From Amphiura filiformis (lineage: Eukaryota; Echinodermata; Ophiuroidea; Amphilepidida; Amphiuridae): a stretch of DNA of 64,000 bases. Position 1 is the stretch's first letter. Each line of letters starts with the position of its first letter. Shown here in pieces: positions 1 to 64,000 of the stretch. The stretch lies in NCBI RefSeq assembly GCF_039555335.1, contig NC_092628.1:80874315-80938314 (forward strand), written 5' to 3'. The translations under genes were made by a program, and so were the position numbers. The notes beneath the pieces are model-generated. The model was not told where the DNA came from. It saw nothing but the letters and a program-made list of their open reading frames with translations, and made no database searches.

Positions 1-73
1 GTAAAGGTAAGATGATTGATGGCAAGGTGGTGACTAGGATAAGAATAGTGAATAGGTGAGAGAGACTAGGATG

Positions 74-231
74 ATGACTATGGTGGTGGTGACTAGGTTG
101 GTGACTATGGTGGTGGTGACTAGGTTGGTGACTATGGTGGTGGTGACTAGGTTGGTGACTATGGTGGTGGTGACTAGGTTGGCGACTATGGTGGTGGTGA
201 CTAGGTTGGCGACTATGGATGGTGACTAGGA
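74..231. repeat. 27-bp minisatellite in TMEM132 intron
   Basis: About six near-identical head-to-tail copies of a 27-bp unit built from GACTATGG, TGGTGGT and GACTAGGTT. The main variation is a T/C change in the last copies (ttggt to ttggc). It lies upstream of the first recognisable exon, so it is probably intronic. Confidence 0.9.
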
Positions 232-240
232 TGAGAATAA

Positions 241-803
241 GTTAAATCTGGGTGTGTCCTTAATGTGAGACGATTAACAGGTCACAAAATAAAACTTATA
301 AACTCTCATTGTAAACTATACACCAAATTATGTGCTCTTTTACACCTAAAAGTGTATGATGATGATTGATGATGAATGACAGCGATGATTGATGATGATG
401 ACAATGGTGGCAATAGCAATGAATATGATGACAGCAATGATGATAACATATATATGACAATGCCGATGATGATGATGGGGATAATGACAATGAAGGATAA
501 GAGTAGTTTGAAATAAACAATGCATAGGTAAATCAAGAGGGGAACAGTTTTGAGTTTAACTTAAAAGGTGGGACAGGTGTAATTAGATAGGCCAAAATCA
601 TCATTTCATCAAAAATTAGTTTTTGTCATTTTTAGACACATTAATGTATGTAGTTTTCATAACATAAAAAAAAATCTGGAAAAAAACCCCAAATTGTATA
701 AAAAGCGTGCTAATTACAACAAGAATCTTATTATTTTCTTTGTTTACGAACCCGTTGCATGACATTTTTTACGCATTTCATTTTTTCAGCAAATATCAAA
801 TTT
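241..803. other. Presumed intron, TGATGA-rich low-complexity DNA
   Basis: No exon-like segment was seen. Positions 356-495 are an imperfect TGA/TGATGA-rich tract. Short open frames across it on the minus strand are runs of Ser, His and Cys generated by the tract and are not genes. Confidence 0.6.
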
Positions 804-1102
804 AAAAAAATGTGGAGCCGCTATAGAATGTCCTATGAGGCCCATTGAGGTATCAAAATAAAGCTTATTTAATTATCTAGGGCATGGACCTAAATTAAAG
901 TAAATTCAAAATACCTGAAATTGTGATTTTGGTACATTTTCAAAATTGCATTCACCTCAAATTGGAAAATCCAATGGGGTAACCCTACCTAACCCTGTAT
1001 GTAACCAGAAGTAGGTCCATGCTCTATATCTTTCAAAGAGCTCTTTAATTTGACACCTCAATGAACTTCATAGGACATTGCATAGTGGCTCCACATTTTT
1101 TT
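804..1102. repeat. Foldback element (inverted-repeat MITE-like)
   Basis: The left arm reads atgtggagccgctatagaat and continues through tgtcctatgag and cattgag (804-860). The right arm (about 1045-1102) is its imperfect reverse complement, ending ggctccacattttttt. The arms are about 55 bp, the element about 300 bp, and there is no coding content. It lies in the presumed TMEM132 intron. Confidence 0.75.
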
Positions 1103-1270
1103 GAAAATTGGCCAATTTACGTTAATTAATTATGCAAATTAGCTAATTAATATGCGTAAAATATGTAATTAAGTATGAAATGTGTATTTCAGCATATACT
1201 TGTTTCATATACTTAGTAAGGGTTTCCTAGTATGTTTCCACTAGAAAAAGTGCCAATTCCACCTGTCCCT

Positions 1271-1571
1271 CCTTAAACACTACACTATTTTTCGCTCACC
1301 TGGAACGGTCAACTAGAGTCTTCAGCAGATGGTGTTGCTGTGAGGATATTTTGTCTGCAATCGGGATAGTCCTTTTTGATGACGTCATGCAATTGACAGT
1401 ATGACGTCATAGGATGTTACGATGTTGTATGACTTCACAGGATGTTATGATGTCATCAGAAAGGACTATCCTGATTGTAGACAAGATATCACAGCATCAC
1501 CATCTGCTGAAGATGCTAGTCAACCTAGCAAAAACGTTCCAGTTTAGTGAAAAATAGTGTAGTGTTGAAGG
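1271..1571. mobile_element. Palindromic MITE with CRE-like sites
   Basis: Terminal inverted repeats: the left end reads ccttaaacactacactattt and the right end reads aaatagtgtagtgttgaagg. Inner arms also pair, for example ggatagtcctttttgatgac with gtcatcagaaaggactatcc. The centre holds two copies of the palindrome TGACGTCA (near 1379 and 1402). It is about 300 bp, non-autonomous, and lies 90 bp upstream of a TMEM132 exon. Confidence 0.8.
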
Positions 1572-1660
1572 TTTAACTCTTTAATCATTTCTACCACTAT
1601 GTATGGATATCCACTCATATACTATGGCAATTGATTTATCATTTTCCTTTACTATTTCAG

Positions 1661-1855
1661 GTTGCTGCCCCATATGGAATAGACAACTTAGGACAAGCAT
1701 CTGTTACAGTGGGAACTGATAAAGTCTCAGTTGAGGATCTGCATGTTGCCATGGTAACAGGGATGTCAATGAAGATGCATCCTGTCCCATCAGAAAGGTC
1801 AAACATATTTGTAGCAAAGGTCAAAAGTCGTGATGAAATACTGATGCAAAATCAG
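1661..1855 (+). CDS. TMEM132-like protein, internal exon (partial gene)
   Basis: This is a 65-codon internal exon of a TMEM132-family single-pass membrane protein. The acceptor is a pyrimidine-rich actatttcag ending at 1660 and the donor is cag|gtgggt after 1855; both junctions are phase 0. The peptide runs from VAAPYGIDNLGQASV through DLHVAMVTGMSM to DEILMQNQ. It resembles the extracellular segment just before the C-terminal domain of TMEM132 proteins, where a 'V..LHV.(M/I)VTG(M/L)' stretch is followed by a beta strand and an E/Q-rich junction. The next exon begins in the matching phase. Earlier exons would lie upstream of the window. The paralogue cannot be assigned: invertebrates often have one TMEM132 where vertebrates have five. 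The family is proposed to act in cell adhesion and in linking membranes to the actin cytoskeleton. Confidence 0.8.
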
Positions 1856-2688
1856 GTGGGTAGAGCTTCTAATGTAAATGTAGTACATGATTCCCATTGG
1901 GGCCATTTGCACAGGTACGATGTTCCTAAGGTGGGTCCTGTGCAGTAGCAGCATTGGTAATATGTAGGTACTCTGTGTGTACCAGTCAGGTACCTTGGTG
2001 ACGGTGTACCTGTGCAGGCGACCACAATAGGAATCTTGTAGTGTATGTGACATACCCCTATGAAATCAACAGGGGTTCGTACAGAGACATACTCTTTTTA
2101 AAATCAATTAAACAAGATGTTGCACATGATGGATGGGTATGTAAAAACTTGACTTAATCTTGCTCTTCATTCTCAAGTTATAATTCTTGTGAAAAAAGTT
2201 TTGCAAGGGATTTTCCCTTAATAATTGAAACCAATGTTAAAAAAGGGGAAGATAGGGGATGTGGATCCAAGTTTGGCAGGAAAATAAATGAAAGGTTGAA
2301 AATTCTCACAACATATACTGTTAAATAGAGGAAAATTTAAATGGGGCAAAAGACTGGCAAAGAATGTATGGGGGTGGGTGGGTTTGTAGTGTGGGTGGGT
2401 GTCAAGACAAGGGGCAATACATTCTCAGTCATGTGTTTGACGATCTTCTTGGAAAAAGAACTGGCAACCACATTGCTGAGCAACCAGCATCAGTGGTAAA
2501 CAGAAGATTGTCACAACAACAATAGTGTAAAAAGAGCGTCTGTAAGACTCAAACATCCACAGTGAGTACTGTTTTGGGACTAGAAATAAGAATAATCTAC
2601 TATTATGTTTCAATAACAGACCTGATGAACATGTTCAGTAATCCATCATTAATCATTCATTAAATATATTGTATGATTTGATATACAG
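1856..2688 (+). other. TMEM132 intron
   Basis: An 833-bp intron between two phase-0 exons, starting gtgggt and ending gatttgatatacag. It contains short imperfect repeats around 'gtacctgtgcag' (about 1911-2020) and a GGGTGGGT-rich tract (about 2369-2402). Open frames on either strand here have no recognisable protein features. Confidence 0.75.
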
Positions 2689-4125
2689 GAAATTCTATTG
2701 GATGGTTACCTGACGTTCAGTGATGGATCCTACACCAATCTGCAAGATGTACGCCATAGAGATTTCACATCTGTCATCACTACACTTGACCCAGAGATAT
2801 TATCTGAAAGTCCTCACAGCACATCCCGTCACCCTACCCTTATTGCCACTGGAGAAGGAATCACGTCGGTCATGTTAGAGGTGCAGATACCGGACACATG
2901 CCAAAAATGGAAAAATAACAATGTAGTGACGTTTGAGCTGATGCAAATTAACGTCTCTTTTTCGGGAGTAAATCACTTGCCTCCAGATAGTAGTTCAAAA
3001 CCGAAACATAATGGAAGGCTTAGTTTAACAGCTGGTGTAGGGCCTGTGGACTTTGGGGTTACACTGCCTGAGTATAGTTTGGATGATCAACAGGGTGGTG
3101 GTGGGGGCAAAGATCGTAATGGCAAGAAAGATGTGATCTCATCGATACCAATTGATATCGATATCAGCGATTTGTACCCTAGGTATACAAATCAAAAAGA
3201 TGATGCTGACATGGGTGATCAAATAGATTATGATCAGGAAAATAAACTAGATTTTAACTTCTTAAATAAAACGGAAGAAAAGCTTACGCCGCTTGAAATT
3301 GGCATGTACGTACTGTTAGCGGTATTCTGTATTGCTATTCTAGCATTCATGATCAACTGTATACTATTCATGGCAAGATATCGCAAATCAAAAAGGGTGC
3401 CTGGCGTCGAGACATCAACGTACCCACAAAATTGGGTTCTTTTTAGTCCCGAGGATCATATGCCAGCACCAGTGGCATCAGCAGAGGAGATGGTTCCTCT
3501 TCAGGCTTGTCCTATGGAGAATGGAGCCATTCCAGAGGATTGCCAATGTACTGAAAGTGAAATAAGTGTAGAAAGACATAGTAATGGAGAATGCGGAATG
3601 CATAGTAGTCACGGACAAAGTAGCGATGGGACGGTACCTTGTAATACTAGAATATACCCTGATGACATGTGTGACTGTTGTCAAGGTGTGTGTGAGTGTG
3701 AGATGGACACAGAATTACATGATGTGAAATCAGAAGACGAGGTGGAGGTAGAGGAGGAGGATGACAGAGGGAGCGTTAGTATCTGCAGCTCTGAGTCGCG
3801 CGAAAACATGCAATTACAAAATACGCCAGCGGCTGATTGTTGCAATACAGACAATGATGAACAGGTAGATGTACATACAAATGATTTATCAAATGACTTT
3901 ATCGAAAGTGATCTCGATGCAGCTTCAGTAGACATTGCACCGGAGGAACCGAGTACTTCAACAGAAGCAACGGAAGATTTAGAAGATCCTAGTTCAGAGC
4001 TAAGGATTACGCTGAATCCAACAGCGGGCGATGAGGAGGACTGTTCCTTAGCAACGCCACAAGATGAAATTGGGTTTAGTGAATTATTAGATTATTTAAG
4101 TGAATTACAGGAAACTTGTGCTTAG
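2689..4125 (+). CDS. TMEM132-like protein, last exon with TM segment and cytoplasmic tail
   Basis: The exon follows the acceptor gatatacag (ending 2688), reads EILLDGYLTFSDGSYTNLQD and stops with TAG at 4123-4125, giving 478 codons. The N-terminal part is a TMEM132 C-terminal extracellular domain: 'FSDGS', then 'ATGEGITSVMLEVQI', then 'C.K......V......NVSFSG'. It holds sequons NVS and NKT. A juxtamembrane TPLEIGMYVLLAVFCIAI begins a single hydrophobic helix (about 3298-3375), followed by the basic stop-transfer RYRKSKR. Shortly after comes NWVLF, at the place where vertebrate TMEM132 proteins have a D/NWV motif. The remaining tail of about 220 residues is strongly acidic (runs such as EDEVEVEEEDD) and has a cysteine-rich patch (DDMCDCCQGVCECEMD). 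I do not recognise that tail from the family and it looks lineage-specific. An internal ATG start is not needed because the frame enters from the upstream exon. Confidence 0.85.
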   Translation, partial: EILLDGYLTFSDGSYTNLQDVRHRDFTSVITTLDPEILSESPHSTSRHPTLIATGEGITSVMLEVQIPDTCQKWKNNNVVTFELMQINVSFSGVNHLPPDSSSKPKHNGRLSLTAGVGPVDFGVTLPEYSLDDQQGGGGGKDRNGKKDVISSIPIDIDISDLYPRYTNQKDDADMGDQIDYDQENKLDFNFLNKTEEKLTPLEIGMYVLLAVFCIAILAFMINCILFMARYRKSKRVPGVETSTYPQNWVLFSPEDHMPAPVASAEEMVPLQACPMENGAIPEDCQCTESEISVERHSNGECGMHSSHGQSSDGTVPCNTRIYPDDMCDCCQGVCECEMDTELHDVKSEDEVEVEEEDDRGSVSICSSESRENMQLQNTPAADCCNTDNDEQVDVHTNDLSNDFIESDLDAASVDIAPEEPSTSTEATEDLEDPSSELRITLNPTAGDEEDCSLATPQDEIGFSELLDYLSELQETCA

Positions 4126-5232
4126 CCTATTGTCTCAAATATTATATATAAGTATTAATCCCCTCATTTTTGTGGGTGTGTATATTGTATTTAAATGAAT
4201 AGAGCCTATTGTGCAGACAGGTAATATTTGGATGCATCATTTGTCAGAATTATTTAAAAATCCTAAAATATCAGGGGTGCAAATAAGTTGTATTAGTCAC
4301 TTTGGTCCATTATTTAACCTCATTTTGTGCTCTTAATAACCTTAGCTACCATCTATGTCTACTACCATAGAAATCTTTATCTCCACGTGAACATCGCAAA
4401 GATGAGGTTGATAATTGGACCATCATAAAAGCACATCATATACAAACTCTCTTGTCAAATTACATTGTTTATGACAGAATGTTGATGATAAAAGCCAACA
4501 TAATTTTGAAATAAACATTATTTTGGCCAACAACCAAAATACCAAAATTTTGATTCAGTATTTTTTACACTGAAGGTTTGAAACCAAAAATACTGTTTGC
4601 TGGGTTTGACTTGCTCAACTTATTTGCATTCTTGTTGACAATAGCTGATACTAGCATAGAACCTTTTATTTATTTATTTCAAATAAAAGGCTAACTTCGG
4701 TACTATCTGTATAGTAGTATTTATAAATGCTTTTCAATAGAATATTAATATTACGATTATAGCTACATTAATTATGGGAAATATAATAAACTGTGATTGT
4801 GCAATATGCTATTATTATGTTAAAAAAAATGCATCTCATTTTCCCCTGACAATGATTGACTCCCATTATGTCAGTCAGTCTGTACTACCGTTGTATAAAT
4901 GTAAAAAAATGGACAGAAGCAGAAAAAAATGAAAGTTTATTGTATGTATGTATATAGATTACCACATCCGAGATGTGTCGTCATTACAAGTCTTCTAGAA
5001 TGGATGTTTTCACTTTGAATGGAAAAGAATGTGTTTGATTTGATTCCGATAATTTTTTATATGTCCTCTCATGTTTATATCACATGAAATGGAATGGGAA
5101 GGAATTCTTAGAAATACCCACCGGCAGTCATTGTTACAAAATTAAGTTGTTTGTCAAATTTCAAGGTAGATTCCCATATTTGTTATTGGATGTTGGAACT
5201 TTAAGCTTCTTATGATTTAATTGTTTTTTGCT
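4126..5232 (+). other. TMEM132 3' UTR and downstream DNA
   Basis: AT-rich DNA without exon-like content. Candidate poly(A) signals AATAAA lie at 4510-4515 and 4682-4687, either of which could end the TMEM132 transcript; which one is used cannot be told. No gene was seen between here and the tRNA-like sequence. Confidence 0.5.
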
Positions 5233-5304
5233 TCCTTGATAGCTCAGTTGGTAAGAGCACTGGCTAGATATCCAGGGGTCCCAGGTTCAAATCCTGGTCA
5301 AGGA
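5233..5304 (+). tRNA. tRNA-like sequence, anticodon arm one base short (likely pseudo-tRNA or SINE head)
   Basis: A perfect 7-bp acceptor stem (TCCTTGA with TCAAGGA), D stem GCTC/GAGC with an AGTTGGTAA loop, and T arm CCAGG-TTCAAAT-CCTGG. Pol III boxes A (TAGCTCAGTTGG) and B (GGTTCAAATCC) are intact. The anticodon arm CTGGCTAGATATCCAG is 16 nt instead of 17 and only four pairs form, so no anticodon can be assigned with confidence. It is followed by an A-run rather than a T-run terminator. It could be a decayed tRNA gene or the head of a tRNA-derived SINE. Confidence 0.6.
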
Positions 5305-5972
5305 TGAAAAAAAAAGTTCTTCCTTGCAATTAATAAAACCTTTTTTTTCCATGCAAAGTGAAAACCTGCTCCTAAATACATGTGTGTGTTAATTGTTTGC
5401 AGCTCAGATGTAGAGGAAATATATATAGGCCGTACATTTCCAAAATCACATGGTTTGAGAGTTGATTTGAGGCCTTTTGTCAAAAGATGGAAAGCTTTAT
5501 ATTTCTTTTAATTGAATTTGATGTTTTATAGATATGATGAGAGGTAAGATACAACAAAATTTAAAAAATTTGGTTGATGCTACATGTTTTCTGACAGTAC
5601 TGTTTTGTAAGGCTCATTCGCTGATCGCACGGTGGCCTCAAAAGGAGTTTCTGCCCGCAAAGTGTGTGCTGTGTGCACGTACACTTGTCAAACGATGCTT
5701 TAATTACTGTGTATGCATTGCAAAAGCCTTCTGGTACATTGCTAGAAAAGCGTGAGAAACAAAAACACACATTTTACGCATGCGTTTGCAGGGAGAACCT
5801 TGTTTTGGTACCAAGATGGTGAATCGGTGTGAAGGGTGAATAGGACCGCACTCATCAGAAACTCAATGGATTATGATGAGAGATATATACTTACTGGACT
5901 TTTCTCATCTTCTGATTTTGAATTATTATAGTTTTTATTTAAATCCCTACATCTGGGGCTGCAAATGAGAAG
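5305..5972. other. Non-coding stretch
   Basis: No gene supported. The open frames at 5534-5755 (+) and 5561-5770 (-) overlap, lack domain-like patterns and show no codon bias I can see. Confidence 0.5.
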
Positions 5973-6186
5973 TTGAAAAAGTGTAGTTATTACTTCCAAA
6001 GTCAGTTTGAATTTGATATTTTTGATTGCATTTTCCATCTTCAACTAATCCGAGATTCACATGCTGCTTACATGAAATCGATTAGAATTTCAGGCAAATT
6101 CCACAGATATAATGATTGATTTGTTTTAATCATCCAGTGTTATTAATTAACCAAATTTTATCAGTAGAAATAACTACACTTTTTCA
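5973..6186. repeat. Short foldback
   Basis: TTGAAAAAGTGTAGTTATT at 5973-5991 is the near-exact reverse complement of AATAACTACACTTTTTCA at 6169-6186. The ~175-bp interior has no coding signal. It is probably a small MITE; a target duplication was not identified. Confidence 0.6.
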
Positions 6187-6741
6187 CTGTATTTAACTTG
6201 TTATCATACTTATTTTTTATGTTTACATGAACTGAAAATCCTATATTTTGTATTTTGAAATGGATGGATGATATGGTGTCATTACAGTGCATTGAATAAT
6301 ATAGCAGTTTGAAACAAGACCAGAAATCAATTTCTTGGTTTTAGATGTGTTATCAGACACATCAACATCAGCTGTTTTGTGATTTTATTTTAGGCTGGAC
6401 TAATTACAGTTTACACAAATGAAAGTGATACACTCAAGAAATGCACAGATCCCGACAAAAGCATTAGGTATAGTACACATGTTATCAAGATTTCTGCAAA
6501 GACATAATGTTTTTTTATATTGAAAATATTTATAATCAGCTAAAATAGGCTGTATGCAGAAATGGACATTGTTAGGCGAGTAAATGCAAAGTTAAAAAAG
6601 AAAGATTTATATAATATGGTTATTGGTGGATTACCGACCTGGTGCTGAAATTAATAGGAGAAATTCACAAATTAGACAATTGATGATTTATTTTTATTTT
6701 GTATCTTGATTGCACAGTGGTTTCAAGACTAGATTTAATTG
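6187..6741. other. Non-coding stretch
   Basis: AT-rich, with no exon or RNA signal recognised. Confidence 0.5.
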
Positions 6742-7932
6742 CTATTACTCCCGGTACCCCAGGTCAACATAAAAAGTGGTAACCATGTGTGTTCTTCCTT
6801 TTTTCAAAACCCCCCTTTTCACTGATTTTTCATTGATTTTACCCCCTTTTTTTGCCAAATCACTGACAAAATCAGGGTAAAAAATACCCCTTTTTCAAGG
6901 TTTTCAATGAGAAGATTTCCAGACACCCCTTTTCAATGACTCCAAATATTTTAATATATTAAGTACAAAATGTGCAAGTATGAACATTACTTTGTGTCTG
7001 TTGTACTCCCAGATGATCCTGTGTTATTAACTGGGGTAATTACAATGCCTGTATACTGATTTTAATTGAAAATGAACCAAAGAGGAACAATCCCTCGAAG
7101 TTTTGTGTACAGAGGTTCCTTTAAAGTATTGTGGTACCCAAGTTTTGACACAAGACCTCAGGCTGCACAACACTATGGGTGTCGTGGGTGGAGTGTTTCT
7201 TTAAAACTGAGCTTGAAATTTTCGAAAAAAACTCACAGATTGCATGATAGGTTCCAAATTCGGCAGCTTTGTTAGTTTGACACATGTCAAATGCCCCGTA
7301 AGCTTACTTTGATTTATTTACTTCACGAGCGAACCGCGCACGCCAAACTTCAAGTGCAACAGGGAAGAGAAACAACGATACAAAATAAAACTTACATGCA
7401 TCAGAATTCAACAGAATTAAAACCAAGGAAAAATATCACTTTCGGTCGGTCGTAGAATTCGCTCCAATCACTGCCAATGTTTCCGCAATGTTTTCAATTC
7501 ACCACATGGAAAAGTGTATACGGCAGCCAAAACGGTTACATCTGACACCATCGATGTTCGCGTCGCTCATTCAGCTCTCTTCAAAACGTCTGCGGGAGCA
7601 TACGTAACAACACCCACTAGACAACTATATCGGGAAACCGCCGTGCCAATAGTAAAAAGCTGCCTTCTGACGCTCTCGCTGTGACGATTGAGGCGGAATC
7701 AATGAATTGCCAGAGGATGGAGGCTGAAGACTCGGGCTGAAGACATCGATCGAATCGAACCTGTGAAATACCCTTTTTTTTAAAATTTCGCGGAGACAAT
7801 GCTCAGAATACCCCCTTTTTCGCGATTTCAAGCGGTCCGCGATTTCAGTCAACAAAATACCCCTTTTCCGCGAAATTTAGAACACACATGGTTACCACTT
7901 TTTATGTTGACCTGGGGTACCGGGCTATTACT
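6742..7932. mobile_element. 1.18-kb inverted-repeat DNA transposon with 8-bp target duplication
   Basis: The element spans 6750-7924. The left end starts CCCGGTACCCCAGGTCAACA and the right end is its reverse complement; matching continues about 50 bp to the 'ACCATGTGTGTTC' segment. The flanks are an exact 8-bp direct repeat, CTATTACT (6742-6749 and 7925-7932), typical of hAT- or P-type insertion (Mutator usually gives 9). The interior has several AATACCCC + T-run blocks near both ends and no transposase frame, so it is non-autonomous. The family is not recognised. Confidence 0.85.
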
Positions 7933-8276
7933 ACTACTACTGAAAATTGGTATCGTCTGCAATGAAGTTGGGCAACATACAGATTGCCCCATAAGCCTTT
8001 TCAAGATATGGCGCACACAATAGGATGGCGCTGCACAGATTGGGTAAAAGCTTTTGAATTTGCCAGGTTTTACCCAGATTGAATACTGCCCTCCTATTGT
8101 GTGCACCATACTTTGAAAAGGCTAATTGGCCTGGATATGAAGCTTCTTGTGCATCTGATTGAGTGAGGCACTGGTATCTCAAATCCAGGGTCATGGAAGG
8201 ACTTGGTGGTGTAACTTAAATTATCTAAGATTGCATAAGTGTGATTACAGAAAGTACACCCTCTTCCTACATTTAA

Positions 8277-8440
8277 TGTGCTATTCCAGTTGAAATCCAT
8301 ACATCCCCTATGGAAGACATCTTTTTAATCTCAGAGATTGTGAATTTCAAATAGGCTCACCTGAATGGGTAACTCCATTTGAAATATACACCCCCTGTGT
8401 GGCAGATAGGGTGTGTGTGGATTTCAACTGGAATAGCCCA
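8277..8440. mobile_element. MITE family 1, copy 1
   Basis: Inverted ends: CTATTCCAGTTGAAATCCAT on the left and GGATTTCAACTGGAATAGCC on the right. The interior carries cccctatggaagaca and other self-complementary stretches. A second copy with the same ends lies at 13354-13534. There is no coding capacity. Confidence 0.85.
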
Positions 8441-8867
8441 CTATGAGTGTTTGTAGCAAACCTGCACCCTGTGTACAGCTAGTCCTAACTACAAAGGCAT
8501 TATTACATCTAGTACATCAGATATTCCTAGAAGTCCATTTATCTGATTATTAACCCTGAATTTGTATGCATGGCAACCAGTGATTCAACCAGTTTGTAAT
8601 TAATAGCAATTGTCAATTAACTTGCCAGCGATTTTAAATTCTACTCAATTTACAGTTATTTATCTTGATTATCATAAAATCTATGTAATGTGAACAGTAC
8701 CGTCTTGAAGATGTTCACTAATGGTGCATCTTTTAGAATTTTTAATTGTATTCAATAAATTATTACAGATTTGTCTAGAATTTCAGATATAATCATTCAA
8801 TTATTAAGATGTAGCAATTTGGATTATATACTACCTCCCTGAAAGTGAAGAAACCTTGCACCTAGTC

Positions 8868-9331
8868 TTAAAGCCATATTGTAACATATCCATAAAAATA
8901 GATTAATATTTCTTTTCCATAAAATGTTAGCTTTTACTGTCAGATATGTCGCATTTTAATTTTGAGCCAAATATGTGAGGTATAGCAAAGAAAATTAGAA
9001 TTTATTACCATCGCCGATGTCATCTATGGGTATCACACTATCGGTCGTGGTATGGCACAGTCCTTTGATGTGTGTATGACCATCCTACACACCATGTACG
9101 TACTGTGTTATGAACATCGCGTACATGTTTGACTAATATTTCCATTGTAATAATAAACCATCTTGTTCAAATGGTTTATTCAAAATCTCAGATTTTGACA
9201 AAACTACAGCACCTAAAGTTTTGATTTTTGCAGGGTATGTTAGTTCACTAAAGTACATTACAATCATGTAAAAAACAGAATTTTGAACAATATTGAGGGC
9301 GTCCTCAGCAAATGTTACAATATGGTTTTAA
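8868..9331. mobile_element. TTAA-bounded MITE
   Basis: The left end TTAAAGCCATATTGTAACAT and the right end ATGTTACAATATGGTTTTAA form a ~20-bp terminal inverted repeat that includes TTAA, suggesting a piggyBac-type TTAA target. The 464-bp length has no coding frame. Confidence 0.7.
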
Positions 9332-9514
9332 TTGAACTAAACATTAGTGTATTTTTGATTCAATCTGATAATATTTTTAGATTTAATTCTTCACATACTC
9401 TCTCTAAGATGTAAGTAACTCTACTCTTGCCTTGTATTCCAGCATTCAGCATTACTAAATATTTCAGCATTCACCTAAATGAATACAATACTATATGTAA
9501 CAAGAAAAAGCATG

Positions 9515-9718
9515 TTAACCCCATGAGAACTTCCTGCCTATTGGTCAAAAAGAAGTTTTCATAATGAATTGGACCAATCAACAATATTGTTACAATAATT
9601 TCACCACACAAAAACATTGTGATGAATTATTTGCACAACTCCATTCTGATTGGTGATTAAGATGTAATTGACCGATCAGAGGCAATGTTAGATCGACAGG
9701 TAGTGCTCAGGAGGTTAA
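9515..9718. mobile_element. MITE family 2, copy 1
   Basis: It starts TTAACCCCATGAGAACTTCC and ends with the inverted form (GTGCTCAGGAGGTTAA). It shares length and sequence with 13958-14171, including 'ccattctgattggtgatta' and 'gaggcaatgttagat'. Repeated CCAAT/ATTGG motifs lie inside. Confidence 0.85.
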
Positions 9719-10856
9719 AGAGTTTTTGTTGTAAAACAGGATTATAACAGATATTATCAAAGGGCATTCTTTATTGGACATTTGAAAATGCAATTAATTG
9801 GTAAAGCCTTAAAATGACATCACAGCCATCTTGAGTCGAGAACTTGTTTCATGATATTTCACACTTTTGGTCACATAATTTTTGATAGGGTAGACTTTTT
9901 ACAAAATAATAACTTGGGTTTAAAACCGTAGTATAACAATATAGCCCCACTGGGGACAGCAAAGAGTAAAGTGTCCTTAAAAATGATTAAAAATGGAACA
10001 AAAAAATTGACAAATGGGGACGAAAATTTGGCTTTACCCCCTCTCAACAAATTCCTTGCTACGCTACTGCCACTAAAACACAATTTAAAAACCCTGAATC
10101 AAATGCCCTTGGTATCAAACTAAGAATCTATTTGTTATAGGAATATTCTCTGTATAATGTTTTTGATAACCAATAGATTTCAATGTCTAAGTAGAATATT
10201 TTGGAAACGGTCAAAGAAGAGGTTAAGTGTATGTCATCACCCGGGATTGATTCCACAAAGCTTATAATAAACCATCATATCTATGGAACTACTAAAGTTA
10301 TGATTATGTTCGTACTTTGCAATCAGCTCTTTTTATAAATATCTATTGCATATGATGCATCAGTAGTAGAGCTCTGTAACTGATGGGGTACAATTTACAA
10401 TGCTTTGCAACATTTTGTGGAATGAATACCTGAACCATGATCCATTATAGCTTGGTCTTCACCTCTTCCTATTTATGGGGACCTAGCTGCAGGTTAGCTG
10501 CCCGCAGTCGTCAACCATCTGGATTGACGACTGAGAAAACTACGTGGAAAAAAAGTGATGGATTTTGCAACAGGATTCCTGTGGCATAGAGCGTGCGCAG
10601 TTGTGTCCAAATTGATCTTTTGACCGAGTTTGTTGTTTTTAGAAGTTCAGAACGCGATCTTGTCACGTCGCTACGGCGCACAACCAAAGTCGCATGGAAT
10701 AGTTTTCAGAAGTCTGTCATGATATGGACTGTAAGATAATCAGTTGTCACTACGAAGCATACACAGTACATGCGAAGTGTAGACGGCTGATTGGAATTAG
10801 TCTATCTGCAGGCATATTGATGTGGAAGGTGCTCAAATCAATCTTTGATAAGCTGT
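9719..10856. other. Non-coding stretch with hAT-like relic and hairpin
   Basis: No gene seen. Around 9960-10075 the minus strand contains GTAGCGTAGCAAGGA and a long degenerate tail resembling the CAGTGGCGTAGC MITE ends found elsewhere here. At 10505-10533 CAGTCGTCAA pairs with TTGACGACTG across a 9-nt loop, a perfect 10-bp hairpin. Confidence 0.45.
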
Positions 10857-11033
10857 AATATTTTTCACCCTGATGTGGCAGTGACGTGTTGAGGCAGCTG
10901 TTTCACGTGAGCAACAGCATCTATGCAGCGTCTTTAAGCCTGTGCACGCCAGTGATTTGATCATCCTTTGGCTATTTAAAGCTGCGTCTAATGAAATGCG
11001 CACTGACGTCACTGCCACATCAGGGCGAAATAT
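10857..11033. repeat. Foldback MITE-like element
   Basis: ATATTTTTCACCCTGATGTG followed by GCAGTGACGT on the left is mirrored by ACGTCACTGCCACATCAGGG then CGAAATAT on the right. The element is about 177 bp with ~30-bp arms. No target duplication was established. Confidence 0.75.
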
Positions 11034-11751
11034 GGTATAGTATTTTGTCACCCCATTGCAGTTACATGCTCAAACATTCCCTGCCATGCAATGGAATGAG
11101 TCCAAAATGAAATGAGAGTTGAAAGCCTGTCTGAGCTCTATTGTAATCACCATTGATATCCAACTTCATGTATATTATGCCTTCATCTCTCCCCCATCCC
11201 TTATGAATTGTATCAAAACTAAGCTACGTAACTGCCAAACTATCTTTCATAGTCTTCTAAATATTTGTAATTCTAATATCATTATCAAATTAACACAGTA
11301 AACCTGTAAGAAATGTTGATATTTAGAAAATGAATGATACGACACATACCACAATATATCAGTGATACATGTACATGGCCAATAATTATGTAGACCCCGA
11401 TGTAATTGAGCGTCTATCAAACCTAGCTGTGATGCAATGAAGTAGATTTCAACCGTGTCCCACAAAATGTGTTCAGAAAGTCTTTGTTGTTTGCATCTGG
11501 GTTTTTGTCTTCAAAATATTGAAACATTTTGGTGAAGTTTCATGTGTATTTGAACATGTTCCGAGTAACTTGTTAAGTTGCAGTTCTATATTAGTAGTTC
11601 CCAAGTTAAAACAATAATTATTCTTTGTTTTTAGCAGTTGGCAAATATGGAACAAGAAAATACACATTCCAATTAAAAGAAAAATGTTTGGGTTATAAAA
11701 AGGAAACCAAAATTGAGCTACACCAAAACCTCCTGTTTGGTTTAATTTTAA
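11034..11751. other. Non-coding stretch
   Basis: AT-rich. Open frames on both strands are short, overlapping and have no family resemblance. Confidence 0.5.
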
Positions 11752-12022
11752 TGTGACAGTCACAGACATGTATACATGTCATGGTTTGTAATGTGCGGCC
11801 ACTGTTCATACAGTGAATTGAATGGACAATCTTCGGAAAGACACAACATACATAATATAATGGCATAAATCTTGCATTTCACATCTGTGACAGTGACAGA
11901 CATGTATATGTATTATGCTCATGGTTTGTAATGTGTGCAACTGTTCATACAGTGAATTGAATGGACAAATTGAAGATGGACACAACATGCATAATTTAAT
12001 GGCATAAATCTTGTATTTACAC
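11752..12022. repeat. Two tandem copies of a ~130-bp unit
   Basis: 11752-11884 and 11885-12022 share 'gacagacatgtata', 'catggtttgtaatgtg', 'ctgttcatacagtgaattga' and 'taatggcataaatcttg' in the same order. The copies differ by small indels and substitutions, consistent with an old tandem duplication. Confidence 0.8.
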
Positions 12023-12149
12023 CAGATGTACATGCACAAGAAGAATTATTAAAGAAAAAAGGGTAGGACAAAAGGGGCAGCAAGAAGAATTATGAATGGA
12101 AAAGGGCGGAAAATTATGGAAAACTAAAGTAATATACCTTTTAGACTAC

Positions 12150-12314
12150 CAACAGGGCTACAGCCTAAGGCGGTGCTGGTAATCCGGGGGGGGGGGGGGG
12201 AGAGCCATCCTGGCTGAAAAAAATTGGGTCAACCTTTTCGGACTGTTGCTGCAAGGGGTGGCAACATTTTCTTTAGCCCCCGCGCCACGTAGGAGCGGCC
12301 ACGATATGCCACTG
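12150..12314 (-). mobile_element. hAT-like MITE relic with poly-G tract
   Basis: Read on the minus strand from 12314 it begins CAGTGGCATATCGTGGCCGC, then GGCGCGGGGGCTAAAG, like the CAGTGGCGTAGC...GCGCCC...GGGCTAAGG elements at 30638 and 40206. A run of 15 G lies at 12186-12200. The left end is degenerate. Confidence 0.55.
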
Positions 12315-13353
12315 ATGTACACTCTGTTGTCCTTCAGGTTGTCCATTCAATTAATATAATGAGTATCAGATAAAAATGTATTTCTTGGCAATTCTCTACT
12401 TCCTAGGTTCAGAATGCATCTAATATAATTTATAGGTCTGAAATAATGGACAATTTTAGACTTGACAGTTAACTTACAAACCCTAGTCAAGTCCCTACTC
12501 CAATTATTGAAGACACATCCAGATTTACTCACAAATTCACAATTCAGACAATTACCATGTTATGAGTAAACCAGGATTTGTTGAGTATAATTTTAGGTAT
12601 ATAGTTCTATTTTTGAGTCTCTGTAGACTAAGATTTACCATCATGTCTTCCCTTGTGCTAGGTTTGCTATTCATAATGTATACTTAATTCTAAATATCCC
12701 AAATTAATCTCTATCATGACTTCTGTGTCTGTGTAGGCAACATTTCTGACCAAAATGCTGGTGAGCCTTACTGTTGAAAGGTTCTACTCCTGTTGGTCAT
12801 TAATATGAAAGTCTATAGCTATTATAGGGATTGATTCCATTCAGATGTATTCTCTGAGAAGTTTTCGCCAGTACATACACAGAATTGTGTTGATTCTTTC
12901 GGAATGAATTGCAGGGGTTTCTATTTGGTGCTTTATATTGTGAGATATATGATGTCATCCAGATCTTGATGTCAAATAATTCAAATGAATAAGTACATGC
13001 CACTCTATGCACGAAGCTATGGGAAATGCATACTATTGGATTGTCACATGGAGACCTAAATGGTGTTCATTTGGCATTTTTCAACAAATATGCTAAAATT
13101 ATGATATTCAGTAATTTATATCTTACAAGTGGTATTGTAAGGGTTTGCATATACAGGACAGAAGGTAACACACACACACAAAAAAAACCACATGATTTTA
13201 TGAAGCTTAAACCAAATATGTGTTGTACTAAAAAAAAAGCTGTGTTTATAAAGTGATCCAAGGGTATACTTTCCCTTTCATGGTAGACAAAGACATACCA
13301 ACATGACAGAATGTGTATTCATCTGTTGTATTTATTGGACAGGCATAATGCAT
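12315..13353. other. Non-coding stretch
   Basis: No gene or RNA seen. The short open frames at 12347-12532, 12800-13012 and 13026-13256 are without domain patterns. Confidence 0.5.
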
Positions 13354-13534
13354 TGGGCTATTCCAGTTGAAATCCATATACCCCTATGGAAGACATGACC
13401 TTAATCCCCACACAGGGAGTATGAGTTTCAAATGGGATTACCTGAATGGGTGACTCCATTTGAAAACAACATCCCCTGTGTGGGAGATTAAGATCATGTC
13501 TTCCAGGTATATGGATTTCAACTGGAATAGCCCA
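13354..13534. mobile_element. MITE family 1, copy 2
   Basis: Ends TGGGCTATTCCAGTTGAAAT and, inverted, ATTTCAACTGGAATAGCCCA are perfect over more than 20 bp. The interior also pairs (ccctatggaagacatgacc with gatcatgtcttccaggtat). It is the same family as 8277-8440. Confidence 0.85.
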
Positions 13535-13957
13535 TTATGTCATTTACTTGACTTATTTTCTCTCCAAACATTCAGTAACATCACTATTTTTGGGACAAGT
13601 TTTGGTAAAATTAGGTGTTTAGCCAATTGTATGTGTCATTCAATACCATGAACTCGGCAACAATGTTACCACTACCGTGAAACAAAAGTATAGAACAGCT
13701 TGTTATACATTATGGACTTCAATTGTGTATAAAAAGTTAGATGTACCTTAACTTTTTATGTCACAACTTTAACTTTGCCAGTGTCATGATGAAGATAAAA
13801 TTGGGATCAAACATTTCGAGGCATGTCTAAAATTTTCAGTATTTCTAGATGCATTATGCATGGAGGTTTATAGAGAGGTCCAATCCAGATTGATGTGCAC
13901 CAGGTAGAATCTCCTATATCTATAACCTTGGAAATAAAAACTAGTCTACCGTTTCCT
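13535..13957. other. Non-coding stretch
   Basis: No supported feature. Confidence 0.5.
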
Positions 13958-14171
13958 TTAACCCCATAAGAACTACCTGCCGATTGGCCAAAAGAAGTTT
14001 TCATTATCAATTAGACCAATCAGCAACATTGTTAGAATTATTTCACCACGCAAAAAAATTGGGGTGAAGTATTTGCAAAGCTCCATTCTGATTGGTGATT
14101 AGAGTAAAGATATCATGTAATTGACCAATCAGAGGCAATGTTAGATCTACAGATAGTGCTCAGGGGGTTAA
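13958..14171. mobile_element. MITE family 2, copy 2
   Basis: It starts TTAACCCCATAAGAACTACC and ends GTGCTCAGGGGGTTAA. It is homologous along its length to 9515-9718 in the same orientation, with scattered substitutions and an extra ~11 bp. Confidence 0.85.
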
Positions 14172-14373
14172 CATAAATACTTCTCATCAGAAACAGTAAT
14201 AAGTGTCAATCCAATTCATATTTATTATTATATCAATGTTGTAGCATCATCATCAAGAAGAAGAATGATAACAAAAATAAAATGTACATGTATAACATGT
14301 TACAAACAAATAGTATTGTGAAGTGTCTTTATAAGGAGTGTGAAACAAGGGTTCATTTGCAAGCAGGTTTACC

Positions 14374-14775
14374 CAGGGGTGGGGGCACATACATTTTTGG
14401 TGGGTATGTTCCCCCGGAAATTTGAGGTGGTAGATCTTTGGGGGCTGATGTTGTACCGGTAGAAGGTGGTCTTTTGGAGTTGCCTGCGATCAAGTAAAAG
14501 GTGGTCTTTTGGAGCTGCGAACAGTCAAAATCAATGGTCTTTCTTGGCGTTCTGGTTACATTTTGCCTGAAAAAGAAAAACAGAATTGTGAGGAATGAGT
14601 AATTCAGTGGTCTTTTACAGCTGAAATTATCAAAATCAAGCGTCTTTGGAGCTCTATTTTGATCAAATTTATGGGGTCTTTTGGAGCTGAGAATTCACAA
14701 AAGGGTAGTCTTTTCAGGGAAACATACCTATATGGTCATTTGTGTTAAGTGCCCCACCCACCCCACCCCAGTTAC
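14374..14775. repeat. Inverted-end repeat element with GGTCTTTTGGAGCTG subrepeats
   Basis: The left end (ggggtgggggcacat ... ggtatgttcccc) is the imperfect reverse complement of the right end (gggaaacatacc ... gtgccccacccacccc). The interior has at least five degenerate copies of a ~30-60-bp unit around 'ggtcttttggagctg'. No coding content. Confidence 0.65.
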
Positions 14776-15065
14776 TCCCAGATGTAGATGGCTATAGAGT
14801 TAAACCAATTAGAAGTTGACATTGTGGAAGATCTTGATATCAAACAACTTTGTGGGATGGAGGAAGGGGTTAAAACTCAGCAGAGAGAACTCATTACAGA
14901 TAGGCCTAATTATTGCATATCCGTTAGTTGAGAAGTTGTGTATCTTCCTACATGGGACGGTGTGGTTAACAGTGTAGTAAGGAGTAGAGTGGGGTAAGTG
15001 GAAGGGATGGGTGTGGGGTATCATATATTTTTTTATAGAATTTAGTGTTGGTTTTGTGCTGGCCA

Positions 15066-15430
15066 GAGGATGATTTAAGCACTACCCAGCAAGTCTTGCG
15101 GTTAGCACAGCTGTGTAAGTGAACCACTGCCCGCCCACTGCATAGACGTGCATGGTTAAATTTGAATTTGGACAGATATATTTACAATAAAATCACCTTC
15201 AAAAAGCTGGTCGATTTCACATTTTATGTTATCTACAGAAGGTGTGAATTATCCTTAATGCATACATCACTTTAGATCTGAAATCGACCAAGTAATAATG
15301 ACAGACACACAATTCTAAAACAACATCTTTTGTACAGAATTCAATGGGATTTGAAAAGTTAAGTGGCAGTTGAAACTCTAGTGATAACACTTTTACAGTG
15401 CATGATGGGGCTTCCTTAAATCATCCTCTG
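15066..15430. repeat. Foldback abutting the satellite
   Basis: 'cagaggatgatttaag' near 15066-15080 is mirrored by 'cttaaatcatcctctg' near 15415-15430. An inner pair (gctggtcgatttca / tgaaatcgacca) is also present. The satellite begins immediately after the right arm, so the foldback may mark its left boundary. Confidence 0.6.
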
Positions 15431-15436
15431 TGTGCT

Positions 15437-18400
15437 GGCTGAACTCTGCTATCTATCTACGATAACATGCAGAATCATCACTGACTGAATTCTGCTATCT
15501 ACCTAAGATAACGCACAGAACTAACACTGACTGAATTCTGCTATCTACCTGAGATAACAAACAGAACCAACACTGACTGAATTCTGCTATCTACCTAAGA
15601 TAACACACATCAACACTGACTGAATTCTGCTATCTACCTAAGATAACACACAGACTCAACACTGACTGAATTCTGCTATCTATCTAAGATAACACACAGA
15701 ATCAACACTGACTGAATTCTGCTATCTACCTGAGATAACAAACAGAACCAACACTGACTGAATCTGCTATCTACCTGAGATAACACACAGAATCAACACT
15801 TACTGAATTCTGCTATTTACCTAAGATAACACACAGAATCAACACTGACTGAATTCTGCTATCTACCTAAGATAACACACAGTATCAACACTTACTGAAT
15901 TCTGCTATCTACCTAAGATAACAAACAGAACCAACACTGACTGGATTCAGCTATCTATCTAAGATAACACCACAGAATCAACACTGACTGAATTCTGCTA
16001 TCTACCTAAGATAACACACAGAATCAACACTGACTGAATTCCGCTATCTACCTAAGATAACACACAGAATCAACACTGACTGAATTCTGCTATCTACCTA
16101 AGATAAGACACACATCAACACTGACTGAATTCTGCTATCTACCTAAGATAACACACAGACACAACACTGACTGAATTCTGCTATCTATCTAAGATAACAC
16201 ACAGAATCAACACTGACTGAATTCTGCTATCTACCTGAGATAACAAACAGAACCAACACTGACTGAATCTGCTATCTACCTGAGATAACACACAGAATCA
16301 ACACTTACTGAATTCTGCTATTTACCTAAGATAACACACAGAATCAACACTGACTGAATTCTGCTATCTACCTAAGATAACACACAGTATCAACACTTAC
16401 TGAATTCTGCTATCTACCTAAGATAACAAACAGAACCAACACTGACTGGATTCAGCTATCTATCTAAGATAACACCACAGAATCAACACTGACTGAATTC
16501 TGCTATCTACCTAAGATAACACACAGAATCAACACTGACTGAATTCCGCTATCTACCTAAGATAACACACAGAATCAACACTGACTGAATTCTGCTATCT
16601 ACCTAAGATAAGACACAGAATCAACACTGACTGAATTCTGCTATCTACCTAAGATAACACACAGAATCAACACTGACTGGATTCTGCTATCTACCTAAGA
16701 TAACACACAGAATCAACACTGACTGAATTCCGCTATCTACCTAAGATAACACACAGAATCAACACTGACTGGATTCTGCTATCTACCTAAGATAACACAC
16801 AGAATCAACACTGACTGAATTCCGCTATCTACCTAAGATAACACACAGAATCAACACTGACTGGATTCTGCTATCTACCTAAGATAACACACAGAATCAA
16901 CACTGACTGGATTCTGCTATCTACCTAAGATAACACACAGAATCAACACTGACTGGATTCCGCTATCTACCTAAGATAACACACAGAATCAACACTGACT
17001 GAATTCCGCTATCTACCTAAGATAACACACAGAATCAACACTGACTGAATTCTGCTATCTACCTAAGATAACACACAGAATCAACACTGACTGGATTCTG
17101 CTATCTACCTAAGATAACACACATAATCAACACTGACTGGATTCTGCTATCTACCTAAGATAACACACAGAATCAACACTGACTGGATTCCGCTATCTAC
17201 CTAAGATAACACACAGAATCAACACTGACTGAATTCCGCTATCTACCTAAGATAACACACAGAATCAACACTGACTGAATTCTGCTATCTACCTAAGATA
17301 ACACACAGAATCAACACTGACTGAATTCTGCTATCTACCTGAGATAACAAACAGAACCAACACTGACTGAATCTGCTATCTACCTGAGATAACACACAGA
17401 ATCAACACTTACTGAATTCTGCTATCTACCTAAGATAACACACAGAATCAACACTGACTGAATTCTGCTATCTACCTAAGATAACACACAGTATCAACAC
17501 TTACTGAATTCTGCTATCTACCTAAGATAACAAACAGAACCAACACTGACTGGATTCAGCTATCTATCTAAGATAACACCACAGAATCAACACTGACTGA
17601 ATTCTGCTATCTACCTAAGATAACACACAGAATCAACACTGACTGAATTCCGCTATCTACCTAAGATAACACACAGAATCAACACTGACTGAATTCTGCT
17701 ATCTACCTAAGATAAGACACAGAATCAACACTGACTGAATTCTGCTATCTACCTAAGATAACACACAGAATCAACACTGACTGGATTCTGCTATCTACCT
17801 AAGATAACACACAGAATCAACACTGACTGAATTCCGCTATCTACCTAAGATAACACACAGAATCAACACTGACTGAATTCTGCTATCTACCTAAGATAAC
17901 ACACAGAATCAACACTGACTGAATTCCGCTATCTACCTAAGATAACACACATAATCAACACTGACTGGATTCTGCTATCTACCTAAGATAACACACAGAA
18001 TCAACACTGACTGGATTCTGCTATCTACCTAAGATAACACACAGAATCAACACTGACTGGATTCCGCTATCTACCTAAGATAACACACAGAATCAACACT
18101 GACTGAATTCCGCTATCTACCTAAGATAACACACAGAATCAACACTGACTGAATCCTGCTATCTACCCAAGATAACACACAGAATCAACACTGACTGAAT
18201 TCTGCTATCTACCTAAGATAACACACAGAATCAACACTGACTGAATTCTGCTATCTACCTAAGATAACACACAGCATCAACACTGACTGAATTATGCTAT
18301 CTACCTAAGATAACACACAGAATCAACACTGACTGGATTCTGCTATCTACCTAAGATAACACACAGAATCAACACTGACTGAATTCTGCTATCTACCTAA

Positions 18401-21400
18401 GATAACACACAGAATCAACACTGACTGAATTCTGCTATCTACCTAATATAACACACAGAATCAACACTGACTGAATCTGCTATCTACCTAAGATAACACA
18501 CAGAATCAACACTGACTGAATTCTGCTATCTACCTAAGATAACACACAGAATCAACACTGACTGGATTCTGCTATCTACCTAAGATAACACACAGAATCA
18601 ACACTGACTGAATTCTGCTATCTACCTAAGATAACACACAGAATCAACACTGACTGAATCTGCTATCTACCTAAGATAACACACAAAATCAACACTGACT
18701 GAATTCTGCTATCTACCTAAGATAACACACAGAATCAACACTGACTGAATTCTACAATCTACCTGAGATAACACACAGAACCAACACTGACTGAATTCTA
18801 CAATCTACCTAAGATAACACACAGAATCAACACTGACTGAATTCTGCTATCTACCTAAGATAACACACAGAATCAACACTGACTGGATTCTGCTATCTAC
18901 CTAAGATAACACACAGAATCAACACTGACTGAATTCTGCTATCTACCTAAGATAACACACAGAATCAACACTGACTGAATTCTGCCATCTACCTAAGATA
19001 ACACACAGAATCAACACTGACTGGATTCTGCTATCTACCTAAGATAACACACAGAATCAACACTGACTGAATCTGCTATCTACCTAAGATAACACACAGA
19101 ATCAACACTGACTGAATTCTGCTATCTATCTAAGATAACACACAGAATCAACACTGACTGAATTCTGCTATCTACCTAAGATAACACACAGAATCAACAC
19201 TGACTGGATTCTGCTATCTACCTAAGATAACACACAGAATCAACACTGACTGAATCTGCTATCTACCTAAGATAACACACAGAATCAACACTGACTGAAT
19301 TCTGCTATCTACCTAAGATAACACACAGAATCAACACTGACTGGATTCTGCTATCTACCTAAGATAACACACAGAATCAACACTGACTGAATTCTGCTAT
19401 CTACCTAAGATAACACACAGAATCAACACTGACTGAATCTGCTATCTACCTAAGATAACACACAAAATCAACACTGACTGAATTCTGCTATCTACCTAAG
19501 ATAACACACAGAATCAACACTGACTGAATTCTACAATCTACCTGAGATAACACACAGAACCAACACTGACTGAATTCTACAATCTACCTAAGATAACACA
19601 CAGAATCAACACTGACTGAATTCTGCTATCTACCTAAGATAACACACAGAATCAACACTGACTGGATTCTGCTATCTACCTAAGATAACACACAGAATCA
19701 ACACTGACTGAATTCTGCTATCTACCTAAGATAACACACAGAATCAACACTGACTGAATTCTGCCATCTACCTAAGATAACACACAGAATCAACACTGAC
19801 TGGATTCTGCTATCTACCTAAGATAACACACAGAATCAACACTGACTGAATCTGCTATCTACCTAAGATAACACACAGAATCAACACTGACTGAATTCTG
19901 CTATCTATCTAAGATAACACACAGAATCAACACTGACTGAATTCTGCTATCTACCTAAGATAACACACAGAATCAACACTGACTGGATTCTGCTATCTAC
20001 CTAAGATAACACACAGAATCAACACTGACTGAATTATGCTATCTACCTAAGATAACACACAGAATCAACACTGACTGGATTCTGCTATCTACCTAAGATA
20101 ACACACAGAATCAACACTGACTGAATTCTGCTATCTACCTAAGATAACACACAGAATCAACACTGACTGGATTCTGCTATCTACCTAAGATGACACACAG
20201 AATCAACACTGACTTGATTCTGCTATCTACCTAAGATAACACACAGAATCAACACTGACTGAATTATGCTATCTACCTAAGATAACACACAGAATCAACA
20301 CTGACTGAATTCTGCTATCTACCTAAGATAACACACAGAATCAACACTGACTGGATTCTGCTATCTACCTAAGATAACACACAGAATCAACACTGACTGG
20401 ATTCTGCTATCTACCTAAGATAACACACAGAATCAACACTGACTGGATTCTGCTATCTACCTAAGATAACACACAGAATCAACACTGACTGAATTCCGCT
20501 ATCTACCTAAGATAACACACAGAATCAACACTGACTGAATCTGCTATCTACCTAAGATAACACACAGAATCAACACTGACTGAATTCTGCTATCTATCTA
20601 AGATAACACACAGAATCAACACTGACTGGATTCTGCTATCTACCTAAGATAACACACAGAATCAACACTGACTTGATTCTGCTATCTACCTAAGATAACA
20701 CACAGAATCAACACTGACTGAATTATGCTATCTACCTAAGATAACACACAGAATCAACACTGACTGAATCTGCTATCTACCTAAGATAACACACAGAATC
20801 AACACTGACTGAATTCTGCTATCTACCTAAGATAACACACAGAATCAACACTGACTGGATTCTGCTATCTACCTAAGATAACACACAGAATCAACACTGA
20901 CTAAATCTGCTATCTACCTAAGATAACACACAGAATCAACACTGACTGAATTCTGCTATCTACCTAAGATAACACACAGAATCAACACTGACTGAATTCT
21001 GCTATCTACCTAAGATAACACACAGAATCAACACTGACTGAATTCTACAATCTACCTGAGATAACACACAGAACCAACACTGACTGAATTCTACAATCTA
21101 CCTAAGATAACACACAGAATCAACACTGACTGAATTCTGCTATCTACCTAAGATAACACACAGAATCAACACTGACTGGATTCTGCTATCTACCTAAGAT
21201 AACACACAGAATCAACACTGACTGAATTCTGCTATCTACCTAAGATAACACACAGAATCAACACTGACTGAATTCTGCTATCTACCTAAGATAACACACA
21301 GAATCAACACTGACTGAATCTGCTATCTACCTAAGATAACACACAGAATCAACACTGACTGGATTCTGCTATCTACCTAAGATAACACACAGAATCAACA

Positions 21401-24400
21401 CTGACTGAATCTGCTATCTACCTAAGATAACACACAGAATCAACACTGACTGAATTCTGCTATCTACCTAAGATAACACACAGAATCAACACTGACTGGG
21501 TTCTGCTATCTACCTAAGATAACACACAGAATCAACACTGACTGGATTCTGCTATCTACCTAAGATAACACACAGAATCAACACTGACTGAATCTGCTAT
21601 CTACCTAAGATAACACACAGAATCAACACTGACTGGATTCTGCTATCTACCTAAGATAACACACAGAATCAACACTGACTGGATTCTGCTATCTACCTAA
21701 GATAACACACAGAATCAACACTGACTGGATTCTGCTATCTACCTAAGATAACACACAGAATCAACACTGACTGAATTCTGCTATCTACCTAAGATAACAC
21801 ACAGAATCAACACTGACTGAATCTGCTATCTACCTAAGATAACACACAGAATCAACACTGACTGAATCTGCTATCTACCTAAGATAACACACAGAATCAA
21901 CACTGACTGGATTCTGCTATCTACCTAAGATAACACACAGAATCAACACTGACTGAATCTGCTATCTACCTAAGATAACACACAGAATCAACACTGACTG
22001 AATTCTGCTATCTACCTAAGATAACACACAGAATCAACACTGACTGGGTTCTGCTATCTACCTAAGATAACACACAGAATCAACACTGACTGGATTCTGC
22101 TATCTACCTAAGATAACACACAGAATCAACACTGACTGAATCTGCTATCTACCTAAGATAACACACAGAATCAACACTGACTGGATTCTGCTATCTACCT
22201 AAGATAACACACAGAATCAACACTGACTGGATTCTGCTATCTACCTAAGATAACACACAGAATCAACACTGACTGGATTCTGCTATCTACCTAAGATAAC
22301 ACACAGAATCAACACTGACTGAATTCTGCTATCTACCTAAGATAACACACAGAATCAACACTGACTGAATCTGCTATCTACCTAAGATAACACACAAAAT
22401 CAACACTGACTGAATTCTGCTATCTACCTAAGATAACACACAGAATCAACACTGACTGAATCTGCTATCTACCTAAGATAACACACAGAATCAACACTGA
22501 CTGGATTCTGCTATCTACCTAAGATAACACACAGAATCAACACTGACTGAATCTGCTATCTACCTAAGATAACACACAGAATCAACACTGACTGAATTCT
22601 GCTATCTACCTAAGATAACACACAGAATCAACACTGACTGAATTCTGCCATCTACCTAAGATAACACACAGAATCAACACTGACTGGATTCTGCTATCTA
22701 CCTAAGATAACACACATAATCAACACTGACTGAATTCTGCTATCTACCTAAGATAACACACAGAATCAACACTGACTGAATTATGCTATCTACCTAAGAT
22801 AACACACAGAATCAACACTGACTGAATCTGCTTTCTACCTAAGATAACACACAGTATCAACACTTACTGAATTCTGCTATCTACCTAAGATAACACACAG
22901 AATCAACACTGACTGAATTCCGCTATCTACCTAAGATAACACACAGAATCAACACTGACTGAATTCTGCTATCTACCTAAGATAACACACAGAATCAACA
23001 CTGACTGAATTCTGCTATCTACCTAAGATAACACACAGAATCAACACTGACTGGATTCTGCTATCTACCTAAGATAACACACAGAATCAACACTGACTGA
23101 ATTCCGCTATCTACCTAAGATAACACACAGAATCAACACTGACTGAATCTGCTATCTACCTAAGATAACACACAGAATCAACACTGACTGAATTCTGCTA
23201 TCTATCTAAGATAACACACAGAATCAACACTGACTGAATTCTGCTATCTACCTAAGATAACACACAGAATCAACACTGACTGGATTCTGCTATCTACCTA
23301 AGATAACACACAGAATCAACACTGACTGAATTCTGCTATCTATCTAAGATAACACACAGAATCAACACTGACTGAATTCTGCTATCTACCTAAGATAACA
23401 CACAGAATCAACACTGACTGGATTCTGCTATCTACCTAAGATAACACACAGAATCAACACTGACTGAATTATGCTATCTACCTAAGATAACACACAGAAT
23501 CAACACTGACTGGATTCTGCTATCTACCTAAGATAACACACAGAATCAACACTGACTGAATTCTGCTATCTACCTAAGATAACACACAGAATCAACACTG
23601 ACTGGATTCTGCTATCTACCCAAGATGACACACAGAATCAACACTGACTTGATTCTGCTATCTACCTAAGATAACACACAGAATCAACACTGACTGAATT
23701 ATGCTATCTACCTAAGATAACACACAGAATCAACACTGACTGAATTCTGCTATCTACCTAAGATAACACACAGAATCAACACTGACTGGATTCTGCTATC
23801 TACCTAAGATAACACACAGAATCAACACTGACTGGATTCTGCTATCTACCTAAGATAACACACAGAATCAACACTGACTGAATTATGCTATCTACCTAAG
23901 ATAACACACAGAATCAACACTGACTGAATTCTGCTATCTACCTAAGATAACACACAGAATCAACACTGACTGGATTCTGCTATCTACCTAAGATAACACA
24001 CAGAATCAACACTGACTGGATTCTGCTATCTACCTAAGATAACACACAGAATCAACACTGACTGGATTCCGCTATCTACCTAAGATAACACACAGAATCA
24101 ACACTGACTGAATTCCGCTATCTACCTAAGATAACACACAGAATCAACACTGACTGGATTCTGCTATCTACCTAAGATAACACACAGAATCAACACTGAC
24201 TGAATCTGCTATCTACCTAAGATAACACACAGAATCAACACTGACTGAATTCTGCTATCTACCTAAGATAACACACAGAATCAACACTGACTGGGTTCTG
24301 CTATCTACCTAAGATAACACACAGAATCAACACTGACTGGATTCTGCTATCTACCTAAGATAACACACAGAATCAACACTGACTGAATCTGCTATCTACC

Positions 24401-27400
24401 TAAGATAACACACAGAATCAACACTGACTGGATTCTGCTATCTACCTAAGATAACACACAGAATCAACACTGACTGGATTCTGCTATCTACCTAAGATAA
24501 CACACAGAATCAACACTGACTGGATTCTGCTATCTACCTAAGATAACACACAGAATCAACACTGACTGAATTCTGCTATCTACCTAAGATAACACACAGA
24601 ATCAACACTGACTGAATCTGCTATCTACCTAAGATAACACACAAAATCAACACTGACTGAATTCTGCTATCTACCTAAGATAACACACAGAATCAACACT
24701 GACTGAATCTGCTATCTACCTAAGATAACACACAGAATCAACACTGACTGGATTCTGCTATCTACCTAAGATAACACACAGAATCAACACTGACTGAATC
24801 TGCTATCTACCTAAGATAACACACAGAATCAACACTGACTGAATTCTGCTATCTACCTAAGATAACACACAGAATCAACACTGACTGAATTCTGCCATCT
24901 ACCTAAGATAACACACAGAATCAACACTGACTGGATTCTGCTATCTACCTAAGATAACACACAGAATCAACACTGACTGAATTCTGCTATCTACCTAAGA
25001 TAACACACAGAATCAACACTGACTGAATTATGCTATCTACCTAAGATAACACACAGAATCAACACTGACTGAATCTGCTTTCTACCTAAGATAACACACA
25101 GTATCAACACTTACTGAATTCTGCTATCTACCTAAGATAACACACAGAATCAACACTGACTGAATTCCGCTATCTACCTAAGATAACACACAGAATCAAC
25201 ACTGACTGAATTCTGCTATCTACCTAAGATAACACACAGAATCAACACTGACTGAATTCTGCTATCTACCTAAGATAACACACAGAATCAACACTGACTG
25301 GATTCTGCTATCTACCTAAGATAACACACAGAATCAACACTGACTGAATTCCGCTATCTTCGTAAGATAACACACAGAATCAACACTGACTGAATCTGCT
25401 ATCTACCTAAGATAACACACAGAATCAACACTGACTGAATTCTGCTATCTATCTAAGATAACACACAGAATCAACACTGACTGAATTCTGCTATCTACCT
25501 AAGATAACACACAGAATCAACACTGACTGGATTCTGCTATCTACCTAAGATAACACACAGAATCAACACTGACTGAATTCTGCTATCTATCTAAGATAAC
25601 ACACAGAATCAACACTGACTGAATTCTGCTATCTACCTAAGATAACACACAGAATCAACACTGACTGGATTCTGCTATCTACCTAAGATAACACACAGAA
25701 TCAACACTGACTGAATTATGCTATCTACCTAAGATAACACACAGAATCAACACTGACTGGATTCTGCTATCTACCTAAGATAACACACAGAATCAACACT
25801 GACTGAATTCTGCTATCTACCTAAGATAACACACAGAATCAACACTGACTGGATTCTGCTATCTACCTAAGATGACACACAGAATCAACACTGACTTGAT
25901 TCTGCTATCTACCTAAGATAACACACAGAATCAACACTGACTGAATTATGCTATCTACCTAAGATAACACACAGAATCAACACTGACTGAATTCTGCTAT
26001 CTACCTAAGATAACACACAGAATCAACACTGACTGGATTCTGCTATCTACCTAAGATAACACACAGAATCAACACTGACTGGATTCTGCTATCTACCTAA
26101 GATAACACACAGAATCAACACTGACTGGATTCCGCTATCTACCTAAGATAACACACAGAATCAACACTGACTGAATTCCGCTATCTACCTAAGATAACAC
26201 ACAGAATCAACACTGACTGAATTCTGCTATCTACCTAAGATAACACACAGAATCAACACTGACTGGATTCTGCTATCTACCTAAGATAACACACAGAATC
26301 AACACTGACTGGATTCCGCTATCTACCTAAGATAACACACAGAATCAACACTGACTGAATTCCGCTATCTACCTAAGATAACACACAGAATCAACACTGA
26401 CTGAATTCTGCTATCTACCTAAGATAACACACAGAATCAACACTGACTTAATTATGCTATCTACCTAAGATAACACACAGAATCAACACTGACTGAATTC
26501 TGCTATCTACCTAAGATAACACACAGCATCAACACTGACTGAATTATGCTATCTACCTAAGATAACACACAGAATCAACACTGACTGGATTCTGCTATCT
26601 ACCTAAGATAACACACAGAATCAACACTGACTGAATTCTGCTATCTACCTAAGATAACACACAGAATCAACACTGACTGAATTCTGCTATCTACCTAATA
26701 TAACACACAGAATCAACACTGACTGAATCTGCTATCTACCTAAGATAACACACAGAATCAACACTGACTGAATTCTGCTATCTACCTAAGATAACACACA
26801 GAATCAACACTGACTGGATTCTGCTATCTACCTAAGATAACACACAGAATCAACACTGACTGAATTCTGCTATCTACCTAAGATAACACACAGAATCAAC
26901 ACTGACTGAATCTGCTATCTACCTAAGATAACACACAAAATCAACACTGACTGAATTCTGCTATCTACCTAAGATAACACACAGAATCAACACTGACTGA
27001 ATTCTACAATCTACCTGAGATAACACACAGAACCAACACTGACTGAATTCTACAATCTACCTAAGATAACACACAGAATCAACACTGACTGAATTCTGCT
27101 ATCTACCTAAGATAACACACAGAATCAACACTGACTGAATTCTGCTATCTACCCAAGATAACACACAGAATCAACACTGACTGAATTATGCTATCTACCT
27201 AAGATAACACACAGAATCAACACTGACTGGATTCTGCTATCTACCTAAGATAACACACAGAATCAACACTGACTGAATTCTGCTATCTACCTAAGATAAC
27301 ACACAGAATCAACACTGACTGGATTCTGCTATCTACCTAAGATAACACACAGAATCAACACTGACTTGATTCTGCTATCTACCTAAGATAACACACAGAA

Positions 27401-30400
27401 TCAACACTGACTGAATTATGCTATCTACCTAAGATAACACACAGAATCAACACTGACTGAATTCTGCTATCTACCTAAGATAACACACAGAATCAACACT
27501 GACTGGATTCTGCTATCTACCTAAGATAACACACAGAATCAACACTGACTGGATTCTGCTATCTACCTAAGATAACACACAGAATCAACACTGACTGAAT
27601 TCTGCTATCTACCTAAGATAACACACAGAATCAACACTGACTGGATTCTGCTATCTACCTAAGATAACACACAGAATCAACACTGACTGGATTCTGCTAT
27701 CTACCTAAGATAACACACAGAATCAACACTGACTGAATTCTGCTATCTACCTAAGATAACACACAGAATCAACACTGACTGAATTCTGCTATCTACCTAA
27801 GATAACACACAGAATCAACACTGACTGGGTTCTGCTATCTACCTAAGATAACACACAGAATCAACACTGACTGGATTCTGCTATCTACCTAAGATAACAC
27901 ACAGAATCAACACTGACTGAATCTGCTATCTACCTAAGATAACACACAGAATCAACACTGACTGGATTCTGCTATCTACCTAAGATAACACACAGAATCA
28001 ACACTGACTGGATTCTGCTATCTACCTAAGATAACACACAGAATCAACACTGACTGGATTCTGCTATCTACCTAAGATAACACACAGAATCAACACTGAC
28101 TGAATTCTGCTATCTACCTAAGATAACACACAGAATCAACACTGACTGAATCTGCTATCTACCTAAGATAACACACAAAATCAACACTGACTGAATTCTG
28201 CTATCTACCTAAGATAACACACAGAATCAACACTGACTGAATCTGCTATCTACCTAAGATAACACACAGAATCAACACTGACTGGATTCTGCTATCTACC
28301 TAAGATAACACACAGAATCAACACTGACTGAATCTGCTATCTACCTAAGATAACACACAGAATCAACACTGACTGAATTCTGCTATCTACCTAAGATAAC
28401 ACACAGAATCAACACTGACTGAATTCTGCCATCTACCTAAGATAACACACAGAATCAACACTGACTGGATTCTGCTATCTACCTAAGATAACACACAGAA
28501 TCAACACTGACTGAATTCTGCTATCTACCTAAGATAACACACAGAATCAACACTGACTGAATCTGCTTTCTACCTAAGATAACACACAGAATCAACACTG
28601 ACTGAATTCCGCTATCTACCTAAGATAACACACAGAATCAACACTGACTGAATTCTGCTATCTACCTAAGATAACACACAGTATCAACACTTACTGAATC
28701 TGCTTTCTACCTAAGATAACACACAGAATCAACACTGACTGAATTCCGCTATCTACCTAAGATAACACACAGAATCAACACTGACTGGATTCAGCTATCT
28801 ATCTAAGATAACACACAGAATCAACACTGACTGGATTCTGCTATCTACCTAAGATAACACACAGAATCAACACTTACTGAATTCTGCTATCTACCTGAGA
28901 TAACACACAGAATCAACACTGACTGAATTCTGCTATCTACCTAAGATAACACACAGAATCAACACTGACTGAATTCCGCTATCTACCTAAGATAACACAC
29001 AGAATCAACACTGACTGAATCTGCTTTCTACCTAAGATAACACACAGTATCAACACTTACTGAATTCTGCTATCTACCTAAGATAACACACAGAATCAAC
29101 ACTGACTGAATTCCGCTATCTACCTAAGATAACACACAGAATCAACACTGACTGAATTCTGCTATCTACCTAAGATAACACACAGAATCAACACTGACTG
29201 AATTCTGCTATCTACCTAAGATAACACACAGAATCAACACTGACTGGATTCTGCTATCTACCTAAGATAACACACAGAATCAACACTGACTGAATTCCGC
29301 TATCTACCTAAGATAACACACAGAATCAACACTGACTGAATCTGCTATCTACCTAAGATAACACACAGAATCAACACTGACTGAATTCTGCTATCTATCT
29401 AAGATAACACACAGAATCAACACTGACTGAATTCTGCTATCTACCTAAGATAACACACAGAATCAACACTGACTGGATTCTGCTATCTACCTAAGATAAC
29501 ACACAGAATCAACACTGACTGAATTCCGCTATCTACCTAAGATAACACACAGAATCAACACTGACTGAATCTGCTATCTACCTAAGATAACACACAGAAT
29601 CAACACTGACTGAATTATGCTATCTACCTAAGATAACACACAGAATCAACACTGACTGGATTCTGCTATCTACCTAAGATAACACACAGAATCAACACTG
29701 ACTGAATTCTGCTATCTACCTAAGATAACACACAGAATCAACACTGACTGGATTCTGCTATCTACCTAAGATAACACACAGAATCAACACTGACTTGATT
29801 CTGCTATCTACCTAAGATAACACACGAATCAACACTGACTGAATTATGCTATCTACCTAAAGATAACACACAGAATCAACACTGACTGAATTCTGCTATC
29901 TACCTAAGATAACACACAGAATCAACACTGACTGGATTCTGCTATCTACCTAAGATAACACACAGAATCAACACTGACTGGATTCTGCTATCTACCTAAG
30001 ATAACACACAGAATCAACACTGACTGAATTCTGCTATCTACCTAAGATAACACACAGAATCAACACTGACTGGATTCTGCTATCTACCTAAGATAACACA
30101 CAGAATCAACACTGACTGGATTCTGCAATCTACCTAAGATAACACACAGAATCAACACTGACTGGATTCTGCTATCTACCTAAGATAACACACAGAATCA
30201 ACACTGACTTGATTCTGCTATCTACCTAAGATAACACACGAATCAACACTGACTGAATTATGCTATCTACCTAAGATAACACACAGAATCAACACTGACT
30301 GAATTCTGCTATCTACCTAAGATAACACACAGAATCAACACTGACTGGATTCTGCTATCTACCTAAGATAACACACAGAATCAACACTGACTGGATTCTG

Positions 30401-30546
30401 CTATCTACCTAAGATAACACACAGAATCAACACTGACTGAATTCTGCTATCTACCTAAGATAACACACAGAATCAACACTGACTGGATTCTGCTATCTAC
30501 CTAAGATAACACACAGAATCAACACTGACTGGATTCTGCAATCTCA
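15437..30546. repeat. 15-kb satellite/minisatellite array, 46-bp unit, about 330 copies
   Basis: The unit is ATCAACACTGACTGAATTCT + GCTATCTACCTAAGATAACA + CACAGA (46 bp; 45-bp variants lack one T of AATTCT). Copies are extremely similar in the middle and degenerate at the left edge. Recurrent variants (TGGATTC, AATTCCGC, AATTATGC, TTGATTC, CTACAATCTACC, GATGACAC, GCATCAAC, CTTTCTACC) recur in fixed order. Blocks are repeated at offsets of about 505 bp (near 15.6/16.1 kb), 779 bp (18.75/19.53 kb), 2,247 bp (22.4-23.6 / 24.6-25.9 kb) and 8,252 bp (18.27/26.52 kb). Each unit holds TATCT-ACCTA-AGATA, a small inverted repeat. There are no spacers, so it is not a CRISPR array, and no long open frame exists. 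Confidence 0.95.
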
Positions 30547-30967
30547 TAACTAATCAGTGGCGTAACTAGGGTTGGTAGCGCCCGGGGCAAGAAACAAAAT
30601 TGATCCCTCCCCCACCCGAGAATATCTTAGACCCGGACAGTGGCGTAGCTAGGGGTTGTGGCGCCCAGGGCTAAGGATATGCCCCCCCCCTTTGTTGAAA
30701 CAATTGCCCGCGGAGCGCGAGAAATTTTGGACAAATAAGGCGTACCTCTAATTAATTTTGGTTACTGGATGTTGAATATTGGTCTTAAAATGTTCTCTCA
30801 GTTGAGTTTGTGCTGAAATGCGCGCAAAGCGCGTGAAAATTTTGACTTTCATCGCTTGGAGCCTGCGCGGAATCGATGCTGAATTAGTCAATTTGGTGCC
30901 CCCCAAGGGTAGCGCCCGGGGCATGTTGCCCCCTCTGCCCCTCGGTAGTTACGCCACTGTAACTAAT
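30547..30967. mobile_element. hAT-like MITE splitting the last satellite unit
   Basis: The element is 30555-30959. It starts CAGTGGCGTAACTAGG and ends, inverted, GTAGTTACGCCACTG. An exact 8-bp target duplication TAACTAAT lies at 30547-30554 and 30960-30967. A second left terminus (CAGTGGCGTAGCTAGGGG) starts at 30638, so one MITE end is nested in or duplicated within another. It contains GCGCGCAAAGCGCG-type palindromes and no coding frame. Confidence 0.9.
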
Positions 30968-31012
30968 ACACAGAACTACTCTGTCTGAATTCTGCTATCT
31001 ACCTAATGTAAC
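30968..31012. repeat. Displaced terminal satellite unit
   Basis: 'acacagaactactctgtctg' followed by 'aattctgctatctacctaat' is a diverged 46-bp satellite unit on the far side of the hAT-like insertion. It shows that the array originally extended to about this point. Confidence 0.85.
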
Positions 31013-31516
31013 CAAGTTGGTTGTATTGCCAAGAAGCGACGGAAATTGTAATGGCATGGTGTTCTGCTGAAATACCACAAATAGTGAAGTTTGGAGGAAT
31101 GCAAAAATGATATCTTGTTGTCATGCTGATCACAATTCACAAAAGATGAAAATTTTGTCGTACACCCAGACCAGGGGCTATTTTAGGCGAAAAAAGTCAC
31201 TGCACGTTGGCAAGCATTGGTTGCGGAAGCATTAAAATTTAGAGGTGCAAACATGTTTTGTGCCGGTTTGATTTTAACCCCCATTGAAGGTGTGAAATTC
31301 GGTATTTTGGGCCAATGGGTGCGAAACGCGCAACATTGTACAATTTTACCCTATTTTGGACCAAAACACAGTATTTTTTGGACTAAAAGGGAAGATTCAC
31401 AGGGCAAATATTGCTTTAATTTTTCTTTTATTAGGATGTTTAGGGGGAAGTCCCCCTCCCCCCGCTTCCGCTGCCTATGCTCGAGATTTTTAAAAATCAC
31501 GCGTTATAAAGTCTCT

Positions 31517-31885
31517 CATTTTGATGACTGTGTATTTGTAACATCGCGTACTTCTTTTAGGCAGTCCAGCCACATACCTATGTGATCTCGCGTAGACTTC
31601 TAGTTTTAGTCGGACCAGTCAGGTTGGGGCGGCAAGTTTTCAAATTGACCCGTCACTAACATTAGTTTATCATTAGTTTATCGAGACAAATACGCGCATC
31701 ATTTTGATGACTGTGTATTTGTAACATCACGTACTTCTTTTAGGCAGTCCAGCCACATACCTATGTGATCTCGCGTAGACTTCTAGTTTTAGTCGGACCA
31801 GTCAGGTTGAGGCGGCAAGTTTTCAAATTGACCCGCTAATTGACCCGTCACTAACATTAGTTTATCGAGACAAATACGCGCGAAG
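31517..31885. repeat. 183-bp direct tandem duplication inside the hAT-like element
   Basis: 31517-31699 and 31700-31885 are nearly identical ('cattttgatgactgtgtatt', 'aggcagtccagccacatacc', 'ttttcaaattgacccg'). The second copy has a short internal duplication of 'aattgacccg' and continues into 'cgcgcgaagcgcgag'. Confidence 0.9.
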
Positions 31886-32383
31886 CGCGAGAAAATTTGC
31901 AATTTTAATGTTAAAATGAGCCAAATGTGGATAATTATTGTGGCCTAAAACCTGACCAAAGAAAGATGCACATTACAGGTTTGGTTAATTTTGTCCTGGT
32001 ATTTGGAGCCCAGGGGATGTCTACAATCCATTTACAATGTGGTGAAGACTCATACCCTACAATTCATGACGCGATTAGCGCTCGAAAGTCCCCACATTAT
32101 AATATTAAATTTTAATATGGCAATAATGAGGGCAAATTTTCACACTAAGTTTTCCATAATTATGGTGAATGTTTGTCATAAATGGGCCCAAAAGAAGAGG
32201 TCCAGATCCACTGTACTGTATGTTTTATCGATTTTGTCCCGATATTGAGCCGGAGGTGTTATCAATTTGCCTCATTCCAGGCTGCGTCTTCACTTTTTGA
32301 CTTTCGTCGGGCCATCGAGCCAAGGGGAGCACAATAATATTTCCAAGTCGACCCAATGACCTGCTTCATGGACTAAAATTAAA

Positions 32384-33358
32384 GACTTGACATTTAATAT
32401 GGAATATTTTTCGCAAAGTTCCAAGACTGGTCTGGACGGAGTCTGCATAGACCGCACGGACTAAATATTAATTGGGGTGTGTCGGGAGATGGTGTGAAAT
32501 AATTGTTTGATAGAAAATGTGCTTTCAACATGTTTACATTGTGGTGCTCATAATGTAACGAATTTACCTAAAATGGCGGATTTAGGGAGGCTGAATTTGA
32601 GCTTTGTGGGGGACACAATTTCGAACTTTATGCAATATGGTTCTGTTATTATCAAATTTATAGCGGTTTGAAGTGATATTTCTTAGTGTTCGTCAGCGAC
32701 TGGCATTCATCACAGCTAAAATACACTTACAATGTACCAAGTTTTTGAGCAGGGAGGGGCTTAAAATAGGGATCTTAAAAGCTGTACGTACTCAGAAAGT
32801 TTGAATGGCCCCCTGAGGTCAAATGTTATAAACTTACGGTACAAAAACAACTGTGCGGATTCCTGGTTGTCCAATGAACTCACACTGTTTCTTTGTGTAC
32901 AGTAAGTTTATAACATTTGACCTCAGGGGACCATTCAAATTATCTGAGTGCATACCAATTTATAGAGCCATATTTTTCAAAGCTCCTCCCACTTTCAAAA
33001 CTCGTAGGTCACCGGTACATTTCAGTTCAGACGAACACTAATTGGTATTTAGGTTCAATAAAATTGCCTCAAACCTCAATAAATTTGATAATATCAAAAT
33101 AATGTTACTCAAATTCAGAAAATTTACCCCCACAAAATTCAAATTCAGTCTCCTTAAATCCGCCATTTTAGGCTAATTTACTACATTATGAGCACCATAA
33201 TATAAAATAATGGAAAGCACATTCCTGTCAAACAATTAGTTTACAACATCTCCCGACACACCCCAATTAATATTTAGCCCGTGCCGTTCATGCAGACCTC
33301 TACCGGACCAGTCTTGGAATTTTGCGAAAAGGTATTCCATATTAAATGTCAAGTCTGT
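32384..33358. repeat. ~975-bp palindrome inside the hAT-like element
   Basis: Left arm landmarks 'gacttgacatttaatatgga', 'ttaattggggtgtgtcggga', 'aaaatggcggattta' and 'ctgaggtcaaatgttataaa' all recur as reverse complements in opposite order on the right. The symmetry centre is near 32870 and the arms are about 430-480 bp. A transcript would form a long hairpin. It may be a nested foldback transposon. Confidence 0.85.
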
Positions 33359-34280
33359 ACTTTACCGGGACAAATGCCCACAAACCACGCGCAAATGGTA
33401 AATTTTGACACTAAAGGGAGCACTATACTAAATAATCGCCCCCATTGAAATACACGTAAAAAGGCCAATTTTTGCTCGTTTTGAAGCCTTTTGGGCAATA
33501 TCTCCAATATTTGATAATGACCAGTCGATTACAAATCGATGAAAGTTTAACATTATGTTGCAAAGTGCATGGGTAGTCTTTCATCTCGTTTTCCCGGTAC
33601 GAGTCCGTAAACAAAACCCTCACTGTTTTTGGCTTGAACTCAAGGCTGGAAACCTGTTTGTGCCCACTTTTTAATTCGCGGACCGATTTTCTCGATAATT
33701 GTACAAATGCGACTTTGGCAATGGCGATTCAAATTCATGCACGGGCTTTACACTTTTATTTAAGCAATAACACGCCACTCTCACTGGTTAATTAGTCCAA
33801 AGAGCAGCCCAAAATACCTCAAAACAGTTTTTGTATTTTTACAAGGGTTATACGAATGGCGCGTTGAGTTAGAGGTGTGCTCTTTAAAATGGGTTTAAAA
33901 ATTTGGACAATTGTCATGATTCTGGCCTCAAACCGGAACATAATAAGATGCTGAAGCATTAACATGGAGAGGGAAGGACGAGCATAATTTAATTCATGCC
34001 GATTCTACTGGGACATTTTTGGGCGAAGCGCGCGAAAAATGTTCAATTTCAGACTATTTTAGCTCAAAATGAAGGTGACGACTGGTATTTGATGGACCAG
34101 CAGTGTGCGCCAAGCGTGTAAAATTTAGCAAGTTTACTTTATTTTGGCCAAAAACGCAGTTTTGAATCTTAATGGCGCATATATATTTTAAGCACGGATT
34201 TTGAATTCTCACTGCCCGGATTTTTAATCTCACTGCACGAACGTGCCAGGAGGCACGTTAAAATAGCCCCTGACCCAGAC

Positions 34281-35686
34281 CCAGCGCAAACCATTACAAA
34301 GTTGCATCAATACTCAGTGATAGTACTAGTAGTAGTACTAGTTCATAAGTCATGACTCCAATGCAGTTTACACTATTTACACAAGAATGATCAATTCACT
34401 TGACCCTATCCTTTATACAAAGACCGGTTACAAAGTTACATAAACACGAATAGCAAGTATTGATTAGGCCTGTCATCAGAAAAGATGGGCATGTATTATT
34501 TATAGCCTAATAGGTACCGTACGACGTACACTATAGCCTATAGGGATCGATAGGCCCTAAACATTTGTTCTTGCAGAAGCGGTTAACCGTGTAGGCATTC
34601 TGTACCGGACGTGTAAGGAGTTGGCCAATGGCAATCATAAATCGTGTAAAATTAGAGTTACGAATTGATTTTAGCTTAAATATGCAATTTTAAAATATTT
34701 GTTATATGCAGTTGAAGTCTGAAAGTTGACAGTTAAAGCTGACAAATGTACGTGTGAGAAAGCATCTTATTTCGAAAGTTATAGACCCATTCAAGTTCCT
34801 CACATATGAGGAGGACGAAAAAAAATGATACTTTTGGGAAATTTATATAATCTAGCCCACCATTAGAAACCAAACATTTTTTGTACCGAATCATAGTTTC
34901 AATATAATGTTATATAAACATCTACCAAAAAGTAATTGCCCCTTAAAATAATGGCCATTATTTCTAAACCGTTGAATAAAATGTAAAAGGTGACTTACGT
35001 GTTAGAAAGAGATGAAGCCTGAGATTGAAATAACGCTATAAGAATTTTTTATATCTTCAGTAGATAGCGAGAAATAAAAATAGCAAAATACTTTATAAAC
35101 ACGCTTTAGGCTAATTATAGTCTTGCTCATTAATGCTCGTCATAACACAAACATGAAACATCAAAATATACTTTCAGGCTACACGATCTAATGTTGGTCG
35201 AAGCAGCCAAACAAATCTTTTTGGATTATCTAAATTAATATATTATTGAAAATAGCACTTGAATGTTTTGCAAAAGTTCATTCTTCAAATCATATACTTT
35301 GAAAATTTGCTTGATTTATTGTTGTTAATGAGTTACCCGGTATGTACGTTTTACAAAAGTGTTGTTGTTTCAACCCTCTTTACAAGAACCACAGGACCTA
35401 CAAATGTATATCTGTGATATTTGAATTCTGTGACACGATCGCTAAGAAATGATCAATGTAATTTTTGCCAAAGCTCACTACCATTCTCAAAATACTGCGA
35501 ACTATCAAATCGCAACAGTTTTAAATAGTTGCTAACCTTAAACGGTTCTTGATACAAAAGCTTAAGGTCTATTGAGCCATATACGGTCCCACACCACTCC
35601 ACGCCATACATAAATTCTCCCAGTCACATTTCCCCAATATGAAATTTAAAAAAAGTTAAATTTTAATATTACTTCTATTAAAGTTT
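34281..35686. other. Non-coding stretch
   Basis: AT-rich with no exon-like segment. A small palindrome (agtactagtagtagtactag) lies at about 34325. Confidence 0.5.
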
Positions 35687-35776
35687 GGCAGAGGCGGGGT
35701 TCGAACTCACGGCGGACCACGCCGCTTTGGATATGCTCTATGAGCCTAGCGCCTTAGACCACTCGGCCACTTGTCT
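35687..35776 (-). pseudogene. Type II (Leu/Ser-like) tRNA pseudogene or tRNA-derived repeat
   Basis: On the minus strand the sequence has TGGCCGAGTGGTCTAAGGCG (box A and D arm as in leucine tRNAs), a long variable arm that pairs (GGCG TGGT CCGCC), and a T arm GTGAG-TTCGAAC-CCCGC with one mismatch. The acceptor halves AGACAAG and CTCTGCC pair poorly, and the anticodon stem after GCTAGG does not close, though a CTCATAG loop-like segment is present. Thus it is probably not a functional tRNA. The leucine assignment is by similarity of the D arm only. Confidence 0.6.
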
Positions 35777-36876
35777 TGATGGAATCCATTTGAAACTTAT
35801 TTGAAGATATAATCTTATTTGAAGATATATATAGGCCTACCACGTGACAAGCAAAAGCAGAAAACGTCCCATATTTTGGAATTTTATTTGCCTAAAAACA
35901 TTAATGTGTATTAATAGCGCTCAATTGTTGTTAATCCGACAATAATAAATGATAAATGCGCGTCTATATGGACAATACATTATATCGATTTTGACATGTG
36001 CTCGCACGGTGTCAGTACATTATCATGGTCAGTAAAATACTACTATAGAGGAACCTACCATTTTTCTTGTATACACGTTCGATGTTTTTATCAATTACAT
36101 AAAAAATCCATTTTAGACCCCAAATGTTTCTTCGGGAAATAAAAGATTAGAATACCATGAAAACGAAACAGTAATCTTTTGCCGGGTCTAATGTTATTTA
36201 TACATAGAATTTTTAACGTTTTTTCTATCCTTATTCTTGCTCAATTAAAAAATATTTTGGCGTATATAAAATTGAAATAAAATTCTCTGCCTCATAAACG
36301 ACCTCAAATATGCCACAATTGGGTATCACGAATAGTTATATATGATGTGCAGTTAATATTCATATTTTCTTTTATACAGAGGATGCTTCAGTTTTGACAG
36401 GAAAAATATTTTCTTGAAAACCCTCTCACTCGGTTATTTCAAAACAGTAACCACGCTTCCCTAGAATGTGCAATAATTTAGCATTAAAATTTTTCTTATT
36501 CTAACAGCAAGCGTTTCTAGAATGAATTATGGCGAAATGTGGTGTAATACGGTCCCTAATACTAAGTAGTCTAAACCTATCAATAATTTCTGCTCATGTT
36601 TATGTAACTGGTCAAGTGTATCGATCATCTTTTTATAATAATAGCGAACAATGTATACTAACGTCAGACATGGTCAAGTACTGAATAAGTTTGATATGCA
36701 TTGTACTGTTTGTAGTGGTTTGTGCTGGACCGGACTGCTCAGCTGGGTGCTTATGTGTTCACCAAAATGTCCATTTTGTGAAGTTGTAAGGACACAGAGT
36801 CATCACGCTTCCCTCTGAATTCCTCTAAACTTCACTATTTGTGGTATGGTATTTCATCAAAAGCTATCAAAACGCC
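35777..36876 (+). other. Upstream region of the GPCR gene
   Basis: No TATA box or other core promoter element could be placed with confidence and no upstream coding exon was found. The coding frame is open back to 36841 without an ATG, so the first ATG at 36877 is preferred. A 5' UTR exon could lie here. Confidence 0.4.
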
Positions 36877-37986
36877 ATGGCATTACCATCGTCGCTTCAT
36901 GACAACAATTCTAATGACTCACTTGTGTTTGGAGACAGCCCAGATGACGTTACCGAACCTAATGCGAAAGCGACCATCATCTTTATTGCTAGTTTGGCTT
37001 TGATTATGACTATCTTGGGAGGAAACGGACTGGTACTCGTACTTATTATCAAATTCCGTCGCCTAAGAACTGCTACAAATTATTTTATCATAGGAATGGC
37101 AAGTGCCGATTTCACCATCGGGATCACCCTCATATCAAACATTATTACTATCAATTTATATTCTCAGTTGCCAATATCAGCAATTGGATGTCTCTTGCTT
37201 CGGTGTACTGTTATATTTCCTTCTGTCATAAGTTGCTTGACTTTACTGTCTGTCAGCCTGGATCGTTATCTAAAAATTGTAATGCCACTGCGTTATCATG
37301 ACTTGATGTCTAAAAGAGTAGCAATGATGATCGTGGTGTCTATATACATATATGCAGCACTAACGACATATGGATTGCCACTTAGTATTGCAAATCAAAT
37401 TCACGAAGATTTAATCTGTCCAAGATTTGCTGCAGTTTTCAATCCAGTCTACCTACAATTTCTTATCTTTGGCAATATTTTGTTTCCGCTGTGTTTAATC
37501 TGCATAATATATGGACAAATCTTTCGCGTGGTGATTCAAAAGATACGAAAGGAAAGAAGGATCGTACCTCAACAGCAGCCCAGAGAGGGGCGCAACAATC
37601 TTGGTAATTTGCGACATATCTGGTTCAAGCGAGAACGTAGATCCATCAAAACACTGGTCATTCTATTGGGTCTGTGTATCTTTGGTTGGGTACCCATTTG
37701 CAGTGTGATACTTACAGATATTTACAACCCTTCACATGAAGTAAGACAAGATGTACGAAATATCGTCAGATATTTTCCTTTTATAAATAGTGCAGCCAAC
37801 CCAATTGTGTATAGCTTGCGTAGTGAACAGTTTCGTATGTATGCTCGGAAACTCTTTGGGATTTCTAAGAAAAAAACATTGAAACTAATCGAAACAACAC
37901 GGAACGATGCTACTGGTTATCCGCCTGCTGTGATCGACGTGCGTCAATTGTCAAGATTGTCAACAAACGCAGATGTACATGTATGA
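36877..37986 (+). CDS. Rhodopsin-class (class A) GPCR, orphan, adenosine/MECO-like
   Basis: The 369-residue protein has seven hydrophobic segments and an uninterrupted coding region. Start: ATG at 36877 in a good context (aacgccATGG). The N-terminus has sequons NNS and NDS. Landmarks: TM1 GGNGLVLVL with N50; ICL1 'LRTATNYF'; TM2 ASADF with D78; C105 at the top of TM3; DRY at 129-131 followed by LKIVMPLRYH; TM5 with P204 and Y212; ICL3 of about 38 residues, basic; TM6 FGWVPI (W271, P273); TM7 NSAANPIVYSLRSEQFR, with NPIVY at 308-312, then a basic helix 8. TM4 lacks the usual tryptophan. The ICL1 'LRTxTNYF', the DRY-to-PLRY spacing and the TM7 motif look most like adenosine and related MECO-cluster receptors, but I cannot name a ligand. 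It would signal through G proteins at the plasma membrane. Confidence 0.85.
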   Translation: MALPSSLHDNNSNDSLVFGDSPDDVTEPNAKATIIFIASLALIMTILGGNGLVLVLIIKFRRLRTATNYFIIGMASADFTIGITLISNIITINLYSQLPISAIGCLLLRCTVIFPSVISCLTLLSVSLDRYLKIVMPLRYHDLMSKRVAMMIVVSIYIYAALTTYGLPLSIANQIHEDLICPRFAAVFNPVYLQFLIFGNILFPLCLICIIYGQIFRVVIQKIRKERRIVPQQQPREGRNNLGNLRHIWFKRERRSIKTLVILLGLCIFGWVPICSVILTDIYNPSHEVRQDVRNIVRYFPFINSAANPIVYSLRSEQFRMYARKLFGISKKKTLKLIETTRNDATGYPPAVIDVRQLSRLSTNADVHV

Positions 37987-38164
37987 TTCTGACAGCAAAT
38001 TCTCAAGTTGAGTCAAGATCAATTTAACGAGAAGTCTTCAAAAGTATAGAACAACATGTATTGGAAAGGTCGTCCTGACTATAGAGTTTCATTTTGAGAT
38101 GTACGAGATGTCCGAGACTCTTGCTCGGGGATATTTGTCTTTCATGTGTCTCCGCTAAACTCCA

Positions 38165-39043
38165 CACAGTGTCATCGCCCCGATATCTTCATGGCAGAAA
38201 TCGCCATTGTAGGTTGAATCCACGGCCACGCATGGATTTTGTTCCGACCTGTTTAATAGTTTTGAAAAGAGCCAAGGGACATCCGACTACTTTAAGGCCA
38301 CTGACAGCCTGGTAATTGGCCTCTCTGTGTGTGAGTGAGCATGTATACGCCATGGGGTCATCTGCTTTTAGACTGTCTCCATGAGTGAGTACAGCACTGC
38401 GCTATAGTTCGGCACATATAAAATCAGAATTTTGGTCAGTTTTTGAGCTCAAGACGCACGCTTCTTTCTCAATACTCAAGCTAACGACTATACACATCAC
38501 ACACCGACATCGTCCGGTTAATAATTACACTATACAGCAAAAGACACTGAAATGAATACACGGGATCGATACACGTGGATGTGCTATGCACGATTGATAT
38601 TCAGACGATTTGGATACCGGGTTTGAAAATGATGAATATCTCCCGTAAATGATTTAATATAAAGAAACCAGATGTGGTTCCTTGCACTTGAATATATATT
38701 TTTAACAGATATGATAGTCGTTGGCTTGCGCTTTGAGATACTAGCTTGCGTCTTGAGTCAAAAACTTACAATAATTTTGATTTATATGCGCCGAATTATA
38801 TAGCGCAGTGTATTATAGGCCAATCGTGAAGGTAGTCTAAAACCATATGACCTATGGTGTACCATGCTTGACTAACACACAGCGAGGACAGTAACCGGGC
38901 TAATCAGGGCTATTGTCAGTAGCCTTAGTCAGATGTCCTTCGGCTCTTATGCGACACAAAACTATTAAACAGGTCGATATAAAATGGCTATGCGTGGCGG
39001 TGGATTCAACCTGCCATGAAGATATCGGGGCGATGACACTGTG
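38165..39043. repeat. ~880-bp long-arm palindrome downstream of the GPCR
   Basis: 'cacagtgtcatcgccccgat' + 'atcttcatggcag' at 38165 is the exact reverse complement of 39011-39043; the left arm then carries a 14-bp insertion before 'ggttgaatccac'. Matching segments continue inward: gacctgtttaatagttttg / caaaactattaaacaggtc, gacatccgacta / tagtcagatgtc (one mismatch), cactgcgctata / tatagcgcagtg, and ctcaagacgcacg / cttgcgtcttgag. The symmetry centre is near 38600. It is a foldback transposon or recent inverted duplication with no coding content. Confidence 0.85.
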
Positions 39044-39908
39044 CATCGCACTATGATCACTATCTCACATGGTGCAAGAAAGACGAATCGCGAAAGTCCA
39101 GTGACCGCGCCGCCTTTCGGGAGGGGCGATTAGTGGATTTTTGTGGTTAATCCCATGGGTTAATCTTTCTTGAGCGATCAGAGTATAGTTGGTAACTAAG
39201 AGAAAAAAACAGGTCCTACTCGTCGGACTAGTGTTTTCGAGTATTATTTAATGAACTATCACATTTTAAACACGTTCTCATATTTACGGGCATTTCTTTC
39301 TAATATGAATATAAATAGGGCCTACATGAACTTGAATACTGAATAGTGTTGAAGGGTGGGGTTCCCTATCAACGTGCATGGGTCCATATAATATAATACT
39401 CAGGCAATGATGAAAGCCGACACATTTAGATATATATTATTCATCTTGAAGAAACCATTCTTGTTAGTAGAGAGGCTCATTGGTATGAGTGTGTTCAGTC
39501 CTGAGATCAGAGAACTATGCATAGTAATTCAAAATACATAATAACTTATATAACTTTTAATGGAAAATTTATGTTTAAAGAAGAAATAATTTCATTAACT
39601 CATGACAAATCAACCAATCGCAGTAATCGATAGTTACTGCTTTGGCATTGAGCGTAGAGACTTGTTATTCGCTTCAACGTGATGGTCTAAGCACATTGTC
39701 ACACACCACAAATCATTGCTAACCTGAATCACGATTTCTAGGCATGAGATAAAGACCAGACTCTATAACAGATGTTGAAACATCACTACTATATGAACAT
39801 GACGGTCAACAGTGAGTGTTATTTACGCACTGGGCAGTCCTTGTAAATAATCACAGTCATCTGGCGATGAAAAATGTGTTTACCCATCGAAGATAGCTTC
39901 TGACTGGA
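39044..39908. other. Non-coding stretch with dispersed repeat
   Basis: 39258-39345 ('ctcatatttacgggcat', 'ctaatatgaatataaata', 'catgaacttgaatactgaat') recurs at about 40918-40990 and 49165-49240, a dispersed repeat of about 85 bp. Nothing else was recognised. Confidence 0.6.
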
Positions 39909-41090
39909 TTTTCAACTATTATTTCAATCAACTATTATCAATGCCTATCACAATATCATAGTGTATGCATCATTCTTTAACAATGCCTTGAACTGTTTTT
40001 AAACAATGAATATTTAGAAAATGTAAGTGTTTTCAACTATTATTTCAATCAACTATTATCAATGACTATCACAATATTTTAGTGTATGCAGGGCCGTTCC
40101 TAGGGATTTTGCCGCCCTAGGCAAAGCCTCTCCTTGCCGCCCCACCAGAGCATACCAAAAAAGTGTTAAGGGGGTTACCTCCTTTAAAACTAATCAGTTG
40201 TTTTCCAGTGGCGGAGCTAGGATTTGTGGCGCCCTGGGCTAAGGATACATAATGACCTCCCCCCCTAATTCTTGAAACAATTGCGCGCGGAGCGAGCAAA
40301 AATGTGCACAAAATAGGACTTACCGCTAATTAATTTTCGTTATAATGATATTGAATATCGGTCTTAAATTGATATTGCAAATGAATTTGTGGAATTCGCG
40401 AAAATTTTGACTTTTATCGCTTAGAGGGGCGCAGAATCGATATTGAATTGGTCAATTTGGCGCTCCCTTTTTTGTGCCCTATACGTTTGCCGCCCTAGAC
40501 GACCGCCTTACCTGGCCTAATGGTCGGAACGGCCCTGAGTGTATGCGTCGTTCTCCGGGGTCGTTCTTTAACAGTGTTTTCAACTGTTTTTAAGCAATGA
40601 ATTTAGAAAATGTAAGTATTTTCAACTATTATTATTTGAATCAACTATTATCAATGACTATCACAATATCTTAGTGTATGCATCGTTCCTCAACAGTGCT
40701 TTCAGCTGTTTTTAAACAGCGTATTTAGAAAAGTTAAGTATTTTCAACTATTAATTATCACAATATCATAGTGCATACATCGTTCTTTAACAGTGCTTCC
40801 AACTGTTTTTAAGCAATGTATATTTAGACAATTAGACCATTTGTACAATATTGACTCCAGTGATGGTCACATTTAAGTGGTTTTACCTTTCACCTTCCGT
40901 ACGTACATTACAATGTTACATTTTCAACACGATTCTCATATTTACAGGCAGTTTTTCTAATATGAATATAAATACATGAACTTGAATTTACAAAAATTAA
41001 CAGTATTTTCATTCTACTATTATTTCAATCAATTATTGTCAATGACTTTCACAAACTCATTGTTGTATGCATCGTTCTTTAACAACTATT
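39909..41090. repeat. ~121-bp tandem repeat, interrupted
   Basis: The unit begins ttttcaactattatttcaat and contains 'caactattatcaatgactat', 'gtgtatgcatcgttctttaa' and 'tatttagaaaatgtaagt'. Units start at about 39909, 40030, 40619 and 40741, with a divergent one near 41007 and fragments at about 42720-42760 and 49129. The second unit is split by the insertion at 40089-40537. Confidence 0.85.
40081..40545. mobile_element. hAT-like MITE with a nested second MITE
   Basis: The outer element 40089-40537 has ends CAGGGCCGTTCC and GGAACGGCCCTG, flanked by the exact 8-bp duplication AGTGTATG (40081-40088, 40538-40545). Starting at 40206 it contains a CAGTGGCGGAGCTAGG-type element related to 30638-30959 ('gcgccctgggctaaggata', 'tttgacttttatcgctta'), lacking a clear right end. 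No coding frame. Confidence 0.9.
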
Positions 41091-41487
41091 TATAAATTAA
41101 GTATCATAACACTAGATTACAAAGTTGTAAAACATTAGTATCTAAATGTCAGTAATATACATGTGGTCGCATGTCATAACCCCATATCCTACAGCAGTGG
41201 TTGATACCTCATTTTAAGCCTAATTTCATACTCTTTCAGTCTACTGAAGCATATAATTATACATCATTCAGTAAAAAAATCACATCAGTTGAAATGAAAA
41301 ATGCCAGGGGTGGAGGAGCAGGCGGATGTGGAGCAGGCGGATGCGGGAGTGTGTGCATAGGGCCTATGTGAAAATTCACATGTCAGCATGTCAAAACTAC
41401 TGGTTACTTTTTTTTTTTCTAGTGAGGGAATGATGTATTGACAGCTTTGAATGTTGAATTTATACAACTAAAACAATTACCGACTAC

Positions 41488-41857
41488 TTAAGGTGGCACT
41501 ACACCCCATGATATAGTTTAAGACTAATTTTGCATTTTTCTCAAAAAATAACTATAAACTGGTAAAAAAAAGTTATGTATATTATAGGGGCCAGGAATCC
41601 AATTACCTCACTGAAATTTCAGTGATTCAAGACAAGTGATTCATCTAAATATGTTAAGAAATGAGGTACATTCTACCGGTACCTCTTTTTTTATCATAAA
41701 TAACGTACTGCTTGTATTGAGTCACTGAAATTCCAGTGCAGTAACTGGATTCCTTGCCCCTATAATATACATAACTTTTGTTACCAGTGTGTTGTTATTT
41801 TTTGAGAAAAATGCAAAAATAGACACAAATTTATCAAGGGGTGTAGTACCACCTTAA
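41488..41857. mobile_element. TTAA-bounded palindromic MITE
   Basis: It begins TTAAGGTGGCACTACACCCC and ends GGGGTGTAGTACCACCTTAA. Pairing continues inward (tgcatttttctcaaaaaata / tattttttgagaaaaatgca; tatattataggggc / gcccctataatata). Length 370 bp. Internal perfect palindrome cactgaaatttcagtg near 41608. Confidence 0.85.
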
Positions 41858-42390
41858 AGGGTATTATGTTCCATTTTTTTTTTCCATTTTTAATTGAAAT
41901 CCTAGTTGAATTTCAGTATTTTACCAACATGATAATGTACGTTTCTCTTCTTGATATTCATTTCCTCAATAATAGAATAACCGTCTCGCTATTTACTCGT
42001 AAAAAGGTCATTGACCTTCACAATGTAATTAACATACGTACAATTATTTCAAATAGTTCATTTGAAGCATTGATGTATTGAGAACATATCCTCCAAATCT
42101 GATGACATTCTTGTATAAAATAAAAATTTTAGAGTCATTTTTATAATTGAGGTCCGATTTGAGAAAAATGCATTTGAAAATTGAGATTTACATAGACACC
42201 TGTGTATTAATTAATTAGTAATTAAGCATTATCTCAAAAATTAAGTATGTGTTAAGGTTAAAAATTGTGTTAATTATTAGAGGTTGTCAATATATACAAC
42301 ATATCAAAAAATAAAATTTTTTGTCATTTTTGACCATGTAATGGAAATTGTACCCAACTTATGACATGCGACCATGTATGCATGATAAGG
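41858..42390. other. AT-rich non-coding stretch
   Basis: No supported gene. The 71-codon frame at 41866-42081 lacks protein features. Confidence 0.45.
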
Positions 42391-42695
42391 GCTCTGGTAT
42401 GGTATGAACGTTTCGACAGTATTTTTTGTCGGACATGAGAGCACATTAGACATATCGAATTAAATTCTGAATACGAGGAATGTCCTTCGGATTTTATGAA
42501 ATTTGCGATATAATACAAATTTTATGACAAATTATTAAAATTAGATATTTTATTTTAATTTTTGATATTTAACAGTCCTCGAAACAAATTTTTTTTCCCA
42601 AAACACCATACAAAAGTGCATATCATTAGATTGACAAAGTTTGTGCTCTTATGTCCCACAAAAATACTGTCCAAACGTTCATACCCCAGCCCGTA
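42391..42695. repeat. Foldback element
   Basis: 'gggctctggtatggtatgaa' + 'cgtttcgacagta' + 'gacatgagagcac' on the left mirrors 'gtgctcttatgtc', 'tactgtccaaacg' and 'ttcataccccagccc' on the right, with about 50-bp imperfect arms and a ~200-bp AT-rich loop. Confidence 0.7.
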
Positions 42696-43293
42696 ATTGC
42701 CCCTTCATCATAATATAAATGAGTATCACAATATCAGTGTATGCATCGTTCTTTAACACTATAAACTGGTTGATTATGTTAGCCAAATCCAATAAATATT
42801 ACTCACGGAACTGAGCTTTCGAGGATAGATATCACTTTTTTTAGGTGAAGGTTAAACAAATTGCAATAAAATTTTTTTCACTGCAGTGCATTTCAGTGAG
42901 GTCCCCTAAATGGCTACCTAAAAGTCCAAAAATATCTACGTAGTGGAAGTGTGCCTAATTTGCATAAATCCAATATGGCCGCTATTTCGACAATTTTCGC
43001 CGAGATTTCTTATCGTAGGTCGATGTTGTGGCACTTAAAAGCACAAAGTTCACATTTATATGGGTGAACTATGCATTATATATCATATTAAGAGACATAT
43101 CTTGTTTAATTGTGCATCGTAGTATTCATAAATCCAAAATGGCCGCCGATATTAAGATTAACACACAGATTTTAGGCCAATAGTATTAGTTTTAACCTGG
43201 AAATTGTTTGTAACAAGCTGATTTTTTCTGGAATATGTTCAAAAATATGTGTAGAATCACTGATAAAAAGTCCCCGCAAATCCCCTGTAGTCG

Positions 43294-43640
43294 TTTTTCA
43301 AAATCCAAGATGGCGTCCAAAATGGCCGCCATTTTCATATTTTTTCATAATTCCCAACTATACTAGCTGGAAACACAAATAAGGTATCCAAACATATGTT
43401 TTGAGGTATGAAAAATATTTATAAATCCACATTAAGATGATTCAACCCTTGCAAGTGTCCAAAATCCAAGATGGCGTCCAAAATGGTCACCATTTTCATG
43501 TTTATCTCATAATTTCCAAACCATACTAGCTAGAAACACAAGTAAGGTATCTAAACATATGTTTTGAGGTATGTGGAATTTTTATAAATCCATATTAAGA
43601 TGATTCAACCCTTGCAAGTATCCGAAATCCAAAATGGCGC
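43294..43640. repeat. ~173-bp tandem duplication
   Basis: Two copies (about 43294-43465 and 43466-43640) share 'atccaagatggcgtccaaaa', 'aaacatatgttttgaggtat' and 'taagatgattcaacccttgc'. They contain the CCAAAATGGCCGCCATTTT-type motif that also occurs in the arms of the 6.3-kb element. Confidence 0.85.
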
Positions 43641-43767
43641 CCCAAAGTTGCTGCTTTTCCAAAGCCCGGATCTGTAATTTAAAAAGCACGAAGTCAATTT
43701 GATTGAGACCAAACTAGGGCATCTGGAGCCATACGATTTGGATGAAGCCTCCACCAAACTCAATTGG

Positions 43768-44490
43768 CTAAAAATGGCAACAGATTGAAAATTTGTGGTT
43801 GAAGAGGTACGTTGCTCCAGTTATGAAATACCTTAATTCTAAAGTTGTTTCATTTTCATTATACTCTTTGATGATTGGTGCTGTGTTGCAACAAGTATGG
43901 CCACTGCATTTTCTGCACATTGTTGTACAGTGAAGACCTAGTTTCTTGCAACTATACATGTCTTAGTGTTGCATCCATCAGGATTACATCCACAAAACAC
44001 CATGTGGTCGTATACTCATTAAGTGAATCATATTTGCTGGCCTCATAAAGCTGAAGGATGAAGCCTTCACCTTATTTCTATACCTCATCATGCGTACTCG
44101 TACTGTTCGCAAAAGTCCCTAGGAAGTCATCTTTGCCTTTCTTGTGTATCATGTTGAAAGGGTTACGCTTTCCCCGGCGATAGATGGCTGAGACTGTGTC
44201 ACATCCTGTGATGGCATGAAGTGCCAACTGCCAACAACTAGTTTCTGGTATCTCCAAATGCTTGCTGGATATCACTTACTCGGAACACTATCTCAGGATT
44301 ACTACAGCATTTCATGAAGGTATCTGTTGTTGAACTTGCCCTGGACACCAACATCACAAGTAGGTCAGTGTCTGTACCCGCCACCACATCTGCATTCTGT
44401 CTCTGCTACTGTAAGGGCTGTGCACACAATCAATGTATCGGCATCTGCCTGGATGACATGAATTCCAGCCATACGCATCCTCTCACTGAT
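43768..44490 (-). pseudogene. PIN/FEN-like plus cysteine-rich protein, decayed copy B
   Basis: Read on the minus strand, fragments appear in order: 'HVIQADADTLIVCTAL' (about 44463-44417), then in a shifted frame 'VVAGTDTDLLVMLVSRASS' (about 44390-44333), then 'LALHAITGCDTVSAIYRRGK' (about 44225-44166) and the C-terminal 'CKKLGLHCTTMCRKCSGHTC' (about 43952-43893). The same order is found in copy A on the + strand at 45335-46655. Acidic blocks ADAD, TDTD and GCDT resemble the active-site layout of PIN/FEN1-type nucleases; that is inference. The tail resembles CXC-type cysteine-rich domains. Similar multi-copy proteins occur in many marine invertebrate genomes and are probably mobile-element-derived, but I cannot name the family. 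Frameshifts and missing joins make this copy non-functional. Confidence 0.6.
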
Positions 44491-44507
44491 CATTTCTATA
44501 TACAAAG

Positions 44508-45333
44508 GGCATCTTGTTGAAGGGCATCAACACCGCCTGGGTTGAAGGAAAAATCCCCGAAGACTGGAGTAAAAGTCTATTAACCCCTGTATACAAAAAG
44601 GGCGACAGACTGGACCCAGCCAACTACAGAACTATTACCCTCCTGTCAATCCCGGTAAAAGTATTCTGTAGGATGTTTCTTAACCGAATACAACAGACTG
44701 TAGATAACCATCTGAGAGAGGAAAAGTGTGGGTTCAGGAGTTCCAGAGGCAGCTCAGATACAGTTTACAGTACGCCAAATCTTTGAAAAGGCTAAAAAAG
44801 ATGCATTCCAATACACTGGAATTTTATAGACTTCCAAGCAGCATTTGACACCATATGGACAGATGGAGGGAAGCCCTTTGGAAATGTCTGAGATCAGTAT
44901 ACCTCATTGCAAAAATGTATGAGCAATCCAAATGCTCAGTCGTGGTAAATGGAAAGATCACCGATTGCTTTGAAGTCCTCGTTGGTGTTAGACAGGAATG
45001 TCATCTCTCATCATGCCTCTTCAATCTAAATCTGGAGTTTGTCATGAAGGACGTCCAAAATCTAGGCTCAGGTGTGCAAATGGGTGACATCCGATATGCA
45101 GATGACACCACAATCATGGATATGGACTTTGAGAACCTGCAAATCTCCGCTAATGAATTGGAGAAAGCATGCAGCAGCTGGGGAATGAAAATTAACCCAA
45201 CAAAATGCAAGATCATATCTGACGATCCAAGAGATATGATGCTGAACCAGATGCCATTTTAGTAAATAACTTCGTCTTTCTGGGTAGTAGTGTGCCCTCA
45301 GTAGAAGAGGATATTAAACGTCGCATAAACCTT
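44508..45333 (+). pseudogene. LINE reverse transcriptase fragment, broken
   Basis: Two frames encode parts of a non-LTR retrotransposon RT. 44514-44786 reads 'WVEGKIPEDWSKSLLTPVYK', 'KGDRLDPANYRTITLLS' and 'FRSSRGSSDTV', the finger and palm start. 44855-45262 reads 'YEQSKCSVVVNGKITDCFEV', 'VGVRQECHLSSCLF' and the catalytic RYADDT box, then 'MKINPTKCK'. A frameshift and stops separate the two. Downstream 'FLGSSVPSVEEDIKRRI' continues in another frame to about 45330. The RVGVRQxCxLSxxLF and YADDT motifs are diagnostic of RTs. It lacks endonuclease and ends, so it is a dead internal fragment. It lies exactly between the two inverted PIN-like copies. The clade was not determined. Confidence 0.85.
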
Positions 45334-45334
45334 C

Positions 45335-46655
45335 TCAGTTCCAAGCTCGAAATGCATGGTTGCACTGTATTTCATTAAAGAGGAGATGCAGATCTGTTAA
45401 TTGTAACCACAGCAGTAGAAGCAGCTAAGTTTAAAGACACAGTTCTTGTCGGTGATGACACAGACTTTCTCATCATGCTGATTTTCTACGCTGATCTGAA
45501 TACAAAGGAATCTTTTTTGCACCTGAGCCCAAGACAAACTCCAAAGACATGGAATATCAAGCAGCTGAAGGAAACCCTAGGAAGTAGTGTGTGTGGCGAC
45601 ATTCTCTTTGCCCATGCGCTTCTGGGCTGCGATACAACCTCTCGCATATTTGGACTAGGGAAAGGTGTATCACTGAAGAAAACCATGAAGAATGACTACT
45701 TCTGTGAGCTTGCCAAGGTATTTAGCAGTGGCGTAGATTTCTTTTTGACATTGGGGGGATGGTGTTGAAAAAAATTCTTGAAGAATAGTGAATGCAGCCC
45801 CTTTTGGCGACAGAATAAGTTGATGTTACAAATGCGCGCGAAGCGTGCGAAAAATTTTACTATTTTGAAGCTAAACTGATGAAATATGGTGCAAAAGTGG
45901 AATAAATGCGCGCGAAGCGCGCGAAAATTTGCACTTTTGGGGCTATAATGGGCAAATATGAGGTTAATTTGGTCAGAAACCTATACCGGTATTCAGGCGT
46001 CAACATTGGGGGGGATGATTGTATGGAGCATCCCCCCCTGGCAAAATATGGGGGGGGGGGATAAATCCCCCCATCCCCCCGGATCTACGCCTATGGTATT
46101 TAGTAAGCCAGCATCAGATCTGAAGGACACCATTATTACAGCTGGAGAGAAGGCAATTGTATGCCTGTATGGTGGTGACTCAACAGACGATCTGGACTCT
46201 TTGAGGTACAGAAGCTATTGCGTAAAGGTACCATCAATCACATCTGCCTTAGAAGCAAAGGCTTTGCCACCAATTTCAGCAGCAGCAAAGTTCCACAGTC
46301 TGCGTGTGTACTATCAGATATTAGAATGGAAAGGAATGGCAGGCGACCTGACACCGGGAGACTGGGTTGGAAGGTCATGGATGGGAAATATCTTCCAATA
46401 CAAACTGATAAACTACCAGCACCCGCATCATTCCTTAAAGTCATCAGATGCGGATGCAAGAAAGACTGTGCAACCAAGAAATGTACATGCCGGAAGTATG
46501 GCCTCCAATGTTCAACAGCCTGCACTGGTTGTCGTGGCACTAGTTGCACCAACTCACCACCACCAGACCAAGAACTTGATGCTACTACTGATCAAACTGC
46601 CACATTAATGTTCTGGTTAGCTTTGTTGGACACTACCAATTCTTCATCAACTTAA
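45335..46655 (+). pseudogene. PIN/FEN-like plus cysteine-rich protein, decayed copy A
   Basis: Recognisable order: 'SKLEMHGCTVFH', an in-frame stop at 45376-45378, 'RGDADLLIVTTAVEAAKF', 'VLVGDDTDFLIMLIFYADL', 'HALLGCDTTSRIFGLGKG', then (after the inserted MITE) 'KPASDLKDTIITAGEKAIV', 'ALPPISAAAKFHSLRVYYQ', and after a frameshift near 46370 'CGCKKDCATKKCTCRKYG' and 'CSTACTGCRGTSCTN'. Acidic blocks GDAD, DDTD and GCDT are spaced like those of PIN/FEN1-type nucleases, which suggests but does not prove nuclease ancestry. The C-terminal cysteine array looks like a zinc- or DNA-binding CXC module. It is a more complete relative of copy B on the opposite strand. One stop, one MITE and one frameshift disrupt it. 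An alternative is a domesticated multi-copy host gene. Confidence 0.7.
45718..46103. mobile_element. hAT-like MITE inserted in copy A
   Basis: Element 45726-46095 starts CAGTGGCGTAGATTTC and ends GGATCTACGCCTATG (inverted match with small changes). The exact 8-bp duplication GTATTTAG lies at 45718-45725 and 46096-46103. The reading frame of copy A is identical on both sides. It includes two GCGCGAAGCGYGCGAAAA motifs (45829, 45907) and G/C-run tracts. Confidence 0.9.
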
Positions 46656-46746
46656 AATATGTATACCACATTGTTAGCCTCATGATCTGCATCCTGTAAT
46701 AACAACTGAACTGGGACTGTAAACCAATATAGACATATGCACTGTA

Positions 46747-47460
46747 TTAAGGTTGGTCTGAACCCTGGAATTATGGAAACTTTCGGGCCTCATAACTTCT
46801 AAATTATTGGTCTAAAGTATATAAAAGTATACATATTTAGAATGGCAAAGACTTGATAAGTTCATCTGTGAGGTCATTTTGGGCCAAAATGGCACTTTTG
46901 GCCCAAAATCCCAAAAATAACGGTTTTTGGCCCACTTCTTTTTTATGCACCGTAACAAAAAAATTCTTGGGCCAAATTTTTTTAAAAATTAATTTTTAAA
47001 AACTAGATCAAAATATCTGGGACCCGTTTTTTCATTTTTTTGAATTTTGACCAATTTCACCAAAAATATTTGAAATTTGTGCCAAAATCAGGCTTTTTTA
47101 TGATTTTTTTGAAAAATTAGCATTTTTTGACCATTTTTGGCGCAAATTTCTCAAAGTTAGTCGAAATTCAAAAAAATGAAAAAACGGGTCCTAGATATTT
47201 TGATCTAGTTTTTAAAAATTAATTTAAAAAAATTTTGGCCCAAGCATTTTTTTGTTACGGTGCATAAAAAGAAGTGGGCCAAAACTGTTATTTTTAGATT
47301 TTAAATAAAAGTGCCATTTTGGCCCAAATTTGACCTCACAGATGAACTTATCAAGTCTTTGCCATTCTAAATATGTATACTTTTATATACTTTAGACCAA
47401 CAATTTAGAAGTTATGAGGCCCGAAAGTTTCCATAATTCCAGGGTTCAGACCAACCTTAA
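46747..47460. repeat. 714-bp near-perfect palindrome bounded by TTAA
   Basis: It begins TTAAGGTTGGTCTGAACCCT and ends AGGGTTCAGACCAACCTTAA. Pairing persists through 'agaatggcaaagacttgata', 'agttcatctgtgaggtca' and the A/T-rich core (ctagatcaaaatatctggga / tcctagatattttgatctag) to a centre near 47090. The high arm identity suggests a young foldback element. Confidence 0.9.
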
Positions 47461-48126
47461 GGTGAGAATCAAAATCAAAATGCAAATTAACCCACTTTTT
47501 TGAAAATGTATGTGTTTATGCAAATTAAAGAACCTATATTGTGATACATTTGAAATTCAAAAATAATTTTTCAATATGAATAGACCATTCTAATAATTGC
47601 GTATTCACATCGCAAACAGCGATCTGTACTGAAACTGAGGCAGAACTAAGCTAGACCTGATTAGTTCTAGGTCGTTTCCAGCGTTGATCTAGGTACATAG
47701 TTTATCATAAGAAAGGTCTATAAGTGTTGTCGCAATTATTCTGATCATTATTATTATTTATAATCAGTTCTCTACAAAAATGTTTAATTTGGCAGCCATT
47801 TTGGATTTAAGGAAATTAAGACACTTAAGCTAAGGCATATGAAACATTGTGCAAACAAACATATTCTTTGAAATAACATTATAGACATTCAAAGTACACT
47901 AAAAGTATGATAAAAGGTATGTATGCTGAAAATTTTGACCAAATCTGTGCGAAAACCCTAGAATTGGCGGCCATTTTGGATTTATGTAAATTAGACATAC
48001 TTCCACTACATGGATTTCTTTGGACTTTTAGTATGTCATTTTGGGGACCTTTCTAAAATGCATTGCAGTGAAAAAGTTTTTATTGCAATTTGTTTAACCT
48101 TAAAACACAATATTCCTAGCCTATCT

Positions 48127-49022
48127 TGGCTGATTGCTGATCACAGGTGAACTGGTCCACTGCTTTTCCCGCGAAACTTGGTTGCTATAGACGCATCCTC
48201 AGATGATGGTGGATGCGATATCGCTATTTTGACGTCGCCATTGGATTAACACATAATCATGAAATCTTCACAAACAATTCTAAATTTGTTATGTGGTGTC
48301 AAAGCAAAATTATCTTACTCTAAAACCGTTGGGGTTCTGCAAAGTACCCCACTGCAAGTATGTTAATTGTCCATTTATAATCGCTAACCGTGTATTGTGA
48401 ATGGGGCTGTCAGCCCTGTATCTTCGCCAGCCTCGTACGTCCGTGTTGCGTGTCCTATGCCGCCTGCGCATCCTCGTTACCCGGAAGTGATGTTGATTTA
48501 AGCAGTGCCAGTGGGTCATATACATGATCTAGAAAGTACGCACCCTCGTCGCGGTTGAGTGAGTTCTTCCCCTTTTTTCTGATTTGGATGGCCTCCCTGA
48601 CTCTTGTTGAGAAGGCGTTTGAGTCTCTATCCAGTAATTTGGCCCCCTCCCAGTCGATGACGTGATTTTCTTGTGCTACGTGGTCGGTTATTGCGGTCTT
48701 GTGCTGTTCGGTGGTAGAGAGCGTTCTGCTGGCTCTGGTGAAATTTTTGGTGGCGATCTTTTCAGTGTCTTTCTGATGCTCCTTCTTCCTTACCCCAAAT
48801 GGTCTACCAGTCTCACCTATGTATGATTTATTACACCCTTTGCACGGGATGTCATATACAACTTCACTGGTCTGATCGATGTCTTTTTTGTCTTTCGGGT
48901 GGACAAAAACACTTTTTAGAGTGTTTGTTGGCTTCATGGCTGTTGTAAAAACATGCGTAATATATAGCAACCAAGTTTCGCGGGAAAAGCAGTGGACCAG
49001 TTCATCTGTGATCAAGCCATCA
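48127..49022 (-). mobile_element. Penelope-like element fragment with inverted terminal piece
   Basis: The minus-strand GIY-YIG frame is flanked by an inverted repeat: 'tgaactggtccactgctttt' + 'cccgcgaaacttggttgcta' at about 48149-48188 is the reverse complement of about 48964-49003. Inverted partial copies at an end are common for Penelope-like elements. It splits the right arm of the 6.3-kb element. The reverse transcriptase domain is missing. Confidence 0.75.
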
Positions 49023-49027
49023 GCCAA
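48455..49027 (-). CDS. Penelope-like GIY-YIG endonuclease fragment
   Basis: The 190-codon open frame encodes the C-terminal endonuclease of a Penelope-like retroelement. Visible: 'VVYDIPCKGCNKSYIGETGR' with the GIY (YDI, Y58) and YIG (69-71) motifs, R75/R80 and K/E-rich helix, and E145 in 'REAIQIR' as the likely metal-binding glutamate. C62, C65, H116 and H122 fit the CCHH zinc finger described for Penelope endonucleases. 'NRDEGAYFLDHVYDPLALL' closes the domain. Such enzymes nick target DNA to prime reverse transcription. The first ~20 residues (MADGLITDELVHCF...) arise from the inverted terminal piece and the RT domain is absent, so the fragment is 5'-truncated and unlikely to act alone. The intact frame suggests fairly recent insertion. 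Confidence 0.85.
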   Translation of the reverse strand: MADGLITDELVHCFSRETWLLYITHVFTTAMKPTNTLKSVFVHPKDKKDIDQTSEVVYDIPCKGCNKSYIGETGRPFGVRKKEHQKDTEKIATKNFTRASRTLSTTEQHKTAITDHVAQENHVIDWEGAKLLDRDSNAFSTRVREAIQIRKKGKNSLNRDEGAYFLDHVYDPLALLKSTSLPGNEDAQAA

Positions 49028-49141
49028 GATGGCGAAAGCTCAGTTCCGTGAGTAATATTTATTGAATTTGGCTAACATAATAAACCAGTTTATGATCTCA
49101 ACAATCCTACCAAATGAATCTCTTTGCTGTTCTTTAACACT

Positions 49142-49372
49142 GTTTTCAAGTATTAAATGAATCACATTTTAAACATAAGTCTCATATTTACAGGCATGTG
49201 TTCTAATATGAATATAAATACATGAACTTGAATACTGAATAGCATACTAAAGACATTTATGGAATTCAACACTGCTCCAAAAAATGTTTATACTTGTCCG
49301 TAAAGCAAAGTCGGGTCCAATCCCATGTGTACTTGTTATACTACTTGGAGAGTACTGATTCTATCAATCAAT

Positions 49373-49434
<62 letters not shown>

Positions 49435-50980
49435 TAATCAATCAATGGTCAAATGTAGGCTAAGTAGCCCTAAATCATGAAAATCGCATAATCGGAATAA
49501 TACCAACCAGCAACGGACATTGAGATAACACTACGTGTGAATTTTGGGGTAAGTAAAGCTTTTCCTTATTATAAAAAACAAGGAAAAAGCAGTCATTTTT
49601 ATCACAACGCGATATATTAAAAAAGTACATTCTGAGAGGGCCTACGCTGGTTCGTTTGATTCTAGTTTAAAATCTGTTCATCACCTGCAGTCCGATTTGG
49701 TATCTATGTTTTCATCAAAGTCTTGGGAACTAATGTGGGTGGTATTTTGGTTAACAAAAACGATACTGTTAAAAATATCGGTATTTATGCAAGCCACCTT
49801 TCTAATATGTAAAATGCATTGAAAATTGCCGGCTAAGGAGTGCATAAATTAAAATCGCGAAGAGTAATAGTAACAATAACTATCTACATTCCAAGCGGAA
49901 ACATCACCTTTTTTTTGCTTGGCTACAAGCCAAGCAATATTATCATTCGTTTGCGACCTCGACCTTTGACCTGAAGTAGGAAACTAGTCTTGTTAACATG
50001 CATTTGCTTCATCCTCAGTAAAACAATGTTGTAGGATAATGCTTAAAATTTAAGTGGTAGGTTTACAGGAGGCTAAAGAGTAGCCTCACTCCCCCATGAC
50101 AAAATTCATTTAGCTATATATTCAGCAGTGCACTCTTTGATTTGACCATGTTGACCCAGGGATGAAACAGCAACCTCCCAGGTAACCTCGTTTCCCTCAT
50201 AAAGCAGTGCTCAGTATAGTGATTGTTATTGACCATGTTGACCTGGGGATGATGAGTTTTAATGACTGTTGACAGGTGTACAATATAACATCTTGAACTG
50301 CTTGGTTTCCAAGATAAATTTAACCAAATTCCAATAATTATCATGTCCTTGGACATGGAACAATTGACCAAGAATAATTTTGGTGGTTAATGAACTTTCA
50401 CATCACACTATAAGAGAGTGCAATACTACAGTCTATTCATGTGTTTTACTTTCATGGTCTGTGGTACTGCAAAATTCTTGATTTAATAATGTGGTGTTTG
50501 TCAGTTTGGCGTTTGGTAGAATGGATAGCTTAGCTACTGTTTTATAGGTAGTGGTATTTTTGGGTATTTAGGCTGTAGGTTGGTAGTAGATTGTATAGGT
50601 ATAGGTTTAAGGTTTTTTTTTAATAGCACAGACGTGTCTATGTTTATAGGTAGGTATATATGGCCTATAGATGGGAAGGTAAACATTGCATAGGTCAGGT
50701 ACGCCTAGATGGTAGTTGCTGTTGGAGCAGGTGTGTAAAGGGCCAGTGCAGTGCTGACTTGGACCAGGCCTATGCTTGGACAGATTGAATCAGATCCTTT
50801 CATATAACCGAGTATAGGCCTACTGCAATGTGAGTTCCTGTAGTGTAGTATGTTCTTGGTATTTATTTTTTGATATATTTTATTAAGTTTGGGTATTCCA
50901 AGGCCAAGCTCTCCCTTTTAAAGGGATTTTTATTCGGGCAATCGCTGAAACCGAAATATGAAATTCCAGGCCATCTGTAG
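49142..50980. other. Non-coding stretch with dispersed repeat
   Basis: 49165-49240 is a copy of the 'ctaatatgaatataaataca' dispersed repeat also at 39258 and 40918. Around 50144-50255 two copies of 'ttgaccatgttgacc' + 'ggggatga' lie about 90 bp apart. No gene recognised. Confidence 0.5.
49363..49446. repeat. (TCAA)n tetranucleotide microsatellite
   Basis: About 20 copies of ATCA/TCAA, with one ACCA interruption and a 3-bp slip near the 3' end. Confidence 0.95.
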
Positions 50981-51046
50981 TGCGTGGGCGGAAATGACCA
51001 TGAACTTGGGTCACCTAAACAAATGTTTGTATTGGTGTCAGGCCTT

Positions 51047-51548
51047 TCATAGTGATACAACAATTAGCCCCCAATATTGGCTTTCATTTGAACCGTTATT
51101 TGTTAAACTGCGATTTTTACTTTTTGAGAAATCAATGAACGTATCAAAAAAACTTTTGGCAAATCGATTTAAAATTGCCCGTACCGTTAAGTCAATGGAT
51201 TCTGCATTTCTGATGTGTTTAGGCAGGTTGTTCCAGATGCGGGGTCCATAGCAGGAAAAAAGACCGGTTGAATGTTGATTTCTTTGTTCAATGAATAGTG
51301 TTGTTGATGATGTTGTGGAGCGAAGACGTCTGCGACCAGTTTGTTCATGAAGCATATCAGAAATGTAATCAGGAGTTTGTTGGTGACAAGATTTGTAAAC
51401 GAGGACCACGATTTTGAAAGCAATACGTTGCTTAATGGGTATCCAGTGCAGGTCAATGCCAAGATCATTTGTGATTGAGATTCTACACCATTTATAAATA
51501 CGTCGACTGATTTGCCTGTCATATGGGGACCGGGAGATTATTCCATGG
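51047..51548 (-). pseudogene. LINE C-terminal region (post-RT domain), 5'-truncated
   Basis: Minus strand, upstream part: 'SPYDRQISRRIYKWCRISIT' then 'NDLGIDLHWIPIKQRIAFKI', continuing in the same frame to 'VVLVYKSCHQQTPDYISDML' and 'GPRIWNNLPKHIRNAESIDL'. The LHWxPxxxRIxFK...VYK and 'xRxWNxLPxxIRN' signatures are typical of the thumb and C-terminal region of CR1/L2-type or related non-LTR retrotransposon ORF2. The frame is open for about 165 codons and ends with a stop at 51047. The RT core (YADD) is not in the window on this side. It is a dead or 5'-truncated copy. Confidence 0.8.
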
Positions 51549-51604
51549 AGTTACTGCTCTTTGGTTGTATGAGTTAGTTCAATGTTATGTTAAGGCCTTG
51601 AATG

Positions 51605-51681
51605 TTATCTATGCCCGTGTTAACGGGGCATAGATATTGTATTTGTTGCGTTTAGTCTTCTGCTTCTCCTCCTCCTCCTCC
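51605..51681 (+). mobile_element. Helentron-like element H1, 5' end only
   Basis: A 5' terminal hairpin and polypyrimidine tract, interrupted by H2 after CTCCTCC. The rest of H1 is not in the window. Confidence 0.7.
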
Positions 51682-51732
51682 TTATCTATGCCCGTGGAAC
51701 GGTGGCATAGATATTGTATTTGTTGTGTTTAG
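51682..51732 (+). mobile_element. Helentron-like element H2, 5' end only
   Basis: The 5' end of the variant TTATCTATGCCCGTGGAACG, cut by H3 after TGTGTTTAG. Its remainder is beyond the window. Confidence 0.7.
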
Positions 51733-51794
51733 TTATCTATGCCCGTGTTAACGGGGCATAGATATTCTGCTTATGCTCTTTATTCTTCTCCTCC

Positions 51795-53466
51795 TTATCT
51801 ATGCCCGTGGAACGGTGGCATAGATATTGTATTTGTTGTGTTTAGTCTTCTCCTCCTCCTTCTCCTCCTCCTCCTCCTCCTTCTTCTTAAGACCACTTCT
51901 TTGCACTCCTCTAGCTCAAGAACCAAAGAAGCCTCGGGGCCCATACTTGGTACAATGATGGCCCATGACCCCAAGATACATCCTAGGGTACCCCCCGACC
52001 CCAAAGGTCAAAGGTCATGGGCTACAGGGGGCAATATGTGTAAAATTTCAAACAGCTCTAGCTCAAAAACTCTAGCGCCCTCAGGGTTCATACTTGGTAC
52101 AATGATGGCCTATGACCCTAGAAGTATGCTATGCTAGCCACAACCCCAGAGGTCAAAGTTCATATGCTTTAAAAAGCAAAATAGGTACGACCGGTTAACA
52201 CAGTGTATCGCAATAGGTAGCATTTTGGTAGCTACCTGTATTTGCAATGATGAAGGCTTCAAATATACGTCAAGACGTACAATGGGGTTAAGAGGTTATC
52301 CGCTTAAAGGGACACAATAGTTTGGGATTAAAGGGTATTCTCCAGTCTGGTGGTGTTTCAGAGAGTGAGGGTCTGATGGAGTATAAGAGAGTGATGGCTT
52401 GGTGGGGTATTAGAGAGAGTTTGGGCCAGCCTGGTGGTGTTTTAGAGCGAGTGAGTGTCTGGTGGAGTATAAGAGAGAGTGAAGGCTTGGTGGGTATTAA
52501 AGAGAGTATGGGTCAGCCTGTTGGTATTTTAGAGCGAGTGAGTGTCTGGTGGATTATAAGAGAGAGAGGGTCTGGTGAGGTATTAGAGAGAGTGTGCGCC
52601 AATCTGGGGTGTTTTAGAGCTAGTGAGTGTCTGGTGGAGTGTAAGAGAGAGTGATGGCTGGGTGGGGTATTAGAGAGAGTTTGGGTCAGCCTGATGGTGT
52701 TTTAGAGCGAGTGAGTGTCTGGTGGAGTATAAGAGAGAGTGAAGGCTTGGTGGGGTTTTAGAGAGAGTATGGGTCAGCCTGTTGGTGTTTTAGAGCGAGT
52801 GAGTGTCTGGTGGAGTATAAGAGAGAGTGATGGCTGGGTGGGGTATTAGAGAGAGTTTGGGTCAGCCTGGTGGTGTTTTAGAGCGAGTGAGTGTCTGGTG
52901 GAGTATAAGCGAGAGTGAAGGCTTGGTGGGGTATTAGAAAGAGTATGGGTCAGCCTGTTGGTGTTTTAGAGCAAGTGAGTGTCTGGTGGATTATAAGAGA
53001 GAGTGAGGGTCTGGTGAGGTATTAGAGAGAGTGTGCGCCAATCTGGGGGTGTTTTACAGCTAGTGAGTGTCTGGTGGAGTATAAGAGAGAGTGATGGCTG
53101 GGTGGGGTATTAGAGAGAGTTTGGGTCAGCCTGGTGGTGTTTTAGAGCGAGTGAGTGTCTGGTGGAGTATAAGAGAGAGTGATGGCTGGGCGGGTATTAG
53201 AGAGAGTTTGGGTCAGCCTGGTGGTGTTTTAGAGCGAGTGAGTGTCTGGTGGGGTATAAATGAGAGTGAAGGCTTGGTAGGGTATTAGAGAGAGTGTGGG
53301 CCAGTCTAGGGTTATGAGCATTACATGTATATCAAATGAAAGTTTAAAACAAGGGGTTTCACATGGTGCTCACCAAGTTTTCGTTTGTAAATAGGGGAAG
53401 GGGGTTAGGTGTGGTCATCACGGGCATAGATATTCGTGTTTGGTCAAACACAACCGTGGTTTCTAG
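51795..53466 (+). mobile_element. Helentron-like element H4
   Basis: Complete from TTATCTATGCCCGTGGAACG to ...GTGGTTTCTAG. It holds a (CTC/CTT) tract, the DR1-bearing body (DR1 at 52005-52017) and an ~87-bp minisatellite. Its sequence CATATGCTTTAAAAAGC is the uninterrupted counterpart of the H6 site that carries the 1.6-kb insertion. Confidence 0.8.
52330..53312 (+). repeat. ~87-bp minisatellite in H4, about 11 copies
   Basis: The unit includes 'gttttagagcgagtgagtgt', 'ctggtggagtataagagaga' and 'ggggtattagagagagt'. The unit is near a multiple of three, so long open frames (52322-52654, 53091-53288) arise from the repeat and are not taken as genes. Confidence 0.9.
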
Positions 53467-56447
53467 TTATCTATGCCCGTGTTAACGGGGCATAGATATT
53501 CTGCTTATGCTCTTTATTCTTCTCCTCCTCTTTCTTCTTCTTCTTCTCTTCCTCAAGATCAGTCCTTTGCACTCCTCTAGCTCAAGAACTAAAGTAGCCT
53601 CGGGGCCCATACTTGGTATAATGATGGCCCATGACCCCTAGAAACATCCTTTGGTACACCTGACCCCAGAGGTCAAAGGTCATGGGCTACAGGGGGCAAT
53701 ATGTGTAAAATTTGAAACATCTCTAGCTCAAGAACTATAGCGCCCTCAGGGTTCATACTTAGTATAATTATGACCCATGACCCTAAAGGTATTATATATT
53801 AGCAATGACCCCAGAGGTCAAAGGTCATAGGCTACATGGAGCAATATGTGTATATTTAGGAATGTCACCATCTCTACGTAAGAGGTACATAGGATGTCAA
53901 CTTTGAAGGTATATAGGATGTTAGCCTTGTGCTCATCGCGCTATTGCCAAGGATAATAAAATCAGGAGGTGACAATAGCTCATTAGCATGTGTCCAATTA
54001 ATTCTTATGTATATAGGTATTGTTATAACGCTATTCCAGAGGGAGTATGTAAATTAAATGGAACAGCCATTAAAGGGACACTCCGTTTTGGGATTAAAGG
54101 GGTATTAAGATTTTTTAATTTTTTTTATTGTTTTATTTTTTTTGTATGGAACATGTTTGTTGATTTATTTAAGGAGGAGCGCCCTCAAGCGTTTACACAG
54201 CAAATGCAATTAAAGGGGCATTTCTTGATTTTCAATTTAATATTTTAGTCAGTATACTGATAGCCCTTTTAGAATCAAACATATTACGGGGTGTCAGGTG
54301 GATTAAAGGTGTCATGATAAGTTAAGGGCAGAGGGGTGTTAGGGTGATGGAATAGCCATTAAAGGGACACTCCGTTTTGGGATTAAAGGGGTATTCAGAT
54401 TTTTTATTTTTTTATTTTTAATTTTTTTGTATGGAACATGTTTGTTGATTTATTTAAGGAGGAGCGCCCTCAAGCGTTTACACAGCAAATGCAATTAAAG
54501 GGGCATTTCTTGATTTTCAATTTAATATTTTAGTCAGTATACTGATAGCCCTTTTAGAATCAAACATATTACGGGGTGTCAGGTGGATTAAAGGTGTCAT
54601 GATAAGTTAAGGGCCGAGGGGGTGTTAGGGTGATGGAATAGCCATTAAAGGGACACTCCGTTTTGGGATTAAAGGGGTATTCAGATTTTTTTATTTTTTT
54701 ATTTTTTTTGTATGGAACATGTTTGTTGATTTATTTAAGGGTGAGCGCCCTCAAGCGTTTACACAGCAAATGCAATTAAAGGGCATTTCTTGATTTTCAA
54801 TTTAATATTTTAGTCAGTATACTGATAGCCCTTTTAGAATCAAACATATTACGGGATGTCAGGGTGGATTAAAGGTGTCATGGTAGGTTAAGGGCCGTGG
54901 GAGTGTTAGGATGATGGAATAGACATTAAAGGGACACTCCGTTTTGGGATTAAAGGGATATTCAGATTTTTTTATTTTTTTATTTTTTTTGTATGGAACA
55001 TGTTTGTTGATTTATTTAAGGAGGAGCGCCCTCAAGCGTTTACACAGCAAATGCAATTAAAGGGGCATTTCTTGATTTTCAATTTAATAAGCCCTTTTAG
55101 AATACGGGGGGAATGTCACCATCTCTACGTAAGAGGTACATAGGATGTCAACTTTGAAGGTATATAGGATGTTAGCCTTGTGCTCATCGCGCTATTGCCA
55201 AGGATAATAAAATCAGGAGGTGACAATAGCTCATTAGCATGTGTCCAATTAATTCTTATGTATATAGGTATTGTTATAACGCTATTCCAGAGGGAGTATG
55301 TAAATTAAATGGAACAGCCATTAAAGGGACACTCCGTTTTGGGATTAAAGGGGTATTAAGATTTTTTAATTTTTTTTATTGTTTTATTTTTTTTGTATGG
55401 AACATGTTTGTTGATTTATTTAAGGAGGAGCGCCCTCAAGCGTTTACACAGCAAATGCAATTAAAGGGGCATTTCTTGATTTTCAATTTAATATTTTAGT
55501 CAGTATACTGATAGCCCTTTTAGAATCAAACATATTACGGGGTGTCAGGTGGATTAAAGGTGTCATGATAAGTTAAGGGCAGAGGGGGTGTTAGGGTGAT
55601 GGAATAGCCATTAAAGGGACACTCCGTTTTGGGATTAAAGGGGTATTCAGATTTTTTTATTTTTTATTTTTTTAAATTTTTTTGTATGGAACATGTTTGT
55701 TGATTTATTTAAGGAGGAGGGCCCTCAAGCGTTTACACAGCAAATGCAATTAAAGGGCATTTCTTGATTTTCAATTTAATATTTTAGTCAGTATACTGAT
55801 AGCCCTTTTAGAATCAAACATATTACGGGGTGTCAGGTGGATTAAAGGTGTCATGATAAGTTAAGGGCCGAGGGGGTGTTAGGGTGATGGAATAGCCATT
55901 AAAGGGACACTCCGTTTTGGGATTAAAGGGGTATTCAGATTTTTTGATTTTTTTGTATGGAACATGTTTGTTGATTTATTTAAGGGTGAGCGCCCTCAAG
56001 CGTTTACACAGCAAATGCAATTAAAGGGGCATTTCTTGATTTTCAATTTAATATTTTAGTCAGTATACTGATAGCCCTTTTAGAATCAAACATATTACGG
56101 GATGTCAGGGTGGATTAAAGGTGTCATGGTAGGTTAAGGGCCGTGGGAGTGTTAGGATGATGGAATAGACATTAAAGGGACACTCCGTTTTGGGATTAAA
56201 GGGATATTCAGATTTTTTTATTTTTTTATTTTTTTTGTATGGAACATGTTTGTTGATTTATTTAAGGAGGAGCGCCCTCAAGCGTTTACACAGCAAATGC
56301 AATTAAAGGGGCATTTCTTGATTTTCAATTTAATAAGCCCTTTTAGAATACGGGGTGTCATGATGGATTAAGAGTGTCATGGTGGGTAAGGGTGGGAAGC
56401 ACGGGCATAGATATTCGTGTTTGGTCAAACACAACTGTGCCATCTAG
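53467..56447 (+). mobile_element. Helentron-like element H5
   Basis: It starts directly at the CTAG end of H4 and ends GTGCCATCTAG. The body has two DR1 motifs (53670-53682, 53815-53827), then ~290-bp tandem units, and a 1,251-bp internal duplication. H4 and H5 are head-to-tail with no intervening base that can be assigned to flank. Confidence 0.8.
53862..56360 (+). repeat. ~290-bp tandem units with 1,251-bp higher-order duplication
   Basis: Units carry 'gccattaaagggacactccg', 'gtatggaacatgtttgttga', 'gcgccctcaagcgtttacac' and 'gtcagtatactgatagccct'; about eight to nine lie here. The block from 'gaatgtcaccatctctacgt' at 53862 recurs at about 55110, including two identical 86-codon frames (53988, 55239), so the repeat has been amplified at two scales. 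The frames are repeat by-products. Confidence 0.9.
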
Positions 56448-56944
56448 TCTTTCTTCTTCTTCTTCTCCTCCTCAAGATCAGTCCTTTGCACTCCTCTAGC
56501 TCAAGAACTAAAGTAGCCTCGGGGCCCATACTTGGTATAATGATGGCCCATGACCCCTAGAAACATCCTTTGGTACACCTGACCCCAGAGGTCAAAGGTC
56601 ATGGGCTACAGGGGGCAATATGTGTAAAATTTGAAACATCTCTAGCTCAAGAACTATAGCGCCCTCAGGGTTCATACTTAGTATAATTATGACCCATGAC
56701 CCCTAAATGTATTATATGCTAGCAATGACCCCAGAGGTCAAAGTTCATAGGCTACAGGGAGCAATATGTGTATATTTAGGAATTTAGGTACATAGGATGT
56801 CAACCTTGAAGGTATATAGGATGTTAGCCTTGTGCTCATCACGCTATTGCCAAGGATAATTAAATCAGGATGTGACAATAGCTTATTAGCATGTGTCCAA
56901 TTGATTCTTATGTATATATATGTATTGTTATAGAGCTATTCCAG

Positions 56945-58230
56945 ATGGAGTATGCAAATTAAATGGAACAGCCATTAAAGGGACACTCCGTTTTGAGATT
57001 AAAGGGGTATTCAGATTTTTTTTTTTTTGATTTTTTTTTGCATGGAACATGTTTATTGATTTATTTAAGGAGGAGCGCCCTCAATGTGATGGAATAGCCA
57101 TTAAAGGGACACTCCGTTTTGGGATTAAAGGGGTATTCAGATTTTTTATTTTTTATTTTTTAAATTTTTTGTATGGAACATGTTTGTTGATTTATTTAAG
57201 GAAGAGCGCCCTCAAGCGTTTACACAGCAAATGCAATTAAAGGGGCATTTCTTGATTTTCAATTTAATATTTTAGTCAGTATACTGATAGCCCTTTTAGA
57301 ATCAAACATATTACGGGATATCAGGTGGATTAAAGGTGTCATGATAAGTTAAGGGCCGAGGGGGTGTTAGGGTGATGGAATAGCCATTAAAGGGACACTC
57401 CGTTTTGAGATTAAAAGGGTATTCAGATTTTTTGATTTTTTGATTTTTTGATTTTTTTTTTGGAAGGGAACATGTTTGCTGATTTATTTAAGGAGGAGCG
57501 CCCTCAAGCGTTTACACAGCAAATGCAATTAAAGGGGCATTTCTTGATTTTCAATTTAATATTTTAGTCAGTATACTGATAGCCCTTTTAGAATCAAACA
57601 TATTACGGGGTGTCAGGTGGATTAAAGGTGTCATGATAGGTTAAGGGCCGAGGGAGTGTTAGGGTGATGGAATAGCCATTAAAGGGACACTCCGTTTTGG
57701 GATTAAAGGGGTATTCAGATTTTTTTATTTTTTATTTTTTTAAATTTTTTTGTATGGAACATGTTTGTTGATTTATTTAAGGAAGAGCGCCCTCAAGCGT
57801 TTACACAGCAAATGCGGTTAACGGGCATTTCTTGATTTTCAATTTAATATTTTAGTCAGTATACTGATAGCCCTTTTAGAATCAAACATATTACGGGATA
57901 TCAGGTGGATTAAAGGTGTCATGATAAGTTAAGGGCCGAGGGGTGTTAGGGTGATGGAATAGCCATTAAAGGGACACTCCGTTTTGAGATTAAAGGGTGT
58001 TTAGATTTTTTTTTAAATTATTTTTTGTATGGAACATGTTTGTTGATTTATTTAAGGAGGAGCGCCCTCAAGCGTTTACACAGCAAATGCAATTAAAGGG
58101 GCATTCCTTGATTTTCAATTTAATATTTTAGTCAGTATACTGATAGCCCTTTTAGAATCAAACATATTACAGGGAGTCAGGTGGATTAAAGGTGTCATGG
58201 TAGGTTAAGGGCTGAGGGAGTGTTGGGGTG
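56945..58230 (+). repeat. ~290-bp tandem units in H3
   Basis: About five copies of the same unit as in H5, with variable poly-T/TTTGATTT tracts and one truncated unit near 57050-57085. Confidence 0.9.
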
Positions 58231-58657
58231 AAAGTCATCACGGGCATAGATATTCGTGTTTGGTCAAACACAGCTGTGCCATCTAGTTATCTATGCCCGT
58301 GTAACGGGGCATAGATATTGTATTTGTTGTGTTTAGTCTTCGGCTTCTCCTTCTCCTTCGCCTTCTTCTCCTCCTTCTCAAGATCAGTCCTTTGCACCCC
58401 TCTAGCTCAGGAACTAAAGTAGCCCCTGGGCCCATACTTGGTACAATGATGGCCCATGACCCCTAGATACATCCTAGGGTACCCTCGACCCCAAAGGTCA
58501 AAGGTCATGGGCTACAGGGGGCAATATGTGTAAAATTTCAAACAGCTCTAGCTCAACTACTATAGCGCCCTCAGGGTTCATACTTGGAACAATGATGGCC
58601 TATGACCCTAGAAGTATGCTATGCTAGCCGCAACCCCAGAGGTCAAAGTTCATATGC

Positions 58658-60263
58658 TTTAAGAGGGCGCACCACCAAATCACTCCACGATTTATGTACC
58701 AGTGAAATTCGGTTAAAATAGTCCACCGCTTATTTGAGCTTGTTGCGGCTTTATTTTCAAAACGTATAGTCAAAATTTGCCCATTTTCAGCTCATTTGCT
58801 TCCGACAAGTGTCTACATGACAAAATATGAGAAAAAGTCCCAATGTTTTATTTCAGAGATGGAGTTTTGGCGCGAATTTGGACAATGTCCGGTTTCAAAA
58901 ATTGAGTGATTTTTTAGGGTTAAATTTGCACGTTTTTTCTTTGCGGCCAAATAGCAAAAAAAGTAGATGGTCACCAATATATTCTGTTAATAGAATAATA
59001 TTCTACACGTGATAAGCTTTAATTTGATACCAAACTTTTAATCTATATTACGTTTTTGCAGTGACAAAACGCCATCCAAACGTGCGTATTTCCTGTGTAA
59101 TCCAATGGCGCAATCATTGGTGGTGCGCTCTCTTATAAGCGGCTTTTAAAGTGTGTTTGCTATGTACGCGCATTTTTACAAAAAAACATAGAATAAGGGC
59201 AGAAGTCTTAATAAATCATTTTATTTCATTCGCAAATGCTTGAAATAACATTTGTGATTAGTTTTAGCAAAAATGTTTTTTTTATTTATCCAAAAATACA
59301 GGTCTCTGACGTTAAGAAAAGCATCAAAAATCTACTTATATGAGCGCTTTTGCTATAGATTTATACCAAATCAGAATAACGTATAAAACTTGTATTTTTG
59401 CTTAAAATGCCAAAATCACTAGTTTGAAGACAGAGAACGAGAGGGGGGGGGGGGTAATTTGACTCAATTATGTAAATAGGCCTATATTTAAGGTATTAAA
59501 AATATTTGTACACACATAAAGTACTTTTCACAATTAAAAAAATTAAAATTAAAGAGTATGTTTTTGCATAAAACATTCAATTTTATGTCCAACCTCTTCA
59601 AACTTCTGCATGTTGATAAACACGTTGAAATTTGGGTCTTTTGGTGATTCGGAACTGATATTTAGAGCACCATTTCTTCCGAACGGAAAGTCGTAGAGTG
59701 ATGAAATCTTGGGAAATGACTAGAAACTGTCTCTAGTTTACTTAAAAATGTAAAAAATTGGATTTTGATAACTAATGACGTTTATAAGAGGGCGCACCAC
59801 CAAATCACTCCACGATTTATGTACCAGTGAAATTCGGTTAAAATAGTCCACCGCTTATTTGAGCTTGTTGCGGCTTTATTTTCAAAACGTATAGTCAAAA
59901 TTTGCCCATTTTCAGCTCATTTGCTTCCGACAAGTGTCTACATGACAAAATATGAGAACAAGTCCCAATGTTTTATTTCAGAGATGGAGTTTTGGCGCGA
60001 ATTTGGACAATGTCCGGTTTCAAAAATTGAGTGATTTTTTAGGGTTAAATTTGCACGTTTTTTCTTTGCGGCCAAATAGCAAAAAAAGTAGATGGTCACC
60101 AATATATTCTGTTAATAGAATAATATTCTACACGTGATAAGCTTTAATTTGATACCAAACTTTTAATCTATATTACGTTTTTGCAGTGACAAAACGCCAT
60201 CCAAACGTGCGTATTTCCCTGTGTAATCCAATGGCGCAATCATTGGTGGTGCGCTCTCTTTAA
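58658..60263. mobile_element. 1.6-kb element with ~470-bp direct terminal repeats
   Basis: Terminal repeats 58663-59132 and 59788-60258 are almost identical (differences include gaaaaagtcc/gaacaagtcc and one inserted C). Each starts GAGGGCGCACCACCAAATC and ends ATTGGTGGTGCGCTCTC, itself an inverted repeat. They enclose 655 bp flanked by TTATAA on both inner sides. The outer flanks are TTTAA on each side, and the empty site is visible in H4. It could be a miniature LTR-like element or two TTAA-type MITEs acting as a composite. No coding frame; the 61-codon frames in each repeat are identical by duplication. Confidence 0.8.
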
Positions 60264-60419
60264 AAAGCAAAATAGGTACGACTGGTTAACACAGTGTATC
60301 GCAATAGGTAGCATTTTGGTAGCTACCTGTATTTGCAATGATGAAGGCTTCAAATATACGTCAAGACGTACAATGGGGTTAAGAGGTTAACCGCTTAAAG
60401 GGACACAATGTTTTGGGAT

Positions 60420-61655
60420 TAAAGGGGTATTCTCCAGTCTGGTGGTGTTTCAGAGAGTGAGGGTCTGATGGAGTATAAGAGAGTGATGGCTTGGTGGGGT
60501 ATTAGAGAGAGTTTGGGCCAGCCTGGTGGTGTTTTAGAGCGAGTGAGTGTCTGGTGGATTATAAGAGAGAGTGAGGGTCTGGTGAGGTATTAGAGAGAGT
60601 GTGCGCCAATCTGGGGGTGTTTTAGAGCTAGTGAGTGTCTGGTGGAGTATAAGAGAGAGTGATGGCTGGGTGGGGTATTAGAGAGAGTTGGGGTCAGCCT
60701 GGTGGTGTTTTAGAGCGAGTGAGTGTCTGGTGGAGTATAAGAGAGAGTGAAGGCTTGGTGGGTATTAGAGAGAGTATGGGTTAGCCTGTTGGTGTTTTAG
60801 AGCGAGTGAGTGTCTGGTGGAGTATAAGAGAGAGTGAAGGCTTGGTGGGGTATTAGAGAGAGTATGGGTCAGCCTGTTGGTGTTTTAGAGCGAGTGAGTG
60901 TCTGGTGGAGTATAAGAGAGTGATGGCTGGGTGGGGTATTAGAGAGAATTTGGGTCAGCCTGGTGGTGTTTTAGAGCGAGTGAGTGTCTGGTGGCGTATA
61001 AGAGAGAGTGAGGGTCTGGTGGGGTATTAGAAAGAGTGTGTGCCAGTCTGGTGGTGTTTTAGAGCTAGTGAGTGTCTGGTGGAGTATAAGAGAGAGTGAT
61101 GGCTTGGTGGGCTATTAGAGAGAGTTTGGGTCAGCCTGGTGGTGTTTTAGAGCGAGTGAGTGTCTGGTGGAGTATAAGAGAGTGGGGGTCTGGTGGGGTA
61201 TTAGAGAGAATGTGGTCCAGTCTGGGGGTGTTTTAGAGAGATTGATGGTCTGATGAGGTATAAGAGAGAGTGAAGGCTTGGTAGGGTATTAGAGAGAGTA
61301 TGGGTCAGCCTGGTGGTGTTTTAGAGAGAGTGAGTGTATAGTGGAGTATAACAGAGAGTGAAGGCTTGGTGGGGTATTAGAGAGAGTGGGTCCAGCCTGT
61401 TGGTGTTTTAGAGCGTGTGAGTGTCTGGTGGAGTATAAGAGAGAGTGGGGGTCTGGTGGGGCATTAGAGAGAGTATGGGTCAGCCTGATGGTGTTTTAGA
61501 GCGAGTGAGTGTCTGGTGGAGTATAAGAGAGAGTGAGGGTCTGGTGGGGTATTAGAGAGAGTGTGGTCCAGTCTGGTGGTGTTTTAGAGCGAGTGAGTGT
61601 CTGGTGGAGTATAAGAGAGTGATGGTCTGGTGGGGTGTTAGAGAGAGAGTGTGGG
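60420..61655 (+). repeat. ~87-bp minisatellite in H6, about 14 copies
   Basis: The same unit as 52330-53312, with more varied copies (for example 'gagattgatggtctgatgag'). Confidence 0.9.
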
Positions 61656-61704
61656 CCACAGGCATAGATATTCGTGTTTGTTCAAACACAACTGTGGTTT
61701 CTAG

Positions 61705-61768
61705 TTATCTATGCCCGTGTAACGGGGCATAGATATTGTATTTGTTGTGTTTAGTCTTCGGCTTCTCC
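61705..61768 (+). mobile_element. Helentron-like element H7, 5' end only
   Basis: A 5' hairpin of the GTGTAACGGGGC variant then GTGTTTAGTCTTCGGCTTCTCC, cut by H8. The remainder may lie beyond the window. Confidence 0.7.
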
Positions 61769-62963
61769 TTATCTATGCCCGTGCTAACGGGGCATAGATA
61801 TTCTGCTTATGCTCTTTATTCTTCTCCTCCTCTTTCTTCTTCTTCTTCTTCTCCTTCTCAAGACGCTTCCTTTGCACTCCTCTAGCTCAAGAACTAAAGT
61901 AGCCTCGGGGCCCATACTTTGTATAATGATGGCCCATGACCCCTAGATGCATCCTAGGGTACCCCAGACCCCAAAGGTCAAAGGTCATGGGCTACAGGGG
62001 GCAATATGTGTAAAATTTGAAACATCTCTAGCTCAAGAACTATAGCGCCCTCAGGGTTCATACTTAGTATAATTATGACCCATGACCCCTAAAAGTATTA
62101 TATGTTAGCAGTGACCCCAGAGGTCAAAGGTCATAGGCTACAGGGAGCAATATGTGTATATTTAGGAATGTCACCATCTCTACGTAAGAGGTATATAGGA
62201 TGTCAACCTTGAAGGTATATAGGATGTTAGCCTTGTGCTCATCGCGCTATTGCCAAGGATACTTAAATCAGGATGTGACAATAGCTTATTAGCATGTGTC
62301 CAATTGATTCTTATGTAAATAGGTATTGTTATAAAGCTATTCCAGATGGAGTATGTAAATTCAATGGAACAGCCATTAAAGGACACTCCGTTTTAGGATT
62401 AAAGGGGTATTCAGATTTTTTGATTTTTTTTTTTTGATTTTTTTTTTGCATGGAATATGTTTATTGATTTATTTAAGGAGGAGCGCCCTCAAGCGTTTAC
62501 ACAGCAAATGCAATTAAAGGTGCATTCCTTGTTTTTCAAGTTAATATTTTAATATTTTAGTCAGTATACTGATAGCCCTTTTAGAATCAAAAATATTACA
62601 GAGTGTCAGGGTGGATTAAAGGTGTCATGGTAAGTTAAGGGCTGAGGGGGTGATGGAACAGCCATTAAAGGGACAATCCGTTTTGGAATTAAAGGGTATT
62701 TAGATTTTTTTGATTTTTTTTTTTGATTTTTTGTTTGGAACATGTTTGTTGCATTATTTAAGGAGGAGCGCCCTCAAGCGTTTACACAGCAAATGCAATT
62801 AAAGGGGTATTATTTGATTTTTAATTAATTAATTTTAATTTTTTGTTGTTGGTATACTGATAGCCCTTTTAGAATACGGGGTGTCATGATGGATTAAGAG
62901 TGTTAGGGTGGGAAACACGGGCATAGATATTCGTGTTTGGTCAAACACAACTGTGCCATCTAG
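61769..62963 (+). mobile_element. Helentron-like element H8
   Basis: A complete, short (about 1.2 kb) copy: 5' hairpin, polypyrimidine tract, body with DR1 motifs at 61975-61987 and 62121-62133, two ~290-bp units and the end GTGCCATCTAG. Confidence 0.8.
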
Positions 62964-64000
62964 TTATCTATGCCCGTGCTAACGGGGCATAGATATTCTG
63001 CTTATGCTCTTTATTCTTCTCCTCCTCTTTCTTCTTCTTCTTCTTCTCCTTCTCAAGACGCTTCCTTTGCACTCCTCTAGCTCAAGAACTAAAGTAGCCT
63101 CAGGGCCCATACTTTGTATAATGATGGCCCATGACCCTAGATGCATCCTAGGGTACCCCCCCCGACCCCAAAGGTCAAAGGTCATGGGCTACAGGGGGCA
63201 ATATGTGTAAAATTTGAAACATCTCTAGCTCAAGAACTATAGCGCCCTCAGGGTTCATACTTAGTATAATTATGACCCATGACCCCTAAAAGTATTATAT
63301 GTTAGCAGTGACCCCAGAGGTCAAAGGTCATAGGCTACAGGGAGCAATATGTGTATATTTAGGAATGTCACCATCTCTACGTAAGAGGTATATAGGATGT
63401 CAACCTTGAAGGTATATAGGATGTTAGCCTTGTGCTCATCGCGCTATTGCCAAGGATACTTAAATCAGGATGTGACAATAGCTTATTAGCATGTGTCCAA
63501 TTGATTCTTATGTAAATAGGTATTGTTATAAAGCTATTCCAGATGGAGTATGTAAATTCAATGGAACAGCCATTAAAGGGACACTCGGTTTTAGGATTAA
63601 AGGGGTATTCAGATTTTTGATTTTTTTTTGATTTTTTTTTTGCATGGAATATGTTTATTGATTTATTTAAGGAGGAGCGCCCTCAAGCGTTTACACAGCA
63701 AATGCAATTAAAGGTGCATTCCTTGTTTTTCAAGTTAATATTTTAATATTTTAGTCAGTATACTGATAGCCCTTTTAGAATCAAAAATATTACAGAGTGT
63801 CAGGGTGGATTAAAGGTGTCATGGTAAGTTAAGGGCCGAGGGGGTGATGGAACAGCCATTAAAGGGACAATCCGTTTTGGAATTAAAGGAGTATTTAGAT
63901 TTTTTTTAATTTTTTTATTTTTTGATTTTTTGTTTGGAACATGTTTGTTGCATTATTTAAGGAGGAGCGCCCTCAAGCGTTTACACAGCAAATGCAATTA
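62964..64000 (+). mobile_element. Helentron-like element H9, continues past the window
   Basis: It starts at the CTAG end of H8 and is nearly identical to H8 in its first kilobase, including two DR1 motifs (63172-63184, 63318-63330). The 3' end is outside the window. Confidence 0.8.

Follow-up and report, generated by a model that had tools for sequence, protein, structure and literature searches.

A nested, head-to-tail array of Helentron/HINE-like elements with nine 5′ ends and five 3′ ends

The last 12.4 kb of the window, by which we mean the whole 64,000-nt stretch of DNA that was analysed, is occupied by a head-to-tail array of related elements (51605-64000). Nine exact copies of a 5′ end 15-mer, TTATCTATGCCCGTG, were found in the window, all on the + strand and all within these 12.4 kb (positions 51605, 51682, 51733, 51795, 53467, 58287, 61705, 61769 and 62964). 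The 3′ ends, which terminate in CTAG, are located on the + strand at 53466 (H4), 56447 (H5), 58286 (H3), 61704 (H6) and 62963 (H8). The elements, designated H1 to H9, and their parts are arranged as follows.

H1, 51605..51681, + strand: 77-nt 5′ end fragment of subfamily A type, with the exact 15-mer, the inverted copy and the pyrimidine tract; cut at CTCC|T.
H2, 51682..51732, + strand: 51-nt 5′ end fragment that matches the start of H4 exactly, with its cut at TTTAG|T.
H3, left part, 51733..51794, + strand: 62 nt, subfamily B; rejoins with 56448.
Target left edge, TTCTTCTCCTCC|TCTTTCTTC, 51783..51794, + strand: in the pyrimidine tract of H3; the right edge runs from 56448.
H4, 51795..53466, + strand: complete, subfamily A, 1672 bp; its centre is an array of 88-bp repeats.
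3′ end module of H4, 53419..53466, + strand: subTIR CACGGGCATAGATA, palindrome GTGTTTGGTCAAACAC, 11 nt, CTAG.
H5, 53467..56447, + strand: complete, subfamily B, 2981 bp; adjoins H4.
H3, right part, 56448..58286, + strand: ends in CTAG; H3 without the H4+H5 insert is 1901 bp.
H6, 58287..61704, + strand: complete, subfamily A, 3418 bp, with a foreign insert at about 58663-60258.
H7, 61705..61768, + strand: 64-nt 5′ end fragment that matches the start of H6 exactly, with its cut at CTCC|T.
H8, 61769..62963, + strand: complete, subfamily B, 1195 bp.
H9, 62964..64000, + strand: subfamily B, truncated at the end of the window; sister of H8.

When up to three mismatches were allowed on both strands of the window, TTATCTATGCCCGTG gave 16 matches, compared with a mean of 1.29 in 100 shuffles. 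Of the seven inexact matches, five are on the − strand with 1-2 mismatches and correspond to the 3′ subterminal repeats; the other two, at 13769 and 45602, have three mismatches and are at chance level. An earlier note on this DNA had counted at least nine 5′ ends and five 3′ ends, and exactly nine and five are present where it placed them, far beyond chance; the ends and their spacing are constant in 9/9 5′ ends and 5/5 3′ ends. Similarly, the hairpin that the note described 11 nt before CTAG|T was recovered five times in the window (four exact instances and one with one loop change) and never in 100 shuffles. Searches of both strands of the 64-kb window with the end motifs revealed no copies in the opposite orientation, and blastn with the low-complexity filter on gave no match at E 1e-3 between the array (51605-64000) and positions 1-51604. 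In collections without animal genomes, neither the exact 3′ end pattern nor that of the shared 5′ repeat matched any viral contig, and the exact 5′ hairpin pattern had 0 matches in prokaryote genome contigs, an outcome to be expected of animal DNA. The 15-mer TTATCTATGCCCGTG had 0 occurrences in the full text of the literature searched.

From 5′ to 3′, the order of modules is TATCTATGCCCGTG, an inverted copy of this repeat, a pyrimidine tract, a ~146-bp repeat, a central array, the 3′ subterminal repeat, a palindrome, 11 nt and CTAG|T. The inverted copy was identified by alignment in 9/9 5′ ends, and a 5′ hairpin was predicted in all six 5′ ends folded with DNA parameters (−9.4 to −11.2 kcal/mol). 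The 3′ subTIR CACGGGCATAGATA, which is the complement of the 5′ TATCTATGCCCGTG, starts 48 nt and stops 34 nt before the 3′ end; it is exact in four of the five copies and has one mismatch in H6. The palindrome, 16 nt in length (GTGTTTGGTCAAACAC, or GTGTTTGTTCAAACAC in H6), is located 15 nt from the end in all five copies, and its stem was predicted in 5/5 3′ ends. The 48-nt 3′ module shown above for H4 also ends at 56447, 58286, 61704 and 62963, with a mean column identity of 96% over the five copies; the reverse complement of the 5′ end makes up the first 14 nt of this module. Note that an extra stem between columns 1-5 and 36-40 of this module was considered and rejected; all cells pair, but 369/500 shuffles equalled this and no two-sided changes were seen, and covariation support for the stem was not obtained. 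The pyrimidine tract is 38-43 nt long in four of the five elements examined and is split into 16 + 19 nt in H6, and all pyrimidine runs of at least 15 nt in these five elements (H6 without its foreign insert) are located at +51 to +94. About two copies of the ~146-bp repeat were reported by a tandem repeat finder for H5, H3 and H8.

The elements belong to two subfamilies that have common ends and about the first 370 bp in common and that carry unrelated central tandem repeats. In subfamily A (H4 and H6) the repeat unit is 88 bp, and in subfamily B (H3 and H5) it is ~280 bp. H8 and H9 are assigned to subfamily B by similarity. The two subfamilies are 84.7-87.6% alike in the first 360 nt (84.7% for H4 and H5, 87.0% for H3 and H6), and no similarity between their centres was found at E 1e-20 among the best four matches per pair. 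Within subfamilies, H3 and H5 are 96.9% identical over 583 aligned positions, and H4 and H6 are 94.6% identical over 557. As for coding sequences, the array (51605-64000) is overlapped by seven stop-to-stop frames of 75 aa or more, the longest being 134 aa; this frame, the one of the seven array frames that was scanned, had no Pfam match at E 0.001. No model match to Rep/helicase was obtained among the 10 frames scanned of the 13 window frames of at least 120 aa. In the 64-kb window, matches to TMEM132 and to a rhodopsin-like receptor were found, which make an animal host most likely.

The left flank of H3 ends in ...TTCTTCTCCTCC (51794), and beyond the 3′ end of H5 the sequence picks up again with TCTTTCTTCTTC... 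(56448). When joined, the two flanks read as the uninterrupted H5, H8 and H9, without multi-base loss or duplication, indicating that H3 contains H4+H5, inserted at a C|T site. The empty site is C|TC, and it is the sole site with both flanks in the window. The earlier note had named the absence of a target duplication at empty sites as a check, and comparison of this one site with H5, H8 and H9 bore it out, as no multi-base duplication was observed. The start of the element at H3 can be read either as TTATC without duplication or as TATC with a duplicated T, a 1-bp T duplication being indistinguishable from none. If the first T is counted as host, filled sites have the form T-element-T on the left in 9/9 and on the right in 5/5 cases. 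A simple preference for TT or T runs was rejected, since H3 offers 296 TT sites and T runs of up to 13 nt, yet was entered at C|TC (one event).

No right-hand remainders of H1, H2 and H7 are present in the window up to position 64000, so that we infer the nesting order there from the left side. These three copies were probably interrupted in the same way as H3, which would place H2 within H1, H3 within H2 and H8 within H7. Note that abortive or chimeric short 5′ ends would look identical to the nesting of H1 and H2 inside the window. Of the order proposed previously, H1 around H2, H2 around H3 and H3 around H4+H5, the last step is thus seen with both flanks, whereas the first two are seen on left flanks only. 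If the nested model is true, the H8/H9 group should be followed by CTAG and then by TTCTCCTTCGCC-like sequence (the rest of H7), and the remainder of H7 by CTAG|TCTTC (the rest of H2), the rest of H1 and finally host DNA.

Exact CTAG|TTATC junctions connect H4 to H5 (53466|53467), H3 to H6 (58286|58287), H6 to H7 (61704|61705) and H8 to H9 (62963|62964). The direct abutment of complete copies claimed earlier for H4-H5, H3-H6 and H8-H9 is therefore exact at the junctions, with the reservation that H9 is incomplete at the window edge. The partners in H4-H5 and in H3-H6 come from different subfamilies, which rules out read-through of a single monomer circle at these two places; on the similarities given above, they would need either insertion in separate events or the movement of a unit that was composite beforehand. 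On the other hand, H8 and H9 are 99.2% identical over 1028 aligned positions (98.1% over 1042 by BLAST, with gaps counted), compared with 94.8-95.3% between H8 or H9 and H3 or H5 over the first 600 nt, suggesting that H8-H9 is probably a same-template read-through dimer or a local duplication. Read-through and re-insertion, which the earlier note had offered together, can thus be separated in part at one locus, with re-insertion represented by the neighbours of different subfamilies and a possible same-template dimer by H8-H9 only. Its suggestion that insertion recurred at the same point was not upheld, because four copies (H5, H6, H7 and H9) start at CTAG|T and the four interruptions lie at differing offsets.

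These offsets in the host copy are +77 (H1), +51 (H2), +62 (H3) and +64 (H7), all of them within the pyrimidine tract or at its margin. The region +51 to +94 holds 4.3%, 4.3%, 3.2% and 3.7%, respectively, of the + strand N|T sites (product 2.1e-6), where H4 served as a stand-in for H1 and H2, H3 was used itself, and H6 without its foreign insert was used for H7. Four random + strand N|T sites fell within one 27-nt span in 12 of 1,000,000 draws, a figure that is post hoc, assumes that H1, H2 and H7 are truly interrupted, and is a guide rather than a test. The H3 event alone, with its 3.2% share, is not strong evidence. The offsets seen here are within the 31-85 nt range of the 5′ duplications described in Fusarium, a very distant host. 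We consider it doubtful that the pyrimidine tract next to the 5′ hairpin acts, for elements of the same family, as a landing pad or stop site that each copy brings with it, and that nesting at about +30 to +90 is general in the Helitron2 group. The part of the finding with the least documentation is this clustering in the 5′ pyrimidine tract; no title on it was present among the Helentron nested-insertion matches listed.

HINEs are described as having subTIRs, a 3′ palindrome, microsatellites or tandem repeats, insertion at T-rich or TT sites, and occurrence in clusters and tandem arrays (PMC4067079). The elements examined here have subTIRs at both ends, an inverted copy at the 5′ end, a 3′ palindrome, and a microsatellite with tandem repeats; in addition, they lack coding capacity and show no multi-base target duplication (one site, at which a 1-bp T duplication is possible). 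The assignment to HINE/Helentron elements made in the earlier note therefore agrees with the structural features tested apart from the TT target, the sole proven target being C|TC. We estimate with a probability of roughly 0.72 that the array consists of non-autonomous rolling-circle elements of the Helentron/Helitron2 group (HINE type), with later copies landing in or against earlier ones. By analogy with the family, the element would be nicked at its 5′ end (TTATC...) by a Rep/helicase provided in trans, which would peel off one strand; peeling would stop at the 3′ palindrome and CTAG, and the strand would be joined before a T. Each copy would then provide new sites, that is, a CTAG|T end and a pyrimidine tract at about +51 to +94, and since every copy brings sites of the same type, later copies would land in or against earlier ones; H4+H5 entered H3 via such a site in the pyrimidine tract. 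The uniform head-to-tail orientation may arise because an all-pyrimidine tract has N|T sites on one strand only. Several points count against this explanation: both flanks are present in the window for a single nesting only, the right halves of H1, H2 and H7 do not appear before position 64000, the 10 window frames scanned gave no Rep or helicase, and the one proven target, C|TC, is unlike the TT of Helentrons.

Another explanation, possible if rather unlikely, is that H1, H2 and H7 were not interrupted. They would instead belong to chimeric units that have several 5′ ends but a single 3′ end and that arose once by self-insertion and then moved whole, or they would be abortive copies that stopped shortly after the 5′ hairpin. 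PMC5148889 describes Fusarium copies in which the first 31, 65, 73 or 85 nt are repeated; these occur at different places and reportedly arose by transposition, and this speaks for such units, as do the missing right remainders of H1, H2 and H7 and the resemblance of the H2 stop, TTTAG|T, to a CTAG|T end. The 5′ hairpin itself includes a copy of the 3′ subterminal repeat. Furthermore, the alignment between the subfamily A 5′ piece and the 3′ end of H4 was equalled by only 99/5000 shuffles, which makes the 5′ piece a candidate for a decayed 3′ end, as a weak lead; however, the corresponding alignment for the subfamily B 5′ piece was equalled by 4143/5000 shuffles. In addition, H3 has a similar-looking 5′ piece of 62 nt and does have its remainder, at 56448, and the cut offsets vary, both of which argue for true interruption.

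Improbable in our view is multi-round rolling-circle replication with read-through of the circle and insertion of the whole array in one event, as proposed for plants, whose tandem Helitron arrays were reportedly treated by Xiong et al. in 2016. The near identity of H8 and H9 and the identical first 64 nt of H6 and H7 would be expected from it; however, the neighbours in H4-H5 and H3-H6 come from different subfamilies, one pair is located inside another element, and the four complete or rejoined copies before H8, as well as H8, each have their own 3′ end. Plant arrays in which many 5′ ends go with only one 3′ end, as described in PMC12628747, fit that kind of origin. We regard as more improbable still that unequal crossing-over between existing copies, as in satellites, made the tandem layout. 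The 1.25-kb internal tandem duplication of H5 (98.5%) indicates that unequal exchange or slippage acts here, and H8-H9 could be explained likewise, but neither the exact CTAG|TTATC junctions between subfamilies nor the clean interruption of H3 is readily created in this way. Least credible of all is an identity as canonical Helitrons (Helitron1), which have a 5′ TC and a 3′ CTRR with a hairpin and insert between A and T: the 3′ hairpin 11 nt before CTAG fits the CTRR rule, but the 5′ end is TTATC or TATC instead of TC, the elements have subterminal inverted repeats as well as a 5′ hairpin, and the sole proven target is C|T instead of A|T, leaving both the 5′ TC and the A|T target without a counterpart here.

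Returning to nested re-insertion of HINE-type elements, its main ingredients are already in print, and the array is a clean, readable example that adds no new kind of element. Self-insertion, tandem copies and multiple short 5′ ends have been published for the Helentron/Helitron2 group (PMC5148889, PMC4067079), and tandem arrays with many 5′ ends, as well as dimers formed via insertion site preference, are covered in a review (PMC12628747). What the locus offers is a readable fossil record of a pile-up of rolling-circle transposons and of their carriage of satellite-like repeats, and it draws attention to the 5′ pyrimidine tract as a candidate target. The plant arrays described in PMC12628747 are likewise head to tail with 5′ ends outnumbering 3′ ends; however, they consist of truncated copies, whereas complete copies, two interleaved subfamilies and one nested pair are found here. 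The FoHeli elements of Fusarium, which are of Helitron2 type, resemble the present elements in inserting into themselves, in having asymmetric terminal inverted repeats and in carrying additional 5′ ends (31-85 nt); they differ in being fungal, in that coding elements of about 5-11 kb are described among them, and in the targets reported (PMC5148889).

According to PMC4067079, the subTIR is 12-15 bp in mite HINEs, with its 3′ complement about 38-60 bp and the palindrome 8-35 bp from the end, and 13 bp in DINE-1, while the proto-Helentron of Phytophthora infestans has a 5′ TT and a 3′ CTAG. The elements in the array share with the HINE/DINE-1 elements described there the subTIRs at both ends, the 5′ inverted copy, the 3′ palindrome, the repeats, the non-coding nature and the clustering, and differ from them in ending with CTAG and in a proven target of C|T instead of TT. 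Cg_HINE of the Pacific oyster, as described in PMC7492417, has the same order of subTIR, inverted repeat, microsatellite, satellite-like centre, subTIR and palindrome, and its group 2 also combines related flanks with unrelated central repeats, the comparison being one of structure. The oyster microsatellites mostly have 4-nt motifs, and their place is taken here by the CTT/CTC pyrimidine tract.

Within H6, a HINE-like copy of subfamily A, we found a foreign insert with a short element whose ends are inverted (GAGGGCGCACCACCAA...); this element is present as two direct copies that are 99.6% identical over 476 aligned bp and are separated by ~650 bp. TTTAA is repeated at the outer flanks of the insert, as would be expected of a target duplication, and both inner flanks of the short-element copies are TTATAA. 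The insert and further features of the window are as follows.

58663-60258, insert in H6
53859-56355, internal tandem duplication of H5
51050-51550, a further frame, on the - strand, adjoining H1
44849-45259, reverse transcriptase fragment (Pfam RVT_1)
36829-37983, single-frame rhodopsin-like receptor
15435-30544, satellite array of 15 kb with a 46-bp unit
5233-5305, tRNA
2677-4122, TMEM132 frame (matches to the C-terminal and sixth domains of TMEM132)

The duplication inside H5, a subfamily B copy, is 1.25 kb long with 98.5% identity. The frame beside H1, a 5' end fragment, may resemble the end of a LINE protein; a Pfam scan of this frame gave no match. The TMEM132 frame, the receptor and the tRNA are ordinary genes. 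The satellite array comprises 329 copies with 96% matches, and its base skew is strong (GC skew about -0.4).
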